Assembly: GCF_013344475.1 (NCBI RefSeq)
Contig: NZ_JABUOU010000006.1
Location: 124,001 to 188,000 of the forward strand
Source of the DNA: Martelella limonii
GTDB taxonomy: Bacteria > Pseudomonadota > Alphaproteobacteria > Rhizobiales > Rhizobiaceae
DNA length: 64,000 nt
Reading direction: 5' to 3'
Shown here: piece after piece, positions 1 to 64,000 of the stretch
Layout: every line of letters begins with the position of its first letter
How positions within the stretch are numbered: the stretch's first letter is position 1
Program-made: the position numbers and the translations under genes
Notes under the pieces: model-generated
Databases searched by the model: none
What the model was told of the DNA's origin: nothing
Seen by the model: the letters and a program-made list of their open reading frames with translations, nothing else

Positions 1-226
1 GCCCGGTCACCTTGACCATGCAGGCCCGCTCATTGGCCCTGCCATCGACCTCGACCAGGCAATCCTGGCACACGCCCATGCCGCAAAACATGCCGCGCGG
101 CGCCTCATGGGCCGTCGTGCGAAACTGCCTGATGCCCGCAGCCGTCAGCGCGGCCGCCAGGCTCTCGCCATGGCGGGCCTCGATCCTGCGGCCGTCAAAC
201 GTAATGATTTCAGTTTTCCCGGTCAT
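1..226 (-). CDS. (2Fe-2S)-binding subunit, HcnA-like, partial (3' end outside window)
   Basis: The first 75 residues are visible; the rest runs off the left edge. Cysteines at 48, 53, 56 and 69 form the C-x4-C-x2-C-x12-C pattern of a Fer2_4 plant-type [2Fe-2S] fold. This is the small subunit of three-part amino-acid dehydrogenases such as hydrogen cyanide synthase (HcnA) or D-hydroxyproline dehydrogenase. The HcnC-like FAD subunit is probably the gene at 4303-5439, and an HcnB-like subunit may lie left of the window (inference). ATG at 226 is the only start in this frame nearby. A regulator-type inverted repeat lies upstream, shared with the divergent SDR gene. Confidence 0.8.
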   Translation of the reverse strand, partial: MTGKTEIITFDGRRIEARHGESLAAALTAAGIRQFRTTAHEAPRGMFCGMGVCQDCLVEVDGRANERACMVKVTG

Positions 227-328
227 TCATCATCCGAAGAAAAGCGGCAGCCGTGTGCCGCGTGAGGAGCGTTTTCGCCGAAAACCAGGGGTCGGCATTG
301 CGCCGTTTCGGATTCTGTGTTCTCTCTG

Positions 329-342
329 CGAACTTCTGTACA
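329..342. promoter_or_regulatory. Operator-like inverted repeat, copy 1
   Basis: CGAACT-TC-TGTACA, an imperfect match to the island consensus CGAACA-N2-TGTTCG. It lies between the divergent [2Fe-2S] subunit gene and the SDR gene, and a TTTTTGCAC tail follows. Probably bound by the IclR-family protein encoded at 6892 (inference). Confidence 0.5.
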
Positions 343-399
343 TATTTTTGCACGGCGCGGGAAGCTGCGCAAGCCCCGCCAAATTCCGGAGAAGAAGAA

Positions 400-1155
400 A
401 TGTCCAATATGCTCGAGGGCAAGGTCGTTCTGGTTACCGGCGGCGCCCGCGGCCTCGGCGCGGCGATCATCCGCCGCTTTGCGGACGAGGGCGCAATCGG
501 CGTTGCCGCCGACCTCACCTTCGCAAATGACAGCGATCCCCTGCCCGAAGGCTTCACCGCGATCGAGGCCGATATCAGCGACGAGGATGAGGTGCGCGCG
601 ATGATTGCGGAGACCGTGTCGCGCCACGGCAGGATCGATTGCCTGATCGTCAATGCCGGCCTGGTGCCGCCATGGTCGGAGACGACCGGGATCGATCTTG
701 CGCAATGGGACCAGGTGATGGCGGTGAATGCGCGCGGCGCGCTTGCGACCCTGAAACATGCGGTGCCGGCGCTTACCGAAAGCCGCGGCTCGGTGGTGCT
801 GACTGGTTCCATCAATTCGCTCATCGCCCATCCGCGGCAGCTGATCTATACCGCAAGCAAGCATGCCGTTCTCGGCATATTGCGCGCTGCCGCCCTTGAT
901 CTCGGACGCTTCGGCATCCGGGTCAACGGCATCGCTCCCGGTCCGATCGCGACCGATGCGCTGCTGTCGCGCATCCGGGACCGCGCGAAATCCGGTCCGT
1001 CCGAAGCCGCGGCGCTCGAAGCGCTTGAAAGCCAGACCGCGCTCGGGCGGCTTGCCACCGTGCAGGAAGTGGCCGCCACGGTCGCCTTTCTTGCAGGCAG
1101 CGCCGCAAGCGGCATATCCGGTCAGTTGCTGCGCGTTGATGCCGGGATGGCCTGA
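400..1155 (+). CDS. SDR family NAD(P)-dependent oxidoreductase
   Basis: 251-residue classical short-chain dehydrogenase. The Rossmann motif TGGARGLG is at 13-20, VNAG at 84-87 replaces the usual NNAG, and the catalytic Ser137, Tyr150 and Lys154 (YTASK) are present. The start at 400 follows a strong purine-rich ribosome site (GGAGAAGAAGAA). Presumably oxidises or reduces a hydroxyl or keto intermediate of the pathway encoded in this island; the substrate cannot be read from sequence. It is divergent from the HcnA-like gene and followed by the ABC importer, each with its own operator-like repeat. Confidence 0.85.
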   Translation: MSNMLEGKVVLVTGGARGLGAAIIRRFADEGAIGVAADLTFANDSDPLPEGFTAIEADISDEDEVRAMIAETVSRHGRIDCLIVNAGLVPPWSETTGIDLAQWDQVMAVNARGALATLKHAVPALTESRGSVVLTGSINSLIAHPRQLIYTASKHAVLGILRAAALDLGRFGIRVNGIAPGPIATDALLSRIRDRAKSGPSEAAALEALESQTALGRLATVQEVAATVAFLAGSAASGISGQLLRVDAGMA

Positions 1156-1166
1156 ATTACTAAAAA

Positions 1167-1180
1167 CGGACAAATGTTCG
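1167..1180. promoter_or_regulatory. Operator-like inverted repeat, copy 2
   Basis: CGGACA-AA-TGTTCG (one mismatch from consensus), followed after three bases by TACGCAC, an arm also found at copy 5 with the same spacing. It sits in the 144-bp gap ahead of the solute-binding protein gene. Confidence 0.6.
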
Positions 1181-1299
1181 CATTACGCACTTTTCTTATT
1201 GACGCAACGCCAACGAATTGTCAGCTTAGCGGCGGGTTTGAGAGACGCTTCAGACCGGATAGTCAACGACCGGCACAGGTCGGAACAGGAGAACAGTTC

Positions 1300-2109
1300 A
1301 TGCTTGGTAAATTACTTTCGCTTGCATCCATTGCGCTGGTCGGGACCGCCATCTTCATTGCCCCCGCCGAGGCCCGTTCGCTCGATGAGATCATTCAGTC
1401 CGGAACAATCCGGGTCGGGGTCAACCCGAACTTCCCGCCGATGAGCTCTTACGGGGAGAAGAACGAGCTGGAAGGCTTCGACATCGATGTCGGCAACAAG
1501 ATCGCCGAGTCGCTGGGCGTCAAGGCTGAGTTCGTGCCCACCGAAACCGCACAGCGCGTGCCATTCCTGGTCGCCGACCAGATCGACATCTCGCTTGGTG
1601 CGCTGACCCGCACCGCCGAGCGCGCCAAACTGATCGATTTCACCGTGCCCCTGCACACGGAATCGATGGCAGTGCTGACGACCGACAAGATTGACGCCAC
1701 AAGCTGGAAAGACCTCGACACCGCCGACATCACGCTGGTGAACATGCGTGGCAACTGGTCGGTGGACTTCCTGAAGGAACAGCTGCCGGCGTCGAAGGTC
1801 CTGCTGGTCGAGTCCAATGCCGATACGGTGCGGGCCATCGCCCAGGGCCGCGCCGACGCGCTGGTGGAGAACATCGACTTCTTCATGGCCTTCACGAAGA
1901 ACTATCCGAACGTCAACTGGAAGACGCTGGATGACACGATCTTCACCAATTATGACAGCATCGGCGTCGCCAAGGGCAATGACGGCCTGCGCCTGTTCCT
2001 CAATGTCCTGCTTTATGATCTTCATTCCAGCGGTTATATCAACGACGAATGGGTCTCCTGGTACGGCACTCCGATGCTGAAACCGGTGGTCCCCAATCCG
2101 TTCTTCTGA
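1300..2109 (+). CDS. Polar amino acid ABC transporter, substrate-binding protein
   Basis: 269 residues with a Sec signal peptide (hydrophobic stretch about 5-22, likely cleavage after AEA at 25), followed by a family 3 (HisJ/GlnH-type) periplasmic binding domain. The IRVGVNPNFPPMS stretch and the ELEGFDIDVG stretch are typical of this family. The ATG at 1300 follows AGGAGA; longer upstream readings would cross the operator and lose the signal peptide. First gene of the importer 1300-4266. The family binds amino acids, opines or betaine-like compounds, so the island's substrate is probably a small zwitterion (inference). Confidence 0.9.
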   Translation: MLGKLLSLASIALVGTAIFIAPAEARSLDEIIQSGTIRVGVNPNFPPMSSYGEKNELEGFDIDVGNKIAESLGVKAEFVPTETAQRVPFLVADQIDISLGALTRTAERAKLIDFTVPLHTESMAVLTTDKIDATSWKDLDTADITLVNMRGNWSVDFLKEQLPASKVLLVESNADTVRAIAQGRADALVENIDFFMAFTKNYPNVNWKTLDDTIFTNYDSIGVAKGNDGLRLFLNVLLYDLHSSGYINDEWVSWYGTPMLKPVVPNPFF

Positions 2110-2187
2110 TCGTTTTGCCCGGACGCCGGATACGGCGCCGGGCTTTCTTCCGGCTGAATTTGCCCGCCCCGGGAAAGGGTGAGACAC

Positions 2188-2862
2188 TTGCATTATACAT
2201 TCCAGTTCGGCGTCGTTTTCGACGAGCTTGCCTATCTTCTTGGCGGAGCCGTGATAACGCTGGAGATTGCCTTCCTTTCATTCTGGCTCGGTTCGCTGAT
2301 CGGCCTTGGCGGGGCAACCGCCAAGCTCAGGGGCGGCAGGGTTCTGCGGGCCATCACCAATGCCTATGTGGTGTTCTTCACCAACACGCCCGCGCTCGTG
2401 CAGATCTTCTTCCTGTTCTATGCCCTGCCGGATATCGGCATCCTGCTGAACCCGTTTGGCGCCGTCGTCATCGGCATGACGATCAATACCGGTGCCTACA
2501 TGACCGATATCCTGCGCGGCGGCATCCTTTCGGTGCGCCAGGCGGAGATCGAGTCGGCGGAAGTGCTGGGCATGTCCCATCTCCAGACGCTGCGCTATGT
2601 CATCCTGCCGCATGTCGCCAAGACATTGTTTGCGCCGCTCAGCAACTTCTTCATCTGGCTGGTGCTTGGCAGTTCCATGGCGGCGATCTTCGGCGTCGAG
2701 GAACTGACCGGACGCGCCATCAACATCTCGACCCAGAACCTGCGCACCATCGAGACCTTCATCGTGGTCGCGGGGATCTACATTCTGCTGACCGTGATCG
2801 CATCGGCGGCACTGGCACTGATCGGCCGCTGGGCCTTCCGCGTCAGAGCGAGGATTTTCTGA
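2188..2862 (+). CDS. Polar amino acid ABC transporter permease 1 (HisQ/M type)
   Basis: About 224 residues, several transmembrane segments, and the cytoplasmic EAA loop (EIESAEVLGMSHLQTLRYVILP) that docks the ATPase. The start is uncertain: TTG at 2188 is placed about 8 nt after AAAGGG, whereas the in-frame GTG at 2179 lies right against the ribosome site, so TTG is preferred. The stop overlaps the next start as TGATG, pointing to translational coupling. Forms a heteromeric channel with the second permease. Confidence 0.85.
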   Translation: MHYTFQFGVVFDELAYLLGGAVITLEIAFLSFWLGSLIGLGGATAKLRGGRVLRAITNAYVVFFTNTPALVQIFFLFYALPDIGILLNPFGAVVIGMTINTGAYMTDILRGGILSVRQAEIESAEVLGMSHLQTLRYVILPHVAKTLFAPLSNFFIWLVLGSSMAAIFGVEELTGRAINISTQNLRTIETFIVVAGIYILLTVIASAALALIGRWAFRVRARIF

Positions 2863-3542
2863 TGCTCGACAGAATCATTCAGGAAGCGCCGCGCTTCTTC
2901 ACCTATTACAACATGATCTTCATCCTGAAGGCGATGGGGACGACCTTGCTGCTGACGGCGCTCGGCTGCGTGACCGGCTTCGTCTTCGGCTTCATCATCG
3001 CCGCCCTGCGCTCCACGCGGGCGAAGGTCCTGCTGCCGCTCAGGCTGCTTGTCACATTCTATGTCGAGATTTTCCGGCGCATCCCGTTTCTGGTCATCTT
3101 GTTCATCGTGATGTTCGCGATCCAGGTGATCAGCCGCAACATGTCGCTGTTCACGATCGCGGTGATCTCGATCTGCCTTCTGTCGACCGCCTTCCTGTCG
3201 GAGATTATCCGTGCCGGCGTCGAATCGGTCCCGCGCCAGCAGGTGGAGGCCGCCGAAACGCTGAATTTCGGCTTCTGGCGCACCCAGTTCCACGTGGTCC
3301 TGCCGCAATCATGGAAAGTGATCATTCCACCGGCATTCGCCTTCATGGTGATGTTCATCAAGGATACCTCGCTCGCCTCGCAGATGGGTGTGATCGAGCT
3401 GACCTTTACCGGCAAGAGCCTGATGAACCGCGGCTTTTCGCCATTCCTCGTCTATGGCGTGGTGCTTGCCGGCTATTTCGCCCTTTCCTATCCGCTGACC
3501 CGGCTTGGCGCCTATCTGGAGAAACGACTTGCCTCTTCTTGA
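2862..3542 (+). CDS. Polar amino acid ABC transporter permease 2 (HisQ/M type)
   Basis: 226 residues, about five membrane helices, with the EAA loop QQVEAAETLNFGFWRTQFHV. It shares the A of its start with the upstream stop, and its 3' end overlaps the ATPase gene by 14 bp, so the importer genes are tightly coupled. HisM/GlnP family by sequence pattern. Confidence 0.88.
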   Translation: MLDRIIQEAPRFFTYYNMIFILKAMGTTLLLTALGCVTGFVFGFIIAALRSTRAKVLLPLRLLVTFYVEIFRRIPFLVILFIVMFAIQVISRNMSLFTIAVISICLLSTAFLSEIIRAGVESVPRQQVEAAETLNFGFWRTQFHVVLPQSWKVIIPPAFAFMVMFIKDTSLASQMGVIELTFTGKSLMNRGFSPFLVYGVVLAGYFALSYPLTRLGAYLEKRLASS

Positions 3543-4266
3543 AGTCAAAAACCTGTCCGCCCATTACGGCGATCACAAGGTTCTGGAAAACATCTCGCTG
3601 TCCATCGAAAAGGGCGAGGTCGTCAGCCTGATCGGATCTTCGGGCTCAGGCAAAAGCACGCTGCTTCGGGTGTTGATGGGTCTCCTGAAGCCCTCCTCCG
3701 GCAGCGTCGTCATCGATGGCGAGGCCATCAATTACGGCTCGCGCGCGAGCCTCAAGGCCATGCGCGACCGGATGGCGATCGTCTTTCAGCAATATAATCT
3801 GTTCCAGAACATGGACGTGCTGCGCAACGTCACGATCGCGCCGGTCGAGATCAAGAAGCGGCCCAAGGCCGAGGTCGACGCCGAAGCGCGCGCCATTCTC
3901 GAACGCGTCGGCCTGTCGGCCAAGCTGAAAGCCTATCCGGACCAGCTTTCCGGCGGCCAGCAGCAGCGCGTGGCGATCGCCCGGGCGCTGACGCTGAGGC
4001 CCGAGATCCTGCTGCTCGATGAAGTGACGGCCGCCCTTGACCCCGAACTGGTCACCGAGGTTCTCGATACCGTCGGTCAGCTTGCCAATGAAGGCATCAC
4101 CATGCTGATCGTCTCGCACGAAATGAACTTCGTGCGGCAGGTGTCCTCGCGCGTGGTGATGATGGACCAGGGCCAGATCGTCGAGACAGGCGCGCCCGGG
4201 GATATCTTCGACAATCCGAAGGAAGCCCGCACCAACGCTTTCGTCTCCAAGATACTCCGGCATTGA
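3529..4266 (+). CDS. Polar amino acid ABC transporter ATP-binding protein (GlnQ/HisP type)
   Basis: 245 residues from a TTG start at 3529, chosen because GGAG lies 8 nt upstream and the protein then begins directly with the usual LLEVKNLS strand. Walker [10 protein letters not shown] at 36-44, Q-loop FQQYN near 86, signature LSGGQQQ at 140-146, Walker B LLLDE at 161-165 and switch His in VSHEMN. The Walker B is followed by VTAALD, where most relatives have PTSALD. It powers uptake through the two permeases just upstream. Confidence 0.9.
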
Positions 4267-4283
4267 GGGGGCGGCATTAAGGG

Positions 4284-4301
4284 GGCGGCTTTGACGCCGC
4301 C
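4284..4301. terminator. Hairpin between convergent genes
   Basis: GGCGGC-TTTGAC-GCCGCC stem-loop just after the ATPase stop and directly before the end of the convergent FAD dehydrogenase. There is no clear T-tract on either strand, so its role as a terminator is tentative. Confidence 0.35.
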
Positions 4302-4302
4302 T

Positions 4303-5439
4303 TCACCCTTTCGGCAGGAAGGGTGCCAGATCGATGTCGAAAGGGGCTTCGCGCCCCTGCACCATGCTTGCCACCAGCCGCGCCGCGACGGGTCCGCCGG
4401 TAAAGCCCATCCATGGAAAGAAATTGACGAAAAAGCCCGGCAGGCCGGGCAGTTCGCCAAAGATCGGCTTCCAGTCATCCGTGCCGTTCACGAATGCCGC
4501 CCAGCTCCTGACGATCCTGATATCGCCGAGCGCAGGCACCACGGAAAGCGCCACCTGCATGTTGCGCCTCAGCGATTGCGGGTTGGCAACCGGCGTGCCG
4601 TTCGGCCCGATATCGGCCTCCCAGCCGCCACCGATCAGCAGCGAGCCGACGCCGTTCTGCTTCAGCGTCAGCTTGTCCGAGGCGCAGTAGAGAAGATGCG
4701 GGATCAACGGCGCGATCCGCTCCGAAACGCTGACCTGGATCGGAAACGCCTGGACATCGGCAAGATTGGCGCCGAGCATGGCGGCAATCTTGCCAGCATC
4801 CGAACCGGCGGCGTTGACGACCCGCCGGGCGCGGAACACGCCCCTTTCGGTGGAAACCGCATAACCATCGCGCTCCCGGTCGATGCCGCGCACCTCCGTC
4901 ATCCGGTTGATCGTTGCGCCGTGGCGAATCGCCGCCCGCGCAAAGGCGGGCGCGACGGCGAAGGGGTTGGCCTTGCCCTCCTGCGGACAGAACGCCCCTC
5001 CGATCAAGCTGTCGGCGACATAGGGCGCTTCGCGGGAGAGGTCGGCGCGGTCGAGAATCCGGATCTCAAGCCCCTGGCTGCGCTCGAACACGGCCTTGCG
5101 CTCGATCGCCGCCATATCGGCCTGCGTGCGCGCAACCAGCAATCCGCCGCCGAGCTTGACCTCGAGATCAGCCCCGAGCTCCTCGCCAAGTCCGCGCCAC
5201 ATGTCGACCGACCGTGCGAGAAGACCCACCGTCGAGGCATAGGCCGCCGCCCAGGCATCGCCTTTCCTGACGAAGGGATCATGGGGTATCTGCGCATGCA
5301 GGCTGCCGGCATTCGAGCCCGATGCCACGGTATTGAGATCCGCGCGCTCCAGCAGCGTCACATCGACGCCGTCGCGCGCGAGATAAAAGGCCGTCGCCGC
5401 ACCCGCCAGACCGCCGCCGATCACGATGACATCCGTCAT
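4303..5439 (-). CDS. FAD-dependent oxidoreductase, DAO family (HcnC / D-hydroxyproline dehydrogenase beta-like)
   Basis: 378 residues. The N-terminal dinucleotide fold VIGGGLAGAATA is at about 6-17 with an acidic cap (LLER), and the C-terminal FAD-closing segment WMGFTGGP is conserved. Length and pattern match the beta subunit of membrane-linked amino or imino acid dehydrogenases and opine oxidases, which work with HcnB-like and [2Fe-2S] HcnA-like subunits. The HcnA-like gene at 1-226 makes that assembly likely. It is divergent from the old yellow enzyme gene across a 215-bp region holding operator half-sites. The substrate is not deducible; D-amino, imino or N-alkyl amino acids are candidates. 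Confidence 0.8.
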   Translation of the reverse strand: MTDVIVIGGGLAGAATAFYLARDGVDVTLLERADLNTVASGSNAGSLHAQIPHDPFVRKGDAWAAAYASTVGLLARSVDMWRGLGEELGADLEVKLGGGLLVARTQADMAAIERKAVFERSQGLEIRILDRADLSREAPYVADSLIGGAFCPQEGKANPFAVAPAFARAAIRHGATINRMTEVRGIDRERDGYAVSTERGVFRARRVVNAAGSDAGKIAAMLGANLADVQAFPIQVSVSERIAPLIPHLLYCASDKLTLKQNGVGSLLIGGGWEADIGPNGTPVANPQSLRRNMQVALSVVPALGDIRIVRSWAAFVNGTDDWKPIFGELPGLPGFFVNFFPWMGFTGGPVAARLVASMVQGREAPFDIDLAPFLPKG

Positions 5440-5573
5440 ATATTCACCCTTCAGAGCAGATCCGCATCTTACCGAAATGCCGGAGGCGCTCTATCTGACC
5501 TGTTCTATCGCGATTTCGCGGATGGTATCACCAGGCCGCGATAAGCGTTGCTTTGCTGCCGCTTGGCTTTATT

Positions 5574-5598
5574 TGTTCGCTATGATAACTTTTGTTCG
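5574..5598. promoter_or_regulatory. Operator-like half-sites, copy 3
   Basis: Two direct TGTTCG half-sites, 5574-5579 and 5593-5598, 19 bp apart. The second is followed by CATTTCGCAG, resembling the tails of copies 2 and 5. They lie in the divergent region between the FAD dehydrogenase and the old yellow enzyme gene. No full 6-2-6 repeat is formed here. Confidence 0.45.
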
Positions 5599-5654
5599 CA
5601 TTTCGCAGATATAAAATCAATCCGCATGACCCATTTAGCAAGCAGGAAATTCGC

Positions 5655-6782
5655 GTGACCTCTCCCATGCTCTTTACCCCCTTCACCCTCGGCAATGTCA
5701 CCTTCCCCAATCGTGTCGTGGTGTCGCCCATGTGCCAGTATGAGGCGGTCGACGGGTATGTACAGGATTGGCACCGTGCCCATCACGCGCGCTTTGCGCT
5801 TGGCGGCGTCGGCGGCGCGGTCGTCGAGGCGACGGGCGTGACGGCCGAGGGCCGCATTACGCCGTCCTGCCTCGGCATCTGGGACGACAGCCAGATCGAT
5901 GGCCTTGCCACGATCACCGCTCTCTACCGCAAATACGGCATCCCGACCGGCATCCAGCTTGGACATTCCGGGCGCAAGGGAAGCTCTGCCTCCCCCTGGG
6001 ATGGCGCGGGGCCGCTTGACCCTTCTTCGCCCGAAGCCTGGCAGACAGTGGCCCCTGGCGCCGTCCCCCATTCCGAAGGCTGGCCGGCGCCGCATGCGTT
6101 GGAAGCCGATGAAATCGGCGAAATCGTGGACGCCTTTGCCGCCGCCGCCAAGCGCGCGGTCGCGGCCGGCTTCGACTTCGTCGAAATCCACGGCGCCCAT
6201 GGCTATCTCATCCACACGTTCATCTCGCCGCTCTCCAACACCCGGACGGACAGCTACGGCGGCAGTTTTGAAAACCGCATCAGGCTGGCGCTGGAGGTGA
6301 CCGAAGCGGTCCGCGCCGCAATTCCCGCCGATATGCCGCTGTTCTACCGTGCTTCTGCTGTCGACCACGCGGAGGGCGGCCTGGACATTGGCGACACGGT
6401 GCGCCTTGCCAAGGCGCTGAAGGAGAAGCGCGTCGACCTCATCGACTGCTCGGCGGGCGGCATCAACGGCCCGGTCGCGCGCACCCGCATCCCGCAGACG
6501 CCCGGCCACCAGATCCCCTATGCCGACGAGATCCGCCGTGACGCAGACATCGCCACCATGGCCGTGGGCCTGATCACGGACGCCGCACAGGCAGAAGCCG
6601 TGATTGCCGAAGGAAAGGCCGATCTCGTGGCGCTCGGGCGCGAACTCCTGTCGGATCCGGCGTTCGGCTATCATGCGGCGGTGCAACTCGGCCTTGCCGA
6701 TCCGGAATCCGTTCTGCCGAAAAACTACGGCTTCTACCTGTCACGCCGTCGCGAGGCGCTCGCACGCCATGGTAAATCCTGA
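5655..6782 (+). CDS. NADH:flavin oxidoreductase, old yellow enzyme (YqjM/NamA class)
   Basis: 375 residues from GTG at 5655, which follows AGGAA; the in-frame ATG at 5592 lies inside the operator region and is rejected. TIM-barrel FMN enzyme: the thermophilic-like OYE cysteine is at 27 (PMCQY), the substrate-binding HGAHGYL is present, and so is the signature SPLSN-R-D-YGGSFENR. Members reduce activated C=C bonds, and some relatives demethylate or open N-methylated rings. Inference: reduces an unsaturated intermediate of this island. An operator-like site separates it from the downstream iclR gene. Confidence 0.87.
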   Translation: MTSPMLFTPFTLGNVTFPNRVVVSPMCQYEAVDGYVQDWHRAHHARFALGGVGGAVVEATGVTAEGRITPSCLGIWDDSQIDGLATITALYRKYGIPTGIQLGHSGRKGSSASPWDGAGPLDPSSPEAWQTVAPGAVPHSEGWPAPHALEADEIGEIVDAFAAAAKRAVAAGFDFVEIHGAHGYLIHTFISPLSNTRTDSYGGSFENRIRLALEVTEAVRAAIPADMPLFYRASAVDHAEGGLDIGDTVRLAKALKEKRVDLIDCSAGGINGPVARTRIPQTPGHQIPYADEIRRDADIATMAVGLITDAAQAEAVIAEGKADLVALGRELLSDPAFGYHAAVQLGLADPESVLPKNYGFYLSRRREALARHGKS

Positions 6783-6801
6783 CAAGGGAAACAAAACCAC
6801 G

Positions 6802-6815
6802 TGCACAAACGTTCG
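6802..6815. promoter_or_regulatory. Operator-like inverted repeat, copy 4
   Basis: TGCACA-AA-CGTTCG, three mismatches to CGAACA-N2-TGTTCG. It lies 77 bp ahead of the iclR start, which would suit autoregulation. Confidence 0.45.
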
Positions 6816-6891
6816 AAATCAGGGGGTGTTGCTTGCAACATCTTCCAATCAACAATAAGCCGGTACGTTCATGTACCGCACGGGGGAAACG

Positions 6892-7704
6892 ATGACCACA
6901 ACAGCAAAGACCAAGAAGCTGGCCGATATCGGTTCTCCCGAGGATGACAACGCCCGCGATTACGTGACCTCGTTCGCGCGCGGGCTCGACGTGATCCGCA
7001 CGTTCACCCGCTCGAAGCCGTCGATGACGATGAGCGAAGTGGCGGAGCAGGCGGACATGAACCGCGCCGCCGCGCGCCGCTTCCTGCTGACGCTGGTGCG
7101 CGAGGGCTATGCCCAGTTCGACGGCAAGTATTTCAGCCTCAATCCGAAGATCCTGGAACTCGGCTTTTCGGCGCTCGCCTCGATGAACCTGCCCGAAGTC
7201 GTGCAGCCCGTGCTGAACGACCTTGCGGAGAAGCTTCAGGAAAGCTGCTTCTGCGTGGTGCTGAGCGGTGATTCCTGCGTCTATATCGCCGCCGCCAAAT
7301 CGCGTCGCGTGATCAACGCCTCGATCGAGCTTGGCGGCCGTGCGCCCGCCTATTGCATGTCATCAGGCCGGGTCCTGCTCGGCGCGCTGAACGACCGGGC
7401 CCTCGACGCAGCCCTTGAAAACGTGAAGCTTGTACCCGTTACCGAGAAGACGGTCACCTCCAAACTGGAGCTTCGCAGCGCCATCCGCGATGCCAGGACA
7501 CGCGGCTATTCGGTGGTCGACCAGGAGTATGAAATCGGCCTGCGTTCGATCTCTGTCCCGGTTGCCGATCGTTCGGGCGCGGTGATCGCGGCACTCAATG
7601 TGTGCTGCCCGAGCCCGCGCTACACGATCGAGGAAATGATGCAGAAGGTGCTGCCCGTGCTTCTCGACAGCGCAAGCCGCATCACCCAGGCGCTCCCGCA
7701 CTGA
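6892..7704 (+). CDS. IclR-family transcriptional regulator
   Basis: 270 residues. The N-terminal winged helix-turn-helix covers about 20-85 (SFARGLDVIRTFT, then MTMSEVAEQADMNRAAARRFLLTL), and the IclR effector domain follows to the C-terminus. The SSGRVLLGAL stretch and the repeated basic/aromatic pattern resemble PcaR/PobR-type aromatic or hydroxy-acid regulators. ATG at 6892 follows GGGGGAA; an ATG at 6871 is an alternative. It sits in the middle of the catabolic island, and related inverted repeats stand before nearly all island transcription units, so it is the obvious regulator. Activator or repressor cannot be told. Confidence 0.9.
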   Translation: MTTTAKTKKLADIGSPEDDNARDYVTSFARGLDVIRTFTRSKPSMTMSEVAEQADMNRAAARRFLLTLVREGYAQFDGKYFSLNPKILELGFSALASMNLPEVVQPVLNDLAEKLQESCFCVVLSGDSCVYIAAAKSRRVINASIELGGRAPAYCMSSGRVLLGALNDRALDAALENVKLVPVTEKTVTSKLELRSAIRDARTRGYSVVDQEYEIGLRSISVPVADRSGAVIAALNVCCPSPRYTIEEMMQKVLPVLLDSASRITQALPH

Positions 7705-7786
7705 TACCGTGGCGCGCACGCGTGAAAGCCGGTCCTTTTAGGGCAAGGTCTGCAAGATCGCTTATTGGCCACTGCGGCGCCTGAGG

Positions 7787-7812
7787 CCTCTCTCCCGCGA
7801 ACGGGAGAGAGG
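7787..7812. terminator. 11-bp perfect hairpin between iclR and the convergent dapA-like gene
   Basis: CCTCTCTCCCG pairs with CGGGAGAGAGG over a CGAA loop; on the minus strand the loop reads TTCG, an extra-stable tetraloop type. It starts 17 nt beyond the stop of the minus-strand gene. No T-run follows, so it may be a terminator or a small dispersed repeat. Confidence 0.45.
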
Positions 7813-7828
7813 AGAAGGATGTTCGCTA

Positions 7829-8767
7829 TCAGGCCGCAGCCTCGATCTCATCCACCAGCCTGTCGAGCTCATCGATGATACCAGAAATCACTTCGAGGCG
7901 CTGACGGCCCTCCTCGCCCAGAGAGGAAAAGGTCGTGAGCGGCGCGCGCACATCGCCGACGGGATAGCCCGCGCGGGCGGCGAGCGCTTTCGAGTAGCAC
8001 TGATGTCCATAGGTGGGATGACCCTCGGCGATCGTGTGCTCGATCTTCGTGATATGCGCCTGGATCTTCTTCGCATCGTCGATCCGGCCCGCTTCCAGCA
8101 GTCGCCACAGCGCCTGGATGGCGCGCGGGATATAATTGCCGAAGGGATCGACATAGCCGACGGCACCCAGCAGGAAGGATTCGACGATCCGCTCGCCGGC
8201 AAACACATTCATGACGCCATCGGTTTCCCGAATCACGTCAAACACGCGGCCGACATCGGTCGAGGCTTCCTTGATGTAACGGATCTGTCCGAATGCCGCC
8301 GTCAGCCTTGCGACCAGCGTTGCCGGCATATCGACATTGGAGGTGAAGGGATTGTTGTAGAGCATGATCGGCAGGCTGGTGGCCGCACAGATCGCCTTGT
8401 AATATTCGAAAATCTCGTCATGCGTGGGCGTGTAATAATAGGGCGGCAGGATCATGAGCCCGTCTGCGCCAAGCTCCTCCGCCATGGCCGCATATTCGGC
8501 CGCCTTTTTCGTATAGGCATTCATTGCGCCGACCAGCACATGCATGCGGCCGTCGACGTGGCGCACGGTCGCCTCGATATAGGCACGGCGCTCCTCATCG
8601 CTCAGCGTCAGGAACTCGCCGGTCGTTCCGAGGATGATGACGCCGGGAACGCCGCATTCGACCTGCCAGTCCAGAAACCGCCTGAGGGCCTCGAAATCGA
8701 TCTTCTCACCGTCTTCGGTGAACGGGGTAACGGTGACCGTGTAGCTGCCACGGAATTCTGCTGCCAT
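7829..8767 (-). CDS. Dihydrodipicolinate synthase (DapA/NAL) family lyase
   Basis: 312 residues, a typical DapA-fold class I aldolase. GTTGE at 47-51, the proton-relay Tyr137 (LYNNP) and the Schiff-base Lys166 (RYIKEAS) are all present. The family includes lysine biosynthesis DapA, sialate lyase, keto-deoxy-sugar-acid aldolases and pyrroline-4-hydroxy-2-carboxylate deaminase (hydroxyproline breakdown). Location in an IclR-controlled catabolic island with an HcnC-like dehydrogenase favours a catabolic aldolase or deaminase over lysine biosynthesis (inference). The ribosome site AGGAGA lies about 9 nt upstream, and the operator-like copy 5 lies 78 bp upstream. Confidence 0.85.
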   Translation of the reverse strand: MAAEFRGSYTVTVTPFTEDGEKIDFEALRRFLDWQVECGVPGVIILGTTGEFLTLSDEERRAYIEATVRHVDGRMHVLVGAMNAYTKKAAEYAAMAEELGADGLMILPPYYYTPTHDEIFEYYKAICAATSLPIMLYNNPFTSNVDMPATLVARLTAAFGQIRYIKEASTDVGRVFDVIRETDGVMNVFAGERIVESFLLGAVGYVDPFGNYIPRAIQALWRLLEAGRIDDAKKIQAHITKIEHTIAEGHPTYGHQCYSKALAARAGYPVGDVRAPLTTFSSLGEEGRQRLEVISGIIDELDRLVDEIEAAA

Positions 8768-8844
8768 CTGGCATGTCTCCTGATCTTACCAAACGTCGCA
8801 GCCGGAACGGACCGGAGCGACGCAGCGCGATAATGCGCGTCCAA

Positions 8845-8858
8845 CGCACATTTGTTCA
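8845..8858. promoter_or_regulatory. Operator-like inverted repeat, copy 5
   Basis: CGCACA-TT-TGTTCA with a TACGCAC arm three bases later, the same layout as copy 2. It lies upstream of the minus-strand dapA-like gene. Confidence 0.55.
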
Positions 8859-8906
8859 TAATACGCACGATGTCAACCGCGCCTTGGGTCGAATTCCGGA
8901 GCGATT

Positions 8907-9677
8907 TCAGCGGATATAGCTTGCGCCGTTGAAATCGATTGTCCCACCGGTCATGTGCCGGCAAGCCCCGGTTGAAAGAAAGCCGATCAGGTTTCCGATC
9001 TCCTCCGGCGGCACCCATTCGCCCATGGCAAGGCCTGCCGTCAGCTTCTCGACCCCGCCGAGCACGGCTGCGGCATCTTCAGACATGCGCGTCTTCACCA
9101 CGCCCGGCGCGATGATGTAGGCAAGAATGTTCCGGTCAGCATAATTGCGCGCAATTGTCTGCGTTGCCGCCTTGATCGCGCCCTTGGATGCGGCGTAGGC
9201 GATCGTCTTCGGGCTGGACGATCCGCGCTGCGCATTCCAGCTGACCACCGAAATGATGGTCCCTCCGCCGTTTTCCTTGTAATGACGCACCGCCGCCCGC
9301 ATCAGATCGGCGGGAGCGCGGACATTGACGGCAAGGGTCTTTTCCCAGACATCGTCCCACTCCGCCTCCTCCTCCTCGATGCCCCCGGCATTGATGAAGA
9401 CGGCGGCATTGTTGACGAGAACATCGACCCGCCCCTTCCAGGCAACCGCTTCGTCCCAAAGACGGCGGACATCGGAAAGCCTTCCGAGATCAGCCCCGAT
9501 CAGTTGCACCCGCGCCGGATCGAACCCGGCAACAGCGTCTTCGGCGCCGGCGCGGTCGCTGCCGTAATGGGCGATCAGATTGGCGCCCATGCCCAGCAGA
9601 ACACGGGCGGTGGCCGCGCCTATCCCCTTCGATGCGCCGGTGAGGAGGACGGTTTTACCTTCGAGCGAAAATGTCAT
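8907..9677 (-). CDS. SDR family NAD(P)-dependent oxidoreductase
   Basis: 256 residues. TGASKGIG at 13-20, NNAA at 89-92, and catalytic Ser146, Tyr161, Lys165 (YAASK). The second SDR of the island, clearly a different branch from the one at 400. It is divergent from the lambda-crystallin-type dehydrogenase; the 98-bp gap holds the only perfect copy of the operator repeat, plus a TGTTCG half-site right at this gene's start. Substrate unknown; FabG-like by fold. Confidence 0.85.
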   Translation of the reverse strand: MTFSLEGKTVLLTGASKGIGAATARVLLGMGANLIAHYGSDRAGAEDAVAGFDPARVQLIGADLGRLSDVRRLWDEAVAWKGRVDVLVNNAAVFINAGGIEEEEAEWDDVWEKTLAVNVRAPADLMRAAVRHYKENGGGTIISVVSWNAQRGSSSPKTIAYAASKGAIKAATQTIARNYADRNILAYIIAPGVVKTRMSEDAAAVLGGVEKLTAGLAMGEWVPPEEIGNLIGFLSTGACRHMTGGTIDFNGASYIR

Positions 9678-9713
9678 TGTTCGAATCCCGGAATTTTGTT
9701 TATGTTTACTAGA

Positions 9714-9727
9714 CGAACATTTGTTCG
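9714..9727. promoter_or_regulatory. Operator-like inverted repeat, copy 6 (perfect)
   Basis: CGAACA-TT-TGTTCG, a perfect 6-2-6 inverted repeat between the divergent SDR and hydroxyacid dehydrogenase genes. A further TGTTCG half-site is at 9678-9683. This is the best copy and defines the consensus. Confidence 0.7.
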
Positions 9728-9775
9728 AATATCAACGGGTTTTTATACCACTCCCATACCGCAAGGCTACCGATC

Positions 9776-10714
9776 ATGACAGTTTCCACCCCCATAGCCA
9801 TTGTCGGCTCCGGATCGATCGGCGCGGCCTGGGCAATCGTGTTTGCCCGCGCAGGCTTTGCCGTCAATCTCCATGATCCAGCCGAAGGCCAGCTCGACAA
9901 GGCCCGCGCAGCCATCACCGACCGGCTCGCAGAGCTCGCCAATCATGCATTGCTGGATGAACCACCAGCCGCGCTTGCGGCACGGATCACCTATCACAGC
10001 CAGCTCGAAAGCGCCGTCGGCGATGCAGCCATGGTGATGGAGGCCGCGCCGGAGGTTCTGGAGATCAAACGCGACCTGTTCGCCCGGCTGATCGCGCTGA
10101 CGGGTTGCGAAACCGTGCTTGCCTCCTCCTCCTCGGCCATCACCGCCAGCCGGTTTGCAGGGGCGCTCGAAGGGCGCGAGCGCTGCCTCGTCGCCCATCC
10201 CGGCAATCCGCCCTATCTTCTGCCGGTGGTGGAACTCGTTCCAGCGCCTTTCACGGCACCCGCGATCTTTGAAACGGCGACCAGGCTGCTTTCCGAGGCC
10301 GGCATGTCGGTGGTTCAGGTCAACAAGGAGGTGGAGGGTTTCGTCTTCAACCGCCTTCAGGGCGCCGTGCTGCGCGAAGCCTATTGCCTGGTGCGCGATG
10401 GCGTGGTCGGGGTCGACGACCTCGACAAGATCATGCGTGACGGGCTCGGCCTGCGCTACGCCTTTATCGGCCCGTTCGAAACCAGCGATCTCAACGTGCG
10501 CGGCGGCATCGCCGCCCACGCCGCGCGCATGGGCGAAGCCTACCGGCGCATGGGTGCCGAGCGCGGGCAGGACGATCCCTGGACCGACGATCTCGTCGCC
10601 GATGTCGATCGTCAGCGCCGCGCCGTCCTGCCGCTGGAGCAATGGGAAGACCGCGTTGCATGGCGGGACCGCGCCTTGATGGCGATGAACCGGTTGAAGC
10701 GCGATCTCGCATGA
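9776..10714 (+). CDS. 3-hydroxyacyl-CoA dehydrogenase-like / lambda-crystallin (L-gulonate 3-dehydrogenase) type
   Basis: 312 residues. NAD-binding GSGSIG at 11-16, an SSSSA stretch near 117-121, and the catalytic dyad region HPGNPPY at 141-147 with Glu153. The GLGLRYAFIGPFE stretch is typical of CRYL1-like L-gulonate dehydrogenases and carnitine dehydrogenase relatives, rather than of fatty-acid FadB. Most relatives read HPVNPP. It lacks the thioesterase domain often fused to carnitine dehydrogenase. Likely oxidises a free 3-hydroxy acid. Its stop overlaps the next start (ATGA). Confidence 0.82.
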   Translation: MTVSTPIAIVGSGSIGAAWAIVFARAGFAVNLHDPAEGQLDKARAAITDRLAELANHALLDEPPAALAARITYHSQLESAVGDAAMVMEAAPEVLEIKRDLFARLIALTGCETVLASSSSAITASRFAGALEGRERCLVAHPGNPPYLLPVVELVPAPFTAPAIFETATRLLSEAGMSVVQVNKEVEGFVFNRLQGAVLREAYCLVRDGVVGVDDLDKIMRDGLGLRYAFIGPFETSDLNVRGGIAAHAARMGEAYRRMGAERGQDDPWTDDLVADVDRQRRAVLPLEQWEDRVAWRDRALMAMNRLKRDLA

Positions 10715-11802
10715 TCGGACTGATCGTCAATCCCCTGGCCGGCATGGGTGCACGGCTTGCCGCGCGCGGCAGCGACCGTTTCGCCGATATCGAAGCGGCA
10801 AGAGCGCAAGGCGCGATCGCAACGGCCGGGGACATGGCGATCCGCGCGCTGAGACGCCTGCCGGCCTGTCGCATCCTGACCGGCGCGGGCGGCATGGGGC
10901 TGGAGGCGGCGCGCGATCTCGGCTTTCAGGCGGAGGCGCTGATGGCGGCCGGTCCGCTCTCCACCGCCGCCGACACGCGCCGGCTTGCGGCGCTGATGGT
11001 CGACCGCGGCATTTCGCTGATCCTGTTTGCGGGCGGCGACGGCACCGCGCGCGACATCTTCGCCGTGACCGGCGACAGGGTTCCCCTCATCGGCATTCCG
11101 GCAGGCGTCAAGATGCATTCCGCCGTCTTTGCGCTGACTCCTGAAAAGGCGGGCGATATAGCAAGCCGCGTACGTACCGGAAGCTTTGCCCGCCGCCCCG
11201 CCGAGATCATGGATGCAGACGAGGCGGCCCTTGCCGCAGGGCGCCCGTCGGCCCGCCTGTTCGGCTACGCCGCCACCCCCGACATGCCTCACCTGTTGCA
11301 GGCCGCAAAAGCCGTGCGGACCGATGGCGGCAATGCCGCGATGATGGCGCTCGGGCGAAGGATCGCCCATGCCGCGCCATCCGGCGACCTGATCCTGCTT
11401 GGTCCCGGCACCACCATGCAGGCTCTCAAGCAGGGTTTCGGGATAGAGGGGTCGCTGATGGGCGTCGATGCGGTGCGCGGCGGAGAGCTACGCGCGACCG
11501 ATGCCACCGCCAGCGCGCTCGAAGCACTCTGCGCCGCTGCGCGATCCATCAGCCTCTATGTCGGCGTCATCGGCAATCAGGGCTTCGTTTTGGGCCGCGG
11601 CAACCGCCAGATTTCACCGGCCGTGATCCGCGCCGCCGGCCGCGACAACATCCACATCGTGGCAACGCGCGAGAAGCTTGCGGCCCTTTCGCGCCTTTAC
11701 GCCGATACCGGCGATCTCGGTCTCGATACCGAACTTGCCGGTTTTCACCGGGTTCTGACCGGCCCGAATGACAGCATGGTCATGCGTCTGGGGGAGGACT
11801 GA
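10711..11802 (+). CDS. ATP-NAD kinase / AcoX family protein
   Basis: 363 residues beginning MIGLIVNPLAG, the family's usual start. GGDGTARD at 108-115 is the NAD-kinase/diacylglycerol-kinase nucleotide motif, and GIPAGVKMHS at 128-137 is the AcoX-type second motif. AcoX proteins occur in acetoin and other catabolic operons; their reaction is not settled. Coupled to the dehydrogenase upstream by a 4-bp overlap. It may phosphorylate NAD(H) or a pathway intermediate (inference). Confidence 0.82.
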   Translation: MIGLIVNPLAGMGARLAARGSDRFADIEAARAQGAIATAGDMAIRALRRLPACRILTGAGGMGLEAARDLGFQAEALMAAGPLSTAADTRRLAALMVDRGISLILFAGGDGTARDIFAVTGDRVPLIGIPAGVKMHSAVFALTPEKAGDIASRVRTGSFARRPAEIMDADEAALAAGRPSARLFGYAATPDMPHLLQAAKAVRTDGGNAAMMALGRRIAHAAPSGDLILLGPGTTMQALKQGFGIEGSLMGVDAVRGGELRATDATASALEALCAAARSISLYVGVIGNQGFVLGRGNRQISPAVIRAAGRDNIHIVATREKLAALSRLYADTGDLGLDTELAGFHRVLTGPNDSMVMRLGED

Positions 11803-11822
11803 CGCCCGCGCCTTGTTAATTT

Positions 11823-11836
11823 CGAACATTTGTGCG
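11823..11836. promoter_or_regulatory. Operator-like inverted repeat, copy 7
   Basis: CGAACA-TT-TGTGCG, one mismatch to consensus, in the 68-bp gap ahead of the gcvPA-like gene. It suggests that the gcvP pair has its own regulated promoter besides any read-through. Confidence 0.6.
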
Positions 11837-11870
11837 AATTTCAATCGACAGTCGATCTTGAGGAATTTTC

Positions 11871-13253
11871 ATGCCCACCCATTCCCATCCCTGGATGGCC
11901 AACAGCGTTTCGGCGATCAAGGCCGAGATGCTCAAAGAAACCGGGGCGCCTTCCATTGCTTCCCTGTTCAGCCAGATCCCGGCCGACCATTATCGCAAGA
12001 CCCCGCTTTCGCTTCCGGCACAGTTCCGCTCGGAGGCCACGCTGAAGCGCCATCTGCGCGAAATGGCAGCTGGCAACCGGGATTGCGAGGCCAACATTTC
12101 CTTTCTCGGCGGCGGCATCTGGCAGCATCACGTGCCTGCGGTCTGCGACGAGCTGGTGCGCCGCCAGGAATGGCTGACCTCGGTGTTCGGTTCGCCAGAA
12201 TCCGATCACGGCCGCAACCAGGCATGGTTCGAGTTCTGCAGCCTGCTCGGCGAACTGATCGAGATGGATCTGGTAGGCATGCCGGTCTACAGCTGGGGCT
12301 GCGCTGCCGGCCACGCGATCCGCATGGCTGCAAGGCTGACGGGCCGCTCCGCCGTTGTGCTCGCCGGGCCGATGTCGCCCGAGCGGCTTTCGGTGATCGA
12401 AACCTATTGCCGGTCGGCCACGCCCGGCCGCGCGATCGCGATCCGCCTTTGCCAAGCAGACGGCGCAACCGGCCGCATTGATCCGGGCAAGCTTGCCGCC
12501 ATGGTGGATGGCGAGACGGCAGCGGTCTATTTCGAAAACCCCAACTATCTCGGACAGTTCGAGGTGGCGGCAGAGGAAATCGCGGCGATCGCGCGCAAGG
12601 CCGGGGCACTCACGATCGCCGGCATCGACCCGCTTTCGCTCGGCATCGCCGCATCGCCCGCAGCGCTTGGTGCGGATCTGGTGGTCGGATCGCTGCAGCC
12701 GCTCGGCGTCCATATGCATGGCGGCGGCGGCGTCGGCGGCTTCATCGCCTCGCCCCACGAGGAACGCTTTGCCCGCGAATACCCGACCTTTCTCGTCAGC
12801 GCCGCACCGACGGCCGTTGCCGGCGAAACCGGCTTCGGCCTCAGCCTGTTCCACCAGACCTCCTATGGCATGCGCGACGAGGGCAAGGACTGGACGGGCA
12901 ATTCCACCTATCTCTGGACCATCGCCGCCGCCGCCTACATGGCTCTGCTTGGCCCGGAGGGCTTCGTCGAACTCGGCCGCGCCATCATTGCCGGTGCCCA
13001 CGCCGCCGCAGCAAGGATCGGTACCGTGGCCGGCGTCGAAATCGTCTATCCCGGAGGCTTCTTCAAGGAATTCGTGGTCGATTTCACCGGCACCGGCAAG
13101 GCCGTGGCGAATATCAATCAGTCCCTCCTGGAGGAGCGCATATTCGGCGGCATCGATCTCGGCGATGGCAAGGCGCTTTACTGCGTCACCGAAATCCATG
13201 CCGACGCCGATATCGACCGTCTGGTCGCAGCACTGGAAAGGGCCGTCAGATGA
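11871..13253 (+). CDS. Divergent glycine dehydrogenase (decarboxylating) subunit 1-like (GcvPA family)
   Basis: 460 residues, the usual GcvPA length and fold type I. FLGGGIWQHHVPAV at 78-91 corresponds to the canonical FLGAG-YDH-IPA segment. The following region, normally YQPEISQGTLQAIFEFQ, here reads SPESDHGRNQAWFEF (108-122), so residues that face the active site differ. It is coupled to the GcvPB-like gene by ATGA. No gcvH or gcvT lies nearby in the window. Inference: a paralogue recruited to decarboxylate or cleave another amino acid, or to make glycine-derived C1 units in this catabolic route. A normal glycine cleavage system presumably sits elsewhere. Confidence 0.78.
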   Translation: MPTHSHPWMANSVSAIKAEMLKETGAPSIASLFSQIPADHYRKTPLSLPAQFRSEATLKRHLREMAAGNRDCEANISFLGGGIWQHHVPAVCDELVRRQEWLTSVFGSPESDHGRNQAWFEFCSLLGELIEMDLVGMPVYSWGCAAGHAIRMAARLTGRSAVVLAGPMSPERLSVIETYCRSATPGRAIAIRLCQADGATGRIDPGKLAAMVDGETAAVYFENPNYLGQFEVAAEEIAAIARKAGALTIAGIDPLSLGIAASPAALGADLVVGSLQPLGVHMHGGGGVGGFIASPHEERFAREYPTFLVSAAPTAVAGETGFGLSLFHQTSYGMRDEGKDWTGNSTYLWTIAAAAYMALLGPEGFVELGRAIIAGAHAAAARIGTVAGVEIVYPGGFFKEFVVDFTGTGKAVANINQSLLEERIFGGIDLGDGKALYCVTEIHADADIDRLVAALERAVR

Positions 13254-14764
13254 CCGGTTATCACGCTCCCCGCTGGAATGAACCGATCATCACCGAAATG
13301 GGCAGTCCGGGCCGGCGCGGCCTGATGTTCGATGGTGACAGCGCCGCCGATGCGCTGGTGCCGGCCGCTCTTCTGCGCAAGGCGAAACCCTGCCTGCCCG
13401 AACTTTCCGAGCCGGAGGTGTTCCGCCACTATCTGCATCTTGCCCAGATGACGCTCGGCATGCAGGGGGTAAGCCTGTTCGGCACCTGCACGATGAAATA
13501 CAATGCGCCCGTCAGCGAGGCGATCGCCTGGCGGCCGGACATGGCCGAAACCCACCCCGCCCAGCCGGTGGAAACGCTGCAGGGCACGCTCGGCTTCATC
13601 CACGGGCTCGACATGATGCTGCGGCAGCTGTCCGGCATGGACCGCTTCATCTTCCAGCCGGGCGGCGGCGCCGATGCCGCCTATACCCATGCCGTCGTCA
13701 CCCGCGCCTTCATGGAAGCGCGCGGCGAGGGCGGCAGGCGCGACGAGATCATCACCTCGATCCAGTCCCACCCGTGCAATCCGGCAACGGCGGCAACCGC
13801 CGGCTTCAAGGTGATCACGCTGACGCTGGAGGAAAACGGCTATCCGTCTCTGGACCAGCTGAAATCCGTGGTTTCCGATCGCACCGCCGCGCTGATGATC
13901 GGCAATCCGGACGACATGGGCATCTACAATCCCGAAATCCGTGAATGGGTGAGGATCGTGCATGAGGCCGGCGGCCTGTGCTTCTACGATCATGCCAATT
14001 TCAACGGCGTCATGGGCAAGCTCAGCGCCCGCGAGCTTGGTTTCGATGCCTGCATGTACATGCTGCACAAGACATTCGGCGCGCCCAAGGGCGGCAATGG
14101 CCCCTCCGTCGGGGCCTATGGCTGCTCGGCGGAGCTCGCCCCGTTCCTGCCCGGCCCGCTGGTGGTGCAGGATGCAGACGGTTTCCGTTTCGATGACGCC
14201 CGCCCTGAAGCTGCAGGCAAGATCCGCGAATATCTCGGCAATGTCCAGCAGGTGATGAAGGCCTATGCCTGGGTCGCCGCCATGGGGGCCGACGGCATCC
14301 ACGAGGCCTCGGATCTCTCCGTGCTCGCCAACAACTATATGGATGCCCGCCTCGCAAAGCTGCGGGGCCTTTCCCGCTCCCACCCCCATATCGAAGCGCC
14401 GCGTATGGAAATGACGCGCTGGTCCATGGAACCGCTCCTGAGGGAAACCGGTGTCGGCGTGCTCGATGTCCAGGCCCGCATCACCGATTATGGCATCGAT
14501 GCCTTCTGGCTGAGCCACGAGCCGTGGATCGTGCCGGAGCCGTTCACGCCGGAGGCAGGCGAGATGTGGTCGAAGGAGGATATCGACCGCTGGATCGATG
14601 CGCTCGCCGCCGTCATCGACGAGGCCTATACCGATCCCGATCTCGTCAAATCCGCCCCCCACAACCAGGCGATCCACCGCCTGAACGGCAACGACCTCAA
14701 CAATCCGGACCGCTTCGCCACGACCATGCGGCGCTTGAGAAAGACGCACGGTAGGATGGGATAG
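13250..14764 (+). CDS. Divergent glycine dehydrogenase (decarboxylating) subunit 2-like (GcvPB family)
   Basis: 504 residues, slightly long for GcvPB. The PLP lysine is Lys274 in MLHKTFGAPKGGNGP; FGTCTMKYN at 77-85 and YDHANFNGV near 247-255 align with family landmarks. Several canonical stretches are altered: QSHPCNPATA (about 172-181) replaces the usual AHGTNPASA, and QPGGGADAAYT replaces QPNAGAQGEY-like text. With the partner it would form the alpha2-beta2 P-protein. Specificity is probably not ordinary glycine (inference). Last gene of the plus-strand run; the convergent kinase gene ends 22 bp away. Confidence 0.8.
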   Translation: MTGYHAPRWNEPIITEMGSPGRRGLMFDGDSAADALVPAALLRKAKPCLPELSEPEVFRHYLHLAQMTLGMQGVSLFGTCTMKYNAPVSEAIAWRPDMAETHPAQPVETLQGTLGFIHGLDMMLRQLSGMDRFIFQPGGGADAAYTHAVVTRAFMEARGEGGRRDEIITSIQSHPCNPATAATAGFKVITLTLEENGYPSLDQLKSVVSDRTAALMIGNPDDMGIYNPEIREWVRIVHEAGGLCFYDHANFNGVMGKLSARELGFDACMYMLHKTFGAPKGGNGPSVGAYGCSAELAPFLPGPLVVQDADGFRFDDARPEAAGKIREYLGNVQQVMKAYAWVAAMGADGIHEASDLSVLANNYMDARLAKLRGLSRSHPHIEAPRMEMTRWSMEPLLRETGVGVLDVQARITDYGIDAFWLSHEPWIVPEPFTPEAGEMWSKEDIDRWIDALAAVIDEAYTDPDLVKSAPHNQAIHRLNGNDLNNPDRFATTMRRLRKTHGRMG

Positions 14765-14786
14765 GCGGGGCCGCTTCGCCTGTCGA

Positions 14787-15695
14787 TCAGTCTGTTTGCT
14801 CAGTTCTGGAAAAGAGCGCGCACGCCAGGCGGGCGGCGCCTTCGGCCTGGTCGAGGATCGGGAAGCGGGCCTCGCCTTCAAGCTCCCTGCGGATCGTTTC
14901 GGCAATCACCGGGTGAAGCCTCAGAACGCCGCCGATGAAGGCGACGGGGTGAGCGCCCTTGCGGGCGATCAGGATGTTACCGAGGCGGGCAAGCGCTGCA
15001 CCGGCCTCGACGAGAAGCGCCAGCGCGTAAGGGTCACCGGCCTTTGCCGCATCCGCCACGGGCCGGGCAAGCGCGCCGATCTGCCCCCGGTCGCCGCCAT
15101 AGATATAGGCGCGCATGTCCGACCAGTCGTCCGCGCCGACCGTGGCGTAGAGCGCATCGGCAAGCCCCTGCATGTCGCCGGGAGCGCCTTCCTCGTCGAT
15201 CCGGCGGTAAAGCGCGCGCACGGCGGCAAGGCCGATCCAGCCGCCGGAGCCGGCATCGTCGATCAGAATGCCGCGCCCGCCGATGCGGAAGAGACCGCCA
15301 TCCTTTTCGAGGTGAACGGCAATCGAGCCCGTTCCGGCTGAGACGAGATGGCCCTCGCCCGGCTGAAACAGGCAGCGATAGGCAAGCTCGATATCGTCGG
15401 AAATGAAAATCCGCTCGCGCCGCACATCAAGGGCCGCCACCAGCATGGCTTCAATGTCGCCGCGTGCGCGCGGGCCATAGCCGGTAAGCCCGAAGACGGC
15501 GGCCTCCACGGGAACCGAAATTTCCGCTGCAATGGCGGCGATGCTGGCGGCAAGCCTTTCGCGCGATTCGGTGTTGAAGGTGTGACCGGTGGCGCCTGCG
15601 GACGCGCCGCGCTTCACCACATTGCCGGCCTCGTCGCACAGCACGAAACGCGATGCCGTTCCGCCGATATCACCGCCCAGAAAATAGCCGCCCAT
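14787..15695 (-). CDS. BadF/BadG/BcrA-type ATPase, N-acetylglucosamine/N-acetylmannosamine kinase-like
   Basis: 302 residues from ATG at 15695, chosen because the protein then begins with the phosphate-1 motif GGDIGGTASRF, and the start falls 4 bp from the end of nanE. Further motifs: GTGSIA and DDAGSGGWIG match the ASKHA/BadF kinase family that includes human NAGK. Likely phosphorylates an amino sugar at O6. Last gene of the ABC-nanE operon. Substrate assignment to ManNAc rests on the neighbour NanE. Confidence 0.82.
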   Translation of the reverse strand: MGGYFLGGDIGGTASRFVLCDEAGNVVKRGASAGATGHTFNTESRERLAASIAAIAAEISVPVEAAVFGLTGYGPRARGDIEAMLVAALDVRRERIFISDDIELAYRCLFQPGEGHLVSAGTGSIAVHLEKDGGLFRIGGRGILIDDAGSGGWIGLAAVRALYRRIDEEGAPGDMQGLADALYATVGADDWSDMRAYIYGGDRGQIGALARPVADAAKAGDPYALALLVEAGAALARLGNILIARKGAHPVAFIGGVLRLHPVIAETIRRELEGEARFPILDQAEGAARLACALFSRTEQTD

Positions 15696-15699
15696 GGCC

Positions 15700-16371
15700 T
15701 CAGCCCTCGATCTGCCTGACGAAACCGCGGGTGATCTCGCGCGGATTGGTAATTGCCGTGCCGACAACCACCGCATAGGCGCCGCAATCAAGCGCGCGGC
15801 GGACGCGCTCAGGGGTCGAAAGCCGCCCCTCGGCGATCACCGGCGTCTCGATGCGGGCGGAAAGCGCCTCGATCAGGGCGTAGTCCGGCAGGTCGTCATC
15901 GCGGCGCGTGTCATCGGTATAGCCGGAAAGCGTGGTTGCCACATAGGTCGCGCCCATCTGTGCTGCGGCGATCCCTTCTTCGCAGGTGGCGATATCGCAG
16001 AACACCTCGAGACCGAGCGTTTCCCTGATGTGCCGGATCAGAATTTCCGGCGCATCGCCCCGGCGGGCGCGCCGGGTCGCATCGATGCCGATCACATCGG
16101 CGCCGGCTGCAGCAAGCGCATCGCAGGCGGCAAGCGTCGGCGTGATATAGACCGGCACATCCGGCGAAAACTGCTTGTCGATGCCGATCACGGGAAGGCC
16201 CGCAGCCTTCACCGCGCGCACATCGTCCGCGCCATTCGCACGGATCGCCGCAGCACCGCCATCGCGGGCGGCAAGCGCCATGGCGCCCATGAAGAGGGCG
16301 CCGTGAAGCGGATTGTCGGCGCGCGCCTGGCAGGACACCACCAGCCCGCGCCGCTGCAGCTTCAGCGTCAT
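15700..16371 (-). CDS. nanE: N-acetylmannosamine-6-phosphate 2-epimerase (NanE)
   Basis: 223 residues, TIM barrel. LVVSCQA near the N-terminus, IRANGADDV, the catalytic-lysine segment VIGIDKQF, and GADVIGIDAT are NanE landmarks. It converts ManNAc-6-phosphate to GlcNAc-6-phosphate. The start overlaps the permease stop by 4 bp. No NanA lyase, NagA or NagB is linked here, so later steps must be encoded elsewhere. Confidence 0.88.
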   Translation of the reverse strand: MTLKLQRRGLVVSCQARADNPLHGALFMGAMALAARDGGAAAIRANGADDVRAVKAAGLPVIGIDKQFSPDVPVYITPTLAACDALAAAGADVIGIDATRRARRGDAPEILIRHIRETLGLEVFCDIATCEEGIAAAQMGATYVATTLSGYTDDTRRDDDLPDYALIEALSARIETPVIAEGRLSTPERVRRALDCGAYAVVVGTAITNPREITRGFVRQIEG

Positions 16372-17225
16372 TTGATCGCGCCCGAGGTCATGCCGTTGAT
16401 GAACTGCCGCGACAGGATGATGTAGAGCAGCGTGATCGGGGCTGCGGCAAAGGTGAGCCCTGCAAACAGCACGCCCCAATTGGTGGTGTATTCGCCCATG
16501 AAGCTCGTCAGACCCTGCGGCAGGGTTTTCAGAAGGTCGTTCTGGATGAAGATCAGCGGGAAGAAGAAGTCGTTCCAGATCGGCACCAGATTGTGGATCG
16601 CGGCAATCACCATCGCAGGCCGCGCCAGCGGCAGCATTACCGACCACATGATCCGCGCTTCCGATGCGCCATCCATGCGGGCGGCATCTTCAAGCTCGCC
16701 CGGCAGGGAGCGTATGAAGCCGGTCATGATGAACACGGTCGAGGGCAGGCCCATGGCGATGTAGATCAGGATCAGCGACAGCTGGCTGTCGAGCAGGCCC
16801 ATCTTGCGCATCAACACGAACAGCGGAATGACGGCGAGCTTCAGCGGCAGCGTCAGTCCGGCGAGGAAGAACAGCAGCAGAAAGCTGGAACCCCGGAAAT
16901 GATAGCGTCCCAGCGCATAGGCCGCCATCGATCCGAGTACCAGGATGGCGAGGATCGACGAGCCGGTGATCAGCAGCGAATTGAAGAAATAGCGGACGAA
17001 ATGGGTCTCGGTCCAGATCGCCTCGAAATTCGAGAGATCCGTGAAATCGGGGATGGCGAAGGGCTCGCGGAAGATCGCCATCGAAGGCTTGAAGGCCGAG
17101 AACACCATGATGATGATCGGCGCGATCATGATGAAGGTGTTGGCGATCAGCAGGATCTGCAGCAAGCCGTCGCGCCCGAATGTGCGCATCAGGCCGGAGC
17201 GGTCGGTGTAGCTCGTATCGCTCAA
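16368..17225 (-). CDS. Carbohydrate ABC transporter permease (MalG type)
   Basis: 285 residues with about six membrane helices and the EAA loop EDAARMDGASEARIMWSVMLPLARPA. It overlaps both neighbours by 4 bp (ATGA), so the two permeases and nanE form a tightly coupled unit. Second permease of a CUT1 sugar importer. Confidence 0.9.
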   Translation of the reverse strand: MSDTSYTDRSGLMRTFGRDGLLQILLIANTFIMIAPIIIMVFSAFKPSMAIFREPFAIPDFTDLSNFEAIWTETHFVRYFFNSLLITGSSILAILVLGSMAAYALGRYHFRGSSFLLLFFLAGLTLPLKLAVIPLFVLMRKMGLLDSQLSLILIYIAMGLPSTVFIMTGFIRSLPGELEDAARMDGASEARIMWSVMLPLARPAMVIAAIHNLVPIWNDFFFPLIFIQNDLLKTLPQGLTSFMGEYTTNWGVLFAGLTFAAAPITLLYIILSRQFINGMTSGAIK

Positions 17226-18166
17226 AGCTCGATCTCCCGGCGGCGCAGGTAAAGCGTCATGGCGGTGGCAAACACGGTGATGAAGATGAAGACGAGGGCT
17301 GCCAGCGCCGAGCCATGGCCGAAATCGGAACTGCCGGCGCCCGGATTGCCGAAGGCGAGCCGGTAGAAGTAGAGCGCCAGCACATCGGTATTGCCAAAGG
17401 GCGAGCCGCTCATGCCTTCCATCACATAAGGCAGTTCAAACCAGTTGAACGAACCGATGAACTGCAGCACGAAGACGATGGTCGCCGCAGGCGCCACCAG
17501 CGGCCAGACGATCTTGCGGATCTTGACCCACTCGCTTTCCGTCTCCATGCGCACCGCATCGTAGATTTCGCCGGGAATGCGCTGCATGGCGGCGAGGAAG
17601 ATCAGTGTCGGAAAACCGACCCAGTGCCAGGCATTGACGAGGATCAGCGAGGCAAGCGCCGTATCCGACTGCCCGAGCCAGGGCTGCGCCCATTCGGCAA
17701 GGCCGACGGCCTTCAGCGTCTGGTTGACGATGCCGAACAGCGGATTGAGGAACAGCTTCCAAAGATAGCCGACAATCACGGTCGACAGCACCACCGGCAG
17801 GAACACCGCGATGCGATGGAAGCGCGCCAGCGGGAATTCGCGCCACAGCGCATAGGCCAGAATGAAGGCGGCGCCGTTCTGGACCACCATCAGCGTGACG
17901 AACACGATCATGTTGTTGATGAAGGCGTTCTGGACCGTGGACTTGTAGGGTTCGGTAAACAGCACGTCGTAGAAATTCTGGAAGCCCACGAATTCGCCGC
18001 GGGCCATGCCGTTCCAGTGGAAGAAGGCATAGGCGAGCGCCGAGACGATCGGGTAGGCGACAAACAGCAGCATCACGGCAAGCGCCGGCAGGATCAGGCA
18101 GGTGATCCAGAGGCCACGCGGTGTCGGCATCAGGCGGTTCATGGCATTCGCTTCCGTCTTGCTCAC
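17222..18166 (-). CDS. Carbohydrate ABC transporter permease (MalF type)
   Basis: 314 residues, six predicted helices and the EAA-type loop EIYDAVRMETESEWVKIRKIVWPLVAP. Start at 18166 gives MSKTEAN; an internal ATG eight codons on is possible. A stable hairpin separates it from the binding-protein gene upstream, a common way to keep binding protein in excess. Confidence 0.88.
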   Translation of the reverse strand: MSKTEANAMNRLMPTPRGLWITCLILPALAVMLLFVAYPIVSALAYAFFHWNGMARGEFVGFQNFYDVLFTEPYKSTVQNAFINNMIVFVTLMVVQNGAAFILAYALWREFPLARFHRIAVFLPVVLSTVIVGYLWKLFLNPLFGIVNQTLKAVGLAEWAQPWLGQSDTALASLILVNAWHWVGFPTLIFLAAMQRIPGEIYDAVRMETESEWVKIRKIVWPLVAPAATIVFVLQFIGSFNWFELPYVMEGMSGSPFGNTDVLALYFYRLAFGNPGAGSSDFGHGSALAALVFIFITVFATAMTLYLRRREIEL

Positions 18167-18169
18167 AGC

Positions 18170-18192
18170 GAGCCGGCCGCAAGGGCCGGCTC
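18170..18192 (-). terminator. Intercistronic hairpin after the sugar-binding protein gene
   Basis: GAGCCGGCC pairs perfectly with GGCCGGCTC over a 5-nt loop, in the 41-bp gap between the binding-protein stop and the permease start. No T-tract. Such hairpins usually stabilise the upstream mRNA or attenuate permease expression (established for maltose-type operons; inferred here). Confidence 0.55.
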
Positions 18193-18207
18193 ACATATCA
18201 GGAGTGA

Positions 18208-19449
18208 TCAGTTCTTCTGGAAGGGCTCGTAATAGGTCGACAGGCCCTCGGTCACGGTCGCGCCGACCTCTTCAGGCGTCGCCTCGCCCGCCATCATCTT
18301 CTGGACGTTTTCCTGGACCAGCGTCGATCCGGACGGCTGTTCGAAGCGGAAATTCACCAGCATCATGTAGGGCATCGAGGTCTTGTTGAGCTCCGACACG
18401 GCCTTCAGGTCCGGATTGTCGAAGGTGACGCCCGGGATCGGCGAGATGTTGGAAAGCTCGGTGGCAAAGGCCTGGCCGAATTCCTGCGAGGCGAGGAAGT
18501 TCAGGAACTTCAGCACCGCATCCTTGTGCTCGCTCGCCGCATTGCCGGCATAGCCGCCATCGTAGAACACGGCGACCAGGCCCTCATCGCCCGCGTTGAC
18601 CACCGGGGCCGGAATGGCGCCGATATTAATGTCGGGGTTCATGCCCTTCATCGCGGCGATCTCATAGGAGCCGCCAACGAACATGCCGGCCATGCCGGTT
18701 GCAAACAGCTGCTGCGAGGAGGCGTAATCGAGACCGATGAAGCCCTCCGGGAAATACTGGCTCATATCCTTGATGCGGGTCAGCGCATCGACGAAGCGCG
18801 GATCGGTGAAATCAGCATCGCCGCTCATCACGTCCTCGTAGAACGGCTTTCCCATGGTTGAGGAACCGAGACCGAAGGTCAGGACCTCGTTCTGCCAGGC
18901 GTCCGCCGTGCCGTTGGCAAAGGCGTAGAGGCCGGCTTCCTGGAGCGCCTCGGCCGCAGCCTTCATGTCGTCCCAGGTCTTCGGCGGCTCGAGACCGAGA
19001 TCGGCGAACACGTCCTTGTTGTAGAGCACCATCATGGTCTGCGAGGCGAAGGGGATGGCGTAGACGGTGTTGTCGGCGCGCAGCGTTTCCGCCTTCAGCG
19101 CATCGGCCGGAAAATCCTTGAGCGCCGGCACGTTTTCTTCCGTCAGCGGCATCAGATATCCGCCGGATGCAACGCTTTCGAACGAGCCATAGGCGCGCAC
19201 CATCATCGCGTCCGGACCGGCGCCGCCGGCAAGCGCGGTCGACAGGATGGTGCCGTAATTGACGGCCTCGATCATCCTGAGTTCGACATTGATATCCGGG
19301 TTTGCCTTTTCGAAGGTTTCGATGAAGGCTTCATATTGCGGCACGTCTTCCACGCGCCATCCCCAGAAGGAGATGTCTTCGGCAAAGGCCGGTGCAGCCA
19401 TGCCGGCAAAGGCGGTGGCCACCAAAAAAGTTCTGGCAAAGGATGTCAT
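18208..19449 (-). CDS. Sugar ABC transporter, extracellular solute-binding protein (family 1)
   Basis: 413 residues with signal peptide (cleavage likely after AFA, about residue 23) and mature start EDISFWGWRVED. Typical family 1 binding protein: EKANPDINVELR early on and aromatic-rich lobes. Together with NanE and the amino-sugar kinase it probably binds an N-acetylated amino sugar or a short oligomer containing one (inference). Confidence 0.9.
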   Translation of the reverse strand: MTSFARTFLVATAFAGMAAPAFAEDISFWGWRVEDVPQYEAFIETFEKANPDINVELRMIEAVNYGTILSTALAGGAGPDAMMVRAYGSFESVASGGYLMPLTEENVPALKDFPADALKAETLRADNTVYAIPFASQTMMVLYNKDVFADLGLEPPKTWDDMKAAAEALQEAGLYAFANGTADAWQNEVLTFGLGSSTMGKPFYEDVMSGDADFTDPRFVDALTRIKDMSQYFPEGFIGLDYASSQQLFATGMAGMFVGGSYEIAAMKGMNPDINIGAIPAPVVNAGDEGLVAVFYDGGYAGNAASEHKDAVLKFLNFLASQEFGQAFATELSNISPIPGVTFDNPDLKAVSELNKTSMPYMMLVNFRFEQPSGSTLVQENVQKMMAGEATPEEVGATVTEGLSTYYEPFQKN

Positions 19450-19507
19450 CAGATCGTTCCTCTTGTTCGTTCCCCTGAATTACCGATGACAAGCAGACAC
19501 GCGGTTC

Positions 19508-20566
19508 TCAAACGCGCTTGCCGCTCGCCCTGTCAAAGACGTGAAGCGCATCCTCCTGCGCCGTCACGGTGACCTCGTCGTCGGCCTCGAAAAAGACGGT
19601 TGGCGGCACCCTGATGGTGACCTGCTCGCCGCTTTTCAGCCGAACGTAAACATATGAATCGTCGCCGAGATATTCGGTGTAGATGACATTGCCGGCAAAG
19701 CCGTCCCCGCCTTGTTCCGCCGTGACGGACAGGCTGTCGGACCGCGCGCCGATGGTGAGCGCGCCATCGGCAATGCCTGCGGGCGCCCGGATTGCGCCGC
19801 TGCCTGAAATGCCGAGCCTGCCAGCGCTGCTATCCACATCGAGCAGCGACATTTTCGGCGAGCCGATGAAGGTTGCGACAAAGGTATTTGCCGGCGTCTC
19901 GAACAGTTCGCGCGGGCTGCCCACCTGCTCGATATAGCCATTGTTCATCACCACGATCCGGTCGGCAAGCGTCATCGCCTCGACCTGGTCATGGGTGACA
20001 TAGATCATCGTACCGCCGATCTCGCGGTGGAGGCGTGCGATCTCGATGCGCACGTCAGCGCGCAGCGCTGCATCAAGGTTCGAGAGCGGTTCGTCGAGCA
20101 GAAACACATCCGGCTTGCGCACCACCGCGCGCGCGATCGCCACGCGCTGGCGCTGGCCGCCGGAAAGCTCGCGCGGTTTGCGCTTCAGATAGTCCTCGAG
20201 CCGGAGCATCCGCGCCGCCTCGGCGATGCGGGCCTCGACCTCGTCTTTCGACAGCCCCATCAGCCGGGCGCCAAAGGCCATGTTCTCGTAGACATCCATA
20301 TGCGGATAGAGCGCATAGGACTGAAACACCATGGCAGCGCCCCGCTTCGAGGGCGCGACGTCATTCATGATCTTGTCATTGATGGAAAGCGTGCCGCCGG
20401 AAATCGGATCGAGCCCCGCGATCAGCCTCAGCAGCGTCGATTTTCCGCAGCCCGAAGGTCCGACGAAAATGATCAGTTCACGATCGCCGATCTCCAGATC
20501 GATCCCGTGCAGCACTTCCGTTTCCTTGAAGCGCTTGACGATACCCTTGAGTGATAGACGCGCCAA
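19508..20566 (-). CDS. Sugar ABC transporter ATPase (UgpC/MsmK type)
   Basis: 352 residues from a TTG start at 20566 with AAGGG about 9 nt upstream; the product begins ARLSLKGIVKRF as the family does. Walker A GPSGCGKST, signature LSGGQRQ, Walker B VFLLDEPLS, then a C-terminal MOBE/TOBE regulatory domain (about 240-345). First gene of the operon running down to 14787. Two TGGTAT repeats stand just upstream. Confidence 0.9.
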   Translation of the reverse strand: MARLSLKGIVKRFKETEVLHGIDLEIGDRELIIFVGPSGCGKSTLLRLIAGLDPISGGTLSINDKIMNDVAPSKRGAAMVFQSYALYPHMDVYENMAFGARLMGLSKDEVEARIAEAARMLRLEDYLKRKPRELSGGQRQRVAIARAVVRKPDVFLLDEPLSNLDAALRADVRIEIARLHREIGGTMIYVTHDQVEAMTLADRIVVMNNGYIEQVGSPRELFETPANTFVATFIGSPKMSLLDVDSSAGRLGISGSGAIRAPAGIADGALTIGARSDSLSVTAEQGGDGFAGNVIYTEYLGDDSYVYVRLKSGEQVTIRVPPTVFFEADDEVTVTAQEDALHVFDRASGKRV

Positions 20567-20584
20567 GAAACTTGCCCTTCGACA

Positions 20585-20601
20585 ATACCATTAAAATACC
20601 A
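20585..20601 (-). promoter_or_regulatory. Direct TGGTAT repeats, possible GntR/NanR-type operator
   Basis: On the minus strand, two TGGTAT hexamers start 11 bp apart (20590-20585 and 20601-20596), 19 bp upstream of the ATPase start. E. coli NanR binds GGTATA direct repeats; by analogy a GntR-family regulator may act here. No such gene is in the window. Confidence 0.4.
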
Positions 20602-20918
20602 ATTCGATCATTGCTGTTTTATCGTCAACTGTAAAGAATCAATTCGGGGCGATCCCGTTTTTTGAAGGCGCTTCACAGGAACCGACACGTTTTCAATTGT
20701 TTAGAGACATACGGAAAGACCGGCGGGCCACGACCCCTTCCGTTTGCCCGGAAAGCCAGCGTCCTTCCGGTTCGCGCAGCATTGCGTGGCACCCGCCAAG
20801 GGAGCGGCACGCAGCAAAGCGAGCGAGCGACGCCGCGCTTCAGGCGTAAACCGGCAACACACGGAAGACGCGATGCCGGGGCGATGCGATTTCAAGGTAT
20901 AAGATGGTCTGGAAGGAT
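20602..20918. other. Intergenic stretch without a recognised gene
   Basis: Between the sugar ABC operon promoter and tRNA-Gln. The first 100 bases are AT-richer and probably carry the minus-strand operon promoter. Nothing else could be supported. Confidence 0.4.
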
Positions 20919-20992
20919 TGGCTGGGGAACCTGGATTCGAACCAGGACTAACGGAGTCAGAGTCCGTGGGTCTACCGTTAACCTATTCCCCA
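20919..20992 (-). tRNA. tRNA-Gln (anticodon CTG)
   Basis: 74 nt including an encoded CCA. Acceptor stem TGGGGAA/TTCCCCA, anticodon arm ACGGA-CTCTGAC-TCCGT giving anticodon CTG, and T-loop TTCGAAT in a CCTGG/CCAGG stem. The U1-A72 start of the acceptor is typical of bacterial tRNA-Gln. Confidence 0.95.
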
Positions 20993-21252
20993 ACGACGGC
21001 GCCGGGCGCCGCGGATGTGGAGGGCTTATAAACAGAAACGCCGGGCTTTGCCAAGGGGGGAAGCGAACTTTTTCATCGCCGGCCCTTTTGCCGTGCCGGC
21101 GGGGATGCGTGCGCCTGTCCGGTCGGCATCGCTTCGAGAAAAGGCATTGGCCTTCTGCCGTCGCACTGCTATGGTGTTGCCAACTGAAAATCATATGAGC
21201 GCCTTGCTGCGAGCCAATTTGTCGGTTTGCGCGGCGCGATGGAATTGGCAAA

Positions 21253-22749
21253 GTGGAAGACCCCCAAAACAGCGCAGGGCTGTCGGATGGCGGGGCGCGC
21301 TTGAACAATGGCGGCAAGGGCAAACGCGCCCGTCGCCGCTCCCGGAAAGGTCGCCCGAAGGCGTCCGCCGGAGTGCCCGCATCGAACGTGGCTGCCTCAT
21401 CCGGCGGCAACGCGCAGGCACGTTCATCCGACGCCAACGATAAGAGCCGTCAGCGAAGCGCCAAGGCATCCGCAGGCGAGCGGCAAACCGCCCCCCGTCC
21501 CGATGACGAACAAACTGCGCGCGATGGCGACAAGCCTTCGCGCCGCAACCGCAAGCGGCGGCGTGGTCGCCGGTCCCATACCAAGGGCCCGCTGGGCGCA
21601 GACGGCTGCAAGCACGTTCCGGGCGCGGAACAGAAGCCGGCGCCCGTCGCCGTCGAAAAGCCTGTCCCCGCCCCTGCCGTCAAGGAAGAGCGCAAGGCGC
21701 CGCCACGTCTCTATGGCAACGGCCTTTATGCCGCGCTCGATCTCGGCACCAACAATTGCCGGCTGCTGATCGCCCAGCCGACCCGCAATCACCAGTTCCG
21801 GGTGGTCGACGGGTTTTCTCGCATCGTGCGCCTCGGCGAAGGTCTTGCCGCCACCGGCAGCCTGTCGCCTGCCGCGATGGATCGCGCCATCGACGCGCTG
21901 ACCATGTGTGCAGCAAAGCTCCGGGGACGCTCCGTCAAGCGCATGCGGCTGATTGCGACCGAAGCCTGCCGCGCCGCCGACAATGGCGAGATCTTTCTGA
22001 AACGGGTGCGGGCGGAAACCGGGCTGGACCTCGAAATCGTCAACCGCGAGACCGAAGCCCGCCTTGCGGTTTCAAGCTGCGCCTCGCTGATCGGCCGCGA
22101 AACCCGTTCGGCCGTGCTCTTCGATATTGGCGGAGGCTCATCGGAAATCGCGGTGATCAAGCTGGGCGAAAACCGCTCGCATCGCATCGCCAATCATATT
22201 TCGCACTGGACGTCGCTGCCGGTCGGCGTCGTCACACTGTCCGAGCGCTATGGCGGACACCATGTGACGCCAGAGATCTTCGAGAACATGGTGTCGGAAG
22301 TCTCCCGCCTGCTCGGCGATTTCAGTTGCCCCGAGATTGGCGGCGGCGCGGATGACGACGGCTTCCATCTGATCGGCACATCCGGCACGGTCACCACGCT
22401 TGCTGGCGTCCACCTCGACCTGCCGCGCTACGACCGGCGCAAGGTCGATGGAATCTGGCTCACCGATGACGAGGTCTCCGCCATGCAGGCAAAGCTCTTG
22501 TCCTGGGATTTTGCAGGACGGGCGGCCAATCCCTGCATCGGGCCCGACAGGGCAGACCTCGTTCTGGCGGGCTGCGCCATCCTCGAGGCCATCCGCAGAC
22601 GCTGGCCGGCATCGCGCATGCGCGTTGCCGATCGCGGCCTGCGCGAAGGCCTTTTGACCGACATGATGATGCATGATGGCGTCTGGCGCAAACAACGCCG
22701 CCGCGGCAATTACGCCAGGCGTCAGAGCACCACCGCAGACAAGGACTGA
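21253..22749 (+). CDS. Ppx/GppA family phosphatase with basic N-terminal extension
   Basis: 498 residues from GTG. About 150 residues of low-complexity Arg/Lys/Ala-rich, probably disordered sequence precede the ASKHA domain, which begins [16 protein letters not shown] and includes the second phosphate motif [13 protein letters not shown]. Family members hydrolyse polyphosphate or pppGpp; which one applies here cannot be told. Basic patches such as [13 protein letters not shown] could bind RNA or polyphosphate. rlmE follows after 2 bp, so the two are likely co-transcribed. Confidence 0.88.
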
Positions 22750-22751
22750 AT

Positions 22752-23456
22752 GTGACCAAACCACCGTCCAAGCCGGTCAGGACCGGCCGAAAAATCGGCC
22801 AGAAGGTCAAGAAGTCCAAGCTGAAGGCGTCCTCGCGCCGATGGCTCGAACGGCATATCAACGACCCCTATGTGCAACGGGCGAGGACCGAGGGCTACCG
22901 CGCGCGCGCGGCCTACAAGCTTCTGGAAATCGACGAGAAGCATAACATCCTCAAGGGCGCCCGCCGGATCATCGATCTTGGCGCCGCCCCCGGGAGCTGG
23001 TCCCAGATCGCCGCCAAGGTTACCGGTTCCACCGACACCAACATCCGCGTTGCGGCGATCGATTTTCTGGAAATGGACGGCGTTCCCGGGGTCAAGTTCT
23101 TCCAGATGGACTTCCTGGACGAGACGGCGCCCGATCTTCTGCGCGAAGCCCTCGACGGTCCGCCGGATGTGGTCATATCGGACATGGCAGCGCCGACGAC
23201 CGGCCATCGCCGCACCGATCACCTGCGCACGATGTATCTGTGCGAAGTGGCGGCCTATTTTGCGGTCGAGACCCTTGCCGAGGGCGGACACTTCCTTGCC
23301 AAGACCTTTCAGGGCGGCGCTGAGAACGATCTGCTCACCATGCTCAAGCAGAACTTCCGGCAGGTCATTCACGTCAAGCCCGCAGCATCGCGGTCGGAAT
23401 CGGTCGAGATGTTCGTGCTGGCCAAGTCGTTCAAGGGACGAAAGCAAGACCAATAG
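22752..23456 (+). CDS. rlmE: 23S rRNA (uridine-2'-O)-methyltransferase RlmE
   Basis: 234 residues, GTG start overlapping the ppx-like stop region. The SAM-binding motif [11 protein letters not shown] and the K-D-K-E tetrad (YKLL, SDMAAP, LAKTF, SESVE) are all present. It methylates U2552 in the A-loop of 23S rRNA. A basic N-terminal tail of about 30 residues precedes the fold, as in other alphaproteobacterial members. Confidence 0.95.
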
Positions 23457-23568
23457 ACTCGCAGACTTTCTTGGCAGCGAATGGAACTAATCTAGCACCG
23501 GCGCCTTTATATTTGATGGAACCGGATTGCGGCCTTCCATATTCCGAAAGCCGATTACGGTAGGCGCA

Positions 23569-24828
23569 ATGCAGGTTTTGCCACGTCTGGATATTCAAAC
23601 CCTCGAGGTGGTAGGTCTCTTAACATCTATCATTGCAGCCATCGTGTGGGCGGCGACCTGCCTTGCTTATCGCAACCTGCCGACAGCGCGCTATCTGTTG
23701 GCATCGAGCCTGACGCTCGCCTTCGGATCGGGGGTCATGACCTTTCTTCCGCAGGAAAGCGCCTCCCTGCTTCCCGTGTTTGCACAGGAAATCATAGTCT
23801 CTGGATTTTGGCTGCTCTATCTTGGAACGAGGCGCTTTTTCGGGCGCGCGATCCGGGTGAAGCCCGTTTCCACTGCATTGCTGATCACGCTCGCCCTGCT
23901 GATATTCTTCCGGGAGCGCTGGCTTCTGCGCGACTCGATCTTCGTTTTTGCACAGATCCTGCCACTGTTCCTCATTCTTCCGCTCTTCGTGAAGCATGGA
24001 AACCGCCACAGCTTCGGCATCCCGCTTGCGGCTGCGGGTGTGGTGATCGGCATGCTGTCGCATCTGGCCACCGGCATTTCCAGCGCGATGATGGGACTGC
24101 AGGATTATGTGTCTCCTGCAACAGAAAACGTGCAGTCTTACGGCTTGCTCCTGATCATTGTCAGCGGATCGCTGCTCATCTTCGGCATCGCCGTCATGAT
24201 CATCGAAAATCTGCTTTACGAGGCGGAGAACATCGCCAGGCGCGATGAGCTGACCGGCATTTCCAACCGCCGCGATTTCATGAAGCAGATCGCGCGCGTT
24301 CACGCATTCTGCGAATCGGAAAACGTGCCCTATGGTGTGCTGATCTTCGACATCGACAGGTTCAAGAGTTGGAACGATACCTATGGCCATGCGACCGGGG
24401 ACGAGGCTTTGCTTCATTTCACCCGGACCATTCTGGGCCAGCTCGACGATTCACAGCTTCTGGCGCGCACCGGCGGAGATGAATTCTGCCTTCTTTTGCC
24501 AGGGAAGGCGGAGAAGCATCTCAGCGAGATTGCCGAGGCAATGGTCGTCACCGTGCGCAATCAGCCGCTCTCGATCGATGGCCAGCCGCTGACCATGACG
24601 ATCAGCGTCGGCGGTGCGGTGTACATGCCGGGCAGCCAGGAAGACTACAACGACATTCTGGCCAAGGCGGACAGCGCCCTCTATCGCTCCAAGAACAACG
24701 GCAGAAACCAGTTCAGCCTCTACGACGAACGAGAGGGAAGAACCGGGGATGTGGCGCCCTTGCCGCGGTTCGGGCTGATCTCTCAACCGGAAGCGGTCGG
24801 CGCCCATCTGATGGAACGCCGCGCCTGA
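23569..24828 (+). CDS. Membrane-bound diguanylate cyclase (GGDEF)
   Basis: About 419 residues from ATG at 23569 (an upstream TTG at 23527 is less likely). Roughly seven hydrophobic segments occupy about 10-205, then a GGDEF domain with RTGGDEF and substrate-site FDIDRFKSWND. Active-site motif intact, so it should make c-di-GMP. The domain lacks an obvious RxxD inhibitory site just ahead of GGDEF (QLLARTGGDEF). Signal input is presumably sensed by the membrane part. Confidence 0.9.
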   Translation: MQVLPRLDIQTLEVVGLLTSIIAAIVWAATCLAYRNLPTARYLLASSLTLAFGSGVMTFLPQESASLLPVFAQEIIVSGFWLLYLGTRRFFGRAIRVKPVSTALLITLALLIFFRERWLLRDSIFVFAQILPLFLILPLFVKHGNRHSFGIPLAAAGVVIGMLSHLATGISSAMMGLQDYVSPATENVQSYGLLLIIVSGSLLIFGIAVMIIENLLYEAENIARRDELTGISNRRDFMKQIARVHAFCESENVPYGVLIFDIDRFKSWNDTYGHATGDEALLHFTRTILGQLDDSQLLARTGGDEFCLLLPGKAEKHLSEIAEAMVVTVRNQPLSIDGQPLTMTISVGGAVYMPGSQEDYNDILAKADSALYRSKNNGRNQFSLYDEREGRTGDVAPLPRFGLISQPEAVGAHLMERRA

Positions 24829-24842
24829 CAGCAATGCCGCCG

Positions 24843-26141
24843 TTACGCATGCGGCCCGCCGGATGCCCGGATCATGTCGCGCAACCGCTTGAACACCGCC
24901 GTCGATTGACCGACGCCGTCATGCTCATATTCATTGGTGATCCAGACCTGGCTGTTGCCAAGTCTTGCTGCGGTCTCCTGCGACAGACCAGCATCGACAT
25001 ACATGTCATCATGGTAGAGCGCGGCTGCAACCGGAACGTCGTTCGCGAAAAGCCGGGTCGCGTCATAGAGCGGCGGATTGTCCGTTCGCGCAGCAAGCGC
25101 TTCGGCTGCCTTCCGGAACGGCCTCAGGGACCGGATTTCCTCGAACATCCACGGATAGATCATCTCGCCCGTCAGCATCAGCGGGCGCTGCGCCGGATCG
25201 AACCGCGGAAACTCGCTCCTGACCCGTTCGGCCGCGAAGTTCATCGCGGAAGGCCCCTGCGCATAGATGCTTTCATGCAGCAGCGCATAGAGCGGATTGT
25301 CATAAAAGCCGGTCTCCGCCATCACGGAGGCGAGAAATCCGTCGGAAAGCCGCGTCTCTTCCGGATCGGCAAAGGCCTGCTCGAACAGGAAATGCAGGGC
25401 TTCGAAACCAATGCCGCGGCCGAGCGCCATGCCAAGGCCCTGCAAGCGTTTGACGCTCAGCCGGTCGCCATCGGGCAGACGCACATCCGCGCCCTCGAGC
25501 ACATCGGCAATGCGCGCGATCAGGCGCGTATCGTCCTGATAGCGCTGATAGTAACGGCGGTTCTTCTGAAGCACGCGCGGATAGGTGCGGCGATAGACCG
25601 TTTCGGCATCGGCGGAAAGGCCCGCAAGGCCGCCGGTGACATAGCAGGCGGCAAGCCCCTCAGGCGCGCGCGAAAGATAGGTGAGCGTGATGAAGCCGCC
25701 ATAGCTCTGGCCGAGCGTTTCCCATTTGACATTGCCCAGCAGCTGTCTGCGGATATGCTCGCAATCGGCAACGATGCTGTCGGCGCGGAAATGCATCAGA
25801 TAGTCGGCGGCAGCCTCGCCCGTCTCGAAACGGGAGATCACATGCGCGTCGATCCGGCTGCTGCGCCCGGTCCCGCGCTGATCGATGAGGATCACCCGAT
25901 GGGTCTTCAGCGCTTCTTGCAGCCATGCAGGCCCGCTGCCTACGGGACGGGGTGACTTGCCGCCCGGTCCACCCTGCAGATAGGCAAGCACGGGAAGCGT
26001 CTCCCGCCGCTTCATCGGGTCGACGATTTCGCGCACGAAAATCTGCACCACTGGGCCGTCCGGCCTCGACCAGTCGAGCGGCGCAGGCACAAGCATGTCC
26101 CTGATCATCATGCCCGGTACGATATATTGCTTCGGCATCAT
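24843..26141 (-). CDS. Alpha/beta hydrolase, proline iminopeptidase-like (peptidase S33)
   Basis: 432 residues. Oxyanion-hole segment YLQGGPGG, DQRGTGRS, and nucleophile elbow GQSYGG are the classic S33 motifs. Family members cleave N-terminal proline or related residues; some are esterases. No signal peptide is seen, so it is cytoplasmic. Confidence 0.85.
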   Translation of the reverse strand: MMPKQYIVPGMMIRDMLVPAPLDWSRPDGPVVQIFVREIVDPMKRRETLPVLAYLQGGPGGKSPRPVGSGPAWLQEALKTHRVILIDQRGTGRSSRIDAHVISRFETGEAAADYLMHFRADSIVADCEHIRRQLLGNVKWETLGQSYGGFITLTYLSRAPEGLAACYVTGGLAGLSADAETVYRRTYPRVLQKNRRYYQRYQDDTRLIARIADVLEGADVRLPDGDRLSVKRLQGLGMALGRGIGFEALHFLFEQAFADPEETRLSDGFLASVMAETGFYDNPLYALLHESIYAQGPSAMNFAAERVRSEFPRFDPAQRPLMLTGEMIYPWMFEEIRSLRPFRKAAEALAARTDNPPLYDATRLFANDVPVAAALYHDDMYVDAGLSQETAARLGNSQVWITNEYEHDGVGQSTAVFKRLRDMIRASGGPHA

Positions 26142-26218
26142 GGCGCCGGCTCCCCTGGTTTGTCAGCCGAGGCCTAAAGCGGATCGGGCCAAAGGGCAAC
26201 CTTGCTGTGCTCCGCCGA

Positions 26219-26245
26219 CAAAAAAGCGGGCCCTGAGGCCCGCTT
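26219..26245 (-). terminator. Rho-independent terminator of the DoxX gene
   Basis: On the minus strand, a 9-bp stem AAGCGGGCC/GGCCCGCTT with a 4-nt loop is followed directly by a run of T (the A-run 26220-26225 on the plus strand). It lies about 30 nt beyond the doxX-like stop. Confidence 0.85.
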
Positions 26246-26273
26246 CGAGAGGTCCGGCATAAGGAAAGGCCGG

Positions 26274-26672
26274 TCAGATCTTGGACTTGACCTTGCCGTC
26301 GAGGCTGAAGGCGCCGGGGCCTGCAAAAACCAGGTAGAGGAAGATGAAGCAGAACAGGATCGCCGCATCACCGCCGTTGCTGGCCGGATAGAGCGAGGAC
26401 GGTGCGTGGAACGTGAAATAGGCAACAGCCATCATGCCCGAAAGCACGAAAGCCGTAACGCGGGTAAACAGGCCCAGCACGATCAGCGCGCCGCCAATGA
26501 TTTCGAGGATGCCACCGATCCACAGCATCGAGAACATCGGGGGATGCATCTCGGAAACCGGGAAATGCAGGATCTTCATGGTGCCGTGTTCAAAGAAAAG
26601 AATGCCGGCGACGACGCGCAAGAGCGCAAGAAACATCGGCGCCATCGGCTGCAACATACGGTTGGTACTCAT
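26274..26672 (-). CDS. DoxX family membrane protein
   Basis: 132 residues with four hydrophobic segments; ALLRVVAGILFFEHGTMKI and the GGILEIIGGALIVLGLFTR segment are typical DoxX landmarks. Function in most bacteria is unknown; some link to thiol or sulfur redox. Monocistronic, ending at a clear terminator. Confidence 0.88.
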   Translation of the reverse strand: MSTNRMLQPMAPMFLALLRVVAGILFFEHGTMKILHFPVSEMHPPMFSMLWIGGILEIIGGALIVLGLFTRVTAFVLSGMMAVAYFTFHAPSSLYPASNGGDAAILFCFIFLYLVFAGPGAFSLDGKVKSKI

Positions 26673-26902
26673 TCATCTGCTCCGTGATAAAGAAAGCGTT
26701 TGCCGCGCAGGCGCGGGTTGATTTGTCGCCAACATACCTGAAATCGCGGCCTGCGAAATAGCTGCAGTAGTAAACACTGCGTCATCGGGAACGATCGAAA
26801 AGCGTGCGAACCGCGGCGACGGATTGCAGTTCCTTTTCTCCCCCCATATAGTCGCCCGACTTAATCGGGACCGGCAGGCAGGCCGGGCAAGGAGACCACA
26901 GG

Positions 26903-29227
26903 ATGAGCGATACAACGGATAAGAAGCCAGCCGGAGACGACCTCCAGCAGCAGGCGCTTTTTTACCACCGTTATCCGCGCGCGGGCAAACTCGAGATCCA
27001 GGCGATCAAGCCGCTCGGCAACCAGCGCGACCTCGCGCTCGCCTATTCGCCCGGCGTCGGCGCCCCCTGCCTCGCAATCCATGAAAATCCGAGCGATGCC
27101 GCACAATATACCTCTCGCGCCAATCTTGTGGCCGTGATCTCCAACGGCACGGCGGTGCTGGGTCTCGGCAATATCGGCCCGCTCGCCTCCAAGCCGGTGA
27201 TGGAGGGCAAGGCCGTGCTCTTCAAGAAGTTTGCAGGCATCGACGTTTTCGACATCGAGATCGATGCCCCGACCATCGATGGCATGGTGTCCACCATTTC
27301 AGCACTCGAGCCAACCTTCGGCGGGATCAATCTCGAGGATATCAAGGCGCCGGAATGTTTCGAGGTCGAGCGAATCCTGCGCGAGAAGATGCAGATCCCG
27401 GTCTTCCATGACGACCAGCACGGCACCGCGATCATCGTGGCGGCCGCGATCCTGAACGGGCTGGAACTTGCCGGAAAGTCGCTGTCGGACGTCAAGATCG
27501 TCGCCTCCGGCGCGGGTGCGGCAGCACTCGCATGCCTCAACCTTCTGGTCTCGCTCGGCGCCAGGCGCGAGAACATCTGGGTGTTCGATATTGACGGCCT
27601 GGTCTATCCCGGGCGCGAAACCCACATGGATCAGTGGAAGGCCATCTATGCGCAGGCAAGCGACAACCACAAGCTTGCCGACCACATCAAGGGCGCGGAT
27701 GTCTTCCTCGGCCTGTCGGTCGCAGGCGCGCTCCAGCCATCGCTTTTGAAGCAGATGGCGCCGCACCCCATGGTGCTGGCGCTCGCAAACCCCGTGCCCG
27801 AGATCATGCCCGATCTGGCGCGTGCCGAGCGCGACGATGCGATGATTTGCACCGGAAGGTCGGATTTCCCGAACCAGGTCAACAACGTGCTGTGCTTCCC
27901 CTATATCTTCCGCGGCGCGCTGGATTGCGGCGCCCGGACGATCAACGAGGAAATGAAGATGGCCGCCGTGCGCGCCATCGCCGGTCTTGCCAAGGAGGAG
28001 GTCTGGGAGGCCTCGCGCAATGCGGCAAACGGCGAGCCGCTGATCTTCGGTCCGGATTACCTGATCCCCTCGCCCTTCGACCCCCGCCTGATCCTCCGGA
28101 TTGCCCCGGCCGTGGCGCGCGCCGCCGAGGAAACCGGCGTGGCAGAGCGTCCGATTCCGGATTACGATGCCTATTACGAGCATCTGACCCGCTTTGCCTT
28201 CCGCTCGGGCCTGGTGATGAAGCCCGTGTTCGCCGCCGCCAAGGCCGCCGAACACAAGCGGGTGATCTTCTCCGACGGCGAGGATGAACGGGTGTTGCGC
28301 GCCGCCCAGGTTCTGGTGGAAGAAAACATCTCCAAGCCGATCCTGATCGGCCGCCCGAACGTGCTCGAAACCCGGTTGCGGCGTTATGGCCTGCGCATGC
28401 GGCTTCACGAGGATTTCGAGATCATCAACCCGGAGAGCGACAGCCGCTTCCGGGAATATGTCGAGGAATATCTCTCCTTCGTCGCCCGCAAGGGCGTGAC
28501 GCCCGATCGCGCCCGCACCATCGTGCGCACCAATACGACGGTGATCGGCGCGCTTGCGGTAAAGCGCGGTGACGCAGATGCGCTTCTGTGCGGCGTGGAA
28601 GGCCGCTTCGACCGGCATCTGCGCGATATCGGTGACATCATCGGCAAGCATGAGGATGTTCGCGACTTCTCGAGCCTCGGGCTGCTGATCTCGAACCGCG
28701 GCGCAACCTTCTTTGCCGATACCCACGTCACGCACTCGCCCTCGGCAGAGGAGATCGCCGAAACCACGATCCAGTCTGCCCGGGCCGTCGCACGCTTCGG
28801 CATCACGGCGAAGGCCGCCCTGGTCTCGCATTCCAATTTCGGCTCGCGCGATTCCGAAAGTGCGACGAAGATGCGGGAAGCCCTGGCCCTGGTGCGGGCC
28901 CGGATGCCGGAACTCGAAGTCGACGGCGAAATGCACGGCGATACCGCCCTGTCGGAGGATCTGCGCGAGCGCGCCATGCCCAACAGCACGCTTTCCGGCG
29001 AGGCCAACCTGCTGATCTTCCCCTCGCTCGATGCTGCGCACATCACCATGACCGTGGTGCAGGGCATGACCGACGCGCTTCATGTCGGCCCGATCCTGCT
29101 CGGCAGCGCCCTTCCCGCGCACATCATGTCGCCCTCGGTGACCTCGCGCGGCATTGTCAACATGGCAAGCCTTGCCGTTGTCGAGGCCGATGTCGCAGCC
29201 GCAGATCACCGTCAGGCAGCCGAATAA
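26903..29227 (+). CDS. maeB: NADP-dependent malic enzyme with C-terminal phosphotransacetylase-like domain
   Basis: 774 residues, the length of two-domain MaeB/TME proteins. The malic enzyme part (about 1-430) has [30 protein letters not shown] and the NAD(P) fold [11 protein letters not shown]; the remainder resembles phosphate acetyltransferase but usually serves regulation rather than catalysis. It oxidatively decarboxylates malate to pyruvate, supplying NADPH; in rhizobia such enzymes matter for C4-dicarboxylate growth. Whether NAD or NADP is preferred cannot be read with certainty. Confidence 0.93.
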
Positions 29228-29261
29228 ACATCCGGCCGGATCCTGCAAGCTCTTAAGTGAA

Positions 29262-29300
29262 GCCTGTCGCCGTCAGACCCACGGTCTGACGGCGACAGGC
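29262..29300. terminator. 18-bp perfect inverted repeat downstream of maeB
   Basis: An 18-bp perfect stem (29262-29279 with 29283-29300) over a CAC loop, 34 bp after the maeB stop. Only a short GTTTG follows, so it is a terminator without a strong T-run, or an unusually long palindrome of another kind. Confidence 0.6.
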
Positions 29301-29635
29301 GTTTGAGCGGCATTGATCTTGCGGCCTTCGTACCGGCGCCCTCTCCGGCGCAGGCCAAGTTTTTCCATCCGAAGGCATGGCAGCGGCGCTTCCGGCTCGG
29401 CGGCGACGGGATGGATCACGCACGCAGACGCCACCATGAATTGCATTGTGAGCCGCAATGCGCCCGTTGAAATACAACCATTACATGTGTATTATACGAT
29501 TCGAGAGTGAAAAAATCGCGATTCAGACCCGATTATCGGCGAATATCGCGCCAAATGATAAGAGCATTTCTACCGAACTGATATCAATTATGCCCCACGA
29601 CGATGAACCGTGAGACTGGCGGATAGAGGTTTGAC
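29301..29635. other. Intergenic stretch ahead of the luxR-type gene
   Basis: No gene recognised. The right half (from about 29465) is clearly AT-richer than the surroundings and holds a good sigma-70-like promoter; the left half is GC-rich and featureless. Confidence 0.5.
29467..29495 (+). promoter_or_regulatory. Sigma-70-like promoter for the luxR-type gene
   Basis: TTGAAA, 17-bp spacer, TATTAT. It leaves a leader of about 130 nt before the ATG at 29636. Confidence 0.5.
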
Positions 29636-30397
29636 ATGAAAAAAAAACAAAGAATACATGACATACCGTACATGACAACCGATGGCGAAGACACATTGTC
29701 TGCAATCAAGCGCCGGATTCTGGCGGCGGCTTCCATGCCGGAGCTGATCATCCAGCTTGGTGAGTGCACATCAACCTTTGGTTTCATCCACTTCACGTTG
29801 ATGGACGTCCCGTCCAAGCATTCAACACGCGTTCAGCCGTTGATCCACTTCAGCTCGCTGCCCCAGCCTTACATCGCAGCCTATGATCAGGCCGAATTGC
29901 TGAAAGCTTCGAAATTCATTCGCCGCTGGAGCGAGGGGGTCTCTCCGGTCGCCTGGGACAGCCATGCGAATTTTGATCCGACGGATCCCGCACAGGTTTT
30001 TGGCCTGCGGCTGAGAGCCATCAATGTTCGCATGGGCGCGGTCTTCCTGGCGGCGCCGGTCGCCGCCCGCCAGCAACTGGCCCTGATGGTATATGGCAGC
30101 CGGGCGCCGCTGAGCGCGCATGAAAATGCGGATATCCAGTCGCTGGCAGATGCCGCCTTTATCCGCTTTCACCAGTTGCGCCCTGCGCCCCAGACCGGCT
30201 TCAAGAGCCTGTCTTCGAGAGAAGTCGAAGTGATCAGGTGGACGGCGGAAGGCAAGACGTCGCATGAAATCGGCAGGATACTGAGCCTCTCCGACCATAC
30301 CATCAATGCCTATCTCGCCAATGCCATCCGCAAGCTTGAATGCGTCAATCGGGCCCAGCTTGTGGCGAAGGCGATCCGGCTTCAGCTGATCGATTGA
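29636..30397 (+). CDS. LuxR-family regulator (autoinducer-binding-type domain plus HTH), LuxR solo
   Basis: 253 residues. N-terminal autoinducer-binding-like domain and C-terminal LuxR HTH (FKSLSSREVEVIRWTAEGKTS onward). Counting from the TraR scheme, Tyr79 and Tyr83 match positions 57 and 61 and Trp107 matches Trp85, but the invariant Asp70-Pro71 pair is replaced by Ser92-Lys93. Asp70 contacts the AHL amide, so AHL binding is doubtful. No luxI homologue is in the window. AGAGG precedes the ATG. Resembles VjbR/solo-type regulators of rhizobia and Brucella. Confidence 0.85.
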   Translation: MKKKQRIHDIPYMTTDGEDTLSAIKRRILAAASMPELIIQLGECTSTFGFIHFTLMDVPSKHSTRVQPLIHFSSLPQPYIAAYDQAELLKASKFIRRWSEGVSPVAWDSHANFDPTDPAQVFGLRLRAINVRMGAVFLAAPVAARQQLALMVYGSRAPLSAHENADIQSLADAAFIRFHQLRPAPQTGFKSLSSREVEVIRWTAEGKTSHEIGRILSLSDHTINAYLANAIRKLECVNRAQLVAKAIRLQLID

Positions 30398-30480
30398 CGC
30401 GCAGGAAAGACAGGCTGCCTTCGCGGTGCCCGGCGCCAACCGGAGCGAGCGCCCCTTGATATGAGACGACCGCCGACGTT

Positions 30481-31062
30481 TCAGCGGCGGCCGGTCTTTT
30501 CCTTCCAGTGCACCCGGCAATAGGACACGTAGCGGTCATTGCCGCCGACCTCGATCTGCGGCCCGTCAAGCAGGGCGTTGCCATCCTGATCCTGGCGAAC
30601 GACCATGGTTGCCTTGCGTCCGCAATGGCAGATCGTCCTGACTTCACGGATCTCGTCGGCGAGGATGAAGAGTTCGGTCGAGGCCGGAAACAGCCGCCCC
30701 ATGAAGTCGGACCTCAAGCCATAGGCCATGACCGGGATCTTGAGCTCATCGACCACACGCGCGAGCTGCCAGACATGATCAGCGCCCGCGAAGTGGACCT
30801 CGTCGACGAAAAGGCAATCGATCGCGCGCTCTTCGTTCAAGGCTTTTGCGCATTCGTAAAGATCGCTCTCGGGGCCGAAGGTCACGGCATTCGCCTCAAG
30901 CCCGATGCGCGAGGAGACCACGCCCTTGCCGCCACGATCGTCGAATTCGGCAAGCAGGATGACGGCATGCATGCCGCGCTCACGGTAATTATAGGCGGCC
31001 TGCAGAAGCAGGGTCGATTTTCCCGCATTCATCGTCGCGTAGTAATAATGCAGCTTTGCCAT
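30481..31062 (-). CDS. tdk: Thymidine kinase (class II)
   Basis: 193 residues from ATG at 31062, preceded by AAGGAAAAAGGA. P-loop ATMNAGKST at about 9-17, the catalytic FVDEVHF, and zinc ligands in ICHCG and in YCRVHW. It phosphorylates thymidine to dTMP for salvage. A longer upstream reading has no support. Confidence 0.95.
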   Translation of the reverse strand: MAKLHYYYATMNAGKSTLLLQAAYNYRERGMHAVILLAEFDDRGGKGVVSSRIGLEANAVTFGPESDLYECAKALNEERAIDCLFVDEVHFAGADHVWQLARVVDELKIPVMAYGLRSDFMGRLFPASTELFILADEIREVRTICHCGRKATMVVRQDQDGNALLDGPQIEVGGNDRYVSYCRVHWKEKTGRR

Positions 31063-31224
31063 GGGCGATCCTTTTTCCTTCCTTTTGCCGCGATCGGCGG
31101 CATACAAGAAGCCGAAATCATAGATAGCCACAGAAATCGAAACGCCGCCCGTCTTGCCGCCCCACGTCGGATGTGACACATATCCGCCCTCCATTCCGCC
31201 TTTCGCCAGCCCGATACAGATCCC

Positions 31225-32304
31225 ATGGAAACAGCCGTCGAAATCAACGCCGTCGATATCGTTTATGGCAAACATGTGCGCCGCGCCCTGCCGCTCATGG
31301 ATGCCGGTCATTCCCGTGACGAAATCCACCGGCGCACCGGCAATCTCGTCGGGGTCTCGAATGCGACGCTTTCGGTTTCGCGCGGCGAGATCGTTGTGCT
31401 GATGGGCCTTTCCGGTTCGGGCAAGTCCACGCTGCTGCGCGCCGTTAACGGCCTTGCGCCCGTGATCCGCGGCGAGATCGGCGTCAGAACCGAAGAGGGC
31501 CTCGTCAATCCCTACCGTGCCAACGCAAAGACGCTGCGGGCGCTGCGCTCCCATACCGTTTCCATGGTGTTCCAGCAATTTGCTCTGCTGCCATGGCTGA
31601 GCGTTGCGGATAATGTCGGCTTCGGGCTGGAGCTCTCGGGCATGGCGAAACATGAACGCCGCGCGCGGGTGGAAGAACAGCTGGAACTCGTGAACCTGAC
31701 GCGCTGGGCAGATCAGCCGATCTCGGCCCTGTCGGGCGGCATGCAGCAGCGCGTGGGCCTTGCGCGCGCCTTTGCCACCGGCGCGCCCATTCTTCTGATG
31801 GATGAACCGTTTTCGGCGCTCGATCCGCTGATCCGCTCGCATCTTCAGGATGAGTTGCTTGCTCTGCAGCAAAGGCTGAAGAAAACGATCCTGTTCGTCA
31901 GCCACGATCTCGACGAAGCCATCAAGCTCGGCGACAGGATTGCGATCATGGAGGGCGGACGGCTGATCCAGACGGACACGCCGCGCGCCATCATCAGCCG
32001 CCCCGCCAATGATTATGTCGCCGATTTCGTGGCCAATACCAATCCGCTTGCGGTGCTGACCGCAGCTGACATCATGGTGCCGGTTTCCTCGCGCCGCCAG
32101 CTTGAAACGCAGATCGCGGCGACCGTCAAATCGGCGACGCCTGCGATGACGCTGATCAGGCTGCTTGCCGAGCGGCCGGGCACGATCGGCGTGGTCGAGG
32201 GCGGCCGGATCGCGGGAACGATTTCCGCGCGCGAGATCGCCGCCGGCCTCGCGCCGCGCCGGCCCGAAAGCCTTTCGCATGTGTCAGGTCACGCCGATGG
32301 CTGA
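31225..32304 (+). CDS. Choline/glycine betaine ABC transporter ATPase (ChoV/ProV-like), orphan
   Basis: 359 residues. An N-terminal ChoV-type segment with ALPLMDAGHSRDEIHRRTG precedes the ATPase core; Walker A GLSGSGKST, Q-loop FQQFALLPW, signature LSGGMQQ, Walker B ILLMDEPFSALD, and a C-terminal CBS-like region (about 270-345). In choXWV operons this gene follows a permease and a binding protein, but neither is here: tdk lies upstream on the other strand. It may energise a remote permease. The 3' end overlaps the next gene by 8 bp. Confidence 0.88.
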   Translation: METAVEINAVDIVYGKHVRRALPLMDAGHSRDEIHRRTGNLVGVSNATLSVSRGEIVVLMGLSGSGKSTLLRAVNGLAPVIRGEIGVRTEEGLVNPYRANAKTLRALRSHTVSMVFQQFALLPWLSVADNVGFGLELSGMAKHERRARVEEQLELVNLTRWADQPISALSGGMQQRVGLARAFATGAPILLMDEPFSALDPLIRSHLQDELLALQQRLKKTILFVSHDLDEAIKLGDRIAIMEGGRLIQTDTPRAIISRPANDYVADFVANTNPLAVLTAADIMVPVSSRRQLETQIAATVKSATPAMTLIRLLAERPGTIGVVEGGRIAGTISAREIAAGLAPRRPESLSHVSGHADG

Positions 32305-32791
32305 AAACAAGGATCCCTTCCTTAAGGCCGACGCCGAGGCCATCACGCTCGCAAAGACGCTGCTGCGGGATGCGTCCTATGCGGCCATTGCGGTCAACGA
32401 ACCGGAGACCGGCTTCCCGCTGGCAAGCCGCGTGCTCCTTGCCACCGACAGCGACGGTACGCCGATCATCCTGGTTTCGGCACTGGCGAGCCACACCAGG
32501 GCGATCGAACGCGACCAGCGGGTGTCGCTTCTCACCGGTGAGCCTGGAAAGGGCGATCCGCTGGCCCACGCCCGGATGACGACCCGCTGCATCGCAGGCC
32601 GGGTGCCGCGCGACAGTGCTGCCCATCAGGCGCTGCGCGCAACGTTTCTCGCGCGCCATCCGAAGGCACGCCTCTATATCGATTTTCCCGATTTCTCGCT
32701 CTTCCGCTTGACGCCGGTTTCGGCCGACCTCAATGGCGGCTTCGGGCGGGCCTATCGCATCGATGGCCAGAGCCTGGTCGATCAGGCCTGA
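32297..32791 (+). CDS. Pyridoxamine 5'-phosphate oxidase-related, HugZ family
   Basis: 164 residues, split-barrel flavin/heme-binding fold. SRVLLATDSDGTPIILVSALASHTRAI and the LNGGFGRAYRI end are typical of HugZ/heme-utilisation-like proteins. The start lies inside the ChoV-like gene, so translation is probably coupled, although no functional link between the two is known. Confidence 0.85.
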   Translation: MAENKDPFLKADAEAITLAKTLLRDASYAAIAVNEPETGFPLASRVLLATDSDGTPIILVSALASHTRAIERDQRVSLLTGEPGKGDPLAHARMTTRCIAGRVPRDSAAHQALRATFLARHPKARLYIDFPDFSLFRLTPVSADLNGGFGRAYRIDGQSLVDQA

Positions 32792-33010
32792 GACCGGGCG
32801 GCCGCAGCAACTGCCGCAAGCGGCGACAGGCCTTTACTTGCGCAGGCTCTGTTTTCCAAAAGTACGAACAAGTCTTGCCCGGATTCGGCTCTTTTCCGCC
32901 GAAAATACCCTAAATTTCACATTATTTTTTTGCACGCGCTTGGGCTACATTCCATTTTAGGCATTTTAAAAAATCTTGGGAAAGCCGTCCAAGGATCCAG
33001 GAGAACTGAT

Positions 33011-33331
33011 GTGAATACGAACACACTTTCAGAAAAGACATCTCCCGCCGCTGATCTGCTTTCCGCGATGGCAAACCCCAAAAGGCTGCAGATCCTTTGC
33101 GTTCTGATCGAGCGCGAGATGCCGGTGGGGGCACTGGCTGTGAGGGTTGGCCTCAGCCAGTCAGCGCTGTCCCAGCACCTCTCCAAGCTGCGGGCACAGA
33201 ACCTGGTGGAAACGCGCCGCGAAGCCCAGACCATTTATTACAGCACCCATGCCGAACCGGTGCGCAAGCTTCTCGACACGCTCGGCGAAATCTACAGCGA
33301 GGAAATGCTCGGCGACCGCAAGGCCGGCTGA
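33011..33331 (+). CDS. ArsR-family transcriptional regulator
   Basis: 106 residues from GTG at 33011, chosen because AGGAG lies 7 nt upstream. Winged HTH with LLSAMANPKRLQILCVLIEREM and recognition helix LSQSALSQHLSKLRAQNLV. No CxC metal motif in the alpha-3 helix, so it is probably not an arsenic or cadmium sensor; it resembles SmtB/BigR-like or NolR-type members. NolR is a rhizobial ArsR protein, and the NPKRLQILC pattern is compatible, but identity is not certain. Confidence 0.87.
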   Translation: MNTNTLSEKTSPAADLLSAMANPKRLQILCVLIEREMPVGALAVRVGLSQSALSQHLSKLRAQNLVETRREAQTIYYSTHAEPVRKLLDTLGEIYSEEMLGDRKAG

Positions 33332-33347
33332 CGATCCTTCGAGGCCG

Positions 33348-33368
33348 GGCCTGGATGTCATCCAGGCC
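33348..33368. terminator. 9-bp hairpin downstream of the arsR gene
   Basis: GGCCTGGAT pairs with ATCCAGGCC over a GTC loop, 16 bp after the stop. It lacks a T-tract; terminator role tentative. Confidence 0.35.
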
Positions 33369-33488
33369 TCTCCCGGCTTCGCCAAACGGCTTTCGCTTGA
33401 CGGCGTCAGCGCCGCTGATAACGTGCTCCAAAGCAGCAGCAATGCAATGAAGACCCGGAAACGGGTCCCTTTCTTTTGGAGCAGATTC

Positions 33489-34817
33489 ATGTCCGACAGC
33501 GCCAATGTGACGCCCAACAATCTCGATGCGTTCTGGATGCCGTTTACCGCCAATCGGCAGTTCAAGAAGGCGCCGCGCATGTTCGTTGCGGCAAAGGACA
33601 TGTATTACACCACGGCCGATGGCCGTCAGGTGCTCGATGCGACATCCGGCCTCTGGTGCGTCAATGCCGGCCACTGCCGCCCCAAGATTACCGAGGCGAT
33701 CCAGAAGCAGGCGGCCGAACTCGACTATGCGCCCGCCTTCCAGCTTGCCCATCCCAAGGCATTCGAGCTTGCGAACCGGCTTGTCGACATCGCTCCGGAC
33801 GGGCTCGATCACGTTCTTTACACCAATTCCGGCTCGGAATCGGTCGAAACGGCGCTGAAGGTCGCGCTTGCCTATCACCGGGCCAAGGGCGACGGATCGC
33901 GGTTCCGCCTGATCGGGCGCGAGCGCGGCTATCACGGCGTGAATTTCGGCGGCATTTCGGTCGGCGGCATCGTCTCCAACCGCAAGATGTTCGGCACGCT
34001 TCTGACCGGCGTCGACCATATGCCGCATACTCATCTGCCCGAGAAGAACGCCTTCACCAAGGGCCAGCCCGAACATGGCGGAGATCTCGCGAGCGAACTC
34101 GAGCGGATCGTGACGCTGCATGATGCATCCACGATCGCAGCCGTGATCGTCGAGCCCGTGGCGGGCTCCACCGGCGTTCTCATTCCGCCAAAGGGCTATC
34201 TGCAGAAGCTGCGCGACATCTGCACCAAGCACGGCATCCTGATGATCTTCGACGAAGTGATCACCGGTTACGGCCGTCTCGGCGCGCCGTTTGCAGCCCA
34301 GTATTACGGCGTGACGCCCGATATCATCGTCACCGCCAAGGGCCTGACCAATGGCGTGGTGCCGATGGGCGCCGTGTTCGTGACCTCAAAAATCCATGAC
34401 GCGTTCATGAACGGGCCCGAGCACATGATCGAGTTCTTCCATGGCTATACCTATTCCGGCAATCCGCTGGCGTCCGCCGCGGCACTCGCCACGCTCGACA
34501 CCTACAAGGAAGAGGGCCTGCTGACCCGCGCGCAAGAGCTTTCGCCCTATTGGGAAGAACAGCTCCACAGCCTGAGGGACTGCCCGCATGTGATCGACAT
34601 CCGCAATACCGGCCTGATCGGCGCGATCGAGCTCGAGCCGATTGCCGGCGAACCGACCAAGCGCGCCTTCACCGCCTTCCTGAAGGCTTACGAGTCTGGC
34701 CTGCTGATCCGCACCACCGGCGATATCATCGCCATGTCGCCCCCGCTGATCATCTCCAAGACGGAAATCGACGAGCTGTTCGACAAGATGCGCAAGGTGC
34801 TGCAGGACAATATCTGA
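33489..34817 (+). CDS. Aspartate aminotransferase family protein, beta-alanine:pyruvate (omega) transaminase-like
   Basis: 442 residues, class III PLP aminotransferase. N-terminal FWMPFTANRQFKKAPR is characteristic of omega-amino acid:pyruvate transaminases; YTNSGSESVETALK binds cofactor phosphate, IFDEVITGYGR carries the PLP-binding Asp, and the Schiff-base Lys lies in VTAKGLTNG. GGAG precedes the ATG. Moves an amino group from beta-alanine or another omega-amine to pyruvate. Confidence 0.9.
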   Translation: MSDSANVTPNNLDAFWMPFTANRQFKKAPRMFVAAKDMYYTTADGRQVLDATSGLWCVNAGHCRPKITEAIQKQAAELDYAPAFQLAHPKAFELANRLVDIAPDGLDHVLYTNSGSESVETALKVALAYHRAKGDGSRFRLIGRERGYHGVNFGGISVGGIVSNRKMFGTLLTGVDHMPHTHLPEKNAFTKGQPEHGGDLASELERIVTLHDASTIAAVIVEPVAGSTGVLIPPKGYLQKLRDICTKHGILMIFDEVITGYGRLGAPFAAQYYGVTPDIIVTAKGLTNGVVPMGAVFVTSKIHDAFMNGPEHMIEFFHGYTYSGNPLASAAALATLDTYKEEGLLTRAQELSPYWEEQLHSLRDCPHVIDIRNTGLIGAIELEPIAGEPTKRAFTAFLKAYESGLLIRTTGDIIAMSPPLIISKTEIDELFDKMRKVLQDNI

Positions 34818-34891
34818 GACGAGCGCATGTGCGACAGCGTGCCGGATCGACCATCCGGATTGCTGCACTGCGGCAAGAAGGAGACGACGCC

Positions 34892-35764
34892 ATGGCCGAC
34901 GACATTCTGATCGAAAACGAACACCTTGCCGTGGCGGTGGCCGCGCTCGGTGCGGAAACCCGCTCGATCACCACGCGCGACGGCAGCGAATGGCTCTGGG
35001 ATGGCGATCCGGCCTACTGGACCGGCCGCGCGCCGGTTCTGTTTCCGATCGTCGGCAAGGCGCCGGACAATCGCCTGACGATCGAGGGCGCTTCGTTTCC
35101 GATGCAGCAGCACGGCTTTGCCCGCAAGAGCCCGTTCACGCTCGCCGATCGGAGTGCGACCGCCTGCCGGTTTTCGCTCGAGGCAAACGCTGACACGCAG
35201 ATGGCCTATCCATTTGCGTTTCGCCTTTCCATCACGCACGCGCTTGAGGGCAGAACCCTGTCCGTCACCGCCGAGGTCGCCAATCTCGACGAGCGGCCGA
35301 TGCCCTTCGGCTTCGGCTTCCATCCGGCCTTCCGGTGGCCGATGCCGGGCGTCAATGCAGGCCATGTGCATCATATCGCGCTGGCAAACGGCGCCGAGCC
35401 TTCGATGATCCGTCTGCGCGACGGGCTTCTCGATCTTGCGCCGCGTCCCTCCCCCTTCTCGAAAGGCCTGCTGGCGCTTGATCACGACTATTTCGAAGAG
35501 GATGCGATGATCTTTCCGGAAGGGGCCGGCGATCAGTTGAGCCTCAACGCCGAGGATGGCCCCTCGCTGCACTTCCGCTTCGAAAACCTGCCCAATCTGG
35601 CGCTCTGGACCAAGCCCGGCGCACCCTATATCTGCGTCGAACCCTGGCATGGCATGGCGGCAGCCCACGGAAAAGGGCCGGCCATCGAGGACCGGCCCTT
35701 CACGAAAACGCTCGAAGCCGGCGACACTGCCACCTTCTCGTGGAGCGTCACCATCGACCGGTGA
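34892..35764 (+). CDS. Aldose 1-epimerase family protein (LacX-like)
   Basis: 290 residues, galactose-mutarotase fold; MQQHGFARKSPF and FGFHPAFRWP carry the catalytic-site histidines typical of the LacX branch. AGGAG precedes the ATG. Probably acts on the anomeric carbon of a sugar or sugar phosphate. Only 3 bp separate its stop from that of the convergent glucosidase gene. Confidence 0.87.
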   Translation: MADDILIENEHLAVAVAALGAETRSITTRDGSEWLWDGDPAYWTGRAPVLFPIVGKAPDNRLTIEGASFPMQQHGFARKSPFTLADRSATACRFSLEANADTQMAYPFAFRLSITHALEGRTLSVTAEVANLDERPMPFGFGFHPAFRWPMPGVNAGHVHHIALANGAEPSMIRLRDGLLDLAPRPSPFSKGLLALDHDYFEEDAMIFPEGAGDQLSLNAEDGPSLHFRFENLPNLALWTKPGAPYICVEPWHGMAAAHGKGPAIEDRPFTKTLEAGDTATFSWSVTIDR

Positions 35765-35767
35765 TCG

Positions 35768-37411
35768 TCATATCCGCGCGCAGAACCCGTCATAGGCGCC
35801 GAGTTCCACCGTTGCGCCATTGAGCACGCCTGTCATGCCCGGAAGGTCGAGCGTCTCAACGTGGTCGACGGCCATCTGCATTGCGGCCGTCCGCGGCGTC
35901 TCGGCGAAGTTGAACACGAACAGCAGCGTCTCGTTGTCCTTCGAGCGGGTGAAGATCAGGATATCGTGGTCTTCGCTGTCCATGAATTGGATCTCGCCGT
36001 CAAACAGGGCGGCATGCTCCTTGCGGAACGCAAGCGTTGCCCGGTAGTGGCTGAAGACCGTATCGGGAAGCGGGGCCTGCTCGAAGACCGAGAGCGGCAG
36101 ATGCTCCGCCGGGACGGGCAGCCACGGCTTCTCAGCGGTGGAGAAGCCGGCATCCGGCGGCACATTGCTCCACGGCATGGGCGTGCGGCAGCCATCGCGG
36201 CCCTTGAAGGACGGCCAGAAACGGATGCCGTAGGGATCGCGCAGATCCTCGAAGGCAAGCTCCGCCTGCGGCAGGCCGAGCTCCTCGCCCTGATAGAGGC
36301 AGATCGAGCCCTTCAGCGTTGCAAGCACCGACAGCGCAAGCCGCGCCACCGGTTCGCGCTCTTCCTCGCTGCGGGCAAAGCGCGACACATGGCGGTCGAC
36401 GTCGTGGTTGGAAAACGCCCAGCACACCCAGCCATCGGTGACGGTGGCGAAGAAATTCTCGACGCAGTGGCGGATATGGCCCGGCGAGAAATTCGGCCCC
36501 AGAAAGTCGAACGTATAGCACATGTGCAGCTTGTCATTGCCGGCGGTATAATCGGCCACCGTCTTCAGCGAACGCGCGCCATCCCCCACCTCGCCAACGG
36601 AAGACCGGCCCTCATACTCGTCGAGCAGAGCTCGGAATCGCTTCAGGAAGTCGATGTTTTCCGGCCGGGTCTTGTCGTAGATGTGCTTCTGGAAGCCATA
36701 GGGATTGACGTCGGGCGCATCGAGGCCCGCGCCGTCGTCATCGCCCTGCATGGGCGGGTTGTCGCGCAATTCCGCATCGCAAAAATAATAGTTGACGGTG
36801 TCGAGCCGGAAGCCGTCCACGCCGAGATCGAGCCAGAAGCGAACGGTCTCGAGCAGGGCATCCTGCACCGCCTTGCTGTGGAAGTTGAGATCCGGCTGGC
36901 TCGCCAGGAAATTGTGCATGTAATATTGCTTGCGGGTGCCGTCCCATTCCCAGCCCGGCCCTCCGAAGATCGACATCCAGTTGTTGGGCGCCGTCCCGTC
37001 GGGCTTGGCATCGGCCCAGACATACCAGTCGGCCTTGGGGTTGTCCCGGCTGGAACGGCTTTCCTCAAACCATGCATGCTCGTCGGAGGTGTGGGAGAGT
37101 ACCTGGTCGATGATCACCTTCAGCCCCAGGCGGTGTGCCTCACCGACAAGCGCCTTGAAATCATCGAGTGTTCCAAACATCGGATCGACATCGAGATAGT
37201 CCGAGACGTCATAGCCCATATCCGCCATGGGCGACTTGAAGAAGGGCGACAGCCAGATGGCGTCGACGCCGAGTTCCGCGACATAGGTCAGCCGCCGTGT
37301 GATGCCCGGCAGATCGCCGATGCCATCGCCGGTGGTATCCTGAAAGGAGCGCGGATAGATCTGGTAGATGACGCCGCCGCGCCACCATTCCGGCCTGTTA
37401 TCACTCGTCAT
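35768..37411 (-). CDS. Alpha-glucosidase, GH13 family
   Basis: 547 residues starting MTSDNRPEWWRGGVIYQIYPRSF, a standard GH13 opening. Catalytic regions: DQVLSHTS, nucleophile in GFRLDTVN, acid/base Glu in SVGEVGD, and SNHDVDR. No signal peptide, so it is cytoplasmic, acting on imported sucrose, maltose, trehalose or similar disaccharides. Resembles rhizobial AglA, but the usual aglEFG transporter genes are not adjacent. Confidence 0.9.
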   Translation of the reverse strand: MTSDNRPEWWRGGVIYQIYPRSFQDTTGDGIGDLPGITRRLTYVAELGVDAIWLSPFFKSPMADMGYDVSDYLDVDPMFGTLDDFKALVGEAHRLGLKVIIDQVLSHTSDEHAWFEESRSSRDNPKADWYVWADAKPDGTAPNNWMSIFGGPGWEWDGTRKQYYMHNFLASQPDLNFHSKAVQDALLETVRFWLDLGVDGFRLDTVNYYFCDAELRDNPPMQGDDDGAGLDAPDVNPYGFQKHIYDKTRPENIDFLKRFRALLDEYEGRSSVGEVGDGARSLKTVADYTAGNDKLHMCYTFDFLGPNFSPGHIRHCVENFFATVTDGWVCWAFSNHDVDRHVSRFARSEEEREPVARLALSVLATLKGSICLYQGEELGLPQAELAFEDLRDPYGIRFWPSFKGRDGCRTPMPWSNVPPDAGFSTAEKPWLPVPAEHLPLSVFEQAPLPDTVFSHYRATLAFRKEHAALFDGEIQFMDSEDHDILIFTRSKDNETLLFVFNFAETPRTAAMQMAVDHVETLDLPGMTGVLNGATVELGAYDGFCARI

Positions 37412-37520
37412 GGAAAATCCCTTGCTCGAAATGCACCCCGGCCAGCCTATCTGCCGGACCGCGCGAGGTAAATGCGATGAAGACCTTTCTTTGCAACGCA
37501 CAATGACGACGATAGTTGGC

Positions 37521-37538
37521 CTGTAATATGGCTGACAC
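37521..37538 (+). promoter_or_regulatory. Pho-box-like site
   Basis: CTGTAAT-ATGG-CTGACAC: two heptamers 11 bp apart, matching CTGTCAT-N4-CTGTCAT with one and two mismatches. It lies 33 bp before the glycosyltransferase ATG. PhoB control is inferred. Confidence 0.45.
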
Positions 37539-37570
37539 ATGGGCGGGCTAAAGCGGCTGAAACCCGAGAA

Positions 37571-38632
37571 ATGCCTCCCAGTTTGGGGAATCACCTGCGC
37601 ATGCATGAACCGGCAAAGAGACTGACCCTCATTTCCGATGCCTGGCATCCGCAGGTGAACGGCGTGGTCCGCACCATCGAGAACACCAATGCCCAGCTTG
37701 AGAAGATGGGCGTCAAGGTGACGATGATCACCCCCGACATGTTCCGCAATATCGGCATGCCGACCTATCCGGAAATCCGGCTGGCGCTGACAAGCTATCG
37801 CCGCGTTGCGCAGCTGATCGAGGACAGCAGGCCCGATTACGTTCACATCGCCACCGAAGGCCCGCTGGGTTACAAGGCGCGCCGCTGGTGCCGAAAGAAC
37901 GATTTCCGGTTTTCGACCAGCTACCACACCCGCTTTCCGGAATATGTCTCGGCGCGTTTTCCCGTGCCGATCGGCATGCTTTACGGAATGATGCGCAATT
38001 TCCACAATGCCGGAAACGGCTGCATGGTGGCCACCGACAGCCTTGCCCGCGAACTGAAGGCCCACGGGTTCAACAACCTGAAACCGTGGAGCCGGGGGAT
38101 CGATACCCGTCAGTTCCATCCGCGCCCCAAGAGCGACGCGCCGTTTGGGGGTCTGCCAAGACCGGTTTTTCTGACGGTGGCGCGGGCGGCTGTCGAGAAG
38201 AACCTTCCGGCCCTCTTGTCGCTGGATCTGCCGGGCAGCATCGTCATCGTCGGCGACGGTCCGGCACGCCGTGATCTTCAGGAGAAATATCCGAAGGCCC
38301 ATTTTCTGGGGATGCTGAAGGGAGAAGACCTGGCAAAGGCCTATGCCGAGGCCGACGTCTTCGTGTTCACGTCCAAGACCGACACTTTCGGCAACACCAC
38401 GATCGAGGCGCTTTCAAGCGGCATTCCGGTCGCAGCCTTTCCGGTCACCGGCCCGCTCGACATTCTTGGCGGCCATGAGGAGGCGGGCGTTCTCGACGAG
38501 GACCTGAAAGCTGCCTGCCTGAAGGCGCTCTCATGTTCGCCTGAGAAAGCGCGCGCGCTGGGCGAGACCTATACCTGGGAAGCGGCTGCCACGCAGTTTC
38601 TGGAAAACATCATCGCCGCGCATGACGGTTGA
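37571..38632 (+). CDS. Family 4 glycosyltransferase (Agt-like, possible glycolipid synthase)
   Basis: 353 residues, GT-B fold. SDAWHPQVNGVVRTIENT is the acceptor-side glycine-rich loop, and FVFTSKTDTFGNTTIEALSSGIPV is the E-x7-E-type donor site. The ATG at 37571 or one ten codons on (37601) could start translation. Sequence style resembles diacylglycerol glycosyltransferases (Agt) of Agrobacterium and relatives that make glucosyl or glucuronosyl lipids under phosphate limitation. The Pho-box-like site upstream supports that role (inference). Confidence 0.8.
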   Translation: MPPSLGNHLRMHEPAKRLTLISDAWHPQVNGVVRTIENTNAQLEKMGVKVTMITPDMFRNIGMPTYPEIRLALTSYRRVAQLIEDSRPDYVHIATEGPLGYKARRWCRKNDFRFSTSYHTRFPEYVSARFPVPIGMLYGMMRNFHNAGNGCMVATDSLARELKAHGFNNLKPWSRGIDTRQFHPRPKSDAPFGGLPRPVFLTVARAAVEKNLPALLSLDLPGSIVIVGDGPARRDLQEKYPKAHFLGMLKGEDLAKAYAEADVFVFTSKTDTFGNTTIEALSSGIPVAAFPVTGPLDILGGHEEAGVLDEDLKAACLKALSCSPEKARALGETYTWEAAATQFLENIIAAHDG

Positions 38633-38661
38633 CCGGCCGCCGAGATCGCAGGCGGCGGGGG

Positions 38662-40008
38662 CTATTCACCGGAAACGGAAATTTCGGGCCTGCCGTCGAT
38701 CACCAGCCGTATCTGACCACGCTCGGGCCGCTCCAGGCGCAAGGGTCCGCCGCGCTCTTCCAGCCGGCGGCGCAGCAGGATCAGCCGGGTCTCGAGATTG
38801 TCCTTGAAATCCGGAAGGTTGAGGCGGCGGTCCCTGCGAATTTCGCGATTGGAAAATTCGGTCCGGCCCGTCTGGACATAGCTGCTCACGAAATGGTGGA
38901 GCAGCCGTCCCGGCACGCCGCGAATGACGTATTCATTATCGATGAACACCCCTCCATCGTGCGGAAAGAACTGGAACCGGAACTCCGTGCGATCGCCGCT
39001 GTGGGTCTGGGGCGGCGCTGACGGCGCCCTCGCTTCGCCCGAAACATCGGCGAGTTCGAAATTGACGAGGCCAGAGGCCACCTGCGCCGCAATGATCCTG
39101 AGAACGGCTTCCTCGTCATGCGAAAAGTCGAAGCTCTTTTCCGATTCTGCGAACACCACACCGATGAGGCGGCCAGCGGCGATCATCGGCACCGCCACCT
39201 GGCTCTGCGGCTCCTCGATCATCGGCACGGGAATTTCTTCGCGGTTTGCCGCTGTTGACGCCGCGATCGCCGAGACATAGCGGCGGCTGCGCCTGAGATC
39301 GGGAATCCGCACAGTCTGCCGGCGTGCCGCCGCGACGCCGATGATGCCTTCGCCGAAGGCAATTTCGGCACCGAAGCCGAAATGCGGATAGCCGCGACTG
39401 GCAACCGTCACGAGCCTGTTCGTCTCGTGATCTGCCACCAGGATCATGGCGTGGCCGATGTCAAACCGTTCCGAAAGCAGCGCCAAGCTGGCGTCGAGCA
39501 GGGTTTCGGCATCGCCGACCTCCGCAAGCGCGCCTGCCGCCGCGGCCGCTTGCCAAAGATAATTGTCACGGCCATCCGTAGGCAGCGGCACCGGTTCCAG
39601 CGGCGCCACCGGATCGATGCGGCTGCATTCCTCAACGCGGTAGATGTCGACAGCCCGCAGGGCGAGCATGTGAGACGTTTCCTGAAGGCCCGACATGACG
39701 TCGAACTGGGCCGCCAGTCGCTCGAAAATCTCGCCGGAGCGGACCGAGCGCTCGAAAACGAGATCGAGGACATGCTGCATGCCGTTGCGGCCGTCCAGCA
39801 CCACGAGCTTGGCCCTTCCCGTGATCTCGATATTTGCCGCCGTCTTCGAGAAAAACTGGTTCGAGAGCCCGACATGCTCGCTATCGATGTAGTGAACCTG
39901 CGACAGATAGGAAATGTTGGGCATGCCGGCGGCGTCGCTTGTGGCAATCACGGAGGGCATGATGCCCTCCAGGCTCTCGCGGATGGCCTCGAGCGGGACG
40001 CTCAGCAT
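38662..40008 (-). CDS. PNPOx-like / GAF / winged-helix three-domain protein
   Basis: 448 residues from ATG at 40008, preceded by GGAG. Residues about 1-130 form a pyridoxamine-phosphate-oxidase-like flavin barrel (PSVIATSDAAGMPNISYLSQVHYI), about 165-310 a GAF domain (LLSERFDIGHAMILV to AAGRLIGVVFAE), and about 345-440 an OmpR-like winged helix (VFIDNEYVIRGVPGRLL then LETRLILLRRRL). It could be a flavin- or redox-sensing DNA-binding regulator, but function is not known. It overlaps the upstream PNPOx gene by 7 bp. Confidence 0.75.
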   Translation of the reverse strand: MLSVPLEAIRESLEGIMPSVIATSDAAGMPNISYLSQVHYIDSEHVGLSNQFFSKTAANIEITGRAKLVVLDGRNGMQHVLDLVFERSVRSGEIFERLAAQFDVMSGLQETSHMLALRAVDIYRVEECSRIDPVAPLEPVPLPTDGRDNYLWQAAAAAGALAEVGDAETLLDASLALLSERFDIGHAMILVADHETNRLVTVASRGYPHFGFGAEIAFGEGIIGVAAARRQTVRIPDLRRSRRYVSAIAASTAANREEIPVPMIEEPQSQVAVPMIAAGRLIGVVFAESEKSFDFSHDEEAVLRIIAAQVASGLVNFELADVSGEARAPSAPPQTHSGDRTEFRFQFFPHDGGVFIDNEYVIRGVPGRLLHHFVSSYVQTGRTEFSNREIRRDRRLNLPDFKDNLETRLILLRRRLEERGGPLRLERPERGQIRLVIDGRPEISVSGE

Positions 40009-40475
40009 ATGTCGCTCCGCAACCGGGCGCCTGCGCCTGGCCCCGGGGTCTGGACGAACAGGTCGGCGGGCCAGAACCGGATCGCGATCAAATCTGCATC
40101 GCAAAATACCGAGGAAAGCTGAAGGCGGCTGACACCCAGGCCTGCAAGGATATCAAGCATGACGGCAACATACCGCGCCGCACGCTCCACCTGCTCAGGG
40201 GATGCCCGTGCAACCGCGCCGATCGCGCCCTTGACCTGGATTGCCCTATAGCTGCTCGGGTTCGCGAAGGTCGCCGCGATCATTCCGCCTTTCGCCGCAT
40301 TGGCGTAAAAGTCCGGCCACTGCGTCGAGGACGCCAGCAGCACGATATCGCCCTGATCCCCATCAAAATAAGCGCCGCATCCACGGCCGATATGGGGCCG
40401 CAGCGCCGCGTCGGTGATCGCCGCAACAATCATCACATTACCGGACAAAAATGCGGCGACGTCGTCTTCAAGCAC
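40002..40475 (-). CDS. Small pyridoxamine 5'-phosphate oxidase-family protein
   Basis: 157 residues, one split-barrel domain (VAAFLSGNVMIVAAITDAALRPHIGRGCGAYFD). It is followed with a 7-bp overlap by the PNPOx-GAF-wHTH gene, so the two form an operon. Probably binds a flavin; substrate unknown. Confidence 0.78.
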   Translation of the reverse strand: MLEDDVAAFLSGNVMIVAAITDAALRPHIGRGCGAYFDGDQGDIVLLASSTQWPDFYANAAKGGMIAATFANPSSYRAIQVKGAIGAVARASPEQVERAARYVAVMLDILAGLGVSRLQLSSVFCDADLIAIRFWPADLFVQTPGPGAGARLRSDIC

Positions 40476-40548
40476 GAAAGCCCCCCAGCCATACGCGATT
40501 GCCGTCGCGGCACTTTACGCCGAGCCTGCGGCAGCGACAACTGGCCGA

Positions 40549-40596
40549 TAGGAAACATTTAGGAAAGCGGCAATGCGCTTAGCAAGCTTTTAGGAA
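40549..40596. promoter_or_regulatory. Three phased TAGGAA repeats
   Basis: TAGGAA at 40549, 40560 and 40591: spacings of 11 and 31 bp, about one and three helical turns. The last two carry a longer shared context (TTTAGGAA then GCG). In the divergent region between the PNPOx operon and the hemerythrin-like gene; possibly a regulator site. Confidence 0.35.
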
Positions 40597-40672
40597 GCGC
40601 CGGAAAAGTCGTGCAGCTAATGGGAAGTCGCCGCCGAACCGACGGCGTTTTCAACAAACCGGGGAGACCGAA

Positions 40673-41374
40673 ATGAGCAATATCGACTTCATGGCCAACA
40701 CCCCTCTCCTGGCCAACCGCTATGACCTTTACGGCGGCGTTCACAAGGGGCTTCGCCGCATGCAGTGCATGCTTCTTGCCCGACTCGGGGCCAATGACTT
40801 CGAGGACACCGCCGCAACCGAAAAGCTTCTCGCCGACCTGAAGCGCCTGCTGTCCATGGCCGCCGCCCATGTCGAACACGAGGACAGGGAAATCCATGCC
40901 GCGCTCCGGGCGCGCGCGATCGATACCGGCCTCCTGGACGAGCAGCACGACGATCATCGCGAGGCGTTCACCGTCATAGCCAACAAGATTGCCGCGATCG
41001 AAGAGAGCCGGGGCGCCGAGCGCATAGAGGCCGGGCGCGGGCTCTACCTCACCTTCGCCGCCTATATCGCGGATGACTTCGCCCATATGCATGAGGAAGA
41101 AACGGTGCTCTGCCCGATCCTGTGGCAGGCTTACTCCGATGCGGAACTGCAGGCGATCGAGATGCGCATCATCGCCTCGCTTCCGCCGGAAGAAAACATG
41201 GCGTTCACCCGAATGATGCTGCCGGCGATGAACCCGGCCGAACGCAATGCGATGGTCGGCGGAATGCGCCAGGGAATGCCGCCGGAGGTTTTCAACGCGG
41301 TCATCGAATTCGCCATCCGGCCTTCGCTCACCGAAGCGGAATTCGCGGCACTGCAGTCCGGTCTTGCGGCATGA
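40673..41374 (+). CDS. Hemerythrin HHE domain protein
   Basis: 233 residues, helical. Iron-ligand candidates: His in YGGVHKGLRRM, HVEHEDREIH, HDDHREAF, and HMHEEE, the HHE pattern of a diiron oxygen or NO-responsive fold. The C-terminal half (MLPAMNPAERNAMVGGMRQGM) is a helical extension. Divergent from the flavin-protein operon, suggesting a shared redox or stress theme (inference). Confidence 0.85.
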   Translation: MSNIDFMANTPLLANRYDLYGGVHKGLRRMQCMLLARLGANDFEDTAATEKLLADLKRLLSMAAAHVEHEDREIHAALRARAIDTGLLDEQHDDHREAFTVIANKIAAIEESRGAERIEAGRGLYLTFAAYIADDFAHMHEEETVLCPILWQAYSDAELQAIEMRIIASLPPEENMAFTRMMLPAMNPAERNAMVGGMRQGMPPEVFNAVIEFAIRPSLTEAEFAALQSGLAA

Positions 41375-41473
41375 CCCCGGACACTTTCACCGCAAGCGCC
41401 TGCCGATGGCAACCGGATTGCGCCCGCTGCACCATGCGATCATGCCCGACACTTACCCCCTATATTCTCAAGG

Positions 41474-42085
41474 ATGACAACAATGCGTCTCTATTCCCTC
41501 CTTCTCGCCCTGATGATCGCAAGCCCGGTACTGGCGGAAACGCCTCAGCCGGCGCCGAGCGGTCTCTATGAACAGGACAGTCCGCATACCAGCGTGACCT
41601 GGAAGATCGACCATTTCGGCCTGTCGCACTTCACCGCGCGCTTTATCGGCGCGAAGGCGAAGCTCGACTGGAATGCCGACACGCCGGAGCTTTCAACCCT
41701 CACAGTGGAGATCGATCCAACCTCCGTCAGGACCGACTTCCCGTTCCCGGAGGTCGAGGATTTCGATGGCAAGATCGGCAGTGATCCGGCGTTTCTTGCG
41801 GCAAGCCCGATCGTCTTCGTATCGAAGAAGATCGTGGTCACCGGCGACAATACCGGCCTGATCGAGGGCGAATTGACCATGCGCGGGGAAACGCATCCGG
41901 CCGTGATGGAGGCTACCTTCAATGGCTCGCTCGCCGAGCATCCGATCGAAAAGGTCGCCAAGCTGGGCTTTTCGGGGCACATGACGGTGAAGCGGTCGCT
42001 CTGGGGTCTCACATTCGCGACTCCCGCGCTCGGCGATGATGTCGAGGTGATCATCGAGACCGAATTCAAGCCGGAAGGCGCATAA
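41474..42085 (+). CDS. YceI family periplasmic protein
   Basis: About 203 residues; signal peptide ends near residue 21 (VLA-ET). YceI lipocalin-like barrel landmarks are HTSVTWKIDHFGLSHFTARF and LTMRGETHPAVMEATF. Family members bind isoprenoid quinones or lipids. Start could be ATG at 41474 or 41483; the latter sits at better distance from AAGG. Confidence 0.88.
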   Translation: MTTMRLYSLLLALMIASPVLAETPQPAPSGLYEQDSPHTSVTWKIDHFGLSHFTARFIGAKAKLDWNADTPELSTLTVEIDPTSVRTDFPFPEVEDFDGKIGSDPAFLAASPIVFVSKKIVVTGDNTGLIEGELTMRGETHPAVMEATFNGSLAEHPIEKVAKLGFSGHMTVKRSLWGLTFATPALGDDVEVIIETEFKPEGA

Positions 42086-42101
42086 GGCGGGAAACCGCCT
42101 T
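42084..42101. terminator. Hairpin between convergent yceI-like and der genes
   Basis: AAGGCGG-GAAA-CCGCCTT, a 7-bp stem with a GNRA-type tetraloop filling the gap between the two stops. It may serve both directions; no long T-run. Confidence 0.5.
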
Positions 42102-43528
42102 CAGCGCTTCTTCTTGCGCTTGTGCTCGAACGGGTTTTCGCCGGCCCGGAAATGGATCCGGATCGGTACGCCCGGCATGTCGAAATCATTGCGCAGGCCG
42201 TTGGTCAGATAGCGGATATAGCTTTCCGGCACGGCATCGGGGCGGGTGCAGGAAATCATGAAGCCCGGTGGACGGGTTTTCACCTGGGTCATGTATTTCA
42301 TCCTCAACCGCCGGCCGGAAACGGCGGGCGGGGGATGGCTGACGGTCTGATGGTCGAGCCAGCGGTTGAGCCGGGCCGTGGAGATCCGGCTGTTCCAGAC
42401 CTTGTCGGTATCGGCGATCGCCTGCATCAGCTTGTCGAGGCCGGTTCCGCGCTCGCCGGAGATCGGCACGGCGCGGATGCCGCGCGCCTGCGGCAGAAGC
42501 CGGTCGGTCTTTTCGCGCAGATCGGCGAGCACGGCCTGGCGGTCTTCGATCATGTCCCACTTGTTGAAGGCAAGCACGGCGGCGCGGCCTTCGCGGATGA
42601 CCAGATCGACGATCTGCAGGTCCTGCTTCTCGAACGGGATCGTGGCATCGAACACGATCACCACGCATTCGGCAAAGCGGATCGCCCTCAGCGCATCGGA
42701 AACCGAGAGCTTCTCGAGCTTTTCGATCACCCGCGCCTTGCGGCGCATGCCGGCGGTGTCAAACAGCTTGATCGGCCGGCCGCGCCATTCCCATTCGACC
42801 GAGATCGAATCGCGGGTGATGCCCGCTTCCGGACCGGTCAGAAGCCGGTCCTCGCCGAGATAGCGGTTGATCAGCGTCGACTTGCCGGCATTCGGACGGC
42901 CGACGATGGCAACCCGAAGCGGCTTGCTGTCGTCGTAAGGGGCCGCCTCTTCCGGATTGTCGGCCTCTTCCTTGGACAGCATCACGTCGGTCGTCGCTTC
43001 GTCGACAGGCGCTTCCTTCGGAAAGGCGCGCTCCTCGCCGATTGCCGCGATGATCGCCTCGCGCAGATCGTTCATGCCCTGGCCGTGTTCGGCCGAAATC
43101 GGGCAAGGTTCGCCAAGCCCCAGCGTGAAGGCATCATAGAAGCCCGCATCGGAACCGCGCGCCTCTGCCTTGTTGGCAACCAGCACCACCGGCTTGCCGC
43201 GCCGGCGCACCATTTCGGCAAGCGTGTTGTCGGCTGGCGTCAGCCCGGCCTTGGCATCGACCACGAACAGCGACAGATCGGCCTCGTCGATCGCGGCTTC
43301 GGTCTGGGCGCGCATGCGGCCCGGCAGCGTATCGGCTGCGGCTTCTTCGAGACCGGCCGTGTCGATGATGGTGAAGCGCAGGTCATAGAGCTTTGCCTCG
43401 CCCGGCCGGCGGTCACGGGTGACACCCGGCGTGTCGTCGACAAGCGCCAGCTTCTGCCCCACCAGACGGTTGAACAGTGTCGACTTGCCGACATTGGGCC
43501 GTCCGACGATCGCGACCTTGAAACTCAT
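42101..43528 (-). CDS. der: Ribosome biogenesis GTPase Der (EngA)
   Basis: 475 residues, tandem G domains: first P-loop GRPNVGKST near the N-terminus with DTAGLE, second GRPNAGKST near 212 with DTAGMRRK, then the C-terminal KH-like domain. It acts in 50S subunit assembly. Followed downstream only by the convergent yceI-like gene. Confidence 0.97.
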
Positions 43529-43584
43529 GACACTGCTCTCCTGACGGCCTTTGCCGTAATCTCACCTGACCGTAGATGCCGCGG

Positions 43585-44271
43585 TCAGCCGGCGGCGCTT
43601 TCCTTCACATCGCCGTCGGCGGTCATCACCTCAAGCATGATCTGGGCGCGGTTCAGCACGTTGCGCGGCGCCTGCGGATCGTTGGAAATCTGTTCGAACC
43701 ATTCCTGGGCGCGGGCATAGTCCTTCAGGCGAAAGGCCGAAAGACCAAGAATTTCGCGGGCCGAGAACCGGAACGGATTGCCATCGGCAGCCAGCTGCTC
43801 GACTTCGGCCGAAACCTGCTCATAGGTGCCGGTATCGACCATAAGCCAGCCGGCACGCAGCTTGGCCGCGTCGCGGATTGCTTCCGGCACGGCGCGATCC
43901 TTGCCGATCGACGAGAAGGCGGAGACCGCAGCGGCGGTATCGCCTGCCTCGGATAGCAGCGTCGCGGCGCGCAGCTGGGCGAGCACCGGATAGGCGCCAT
44001 GACCTTCCTGCTCAAGCTGGGCGAGCGTTTCCTTGGCGGCATCGAGATTGCCGGCATCGATCTGGTTCAGCGCCGTCAGGAACACATCGCCCGACTTTGC
44101 CGCCTGGCGCGACTGCCAGTATTCATAACCGCGCCAGCCGGCCGTGCCGATCACGAGAATGACGGCTGCCGCAATCAGGATCTTGCCATAGCGCCGCCAG
44201 GCATCGCGCATCCTGTCGGAACGCAGTTCCTCATTCACCTCGCGGATAAAGCTGTCATCCTGATTTGCCAT
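43585..44271 (-). CDS. YfgM-like tetratricopeptide inner-membrane protein
   Basis: 228 residues. Short cytoplasmic N-terminus (FIREVNEELRSDRMRDAWRRYG), one membrane segment at about 31-50, then a periplasmic TPR-like helical domain. Matches the YfgM/UPF0070 family, which assists outgoing proteins at the Sec translocon. It precedes der in the same direction, an arrangement also seen in other bacteria. Confidence 0.88.
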   Translation of the reverse strand: MANQDDSFIREVNEELRSDRMRDAWRRYGKILIAAAVILVIGTAGWRGYEYWQSRQAAKSGDVFLTALNQIDAGNLDAAKETLAQLEQEGHGAYPVLAQLRAATLLSEAGDTAAAVSAFSSIGKDRAVPEAIRDAAKLRAGWLMVDTGTYEQVSAEVEQLAADGNPFRFSAREILGLSAFRLKDYARAQEWFEQISNDPQAPRNVLNRAQIMLEVMTADGDVKESAAG

Positions 44272-44363
44272 GGGCTCACTCCGGCGTGCATTTTGTTACG
44301 TGCCGGGCCTTCTAACCGTTTTTTCGTTCTGTTGTAAGGGCAAAAGCCGCTTCATCCTGCCGT

Positions 44364-44951
44364 TTATGCGCCGAACTGGATCGGCACGCCGATCAGCCAG
44401 ACATGCAGCTTCCAGATGAACAGGCCCCACAACACGATACCGAGGACGAAGGCATAGGCGTCATAGCGCGCGGAGACGAAAGGTTTGCGGACGAGAAGCC
44501 CGGCCCGCTCCCGCCGCGCCAGCGAAATGCGCAGGATCACCGCCCAGATCAGGATGCCCGCAAACAGGATGACGGAAGCGGCCTCGCCATTGGCCAGAAG
44601 ATGGGCAAAGGCCCAGATCTTCACCGAGAGCACCATCGGGTGCTTGGCGAAGGATGCCAGCTTTCCTGGCGGAAAGAAGCTTGCCGCAAGAAAGATCATC
44701 GCGATCAGCATCAGGAATACAGTCAGGTGAGCAAGCCAGAATGGCGGATCATAGAGGATGGCCCCGCCCTGCCGGGCACGCCCGAAGGCGAACACCATGA
44801 AGGCGAATTCCGCCAGCGCAACCAGCGAGAACAGGCCTTTCCAGGCATTCTCGCCGATCCGGCCGATCATCGCCCGGCGCAAGCCGGGCGCGAATGTGTG
44901 GATGAGATGGGTCAGGGTGAAAAGCAGAACCGCGATAACCAGCATCAGCAT
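44364..44951 (-). CDS. NnrU family membrane protein
   Basis: 195 residues from ATG at 44951, preceded by GAGGGGG. About five to six hydrophobic helices; THLIHTFAPGLRR and the KHPMVLSVKIWAFAHLLANG stretch are NnrU/isoprenoid-biosynthesis-protein-like. NnrU is linked to denitrification in some alphaproteobacteria, but many homologues, including this one, lack nir/nor neighbours. Confidence 0.87.
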   Translation of the reverse strand: MLMLVIAVLLFTLTHLIHTFAPGLRRAMIGRIGENAWKGLFSLVALAEFAFMVFAFGRARQGGAILYDPPFWLAHLTVFLMLIAMIFLAASFFPPGKLASFAKHPMVLSVKIWAFAHLLANGEAASVILFAGILIWAVILRISLARRERAGLLVRKPFVSARYDAYAFVLGIVLWGLFIWKLHVWLIGVPIQFGA

Positions 44952-45072
44952 GGGCGCCCCCTCGGCAAACACGTCAATTGCCCGCACCTTACGATGGAAG
45001 GAGCGCGTTTAGAAGCGTTCTATTGCGCGCTCAGTGCGCGCGATGCCGCATCAGGCGGCGGGATGTCGCCCA

Positions 45073-46347
45073 TCACCCTTCCGGATGCGGATCGGCAACG
45101 TCGCCGCCGGGCTCCTGGTAGTCCTCACGGTCGATTTCGGGCAGCGGCTGGCCGAAGATCGCGGCCTCGAAGGCGGCAAGACGCTTGTAGATCGAGATCA
45201 GCTCGATGATCGTCGACCACGACATCACCAGATACTGGAACGAGGAGGCCACCTGGCCGAAGGCGGAAACGATCTGCTGCACCAGACCGTAGGTCACCGC
45301 GCCCGCCACGATCGCCGGCACCAGGATGAAATAGGCGAAGATGTTGTCGGCCTGCAGGTAGAGGCTTCGGGCGAGGTTGAAATAGGTGTAGTGCAGGTAG
45401 AGCCGGAAATAGTTGCGCCTGACATTTTCGAAAAGCTCGCTCAGGGTCGCGGGATCCGCGCGGTCCTCATGGTCCTCGCCATAGACGAGTTCCTTACGAT
45501 AGGCGGCCTCGACGCGCTGGTTGCGGAATTCCAGCCCCGGCAGCTTGATCCCGACCACCACCATCAGCACCGTGCCGAACAGCGACCAGAAGATGGCCGC
45601 CGTGAACAGCGGCGCCGGCACCGCACCGATGATCGGCAGTTCGGTGACATATTGCGACAGCGAGAACAGCACCGGCAGGAACGCGATCAGCGTCATCACC
45701 GCATCGATCATCGAGACGCCGAGGCCTTCCATGATCGAGGCGAAGCGCATCGTGTCTTCCTGCACACGCTGGGAGGCGCCCTCGATATGGCGGACCCGAT
45801 CCCACATGCCGGTGTAATAATCGTTCATCGCCGTGCGCCAGCGGAAGATATAATGGCTGATGAAGAAGCGGGTGACGATGAAGAGCGTCACGGAGAGGAA
45901 CGCGATCTGAAGGAAGATCAGCATCAGCGTGTAGAAATTCTGCGCCGTGATCCCTTCTCCACCCTGAAGCGCGGCCTGCAGCGTATCACCGAAAGGTCGC
46001 CGCCAGTTGTTGATCGCGACAGAGATCTGCACCGAGAAATAGGTGATGAAGATGATCAGCTGCGAACCCCAGACCGACCAGCCCTGCCATTTGCGGTTAT
46101 CGCCGACCACCCACCAGAACACGCCGAAGATCACCGAGAATACGGCGTAATAAAGATAGAACCAGAGGAAATCCGGCGTGATGAAGTGCGCAAGCCCGAT
46201 CGGCTGGTCCCCTTCCGGATAGGGCGCGAAGCCCATCCCCACGCCGAGTTCGCGGACCACGCCGTACCATGCAGCGATCGCGACCAGCGTCCAGACGAGG
46301 GCGGACAGGAAAAACAGCTTCGGCCGGGGGAAGAATGACTGGAACAA
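45073..46347 (-). CDS. bacA: Peptide antibiotic transporter BacA/SbmA
   Basis: 424 residues with about seven to eight membrane helices and the SbmA/BacA landmarks [34 protein letters not shown] and [18 protein letters not shown]. Inner-membrane, proton-driven importer of peptides; in rhizobia and Brucella needed for chronic host infection and protection against host NCR peptides, and linked to very-long-chain fatty acids in lipid A. No ATPase domain, so it is BacA rather than a BclA-type fusion. Confidence 0.95.
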
Positions 46348-46515
46348 GGGATCGCCTTCCGGATTGGTTGCGCTGACTGCGTTTTAAGGCATGAGACTTA
46401 GCAAAGAGAAATTAAAGATAATTAAGCTTGGTCACGATCCTGCGAGGGTGGTGGTGAATTGCGATGCGCTTTGGACAACGACGATGCCATGTTAGACCTC
46501 ACCCCGCCCACAGAC
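46348..46515. other. Intergenic stretch upstream of bacA
   Basis: Part of a 337-bp gap between bacA and map. An AT-rich block (about 46380-46430) just upstream of bacA probably holds its promoter. The remainder of the gap is the palindromic repeat element annotated separately. Confidence 0.4.
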
Positions 46516-46656
46516 GTCATGCTCGGGCCCGTCCCGAGCATCTAACCACGAGAATGCGCGATAGGAGCCCACGGTGATGCGACATAGGTGGCGTTGCCCG
46601 CTCACGCCCGTGGAGATGATATGTGCTTAGATCCTCGGCACAAGGCCGAGGATGAC
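46516..46656. repeat. RIME-like element: two related palindromes in inverted orientation
   Basis: Two 31-bp units, 46516-46546 and 46626-46656, are inverted copies of each other (24 of 31 positions identical). Each also folds on itself: ATGCTCGGG/CCCGAGCAT in the first and ATCCTCGGC/GCCGAGGAT in the second, each with a 5-nt loop. Differences between copies are compensatory, keeping the pairing. Rhizobium intergenic mosaic elements are short, non-coding and carry two large palindromes; this 141-bp unit fits that description, though the exact family cannot be named. Confidence 0.6.
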
Positions 46657-46684
46657 GGAAGAGAAGGTGGAAACGCGTTGCTTC

Positions 46685-47440
46685 TCAAGCCCCCTCGCCC
46701 ATCGTCAACACCAGCGGCCCGTTGCGGGTCGCGACAATAGTGTGTTCGAACTGGACGGTGAGCGCCGGGGGAACCGAATAGAGCACCCATTCCCGGTCCT
46801 CTTCCTCCGCCCATTCGCCGCCCAGCGACAGGAACGGTTCGACGGTAAAGACCTGGCCTTCGGCAATCACCCGCCTTTCGCTCCTGTCGGGCCATGTCGA
46901 TAGCTCCGAAGGCTCTTCATGCAGTGAACGGCCGATGCCGTGGCTTGCAAGGTTCTGGATCAGCGAATAGCGGTTCTTGCGGGCGAAATCGCCGATGGCG
47001 TTGCCGATCGCGGCAAAGCCTGCGCCGGGCTTCACCTGATTGATGCCGGTCCACATCGCGCGCTTGCCATCGCGGCAAAGCCGCTTGACCTTGGCTGTGA
47101 CCGGCGGCACGGCGAAGGAGGCGCCGGTATCGGAAAAGAAGCCGTTCTTTTCCGCCGAAACATCGATATTGACGAGATCCCCGGGGCCGATCACCCGGTC
47201 GCCCGGAATGCCGTGGGCGACCTCCTCATTGACGGAGATGCAGGTGGCGCCGGGAAACCGGTAGGTCACCTCCGGCGCCGATTGCGCGCCGTTCTCTTCC
47301 AGATAGGCGCGACCGATATTGTCGAGTTCCAGCGTGGTGATCCCGGGCTCAAGCGCCGCCGCCATCTTCTCGATGGCGGTCGCGCATATCCGGCCGATAT
47401 CCTTCAGCGCCTCAAGCTCTTCTTCGGTTTCGACAATCAT
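46685..47440 (-). CDS. map: Type I methionine aminopeptidase
   Basis: 251 residues. Metal ligands sit in NIDVSAEKNGFFSDTG (two Asp), ASHGIG (His), VEPFL (Glu) and QFEHT (Glu); the substrate-pocket VNEEVAHGIPG is also present. It removes the initiator methionine from nascent proteins. An additional copy may exist elsewhere, since alphaproteobacteria often have two. Confidence 0.93.
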   Translation of the reverse strand: MIVETEEELEALKDIGRICATAIEKMAAALEPGITTLELDNIGRAYLEENGAQSAPEVTYRFPGATCISVNEEVAHGIPGDRVIGPGDLVNIDVSAEKNGFFSDTGASFAVPPVTAKVKRLCRDGKRAMWTGINQVKPGAGFAAIGNAIGDFARKNRYSLIQNLASHGIGRSLHEEPSELSTWPDRSERRVIAEGQVFTVEPFLSLGGEWAEEEDREWVLYSVPPALTVQFEHTIVATRNGPLVLTMGEGA

Positions 47441-47464
47441 CGCAGCTCACTATCAGTTCGGCCG

Positions 47465-48517
47465 TCAGACCTTCTTGTCCGTGGCCAGCATGTCCTTCAC
47501 CATCGGCGCAACCTTCGTGCCGAAGAGGTCGATGGCATGCAACACTTCCTCGTGCGGCACAAGCCCCACGGCGAACTGGATCATGAATCGATCAAGCTTC
47601 AGGATGCGCTGATGGGCAACGATCTTTTTCGCAAGCTCCTCGGGTCCGCCGACAAACAGCGCACCGTCCGGCGCCCTCGTCGCATCATACTGGGCCCGGC
47701 TCTGCGGGCCCCAGCCGCGCTCGCGGCCAATCCGGTCCATCACCGCCTTCTGCGGCTCGAAAAAGGCATCCGCGGCCTTTTCGGTCGTGTCCGACAGGAA
47801 GCCGTGAACCGAGATCGCGCGCTTCAGCTTCGCCGGGTCGTGACCGGCCTGCTCGCCTGCCTGGCGGTGGATATCGAAGAGCGGCGCGAAGCGTGCCGGC
47901 TGGCCGCCGAGAATGGCAATGATCAGCGGCAGGCCGAGGAAGCCCGCTCGCGCCATGGATTGCGGCGTGCCGCCAGCGGCGATCCAGACCGGCAGCGGGT
48001 CCTGCGCCGGGCGCGGATAGACCGGAAGATTGTTGATCGGCGCGCGGGTCTTGCCCGACCATGTAACTTTCTCGTTGTCGCGGATCTTCAGAAGCAGATC
48101 GAGCTTTTCGTCGAAAAGCTGGTCATAGGCTTCGAGCGGATAGCCGAACAGCGGAAAGCTTTCGATGAAGGAGCCGCGGCCCGCCATGATCTCGGCCCGG
48201 CCACCCGAGAGCAGATCGACGGAAGAAAACTGCTGGAACACCCGGACCGGATCGTCGGAGGAAAGGATGGTGACGGCGCTGGTAAGGCGGATCTTCTCGG
48301 TGATCGTCGCAGCACCCGCAAGCACGGTTGCAGGCGAGGACACGAGATAATCCACGCGGTGATGCTCGCCGACGCCGAAGACATCGAGCCCGACACTGTC
48401 GGCAAGCCTGATCTCCTCCATCAGGTTCTTCATCCGCTTTTCGGCCTCGCGGCCACGATCGATGCCATCGGCCGGATCGACATCGGCAAAGGTGAAAACG
48501 CCCAGTTCCATACTCAT
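47465..48517 (-). CDS. LLM class flavin-dependent oxidoreductase (luciferase-like)
   Basis: 350 residues (start at 48517, or two codons on at 48511). Bacterial-luciferase TIM barrel with GVGEHHRVDYLVSSP and GGRAEIMAGRGSFIESFPLFGY, typical of the Atu2307/SP_0267-like group. Uses reduced FMN; substrate unknown. Lies 24 bp upstream of map in the same direction. Confidence 0.88.
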   Translation of the reverse strand: MSMELGVFTFADVDPADGIDRGREAEKRMKNLMEEIRLADSVGLDVFGVGEHHRVDYLVSSPATVLAGAATITEKIRLTSAVTILSSDDPVRVFQQFSSVDLLSGGRAEIMAGRGSFIESFPLFGYPLEAYDQLFDEKLDLLLKIRDNEKVTWSGKTRAPINNLPVYPRPAQDPLPVWIAAGGTPQSMARAGFLGLPLIIAILGGQPARFAPLFDIHRQAGEQAGHDPAKLKRAISVHGFLSDTTEKAADAFFEPQKAVMDRIGRERGWGPQSRAQYDATRAPDGALFVGGPEELAKKIVAHQRILKLDRFMIQFAVGLVPHEEVLHAIDLFGTKVAPMVKDMLATDKKV

Positions 48518-48714
48518 CCTTTCAAGCGCGTCGTGTCGCTTCAGCTTGGTTTCCCCAGCATATGGAGCAATCAGGGGCGAATGTCATGGCCCTGCGCGGG
48601 GTGACGGATTGTTCAGGCTTTGTGACCGCACACATCTCCGCGCCCCTTCAGGTTGCGCTGCCTGCCTTTCCGGCACAGGATGGCGAATGAGAGGGCTCTT
48701 CGGGAAAAATCGAA

Positions 48715-49233
48715 ATGGCGTATACGGAGTGTCAGGCGTCTATGAGCTGCAGCAGCTTCATGGCGCCGATGTTCGGCCTGGTCGCGGGTGTGCTTTACAT
48801 TATGTTTGTCGCCATCCTCGACATCGCACAGGCCAATCTGCATTCCTATTTCCGGGCCGTCATTGCCGCGCTATTGCCTTGGGTTGACGCGTCCAGGGAT
48901 ATTCCCGAAAAGCACGGCCACCTTCGCTACGCGCTTCGCCCTGTCCTGGGCGCGATCGCCATTATGGCAACGACCGCGACGACCCTGTTTCTATTCGGGT
49001 TGGATTCCGACAGAATAGCTTTGACCACCTTGCTCGCTGCCAGCCTGCTTGCCATTGGCACGCTGGCCAGTAGAAGAAAGCTTACAAGCTTCTCAGTTCA
49101 GCTAAAATGGCCTTCTCGCGGCTTCGAGTGGCGCATCTATCCAATAGAGTCCCTGGTCTGGCATTTACGGGCAGGAGTGTGGTGCGCACTCTTTTACGGG
49201 TTCATGCGGTTCGCTCAGGAGGTCGATCTCTAG
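48715..49233 (+). CDS. Hypothetical membrane protein
   Basis: 172 residues of no recognised family. Hydrophobic segments at about 19-37, 79-95 and 101-117, and possibly near 148-166. Codon use is less GC-biased at third positions than in neighbouring genes, and leucine, alanine and aromatic residues are frequent. ATG at 48715 has a GGGA upstream. It sits alone in a gap between map/LLM and bdhA. Whether it is expressed is unclear. Confidence 0.5.
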   Translation: MAYTECQASMSCSSFMAPMFGLVAGVLYIMFVAILDIAQANLHSYFRAVIAALLPWVDASRDIPEKHGHLRYALRPVLGAIAIMATTATTLFLFGLDSDRIALTTLLAASLLAIGTLASRRKLTSFSVQLKWPSRGFEWRIYPIESLVWHLRAGVWCALFYGFMRFAQEVDL

Positions 49234-49422
49234 GGGACGCACCGGCGACGACATGTGCATTATCCAAGCGCGGAATCCGGCTCAGACCTCTCGGCGACAT
49301 TCTCGAACCGTTTGGTCAATTTTTTCCGGACCTGCTGCATTCACGCGGCTTCAGCCGATTGCATGGATTGCTGATTGCGCATAACCTTTCCGGCAAAACA
49401 CCAAGAACGGGAACGGACATTT

Positions 49423-50199
49423 ATGGCACGCACGGTCGTGATCACCGGCTCCACCAGCGGCATCGGGCTCGGTATCGCTGAAGGTTTTGCAGCGGCGGGC
49501 GACAATGTCGTCCTGAACGGCTTCGGAAAGCAGGAAGACATCGACGCAGCGGTGGAGCGGATCGGCGCACTCGGCAGCGGATCGGTGATCTACCATCCCG
49601 CCGACATGACGAAGCCGGAAGAGATCGAGGCGCTGATCGCGTCCGCCGCCGACACGTTCGGCAGCATCGACGTGCTCGTCAACAATGCCGGGATCCAGCA
49701 TGTGGCAGCGATCGAAGATTTTCCGCCGGAGCGATGGGACCAGATCATCGCGATCAACCTGACAAGCGCATTCCACACCATCCGCCACACCGTGCCGGTG
49801 ATGAAGACGGCGGGGCGCGGGCGCATCATCAATGTCGTTTCCGCCCACGGCCTTGTCGCCTCGCCCTACAAGTCCGCCTATGTTTCGGCCAAGCACGGCA
49901 TGATGGGGCTGACCAAGACGGTGGCGCTGGAGCTTGCGGAACACAAGATCACCGTCAACGCCATCTGTCCCGGCTATGTGCTGACCCCGCTGGTGGAAGC
50001 GCAGATACCCGACACGGCAAAAGCCCGCGGCATGACCGAGGAGCAGGTGAAGACCGAGGTGCTGCTTGCTGCCCAGCCCACCAAGGAATTCGTGACCGTG
50101 GAGCAGATTGCCGCGACCGCGCTCTATCTGGCAAGCGATGCCGCGGCCCAGGTGACGGGCACCCATATTTCGATCGATGGCGGCTGGACCGCAAAGTGA
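49423..50199 (+). CDS. bdhA: D-3-hydroxybutyrate dehydrogenase
   Basis: 258 residues from ATG at 49423. SDR with TGSTSGIG near 8-15, NNAG, YVSAKHGMMGLTK (catalytic Tyr and Lys), and the BDH signature CPGYVLTPLVEAQIPD. Oxidises D-3-hydroxybutyrate to acetoacetate in PHB breakdown. Only 30 bp separate it from the xanthine dehydrogenase genes; a bdhA-xdhAB operon is reported from Sinorhizobium meliloti. Confidence 0.92.
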   Translation: MARTVVITGSTSGIGLGIAEGFAAAGDNVVLNGFGKQEDIDAAVERIGALGSGSVIYHPADMTKPEEIEALIASAADTFGSIDVLVNNAGIQHVAAIEDFPPERWDQIIAINLTSAFHTIRHTVPVMKTAGRGRIINVVSAHGLVASPYKSAYVSAKHGMMGLTKTVALELAEHKITVNAICPGYVLTPLVEAQIPDTAKARGMTEEQVKTEVLLAAQPTKEFVTVEQIAATALYLASDAAAQVTGTHISIDGGWTAK

Positions 50200-50229
50200 C
50201 GCCGCCCCTGAGCGGAATGAGGATAATTG

Positions 50230-51693
50230 ATGACGCTACGGTTCATACTGAACGACCAGGAAATCGCGCTTGAAACCCTGTCGCCATCGCAGACGCTGCT
50301 CGATTATCTGAGGATCGGCCGGCGGCTGACCGGCTCCAAGGAGGGCTGCGCGGAAGGCGATTGCGGCGCATGCACCGTTCTGGTCGGAAGGCTCGCGCGC
50401 GGCAAGCTCGTCTATGAAACCGTCAATGCCTGTATCCGGTTCACCGCGTCGCTCAACGCCACCCATGTGGTGACGATCGAGCATCTGGCGGCAAGGGACG
50501 GCACGCTGCATCCCGTGCAGCAGGCCATGGTCGACCTCAACGGATCGCAGTGCGGCTTTTGCACCCCCGGTATCGTGATGTCGCTTTATGCGCTGTGGAT
50601 GGAAAACGAAAAGCCGTCCCGGTTTGAGATCGAGAAGGCGCTGCAAGGCAATCTCTGTCGCTGCACCGGCTATGAACCGATCGTGAAGGCGGCGGAAAAA
50701 GCATCCGCGATCCGCCCCGATGCCGCCTTCGACGCGATTGCCCGCGAACGCGACCGGGTGATGGAAAAGCTTGCGGCGATGAAGACCGGCGAGACCATCA
50801 CGATCGGCGATGCCGACAGCCGCGCGATCATTCCGGGTTCCGTCGCAGCGCTTGCCGATGTGCTGAAGGAGTACCGCGACGCGACCATCGTATCCGGCTC
50901 CACCGATGTCGGGCTCTGGGTCACCAAGCAGATGCGCAAGCTCAACCCGATGGTGTTCATCAACCATCTCGAAGAGCTGCAGACCCTGACCGAAACCGAT
51001 ACCGGCTTCATCATCGGCGCGGGCGTGACCTATACCGAGGCGCTGCCGGCGCTTGCCGAAGCGATCCCGGCCTTTTCCCGGCTGATCTTCCGCATCGGCG
51101 GCGAGCAGGTGCGCAATATGGGCACGATCGGCGGCAATGTCGCCAATGGCTCGCCGATCGGCGATACCCCGCCGGCGATGATCGCGCTTGGCGCAACGCT
51201 GACGCTGCAATCGGCGGACGGCACCCGCACCATCGCGCTGCAGGACTATTTCCGCGATTACGGCAAGCAGGACAGGAACCCCGGCGAATTCGTGCTGTCG
51301 CTGACGGTGCCCAAGCCCGTGCCCGGAAGCCATTTTGCCGTCTACAAGGTTGCCAAGCGCCGCGAGGAGGACATCTCCGCCGTCTGCGGCGCCTTCTATC
51401 TGAAACGGGCAGAGGACGGCACGGTCGATAGCATCCGCATCGCCTATGGCGGCATGGCGGGCATTCCCAAACGCGCCACCGCCGTCGAGGAAGCCCTTGC
51501 CGGCAAGCCGTGGAACGCCGACACGGTCGAGGCCGCACGCGCCGCCTTCGAGGAAGACTACAAGCCGATGACCGACATGCGCGCCACCGCCGCCTACCGG
51601 ATGCTTGCGGCGAAGAACCTTCTGACCCGCTTCCTGCTCGAAACCATGGGCGACGCGCAGGAACTGCGCCGCTTTGCCGAAGAGGAGGCGTGA
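50230..51693 (+). CDS. xdhA: Xanthine dehydrogenase small subunit (2 x 2Fe-2S, FAD)
   Basis: 487 residues from ATG at 50230, preceded by GAGG. N-terminal plant-type [2Fe-2S] motif CAEGDCGACTVL, then the second cluster CGFCTPG and CRCTGYEP, and an FAD-binding domain from about 195 (GSTDVGLWVTKQ and IGAGVTYTEAL). Passes electrons from the Mo centre to NAD. Followed by xdhB after 3 bp. Confidence 0.95.
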   Translation: MTLRFILNDQEIALETLSPSQTLLDYLRIGRRLTGSKEGCAEGDCGACTVLVGRLARGKLVYETVNACIRFTASLNATHVVTIEHLAARDGTLHPVQQAMVDLNGSQCGFCTPGIVMSLYALWMENEKPSRFEIEKALQGNLCRCTGYEPIVKAAEKASAIRPDAAFDAIARERDRVMEKLAAMKTGETITIGDADSRAIIPGSVAALADVLKEYRDATIVSGSTDVGLWVTKQMRKLNPMVFINHLEELQTLTETDTGFIIGAGVTYTEALPALAEAIPAFSRLIFRIGGEQVRNMGTIGGNVANGSPIGDTPPAMIALGATLTLQSADGTRTIALQDYFRDYGKQDRNPGEFVLSLTVPKPVPGSHFAVYKVAKRREEDISAVCGAFYLKRAEDGTVDSIRIAYGGMAGIPKRATAVEEALAGKPWNADTVEAARAAFEEDYKPMTDMRATAAYRMLAAKNLLTRFLLETMGDAQELRRFAEEEA

Positions 51694-51696
51694 GCG

Positions 51697-54042
51697 ATGG
51701 ACCAGCGCACCCACGACAATATTGATCTTAAGTCCGAGATTTCCGGTGGCATCCACAAGCCGCGCGTTCATGATTCCGCCCACAAGCATGTGGCCGGCAC
51801 CGCCGAATATATCGATGACATGCCCGAGCCCGCCGGCCTGCTCCACGCCGGCGCCGGCCTTTCCGACCGGCCGCATGCGAAGATCGTGGCGATGGACCTC
51901 TCCAAGGTCGAGGCAGCGCCCGGCGTCGTCTGCGTGCTGACCGGCAAGGATGTGCCCGGCGTCAACGACATCTCCTCGGGCGGACATCACGACGAGCCGC
52001 TGTTTGCAGACACCGTCGTCGAATATCACGGCCAGCTGATCTTTGCCGTGATCGCCGAGACCCGCCATCAGGCCCGCGCTGCGGCGAAACTGGCCGAGAT
52101 CACCTATGAGGACCTGCCGTTCTGGACCAGCGTGCGCGATGCGCTTTCCCATAATGCGCCGGATGTGGTGACGCCGCTCAGGCTTCAGCGCGGCGATGCC
52201 AGGGCCGCGCTCGAGACCGCGAAAAACCGGATCACGGCGGAAATGGAGATCGGCGGCCAGGAGCATTTCTATCTCGAAGGCCAGATCGCGCTCGCCATTC
52301 CCGGCGAGGATGACGAGGTCGCCGTCTGGTCCTCCACCCAGCACCCGAGCGAGATCCAGCATATCGTCGGCCATGTGCTCGACATTCCGTCTAACGCCGT
52401 CACCGTCTACCAGCGCCGCATGGGCGGCGGCTTTGGCGGCAAGGAGACGCAGGGCAATGGCTTTGCAGCCGTCGCGGCACTTGCGGCCAAGAAGCTGAAC
52501 CGCGCGATCAAGTTCCGCCCGGACCGCGACGAGGACATGATCATGACCGGCAAGCGGCATGATTTCGTGGCCTTCTACGATATCGGCTACGATGATGACG
52601 GCGTCATCGAGGCCGTCGATGCCACCTTTGCCGCGCGCTGCGGCTTTTCCGCCGATCTTTCGGGCCCGGTCACCGACCGGACGCTGTTTCACGCCGACAG
52701 TTCCTATTTCTATCCGAACGTCCATCTGGTGACGCGGCCGCTCAAAACCCACACCTGCTCCAACACCGCCTATCGCGGTTTCGGCGGGCCGCAGGGCATG
52801 CTGGCAGCCGAGCGCATGATCGAGGAGATCGCCTACGCCCTCGGCAAGGATCCGCTCGATATCCGCAAGGCGAATTTCTACGGGCCTGCCGGCTCCGGCC
52901 GCGATGTCACGCCCTATCACCAGACGGTGGAGGACAACATCATCCTGCGCGTCGTCGAGGAGCTGGAGGAGAGTGCGGACTACCGCGCCCGCCGCCAGGC
53001 GATCGTCGACTTCAACAAGACGAGCCCGATCATCAAGAAGGGCATCGCGCTGACGCCGGTGAAATTCGGCATCTCCTTCACCATGACCGCCTTCAACCAG
53101 GCCGGCGCGCTCGTCCATGTCTATCAGGATGGTTCTGTGCAGCTGAACCATGGCGGCACGGAGATGGGCCAGGGGCTTTACATCAAGGTGGCGCAGGTGG
53201 TGGCCGATGTGTTCCAGATCGACCTGGAACGGGTGAAGATCACCGCGACGACCACCGGCAAGGTGCCCAACACCTCGGCGACCGCCGCCTCCTCCGGCTC
53301 CGACCTCAACGGCATGGCGGCCTATAATGCGGCGAAGGAAATCAGGGACCGGCTGATTGCCTTTGCGGCGAGCCACTATCAGGTGGACGCCGGCGACATC
53401 GCATTCCTGCCCAATCGCGTGCGGATCGGCACCCGGGAAGTCCCCTTCCCCGAACTGGTCAAGGCCGCTTATTTCGGGCGTATCCAGCTTTCGGCGGCGG
53501 GCTTCTACAAGACACCGAAAATCCACTGGGACCGGGCGGCGGGCAAGGGCAGGCCCTTCTACTACTTCGCCTATGGCGCGGCCTGCACCGAGGTGTCTAT
53601 CGATACGCTGACGGGCGAATATATTTTCGATCGCACCGACATTCTCCACGATGCCGGCCGCTCGCTGAACCCGACCATCGATATCGGCCAGATCGAGGGC
53701 GGCTTCATCCAGGGCATGGGCTGGCTGACGACGGAGGAGCTCTGGTGGAACGACAAGGGCGTCCTGCGCACCCACGCGCCATCCACCTACAAGATCCCGC
53801 TCGCCTCCGACCGGCCCAAGATCTTCAATGTCCGGCTCACCGATTTTTCCGAAAACCGGGAACCCACCATCGGCCGTTCCAAGGCCGTGGGCGAGCCGCC
53901 CTTCATGCTGGCGATCTCGGCTCTCGAAGCAATCTCGATGGCGGTCGCGAGCGTTGCCGACTATCGCATCTGCCCCCGCCTTGATGCACCGGCGACGCCG
54001 GAACGCGTGCTGATGGCGGTGGAGCGGATGAAAAAGGCCTGA
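51697..54042 (+). CDS. xdhB: Xanthine dehydrogenase large (molybdopterin-binding) subunit
   Basis: 781 residues. Substrate- and cofactor-binding landmarks are QEHFYLEGQIA, MGGGFGGKE, AYRGFGGPQG, and EMGQGLYIKV; the active-site Glu lies near the C-terminus in SKAVGEPPFM. Catalyses hypoxanthine and xanthine hydroxylation to urate with XdhA. Confidence 0.96.
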   Translation: MDQRTHDNIDLKSEISGGIHKPRVHDSAHKHVAGTAEYIDDMPEPAGLLHAGAGLSDRPHAKIVAMDLSKVEAAPGVVCVLTGKDVPGVNDISSGGHHDEPLFADTVVEYHGQLIFAVIAETRHQARAAAKLAEITYEDLPFWTSVRDALSHNAPDVVTPLRLQRGDARAALETAKNRITAEMEIGGQEHFYLEGQIALAIPGEDDEVAVWSSTQHPSEIQHIVGHVLDIPSNAVTVYQRRMGGGFGGKETQGNGFAAVAALAAKKLNRAIKFRPDRDEDMIMTGKRHDFVAFYDIGYDDDGVIEAVDATFAARCGFSADLSGPVTDRTLFHADSSYFYPNVHLVTRPLKTHTCSNTAYRGFGGPQGMLAAERMIEEIAYALGKDPLDIRKANFYGPAGSGRDVTPYHQTVEDNIILRVVEELEESADYRARRQAIVDFNKTSPIIKKGIALTPVKFGISFTMTAFNQAGALVHVYQDGSVQLNHGGTEMGQGLYIKVAQVVADVFQIDLERVKITATTTGKVPNTSATAASSGSDLNGMAAYNAAKEIRDRLIAFAASHYQVDAGDIAFLPNRVRIGTREVPFPELVKAAYFGRIQLSAAGFYKTPKIHWDRAAGKGRPFYYFAYGAACTEVSIDTLTGEYIFDRTDILHDAGRSLNPTIDIGQIEGGFIQGMGWLTTEELWWNDKGVLRTHAPSTYKIPLASDRPKIFNVRLTDFSENREPTIGRSKAVGEPPFMLAISALEAISMAVASVADYRICPRLDAPATPERVLMAVERMKKA

Positions 54043-54045
54043 GCG

Positions 54046-54885
54046 ATGGACGAGGCGACGCGCTACCGGCGTTTCTTCGAGAGCCATGACCGCGCGGTGA
54101 TCGTCTCCGTTTCGGCGGTCAAGGGCTCGACGCCGCGCGAGGAAGGCGCGGCGATCGCCGTTTCGGCAAGCGCCACCTGCGGCACGGTGGGCGGCGGACA
54201 GCTGGAATTCATGGCGATCGACCATGCCCGTGCGCTGCTTTCCGGAAACACGGACACGATGCGGCTCGACATTCCGCTCGGGCCGGACATCGGCCAGTGC
54301 TGCGGCGGGCGCACAGAACTTTCCTTCGAGATCGCGGACGCCTCTGCAATCGCCGCCTTCCTCGCAAGGCTTGACGCCGAGGCGGAGAGCGCGCCGTCCG
54401 TCTTCATCTTCGGCGGCGGCCATGTCGGTTCGGCGCTTTCGGCAGCGCTTGCGCCGCTGCCCTTCAACACCGTGCTGATCGAAACCCGCAGCGACATGGT
54501 GGAAGCGCTGGCAGACGGCGTCAGCCTTCGCCTTACCCCCATGCCGGAGGCCGAGATTGCCGGCCTTCCTTCCGGAAGCGCCGTCGTCATTCTTACCCAC
54601 GACCACGCGCTCGATTTCCTGATCGCGACCGAAGCCCTCAAACGGGCCGATCTCAGCTATTGCGGCATGATCGGCTCGAAAACCAAACGCGCCACCTTCT
54701 TGAATTATGCCCGAAGGCAGCGGCTGACGGAGCGGGAATGCGCGCGCCTCATCATGCCGATCGGCGGCACTCCGGTCGCCGACAAGCGCCCCGCCATCAT
54801 TGCCGCCCTGGTTGCAGCTGAACTGATTTCAGTCATTCATGCCGCAAAAGCGGGCAGGCTGCACACCGCCGATGCAGCCCGGTGA
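54046..54885 (+). CDS. xdhC: Xanthine dehydrogenase accessory protein XdhC
   Basis: 279 residues. VGGGQLEF and the conserved PDIGQCCGG cysteines are in the N-terminal half, and a Rossmann-type FGGGHVGSAL is at about 123-132. XdhC binds the molybdenum cofactor, aids its sulfuration and inserts it into XdhB. Three bases after the xdhB stop. Confidence 0.93.
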   Translation: MDEATRYRRFFESHDRAVIVSVSAVKGSTPREEGAAIAVSASATCGTVGGGQLEFMAIDHARALLSGNTDTMRLDIPLGPDIGQCCGGRTELSFEIADASAIAAFLARLDAEAESAPSVFIFGGGHVGSALSAALAPLPFNTVLIETRSDMVEALADGVSLRLTPMPEAEIAGLPSGSAVVILTHDHALDFLIATEALKRADLSYCGMIGSKTKRATFLNYARRQRLTERECARLIMPIGGTPVADKRPAIIAALVAAELISVIHAAKAGRLHTADAAR

Positions 54886-54899
54886 CAACTTCCTATCTA

Positions 54900-54917
54900 T
54901 TTGCGATCATTTGCAAA
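54900..54917. promoter_or_regulatory. TTTGC-N8-GCAAA inverted repeat upstream of puuD
   Basis: A short palindrome in the AT-rich 97-bp gap between xdhC and puuD, followed by a T-rich stretch (54923-54932). It could be an operator for a puuD-guaD promoter; no regulator of purine use is in the window. Confidence 0.35.
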
Positions 54918-54982
54918 ACATCTCTTTTTTTTCGCGCGGAAATTGCGCATCATCACGCTGATTTTAGTTTTGGGGACACTTT

Positions 54983-56221
54983 ATGTTTGAACTCGCCATC
55001 ATGTGGGAGTGGGCGCAATTTGCCGTGCGCTGGCTACATGTCATCACCGCCATCGCCTGGATCGGCTCCTCCTTTTATTTCATCGCGCTCGATCTCGGCC
55101 TGGTATCGCGCCCCGGACTGCCGGAAGGCGTTTCGGGCGAGGAGTGGCAGGTCCATGGCGGCGGGTTCTACAATATCCAGAAATATATGGTTGCGCCTGC
55201 GCACATGCCGGAGCACCTGATCTGGTTCAAGTGGGAATCCTATTTCGCCTGGATGTCCGGCTTCCTGATGCTGGTGCTGGTCTATTACGGCGGCGCCGAT
55301 CTTTTCCTGGTCAACCGCAGCGTGCTCGACGTCTCGGCCCCGGTCGCCATCCTGATCTCGCTCGCCTCGCTGTCGGTCGGCTGGCTGTTCTACCACTATC
55401 TCTGCAAGTCCCCGCTCGGCAAGCATACCGTCGGGCTGATGCTGCTGCTCTACATCCTGCTGGTGTTCATGGCCTGGGGCTATTCGCACCTCTTCACCGG
55501 CCGCGCCGCCTTCCTGCATATGGGCGCGTTCACGGCGACGATCATGACCGCCAACGTGTTCTTCGTGATCATTCCCAACCAGAAGATCGTGGTCGCCGAC
55601 CTGAAGGCCGGCAAGACGCCGGATCCGAAGCTCGGCAAGGAAGCCAAGCAGCGCTCGCTCCACAACAACTACCTGACGCTGCCGGTCATCTTCTTCATGC
55701 TGTCGAACCACTATCCTCTGGCGTTTGCGACCACATACAGCTGGATCATCGCCTCGCTGGTGTTCCTGATGGGCGTCACGATCCGGCACTATTTCAACAC
55801 CGTCCATGCCCGCAAGGGCGAGCCGAACTGGACCTGGCTGCTGACAGCGCTCATCTTCATCGTGATCATGTGGCTTTCCACCTCGCCGCAGCTCTTCAAG
55901 GCGGAAAACCCCGACATGGCGGTGGCGCCGGCATTCGAGAAGTTTGCGCAGGACCCCCATTTCGCCGATGCCAAGCAGGTGGTCTCCACGCGCTGCTCGA
56001 TGTGCCACGCGGCCGAGCCGGTCTATGAAGGCATCCACCGCCCGCCGCTCAATGTGCGCTTCGAGACCGACGCCGAAATCGCGTCCCGCGCCAACCAGAT
56101 TTACTTGCAGGCCGGGCGCAGCCATGCCATGCCTCCGGGGAATGTGACCGGCATGACGCCGGACGAACGTGCAAAGCTGGTGGCATGGTACAGATCGAGC
56201 ATCCAGACGAAGGCGGAATGA
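54983..56221 (+). CDS. puuD: Urate hydroxylase PuuD (membrane urate oxidase with cytochrome c domain)
   Basis: 412 residues. Start of the membrane part contains WLHVITAIAWIGSSFYFIALD, and about eight helices follow; a C-terminal c-type heme site CSMCH is near residue 338, matching the known PuuD architecture. Oxidises urate to 5-hydroxyisourate using the respiratory chain rather than making peroxide. The guaD start overlaps its stop (ATGA). Confidence 0.93.
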   Translation: MFELAIMWEWAQFAVRWLHVITAIAWIGSSFYFIALDLGLVSRPGLPEGVSGEEWQVHGGGFYNIQKYMVAPAHMPEHLIWFKWESYFAWMSGFLMLVLVYYGGADLFLVNRSVLDVSAPVAILISLASLSVGWLFYHYLCKSPLGKHTVGLMLLLYILLVFMAWGYSHLFTGRAAFLHMGAFTATIMTANVFFVIIPNQKIVVADLKAGKTPDPKLGKEAKQRSLHNNYLTLPVIFFMLSNHYPLAFATTYSWIIASLVFLMGVTIRHYFNTVHARKGEPNWTWLLTALIFIVIMWLSTSPQLFKAENPDMAVAPAFEKFAQDPHFADAKQVVSTRCSMCHAAEPVYEGIHRPPLNVRFETDAEIASRANQIYLQAGRSHAMPPGNVTGMTPDERAKLVAWYRSSIQTKAE

Positions 56222-57525
56222 CGAGACTTCTGCGCGGACGGCTTTTGTCGTTCAACCGCCGCCCCGACAGCCTTTCGGATACGGCGAGCTACAACTACGA
56301 GGACGATGGCGGCCTGCTGCTTGAGAACGGTCGCATCGTCGCGATGGGCGCCTATACTGATATCAGAGCCAAAGCGCCGCGGGACTGCGTGACCGTCGAT
56401 CACCGCCCGCATCTGATCCTGCCGGGGCTGATCGATACCCATCTGCATTTCCCGCAAATGCAGGTGATCGGCTCCTACGCCGCAAACCTGCTTGAATGGC
56501 TCAACACCTACACCTTCGTTGAAGAGCAGCGCTTTGCCGATCCCGCCCATGGCGCGCGGATCGCGGTTTCGCTGTTCGATGAGCTGATCCGCAACGGCAC
56601 GACCACGGCGGTGGCCTATTGCTCCGTTCACAAGGCCTCCGCAGACGCCTATTTCGCCGAGGCGGAGCGCCGCCACATGCTGATGCTTGGCGGCAAGGTG
56701 ATGATGGACCGCAATGCGCCGGACGCGCTCACCGATACGCCGCAATCGGGCTATGACGACACGAAGGCCGTGATCGACACCTGGCATGGCAGGGGCCGCA
56801 ACCACGTGGTGATTTCGCCGCGCTTTGCGATCACCTCGACGCCGGAGCAGATGGAGATGGCGGGGGCGCTTGCCCGCGAACACCCCGACCTGCACATCCA
56901 GACCCACCTGTCGGAGAACCTCGCGGAGATCGAATTCGCCTGCTCGCTTTATCCTGCGGCGAAAGACTATACCGATATCTATGCGCATTATGGCCTGCTC
57001 AGGGACAATATGCTGCTGGGCCACGCGATCCACCTATCCGAGCGCGAGCGCGACGCGCTGTCTGAAACCGGGGCGGTTGCCGTCCATTGCCCGACATCGA
57101 ACCTGTTTCTGGGCTCCGGCCTGTTTCCGCTCAAGGAACTTGAACGGCGGGAAAAGCCGGTTCGCATCGCGGTTGCCACCGATATCGGCGGCGGCACAAG
57201 CTATTCGATGCTGAAGACCATGGACGAGGCTTACAAGATCCAGCAATTGCGCGGCGAACGGCTGACGCCGCTGGAGAGCTTCTTCCTGATGACGCTCGGC
57301 AACGCCGATGCCCTTGGGCTTGCACACCGGATCGGCACACTCTCGCCCGGCAGCGACGCAGATCTGGTGGTGTTGGATGCGCGCGCCACGCCTGCCATGG
57401 CGCTGAAGATGGAGGCGGTTACCTCGCTTTCCGAAGAGCTGTTCCTGCTGCAGACGCTTGGCGACGACCGGACGATCGCAGAAACCTATATCGCCGGCAA
57501 GCCCGCGAAGTCAGCTCTGCGATGA
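56218..57525 (+). CDS. guaD: Guanine deaminase
   Basis: 435 residues from ATG at 56218, coupled to puuD by a 4-bp overlap. Amidohydrolase metal sites: DTHLHFPQM, QTHLSEN, a His in LGHAIHL, and Asp in VATDIGGG. Deaminates guanine to xanthine for XdhAB. Confidence 0.93.
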   Translation: MTRLLRGRLLSFNRRPDSLSDTASYNYEDDGGLLLENGRIVAMGAYTDIRAKAPRDCVTVDHRPHLILPGLIDTHLHFPQMQVIGSYAANLLEWLNTYTFVEEQRFADPAHGARIAVSLFDELIRNGTTTAVAYCSVHKASADAYFAEAERRHMLMLGGKVMMDRNAPDALTDTPQSGYDDTKAVIDTWHGRGRNHVVISPRFAITSTPEQMEMAGALAREHPDLHIQTHLSENLAEIEFACSLYPAAKDYTDIYAHYGLLRDNMLLGHAIHLSERERDALSETGAVAVHCPTSNLFLGSGLFPLKELERREKPVRIAVATDIGGGTSYSMLKTMDEAYKIQQLRGERLTPLESFFLMTLGNADALGLAHRIGTLSPGSDADLVVLDARATPAMALKMEAVTSLSEELFLLQTLGDDRTIAETYIAGKPAKSALR

Positions 57526-57618
57526 CTGCGGCGCACCCGATTCCGCCTGCGCTTTTTTCAGGCTTGGCGCGGGCAAGCGGATTTGCCATAAGCGAAAACA
57601 TGTTGACGGGAGAGGCCT

Positions 57619-58767
57619 ATGTTTTCTGAGCCACTGACGATTGCCGACCTGAAGCGGCGTGCGAAATGGCGGGTGCCGAAGATGTTCTACGACTACGCCG
57701 ACAGCGGCGCGTGGACGCAAAGCACCTACAAGGCGAACGAGGCCGATTTCGCAAAGGTTCACCTGCGCCAGCGGGTTCTGGTCGACATGTCGGATCGCTC
57801 GCTTGCAAGCACCATGGTCGGCCAGGATGTTTCGATGCCGGTCGCACTCGCGCCCACCGGGCTTTGCGGCATGCAGCATGCCGATGGCGAGATCCTGGCG
57901 GCACAGGCGGCTGAGGATGCGGGCGTGCCCTTCACGCTCTCGACCATGAGCGTCTGCTCGATCGAGGATGTGGCGGAAAACACCTCGAAGCCCTTCTGGT
58001 TTCAGCTCTATGTGATGAAGGACCGCGGCTTCGTCGAAAGCCTCATTGGCCGCGCCAAGGCTGCCGGCTGCTCGGCGCTGGTGCTGACGCTCGACCTGCA
58101 GATCCTCGGCCAGCGCCACAAGGACATCGTCAACGGCCTGTCGACGCCGCCGAAATTCACGCCGAAACATGTCTGGCAGGTCGGCACCCGCCCCTTCTGG
58201 GCGCTGGAAATGCTGCAGACCAAGCGCCGATCATTCCGCAATATCGTCGGCCACGCGCCAGCCTCCTCCGATCTCTCCTCGCTTGCCGTCTGGACCGCCG
58301 AGCAGTTCGACACGCGGCTTTCCTGGTCGGATGTGGAATGGATCCGCGAACGCTGGGACGGCAAGCTGATCCTCAAGGGCGTGCTCGACGTCGAAGACGC
58401 GGAAATGGCTGCGAAGACGAGCGCCGACGCGATCATCGTTTCCAATCACGGCGGCCGCCAGCTCGATGGCGCGCTGTCGTCGATTGCGATGCTGCCGAAG
58501 ATCGTCGATGCCGTCGGCAATGACGTCGAAGTACACATGGATGGCGGCATCCGCTCCGGACAGGACGTGCTGAAGGCCCGCGCGCTCGGCGCCAGGGGCA
58601 CCTATATCGGCCGGCCCTATCTCTACGGCCTCGGCGCCATGGGCAAGAAGGGCGTCACCCGCGCCCTCGACATCCTCCGCAAGGAACTCGACGTCACCAT
58701 GGCACTCTGCGGCAAACGCGACATCGAGGAGATCGACCGGAGCATTCTTGCTAAGGTCGATTTCTGA
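57619..58767 (+). CDS. FMN-dependent alpha-hydroxy acid oxidizing protein (LldD-like)
   Basis: 382 residues. FMN enzyme family landmarks SNHGGRQLDGA with catalytic His, and the FMN-phosphate binding site DGGIRSGQDVLKA. L-lactate dehydrogenase is the usual name, but glycolate and other 2-hydroxy acids are possible. Its position between the two purine gene blocks, whose end product is glyoxylate, makes a link to glycolate/glyoxylate worth considering (inference). Confidence 0.9.
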   Translation: MFSEPLTIADLKRRAKWRVPKMFYDYADSGAWTQSTYKANEADFAKVHLRQRVLVDMSDRSLASTMVGQDVSMPVALAPTGLCGMQHADGEILAAQAAEDAGVPFTLSTMSVCSIEDVAENTSKPFWFQLYVMKDRGFVESLIGRAKAAGCSALVLTLDLQILGQRHKDIVNGLSTPPKFTPKHVWQVGTRPFWALEMLQTKRRSFRNIVGHAPASSDLSSLAVWTAEQFDTRLSWSDVEWIRERWDGKLILKGVLDVEDAEMAAKTSADAIIVSNHGGRQLDGALSSIAMLPKIVDAVGNDVEVHMDGGIRSGQDVLKARALGARGTYIGRPYLYGLGAMGKKGVTRALDILRKELDVTMALCGKRDIEEIDRSILAKVDF

Positions 58768-58773
58768 CTGGCC

Positions 58774-59514
58774 TCACCCCACCCGCCCGGTCGCAAGCAC
58801 ACGCGCCCAGTCCGCATAGCCCCGTTCGTCCGCCATTCCAACCATGCGCTGCGTGTCATAGCGGACCTGGTGGAATGTCGGCGTCCAGCCGATATCGGTC
58901 TTTTCGATGATCGCATAGCAGGCAAACGGCGTTGCGATTTCCAGCTTGTGGTCGATGGGAAGGTGGTAGGCAAAGCCCGGACAGCCGACGGAGCCCGGAT
59001 TGACGATCAGCCGGCCATCGCCAAGCATCACCGAGCGGGCAACATGGCTGTGACCGCACAGGATCAGCGGGTAGGAAATGCCGGCGGCAAACGCTTCTAT
59101 TTCGGCCTGGGAGCGGAGCGCGAAATGGCCATTGTCCATCAGCGTCTCCAGCCACATCACCTCATCATTCTTCGGCGTGGCATGGCAGAGATAGGCCTCA
59201 TGCGCCACCACTGCTGCGGTCGGCATGTCGCGGATCCACTGGAGGTGGTCAGCCGAGAGCGCGCCGAAGACCGGTCGCTCCCAGTCGCCCATCTCCTCGA
59301 ACGGGCGATCGACGAGCGCGCGGTCGTGATTGCCGCGCACCGTGGTGAGATCGAGCGCCAGGAGGCGGTCAGCGGTTTCGGCGCCGGCAAGCGGGCCCGA
59401 GAGACTGTCGCCGAGATTGACGATCATATCCGGCTGATGCCGTCCGATGTCGGCAAGCACGGCTTCCAGCGCATCGATATTGCCATGAATGTCGGCAATC
59501 GCGGCGAGCTTCAT
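58774..59514 (-). CDS. Metallophosphoesterase family protein
   Basis: 246 residues. Calcineurin-type metal motifs: DIHGN near 8-12, GDSLSG near 35-40, GNHD near 61-64, and GHSH near 153-156. Start overlaps the uraH stop as TGATG, so it is translationally coupled as last gene of the puuE operon. Substrate unknown; relatives hydrolyse nucleotide diesters or cyclic nucleotides. Its role in purine breakdown is unexplained. Confidence 0.85.
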   Translation of the reverse strand: MKLAAIADIHGNIDALEAVLADIGRHQPDMIVNLGDSLSGPLAGAETADRLLALDLTTVRGNHDRALVDRPFEEMGDWERPVFGALSADHLQWIRDMPTAAVVAHEAYLCHATPKNDEVMWLETLMDNGHFALRSQAEIEAFAAGISYPLILCGHSHVARSVMLGDGRLIVNPGSVGCPGFAYHLPIDHKLEIATPFACYAIIEKTDIGWTPTFHQVRYDTQRMVGMADERGYADWARVLATGRVG

Positions 59515-59870
59515 CAGCTGCCCCGATAGGTGGAGTAGGCATGCGCCGAGATCAGAAGCGGCACATGGTAATGCGCGCTCACATCGGAGATCGCAAAGCG
59601 CAGCGGTATATCCTCGAGGAAAGCCGGTTCCGTCAGCGTTGCCCCGGTTCTGCGCAGATAATCGCCGGCAAAGAAGACGAGTTCGTACTGGCCCGGCTCG
59701 ACGTCAGCAGCCGTGAGGATGGCGCCGCCGTCGATCCGGCCGTCCTCATTGGTGTAGACCGTCTTGAGGAAGACGCGCTCCGCGCCGTTGAGGCGGTAGA
59801 GGTCGATCTTCATGTCCGAGGCCGGCTGGCCAAGGGCGGTGTCGAGAACATGGGTGGTCAGGCCGGTCAT
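59514..59870 (-). CDS. uraH: 5-hydroxyisourate hydrolase (UraH)
   Basis: 118 residues, transthyretin-like. [12 protein letters not shown] at the N-terminus, the HYHVPLLIS segment, and the signature C-terminus YRGS are diagnostic. Hydrolyses 5-hydroxyisourate to OHCU. Overlaps allA by 4 bp. Confidence 0.95.
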
Positions 59871-60364
59871 GGATAAGCCTCCTCGATGACGAACGGGGTC
59901 GGATAAAAATACTCGTCCAGATTGTTGCCCGGTCCGGCGCGATCCACAACCAGAAAATCGCTCGCCTCACCCAGCGTCATCAGCGGATGGTGCCAGACAT
60001 TGGCGCGGTAATTCACCCCCTGGCCGCTCTCGGCGAAGAACACGCGCGGCGTTGCTGGCACGCCTGCGTCATCTTCGGCCACGATCACGAGAAACGGCCG
60101 GCCCGACAGCGGCGAGAAACTCTGGCTGCCGAAGGGGTGTCGCTCCATCATGTCGACCTTGTAGGGAAAGCGGCGCGCCTCGCCCCGGAAGATATTGATG
60201 ATTACGCTTGCCCCCTCGCCCAGCGCTTCCGCCCGGGCGAGTTCATGAAAGCGCGTCGTGGTGCCGCCATTGATCAGCCGCGCTGTCGCAGGATCCGGCG
60301 CAATCACGTCGCCGAAGGGCGCAAAGGCTTCCGGCGTCAGCGGCTCGGGCTGAAGGCGGATCAC
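59867..60364 (-). CDS. allA: Ureidoglycolate lyase
   Basis: 165 residues, cupin-like AllA family: [13 protein letters not shown] at the N-terminus, [15 protein letters not shown] and [12 protein letters not shown] mid-protein. Splits ureidoglycolate into glyoxylate and urea. 4-bp overlaps with the genes on both sides. Confidence 0.92.
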
Positions 60365-61392
60365 GCCTTGACCCCGTAGAGGCGCAGCCGGCTGACCCCG
60401 CCATCCGGGAAGATCGCAAGCCGGACATGGGTCACGGGGCCGATATCGCTGACGGCGTCGCCGCTGAATTCGTGAATATTATCGGCCTGCAGCTTGGTCT
60501 GCACGAGCAGTGGCTGCCATTTTTCGGAAGCCTCGATCTCTTCCATGCTGAACACATCGTTCTGGTCCGGCAGGTTGGCGCCGAGCAGCATGCAGGTATC
60601 GGGATAATTGCCCTTGAAGTGTGCGGTATCGGCGACGACGCGACGGATGATGCCGGGATGGCCGAGCTTGAAGATCACCCAGTCGTGACCCGGGCCACGC
60701 CGGCGCGCTGTTTCCCAGCCATCGCCCATATTGATGCCGCGACCGGGCGCCAGCATGCGGTCGGGATGGCCGTAATGGGCATCCGACCAGTGCAGCGCAT
60801 GGGTGCCGCCGAAGATATAGGCAAGATCGATCTCCTCGTTGGCGCCGACCTTTTCCCAGTTGAAATAAGCAGAGCCATAGACCCTGAGACGCGCAACGCC
60901 GCCATCGGGGAAGATGTGCAGCCTCAGATGGGTAAACACCTTCTGCCGCGTGTCCTGGTCCATCTCGAAATAATGATGGCGGTCGGGGCCGAGATCGGAG
61001 CGCGACAACACTTCCTGCCAGTCGGCGGTCTCATCCGGATCGCCGCTTTCCATAAAACAGCCCTCGATCGAGCACTGCGGCGGATAATTGCCGGTAAAAT
61101 GCGAGGTATCGACATCGAAACCGCGAATGCGGCCGGGCATGGCAAGGCGGATGATCGCGAAATCATGGCCCGGCACGCGCTTGCGCCGGCTTTCCCAGCC
61201 GTCCATCCACTTGCCGTGCTCATCATATTCGCCGGGCAGGAACACGGCGGCATCGTCCTTCAGCATCCGGGAAAGCGGCGCGAAGAACTGGTCGGTTGCA
61301 TAAATGGCCCGGGCGCCGAGGCGGGCGGAGGCGAGGTTGATTGCGCCGACCGCGAAATCCGGCAGGGCAACAGACTTTTCTTGTTCTGACAT
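60361..61392 (-). CDS. alc: Allantoicase
   Basis: 343 residues made of two similar halves, each with a [11 protein letters not shown]- or [11 protein letters not shown]-type motif and a DT-HFKGNYP-type segment (HFTGNYPP and HFKGNYPD). Hydrolyses allantoate to ureidoglycolate and urea. Central gene of the puuE-uraH operon. Confidence 0.95.
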
Positions 61393-61395
61393 AAA

Positions 61396-61890
61396 TTACT
61401 CCGCGAGCATGTGAGCGAGCCTGAGACCGGCGATCTTCTCGACCTGGGCACAGGCTGTTTCAAGCTCCTCGGCAGCGGAATTTCCGATCCGTAGCCTGAA
61501 GGCGGAGAGAATATCGTCCTTGTTTAGGCCGGCGACCGCAATGATAAAGGGAAACCGGAATTTTTCTATATAATCAGAATTGAGCTTCGTAAACTCCGCA
61601 TGCTCTTCGGGCGAGAGCCTGTCGAGGCCGGCGCCGGCCTGTTCCCGGCGGCTTTCCTCCGTCAACTCTCCGGCAATCGCAAGCTTGCCGGCAAGATCGG
61701 GATGGGCTCTGAGCACGCCGAGACGCTCGGCTTCGCTTGCATCGCGAAACACGGTGCGGAAGGCCTTGCCCACGCCGTCAGCCGTCAGCGGCTCTGAGAC
61801 CATCCCGCGATCAAGGGCGCGCTCTGCGATGAAGGGGGAATGTTCATAGACGCCGCCGAAGCGGTTGACGAAATGTTGGCGGTCGATCAT
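61396..61890 (-). CDS. uraD: OHCU decarboxylase (UraD)
   Basis: 164 residues, all-helical. YEHSPFIAERA, LRAHPDLAG (with the catalytic His) and RFPFIIAVAG are family landmarks. Decarboxylates 2-oxo-4-hydroxy-4-carboxy-5-ureidoimidazoline to S-allantoin. Overlaps puuE by 4 bp. Confidence 0.94.
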   Translation of the reverse strand: MIDRQHFVNRFGGVYEHSPFIAERALDRGMVSEPLTADGVGKAFRTVFRDASEAERLGVLRAHPDLAGKLAIAGELTEESRREQAGAGLDRLSPEEHAEFTKLNSDYIEKFRFPFIIAVAGLNKDDILSAFRLRIGNSAAEELETACAQVEKIAGLRLAHMLAE

Positions 61891-62822
61891 CGCTGAGCCT
61901 CCTCGGGCAGGTGGTTTTCATACCAGTGGCGGGCGATCTCGATGCGCTTTGCAAGCCACACCTTGTCGTGGTTCTGCACGTAATCGAGGAACCGCTTGAG
62001 ACCGGCCAACCGGCCCGGCTTGCCGACGAGCCTGCAATGCAGCCCGATCGACATCATCTTGGGCGCGCCGTTCAGCCCTTCGTCATAGAGCGTATCGAAG
62101 GCGTCCTTCAGATAGGTGAAGAACTGTTCGCCGGAGTTGAAGCCCTGCGGGGTGGCAAAGCGCATGTCATTATTGTCGAGCGTGTAGGGTATGAGCAGGA
62201 AAGGCTTGCCGTCGGGGGTATGCGTCCAGTAGGGCAGATCGTCGGCATAGGTGTCGGAGGAATAGAGGAAACCGCCCTCTTCCATCACCAGATCGAGCGT
62301 GTTGTCGGACGGCTTGCCCTGATAGAGCCCGTAGGGGCGCTCGCCCGCGACTTCTTCATGAAGCCGCACCGCCTCGCGAATATGGGCGCGTTCGGTCTCA
62401 ACGTCGAAATCCTTGTATTCGAGCCATCGGAGGCCGTGGCTGGCGATCTCCCAGCCGGCCTCCTTCATCGCGGCAACGGCCTCCGGATTGCGCGCCATCG
62501 CCTGCGTGACGCCGTAGACGGTGACCGGGATGTCCATGCGGGTGAAGAGCCGCCACAGCCGCCAGAAGCCCGCACGCGAACCATACTCATAGAGCGATTC
62601 CATGTTGCGGTTGCGCTGGCCGGGCCAGGCTTCAGCACCGACGATTTCCGACAACAGCCGTTCGGAGGCCGGGTCGCCATCGAGAATGCAGCTCTCGCCG
62701 CCCTCTTCGTAATTGATGACGAACTGCACCGCGATCCGGGCGTCGTTCGGCCATTTCGGATCAGGCGGGTTGCGGCCATAGCCCACAAGGTCGCGCGGGT
62801 AATCGCTTGTCTCGGCAGTCAT
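61887..62822 (-). CDS. puuE: Allantoinase PuuE (polysaccharide-deacetylase fold)
   Basis: 311 residues. YPRDLVGYGRNPPDPKWPNDARIAVQFV at the start and EIASHGLRWLEY, YGLYQGKPSDNT and SIGLHCRLVG are PuuE landmarks. Metal-independent allantoinase from the NodB-like fold, unrelated to AllB. First gene of the coupled minus-strand operon puuE-uraD-alc-allA-uraH-metallophosphoesterase; the 135-bp gap upstream probably holds its promoter. Confidence 0.93.
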   Translation of the reverse strand: MTAETSDYPRDLVGYGRNPPDPKWPNDARIAVQFVINYEEGGESCILDGDPASERLLSEIVGAEAWPGQRNRNMESLYEYGSRAGFWRLWRLFTRMDIPVTVYGVTQAMARNPEAVAAMKEAGWEIASHGLRWLEYKDFDVETERAHIREAVRLHEEVAGERPYGLYQGKPSDNTLDLVMEEGGFLYSSDTYADDLPYWTHTPDGKPFLLIPYTLDNNDMRFATPQGFNSGEQFFTYLKDAFDTLYDEGLNGAPKMMSIGLHCRLVGKPGRLAGLKRFLDYVQNHDKVWLAKRIEIARHWYENHLPEEAQR

Positions 62823-62957
62823 GCTTCCCTCATTTCATGTATCGCCAGACGGTAGACCACCTCTGGTGACGCGAAAAGAGGAAAGGCGGCAACTCACAGG
62901 AAACGGTTGACGCGATCGCGGCATGCAAGGCAAAGGCGAGACGCCGGTTTCAGCCCC

Positions 62958-63674
62958 TCAGGCCGACCTGCGCGCCCGCAGCTCTCCCATCGGATGCAGC
63001 GAATGGACGCAGAAGGGCGCGCCGGGCTCTTCCTCGATGAACAGTGCAATGTGATCGACCTCAACGGGCTCCAGCAGGATCGGCCCGAAGAAGGCGGCGA
63101 GGAAGCGTTCCATGCGCGGCACTTCGCGCGCTGTCAAAGGGCCGGTCAGCGGCATGTGGAAGGAGAAGGCCGACAGCACATCCGGCTCGCCCCAGCGGTG
63201 CAGATTGGCAAACTGCTCCGGCGTCAGGCTGCCGGTATCGCGCCGTTCGATCTCGGCCTCGGACAGGGGCGCGCGCAGATGATCGAATTCGATGACGATG
63301 CTCTCGGCAAGCTGATTGAGCGAGGGCACCGAAACCATGGTGGCAAGCGCCAGCGTATCGCGGCGCTGGACGATCTTCAGCGGCGGCAGGGTGAAGGGCG
63401 CAAACCGCGCGGCAAAGCGCATCAGCTGCTTCAGAAGCAGCGACTCGCTGACACCATCGGCGAGATGGAACGGCGATTTCAGCATGCCGTGAAAGCCGTA
63501 GCGGCGCGGAACGGCGGTGTGAAACGCGATCTCGGAGAGCGGCAGGCCGACGATCGTCGGCGGCTCTACCGGCGCGCCTGAAAATGCATTGCGGCCGATC
63601 CAGTTCGCGCCCACGATCGCAAGCCCGTCATGCGGCGACGGCGTAAAGCAGATGGCATAGCGTTCGGCTGGCAT
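62958..63674 (-). CDS. DUF1045 family protein (2H phosphoesterase-like)
   Basis: 238 residues. Two histidine motifs, YGFHGMLKSPF and FSFHMPLTGP, fit the 2H-phosphodiesterase-like DUF1045 fold, often named phosphonate metabolism protein because some members sit in phn operons. No phn genes are in the window. It precedes puuE in the same direction with a 135-bp gap, so co-transcription is possible. Confidence 0.82.
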   Translation of the reverse strand: MPAERYAICFTPSPHDGLAIVGANWIGRNAFSGAPVEPPTIVGLPLSEIAFHTAVPRRYGFHGMLKSPFHLADGVSESLLLKQLMRFAARFAPFTLPPLKIVQRRDTLALATMVSVPSLNQLAESIVIEFDHLRAPLSEAEIERRDTGSLTPEQFANLHRWGEPDVLSAFSFHMPLTGPLTAREVPRMERFLAAFFGPILLEPVEVDHIALFIEEEPGAPFCVHSLHPMGELRARRSA

Positions 63675-63814
63675 CGGGTGTCACTTATCGCCGTCTATCG
63701 GCGTCCTCGCCCATGCGATATCCGATTCCGATGACACTGGTACGACGCATCCGGAGCGGACCGGATTTAGGCACGCGCGGCGGTCAGCCGGGATCCGGAC
63801 GACATCGCATGTCT

Positions 63815-64000
63815 TCAGCGTGTGCCGCCGTGGGCGCGGCGAATATAAATGCCGAGATCGTAGATCTCCGGAAGCCGTTCGACCGGCTTCGCGGCGGCAA
63901 GGGCGACCGCATGCCGTGCAAGCCGGGCGGCAATGCCAAAACTGGTCTTGAAACCGCCGCCAAGCGCAATGATGGAAGGATGCTGATCCACGACGCCGAT
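63815..64000 (-). CDS. FAD-dependent oxidoreductase, C-terminal fragment (5' end outside window)
   Basis: 61 C-terminal residues and a TGA at 63815 are visible. HPSIIALGGGFKTSFGIAARLA resembles the FAD-closing segment of DAO-family oxidoreductases. Nothing more can be said without upstream sequence. Confidence 0.6.
   Translation of the reverse strand: MGVVDQHPSIIALGGGFKTSFGIAARLARHAVALAAAKPVERLPEIYDLGIYIRRAHGGTR

Follow-up and report, generated by a model that had tools for sequence, protein, structure and literature searches.

Putative three-box IclR-type operators of a single regulon in a catabolic island of Martelella limonii

Gene content of the island and its two IclR-type regulators

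The window, meaning the whole 64,000-nucleotide stretch analysed here, carries genes of an island of about 25 genes of amine/imino-acid catabolic type. They include:

400..1155, plus strand: SDR1, a short-chain dehydrogenase
1300..4266, plus strand: amino-acid-type ABC transporter (substrate-binding protein 1300-2109, ATPase 3532-4266)
2188-2862 and 2862-3542, plus strand: permeases of the ABC transporter
4303..5439, minus strand: DAO-family FAD oxidoreductase, sarcosine/glycine oxidase-like, scoring below curated cut-offs
5655..6782, plus strand: old yellow enzyme (OYE), NADPH dehydrogenase-like
6892..7704, plus strand: IclR1, a PcaR/PcaU/PobR-type regulator (TIGR02431, 296.0 bits; cut-off 284.75)
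7829..8767, minus strand: DapA1, a DHDPS-family enzyme
8907..9677, minus strand: SDR2, a short-chain dehydrogenase
9776..10714, plus strand: 3-hydroxyacyl-CoA dehydrogenase family protein (HAD), whose nearest solved structures are lambda-crystallin
10711..11802, plus strand: ATP-NAD kinase-fold protein
11871..14764, plus strand: glycine dehydrogenase subunit pair (GcvPA 11871-13253, GcvPB 13250-14764)

Solved-structure searches and a non-exhaustive literature search gave no identification of the island's substrate, and no such cluster was found in the accessible part of PMC9602339, which concerns DAP use through LysA.

A sequence-only reading of this DNA had described transcription units flanking one IclR-type gene. 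A second regulator, IclR2, 54% identical to IclR1, lies just outside the window, about 3 kb before it. Its reading frame is open over the whole length, and at 307.1 bits it passes, as IclR1 does, the curated TIGR02431 subfamily cut-off. The recognition-helix patterns nearly coincide (RATVRRFLLTL in IclR2, RAAARRFLLTL in IclR1). HTH_IclR and IclR_C domains were found in IclR1, the protein examined for them, which has an alternative ATG start 21 bp further up, at 6871. Because no beta-ketoadipate pathway genes occur among the island genes scanned, both proteins are PcaR/PcaU/PobR-like by sequence subfamily only. The IclR family has 14 match rows in the genome, three of them over the cut-off, and other IclR proteins of the genome could also bind sites of the kind described below.

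An inverted repeat in the intergenic gaps

Six cores of a 6-2-6 inverted repeat, plus half-sites at 5574-5598, had been proposed as marks of the island's promoters, and all seven are present. Their mismatches to CGAACANNTGTTCG number three at 329, one at 1167, three at 5585-5598, three at 6802, two at 8845, none at 9714 and one at 11823, the 9714 copy being a perfect CGAACA-N2-TGTTCG as reported. Each of the seven lies within a gap of the gene models. The proposal that nearly every promoter carries the repeat holds at the level of gaps: of the ten island gaps in the window that span 30 bp or more, seven contain a copy. The promoters are placed from gap plus site, which suggests one in each of the same-strand gaps 1156-1299, 6783-6891, 8768-8906 and 11803-11870. 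The three site-free gaps lie inside the ABC operon (2110-2187) or between convergent genes (4267-4302 and 7705-7828). A sigma-70 scan of positions 1-12,000 found 2 promoters against 2.8 expected; as it gave no promoter positions, the sense of regulation cannot be read from the layout.

Matches to CGAACANNTGTTCG with at most one mismatch number three in the window, all inside the island. With up to three mismatches there are 60, against 28.8 expected from shuffles, so the weak cores at 329, 6802 and 5585 are individually non-significant; they are credible because orthologous sites exist. An enumeration unbiased by the sites already named (4096 six-mer palindromes, spacings 0-12, 12 island gaps) ranked CGAACA-N2-TGTTCG first, reaching 8 of the 12 gaps with up to three mismatches. 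An N5 pair reached 6 of 12 in the same enumeration, which proves nothing alone, because the unrelated AGCCGG palindrome at spacing 11 also reaches six.

The repeat as the core of a longer putative operator

The 6-2-6 repeat is real, and it is merely the core of a longer, three-box element. The sites in the window, which have no strand, are:

318..342: gap HcnBA-like/SDR1; outer box TGTTCT 318-323, core CGAACT-TC-TGTACA 329-342; counterparts in G669 and G599
1167..1191: ahead of the amino-acid ABC operon; core CGGACA-AA-TGTTCG 1167-1180 and outer box CGCACT 1186-1191; counterparts in G669 and G599
5574..5609: divergent gap DAO/OYE; outer box (box 0) TGTTCG 5574-5579, degenerate box 1 ATAACT 5585-5590, box 2 TGTTCG 5593-5598, second outer box CGCAGA 5604-5609; counterparts in G669, G599 and L023
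6802..6815: before iclR1; two-box site TGCACA-AA-CGTTCG, without third box; counterparts in G669, G599, L022 and L023
8834..8869: before DapA1; outer box TGCGCG 8834-8839, core CGCACA-TT-TGTTCA 8845-8858, outer box CGCACG 8864-8869; counterparts in G669, G599 and L022
9703..9727: divergent gap SDR2/HAD; outer box TGTTTA 9703-9708, perfect core 9714-9727; counterparts in G669, G599, L022 and G311
11823..11836: ahead of GcvPA-GcvPB; core CGAACA-TT-TGTGCG with a weak third box (3/6); counterparts in G669, G599, L022 and G311

The half-sites previously noted at 5574-5598 thus exist and belong to one longer site extending to 5609. Two additional sites lie about 5 kb before the window.

The architecture was analysed over 54 sites, picked by eye from hits above 11 bits to a matrix trained on the sites of the sequence-only reading, so that the matrix scans of related islands are not fully independent; the palindrome enumeration is independent. 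The matrix listed 68 hits, of which two were the window's own 329 and 1167, met a second time in L021. The set consists of 49 of the 68 plus the five remaining window sites. Nineteen hits were dropped by eye because they lay beyond the mapped gaps or the mapped island, or at the edge of a contig, and some of these may be real (L023:44, L064:12245, L065:4939, L066:7251/10691/14828/16510, L055:6317, L056:392/9290, L059:3533, L060:5948, L068:13989, L070:4330, L072:386, L073:4028/11242, L026:1779 and L027:2376).

An additional half-site exactly 5 bp outside the core was found in 38 of the 54 sites. At 23 other spacings (1-4 and 6-24) an outer box occurred in 0-7 sites; flank shuffling gave a mean of 4.9 and a maximum of 14 (2000 shuffles), and core-like background words had the N5 outer box in 0 of 22 cases. 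A clear third box is absent from the remaining 16 sites. The inner inverted pair has the 1-2 bp spacer of the IclR group-2 arrangement, and the third half-site completes a group-1 pair in those 38 sites. Judged by its sequence, the architecture is that of the published three-box, PcaU-type IclR operator. By analogy with this group-2 arrangement plus group-1 third box, and with both regulators above the subfamily cut-off, the proposed IclR-family binder is well supported.

A regulator of another kind, such as LexA, or a non-regulatory repeat is very improbable as the source of the motif. The alphaproteobacterial LexA box is GTTC-N7-GTTC, and GTTC is indeed common to it and the half-site. The window has a single copy of that direct repeat, at 20078, which is not within the island. 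No other regulator was seen in the 21 genes scanned, out of about 25 in the island, or in the other four, which were read. The N2 and N5 spacings are moreover those of published IclR sites (PMC8222616).

Conservation in related islands and division between the paralogues

Related islands carry motif sites in their corresponding gaps. In four of these, where genes leave 10.6% of the sequence uncovered, 24 of 24 matrix hits above 11 bits fall outside mapped genes, within island spans set by the analyst (L064:12245 and L023:44 fall outside the spans). Together with the gap enumeration and the 54-site architecture, these matches support well the earlier proposal of a single regulon with one motif. 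On the other side, for each of the more distant islands G391, G404 and G473 only one site entered the set of 54.

It is unlikely that IclR1 alone reads the operators, with IclR2 controlling something else or surviving as a relic. IclR1 is situated among the sites and has a conserved site of its own, and in G599 only IclR1 is seen and nine sites are kept: the aldehyde dehydrogenase and HcnC genes stand too close together there to leave space for IclR2 (this assembly is 77% complete, so IclR2 may lie elsewhere in it). Two proteins in that gene-order comparison, the u4 ABC ATPase and NanE, were entered in a wrong frame. Against the reading, the only regulator match in G045 and G050 belongs to the IclR2 clade, and related genes there carry the same motif; IclR2 itself has an uninterrupted frame, shares the recognition-helix pattern and has a counterpart in G669.

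A division of labour is also doubtful, with IclR1 acting at the three-box sites of the window and IclR2 at the pair of variant sites, of CGTACA/TGTGCG type, that precede the second ABC and aldehyde dehydrogenase operons. Sites of variant type, which stand near iclR2 and ahead of iclR1, have a third box in 0 of 11 cases against 21 of 22 elsewhere, and A at the third half-site position in 3 of 22 half-sites against 27 of 44 others, in a comparison of five close islands that was devised post hoc and counts orthologous sites, which are not independent. Yet G599 keeps both variant sites without IclR2 at that place, and A-type and three-box sites occur in G045 and G050, whose regulators are of the IclR2 clade. 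IclR1 and IclR2 probably bind the same operators with shared specificity, as their helices suggest.

Specificity across the genome

A genome-wide scan had been expected to return mainly the island. This fails for the 12-bp motif as written, which with two mismatches gives 502 genome matches against 309 in the control, and is borne out only by a stricter form that allows no mismatch: its 3 matches in 4.54 Mb all fall within the island, and the control has 0. With one mismatch the stricter form gives 24 matches, 5 in the island (control 15). The group-1 pattern alone gives 25 matches in the window against 18.9 expected and, with one mismatch, 146/167 in the genome against 166/163 in controls; being near expectation, the outer pair alone is without specificity.

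We surveyed the strict pattern without mismatch in 13 genomes. Totals, with those in the island in brackets, are 3 (3) in G000, 3 (3) in G669, 4 (3) in G599, 3 (1) in G045 and 1 (1) in G050; seven same-genus genomes without a detected IclR1 have 0-1 match each. The pattern is not diagnostic of the island, because G311 has the island and no match, and two of three matches in G045 and one of four in G599 lie on other contigs.

The 19 off-island matches with one mismatch include the site of the C38 regulator (L104). At least one IclR gene besides those of the island thus bears a look-alike site at its promoter. The other 18 all overlap some ORF, which cannot separate them from the island sites, because these overlap ORFs by the same test.

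Of the 12-bp motif as written, a further near match with one mismatch, C40:94865, lies inside an ORF, at a distance of 0.9 kb from the third of the regulators that pass the cut-off.

Proposed mechanism

We consider it likely that the repeats are three-box IclR-type operators of one regulon, a core claim common to the two readings above in which IclR1 takes part; these depart from it solely in the role given to each paralogue. The repeats would be operators for the amine/imino-acid catabolic island, read by PcaU-type IclR regulators. A full operator would comprise three, sometimes four, TGTTCG half-sites of alternating direction: box 1 (CGnACA), 2 bp, box 2 (TGTTCG) and, 5 bp beyond one or the other, a third box. 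Boxes 1 and 2 would form the group-2 pair, and the outer box with its neighbour the group-1 pair. IclR1 and IclR2, with nearly identical recognition helices, probably share operators, which they would bind as dimers or tetramers. A pathway metabolite would, on binding, switch the catabolic promoters together, and the two-box site before iclR1 suggests autoregulation.

This is most likely an ordinary regulon of an already known kind. More tentatively, and with little probability, two architectures may be used on purpose: three boxes at catabolic promoters, and two at the regulator's own promoter and the divergent promoter of the second ABC and aldehyde dehydrogenase-iclR2 operons, with the paralogues exchanging subunits and using the two modes of dimerisation put forward for IclR proteins. 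In that case the balance between activation and autorepression would depend on the third box. This unnamed catabolic island offers a conserved set of putative operators in which two-box and three-box forms occur naturally, with an apparent natural loss of a paralogue in one relative at least. The set can test whether IclR proteins use two dimerisation modes on three-box sites, a question of PMC8222616, and it names promoters to use in finding the island's substrate.

Comparison with known IclR systems

PcaU has the half-site TGTTCG and the group-1 pair TGTTCG-N5-CGMACA in the sequence TTTGTTCGATWATCGMACAMA, and the PcaU, PobR and HmgR operators of Acinetobacter and Pseudomonas all have an additional external half-site (PMC8222616). 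The island shares with PcaU the half-site, the N5 pair and the external half-site, and its regulators fall in the same curated subfamily, TIGR02431. Unlike the PcaU, PobR and HmgR systems, the island encodes amine/amino-acid enzymes and transporters, with no protocatechuate genes among those scanned; what stays constant in its sites is the inner N2 dyad, and a single island encodes both paralogous regulators.

Three-box sites have been predicted for 32 IclR orthologous groups, and the IclR consensuses are GKTYCRYW3-4RYGRAMC and TGRAACAN1-2TGTTYCA (Suvorova and Gelfand 2021, PMC8222616). Like these sites, the island operators have three boxes of alternating direction, with pairs that fit both consensuses, the latter loosely, given the island half-site TGTTCG. 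Unlike them, the island regulon mixes two-box and three-box sites side by side.

Distribution of sites across the island

Every CGAACA-N2-TGTTCG core that the sequence-only reading had placed ahead of transcription units was found at its position, and by our own gene models each lies within a non-coding gap. Among window gaps ≥30 bp, 7 of 10 carry a site; the three without one are 2110–2187, within the ABC operon, and 4267–4302 and 7705–7828, between convergent genes. A tRNA-Gln gene lies on the minus strand at window 20919–20992.

The window is G000:C37:124001-188000 in the source genome, and the island extends into the 14 kb preceding it (L021), which contains:
lysA-like PLP decarboxylase
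second DapA-like enzyme
class III aminotransferase
second ABC transporter
aldehyde dehydrogenase
second IclR gene
two sarcosine oxidase subunit-like proteins

The aldehyde dehydrogenase and parts of the second transporter were named by reading translations; the transporter's binding protein had no match in an NCBIfam scan at 1e-20. A weight matrix derived from the seven sites of the window located two extra sites at window −5097 and −4946 (L021 8903 and 9054). Both fall between the divergently oriented second transporter and aldehyde dehydrogenase genes, and they bring the total to nine sites for ~25 island genes. These paired sites are 151 bp apart in the source genome, 150 bp in G669 and 153 bp in G599, with counterparts in L061 and L063, and could either serve one promoter each or form a loop.

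The gene set, comprising an amino-acid transporter, amine-type FAD oxidases, an aminotransferase, a PLP decarboxylase, DapA-like enzymes and GcvPA/GcvPB, suggests by inference an amine, imino acid or D-amino acid as the island substrate. The GcvPA/GcvPB pair (window 11871–14764) is apparently co-regulated with amine catabolism; neither GcvT nor GcvH was found among the island genes looked at. The pair adjoins an NAD-kinase-fold protein.

Motif specificity and operator architecture

Weak matches to the core are cheap, as the window holds 60 at up to three mismatches versus 28.8 expected. A genome scan had also been predicted to return mainly the island. For the 12-bp pattern as written it did not: two mismatches gave 502 matches versus 309 in the control, so this pattern alone is insufficient to single out the island. 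The prediction survived for the strong form CGNACAWWTGTNCG, whose 3 exact matches in the 4.54 Mb genome all fall in the island (reversed control, 0), but failed at one mismatch (24 matches, 5 in the island, versus 15 in the control).

Enumerating every one of the 4096 palindromic six-mers, with 13 spacings each, across 12 island gaps, independently of the earlier motif, returned CGAACA-N2 as the top palindrome (8/12 gaps); several runners-up (7/12) represent this site with a shift or a single-letter change. The spacing-5 leader, TGTTCG-N5 (6/12), has this half-site too, arranged the other way round. An unrelated palindrome with spacing 11 equally reaches 6/12, and proof of a third box therefore rests on the flanks rather than on enumeration.

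The flank test used 54 sites, spread over 13 genomes or contigs and picked by eye from matrix hits over 11 bits, with an outer box scored at ≥4/6 matches to the half-site and spacings of 1–24 bp examined. Since the matrix excluded outer boxes, the test is independent. An outer half-site lies exactly 5 bp from the core in 38 of the 54 sites, compared with 0 to 7 at the other 23 spacings and a mean of 4.9 (maximum 14) in 2000 trials with shuffled flanks; none of 22 core-like words elsewhere in the window has an N5 outer box. This excess argues that the predicted operator is a three-box element, with half-sites alternating in direction. Seven sites, 5585 and 8845 among them, are flanked by an outer box on each side; 16 have no clear one.

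Across five close islands, the third box is absent from all 11 sites that precede iclR1 or occupy the gap between the second ABC transporter and the aldehyde dehydrogenase(–iclR2) genes, and present in 21 of the 22 remaining sites; the comparison is post hoc, and orthologous sites do not count as independent. The second of these gaps has no iclR2 beside it in G599. Against the contrast, G045 and G050 have an outer box in 3/4 sites of the aldehyde dehydrogenase gap. An assignment of two-box sites to autoregulation and three-box sites to catabolic promoters is thus a lead.

Conservation

Islands with IclR1 (window 6892–7704) at 78–83% identity occur in G669, G599, G311, L022 and L023. In four of them (L022, L023, L061/L062 of G669 and L063/L064 of G599), none of the 24 hits above 11 bits falls within a mapped gene; the share of the island spans not covered by such genes is 10.6%. 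G669 and G599 each have nine sites in matching gaps; no old yellow enzyme gene was found in G669, so two of its sites fall in a common DAO–IclR1 gap. IclR1 matches at E ≤ 1e-70 occur in 8 of the 394 family genomes searched, its own included; the 7 further genomes of its genus in the list have none, and the distribution is patchy. In Pseudomonas, two contigs that encode a distant IclR (L026:1779, L027:2376) show a weak core followed by CGAACA at N5, and may carry similar operators.

Regulators and possible cross-talk

IclR1 and its island paralogue IclR2 are 54% identical, and both score above the TIGR02431 (PcaR/PcaU/PobR) cut-off. They fall in separate, well supported clades, of 6 rows for IclR1 (support 100/100) and of 4 rows for IclR2 (with G669_2, G045 and G050; 100/99). 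The recognition helix is RAAARRFLLTL in IclR1 and RATVRRFLLTL in IclR2; a solved Pca-regulon regulator (8eju) has RAAVRRCLHTL at this place. At this locus G599 lacks IclR2, as just 60 bp lie between the end of the aldehyde dehydrogenase match and the following gene match; one regulator match was found in this 77% complete genome, and nine sites remain. In G045 and G050 an IclR2-clade regulator is the only match at E ≤ 1e-60, and the same motif is present. The most economical interpretation is that either IclR1 or IclR2 would be able to read the operators. G391, G404 and G473 (L067–L073), like the source genome, have a pair of PcaU-type paralogues close to a single island; these pairs belong to other clades of the tree, so regulator doubling may have occurred more than once.

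Matches to TIGR02431 in the source genome fill 14 rows (two genes are split over two rows each); three exceed the cut-off, namely IclR1, IclR2 and a regulator on C40. Between a further IclR gene, C38:48984-49700, and a divergently oriented ORF lies a clear three-box site, CGAACATTTGCTCG-ataag-CGAACA; on reading its translation, the ORF looks creatininase-like. The locus is:
L104:1486-2360 = G000:C38:48969-49843, site and IclR-family gene, the latter 31% identical to IclR1

The motif is therefore probably a code common to several regulators of this type. The C38 gene and its site probably form a separate small regulon, and cross-talk is possible.

Proposed mechanism and comparison with published IclR operators

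Sites, spacing, placement, conservation and the two regulators are shown at the sequence level. IclR1 and IclR2 would bind the operators as dimers or tetramers, an island metabolite would change their state, the catabolic promoters would respond together, and iclR1 would be autoregulated. Promoter positions gave no direction of control.

A narrow literature search found no published description of this regulon. The three-box IclR operator class itself is already known: PMC8222616 distinguishes two kinds of IclR motif (GKTYCRYW3-4RYGRAMC and TGRAACAN1-2TGTTYCA) and describes three-box sites in 32 orthologous groups, alternating in direction with one pair per motif type. It gives the PcaU site as TTTGTTCGATWATCGMACAMA and states that PcaU binding requires the third box (citing Popp et al. 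2002). The island sites are of the same kind, and share with PcaU the half-site TGTTCG and the spacing of 5.
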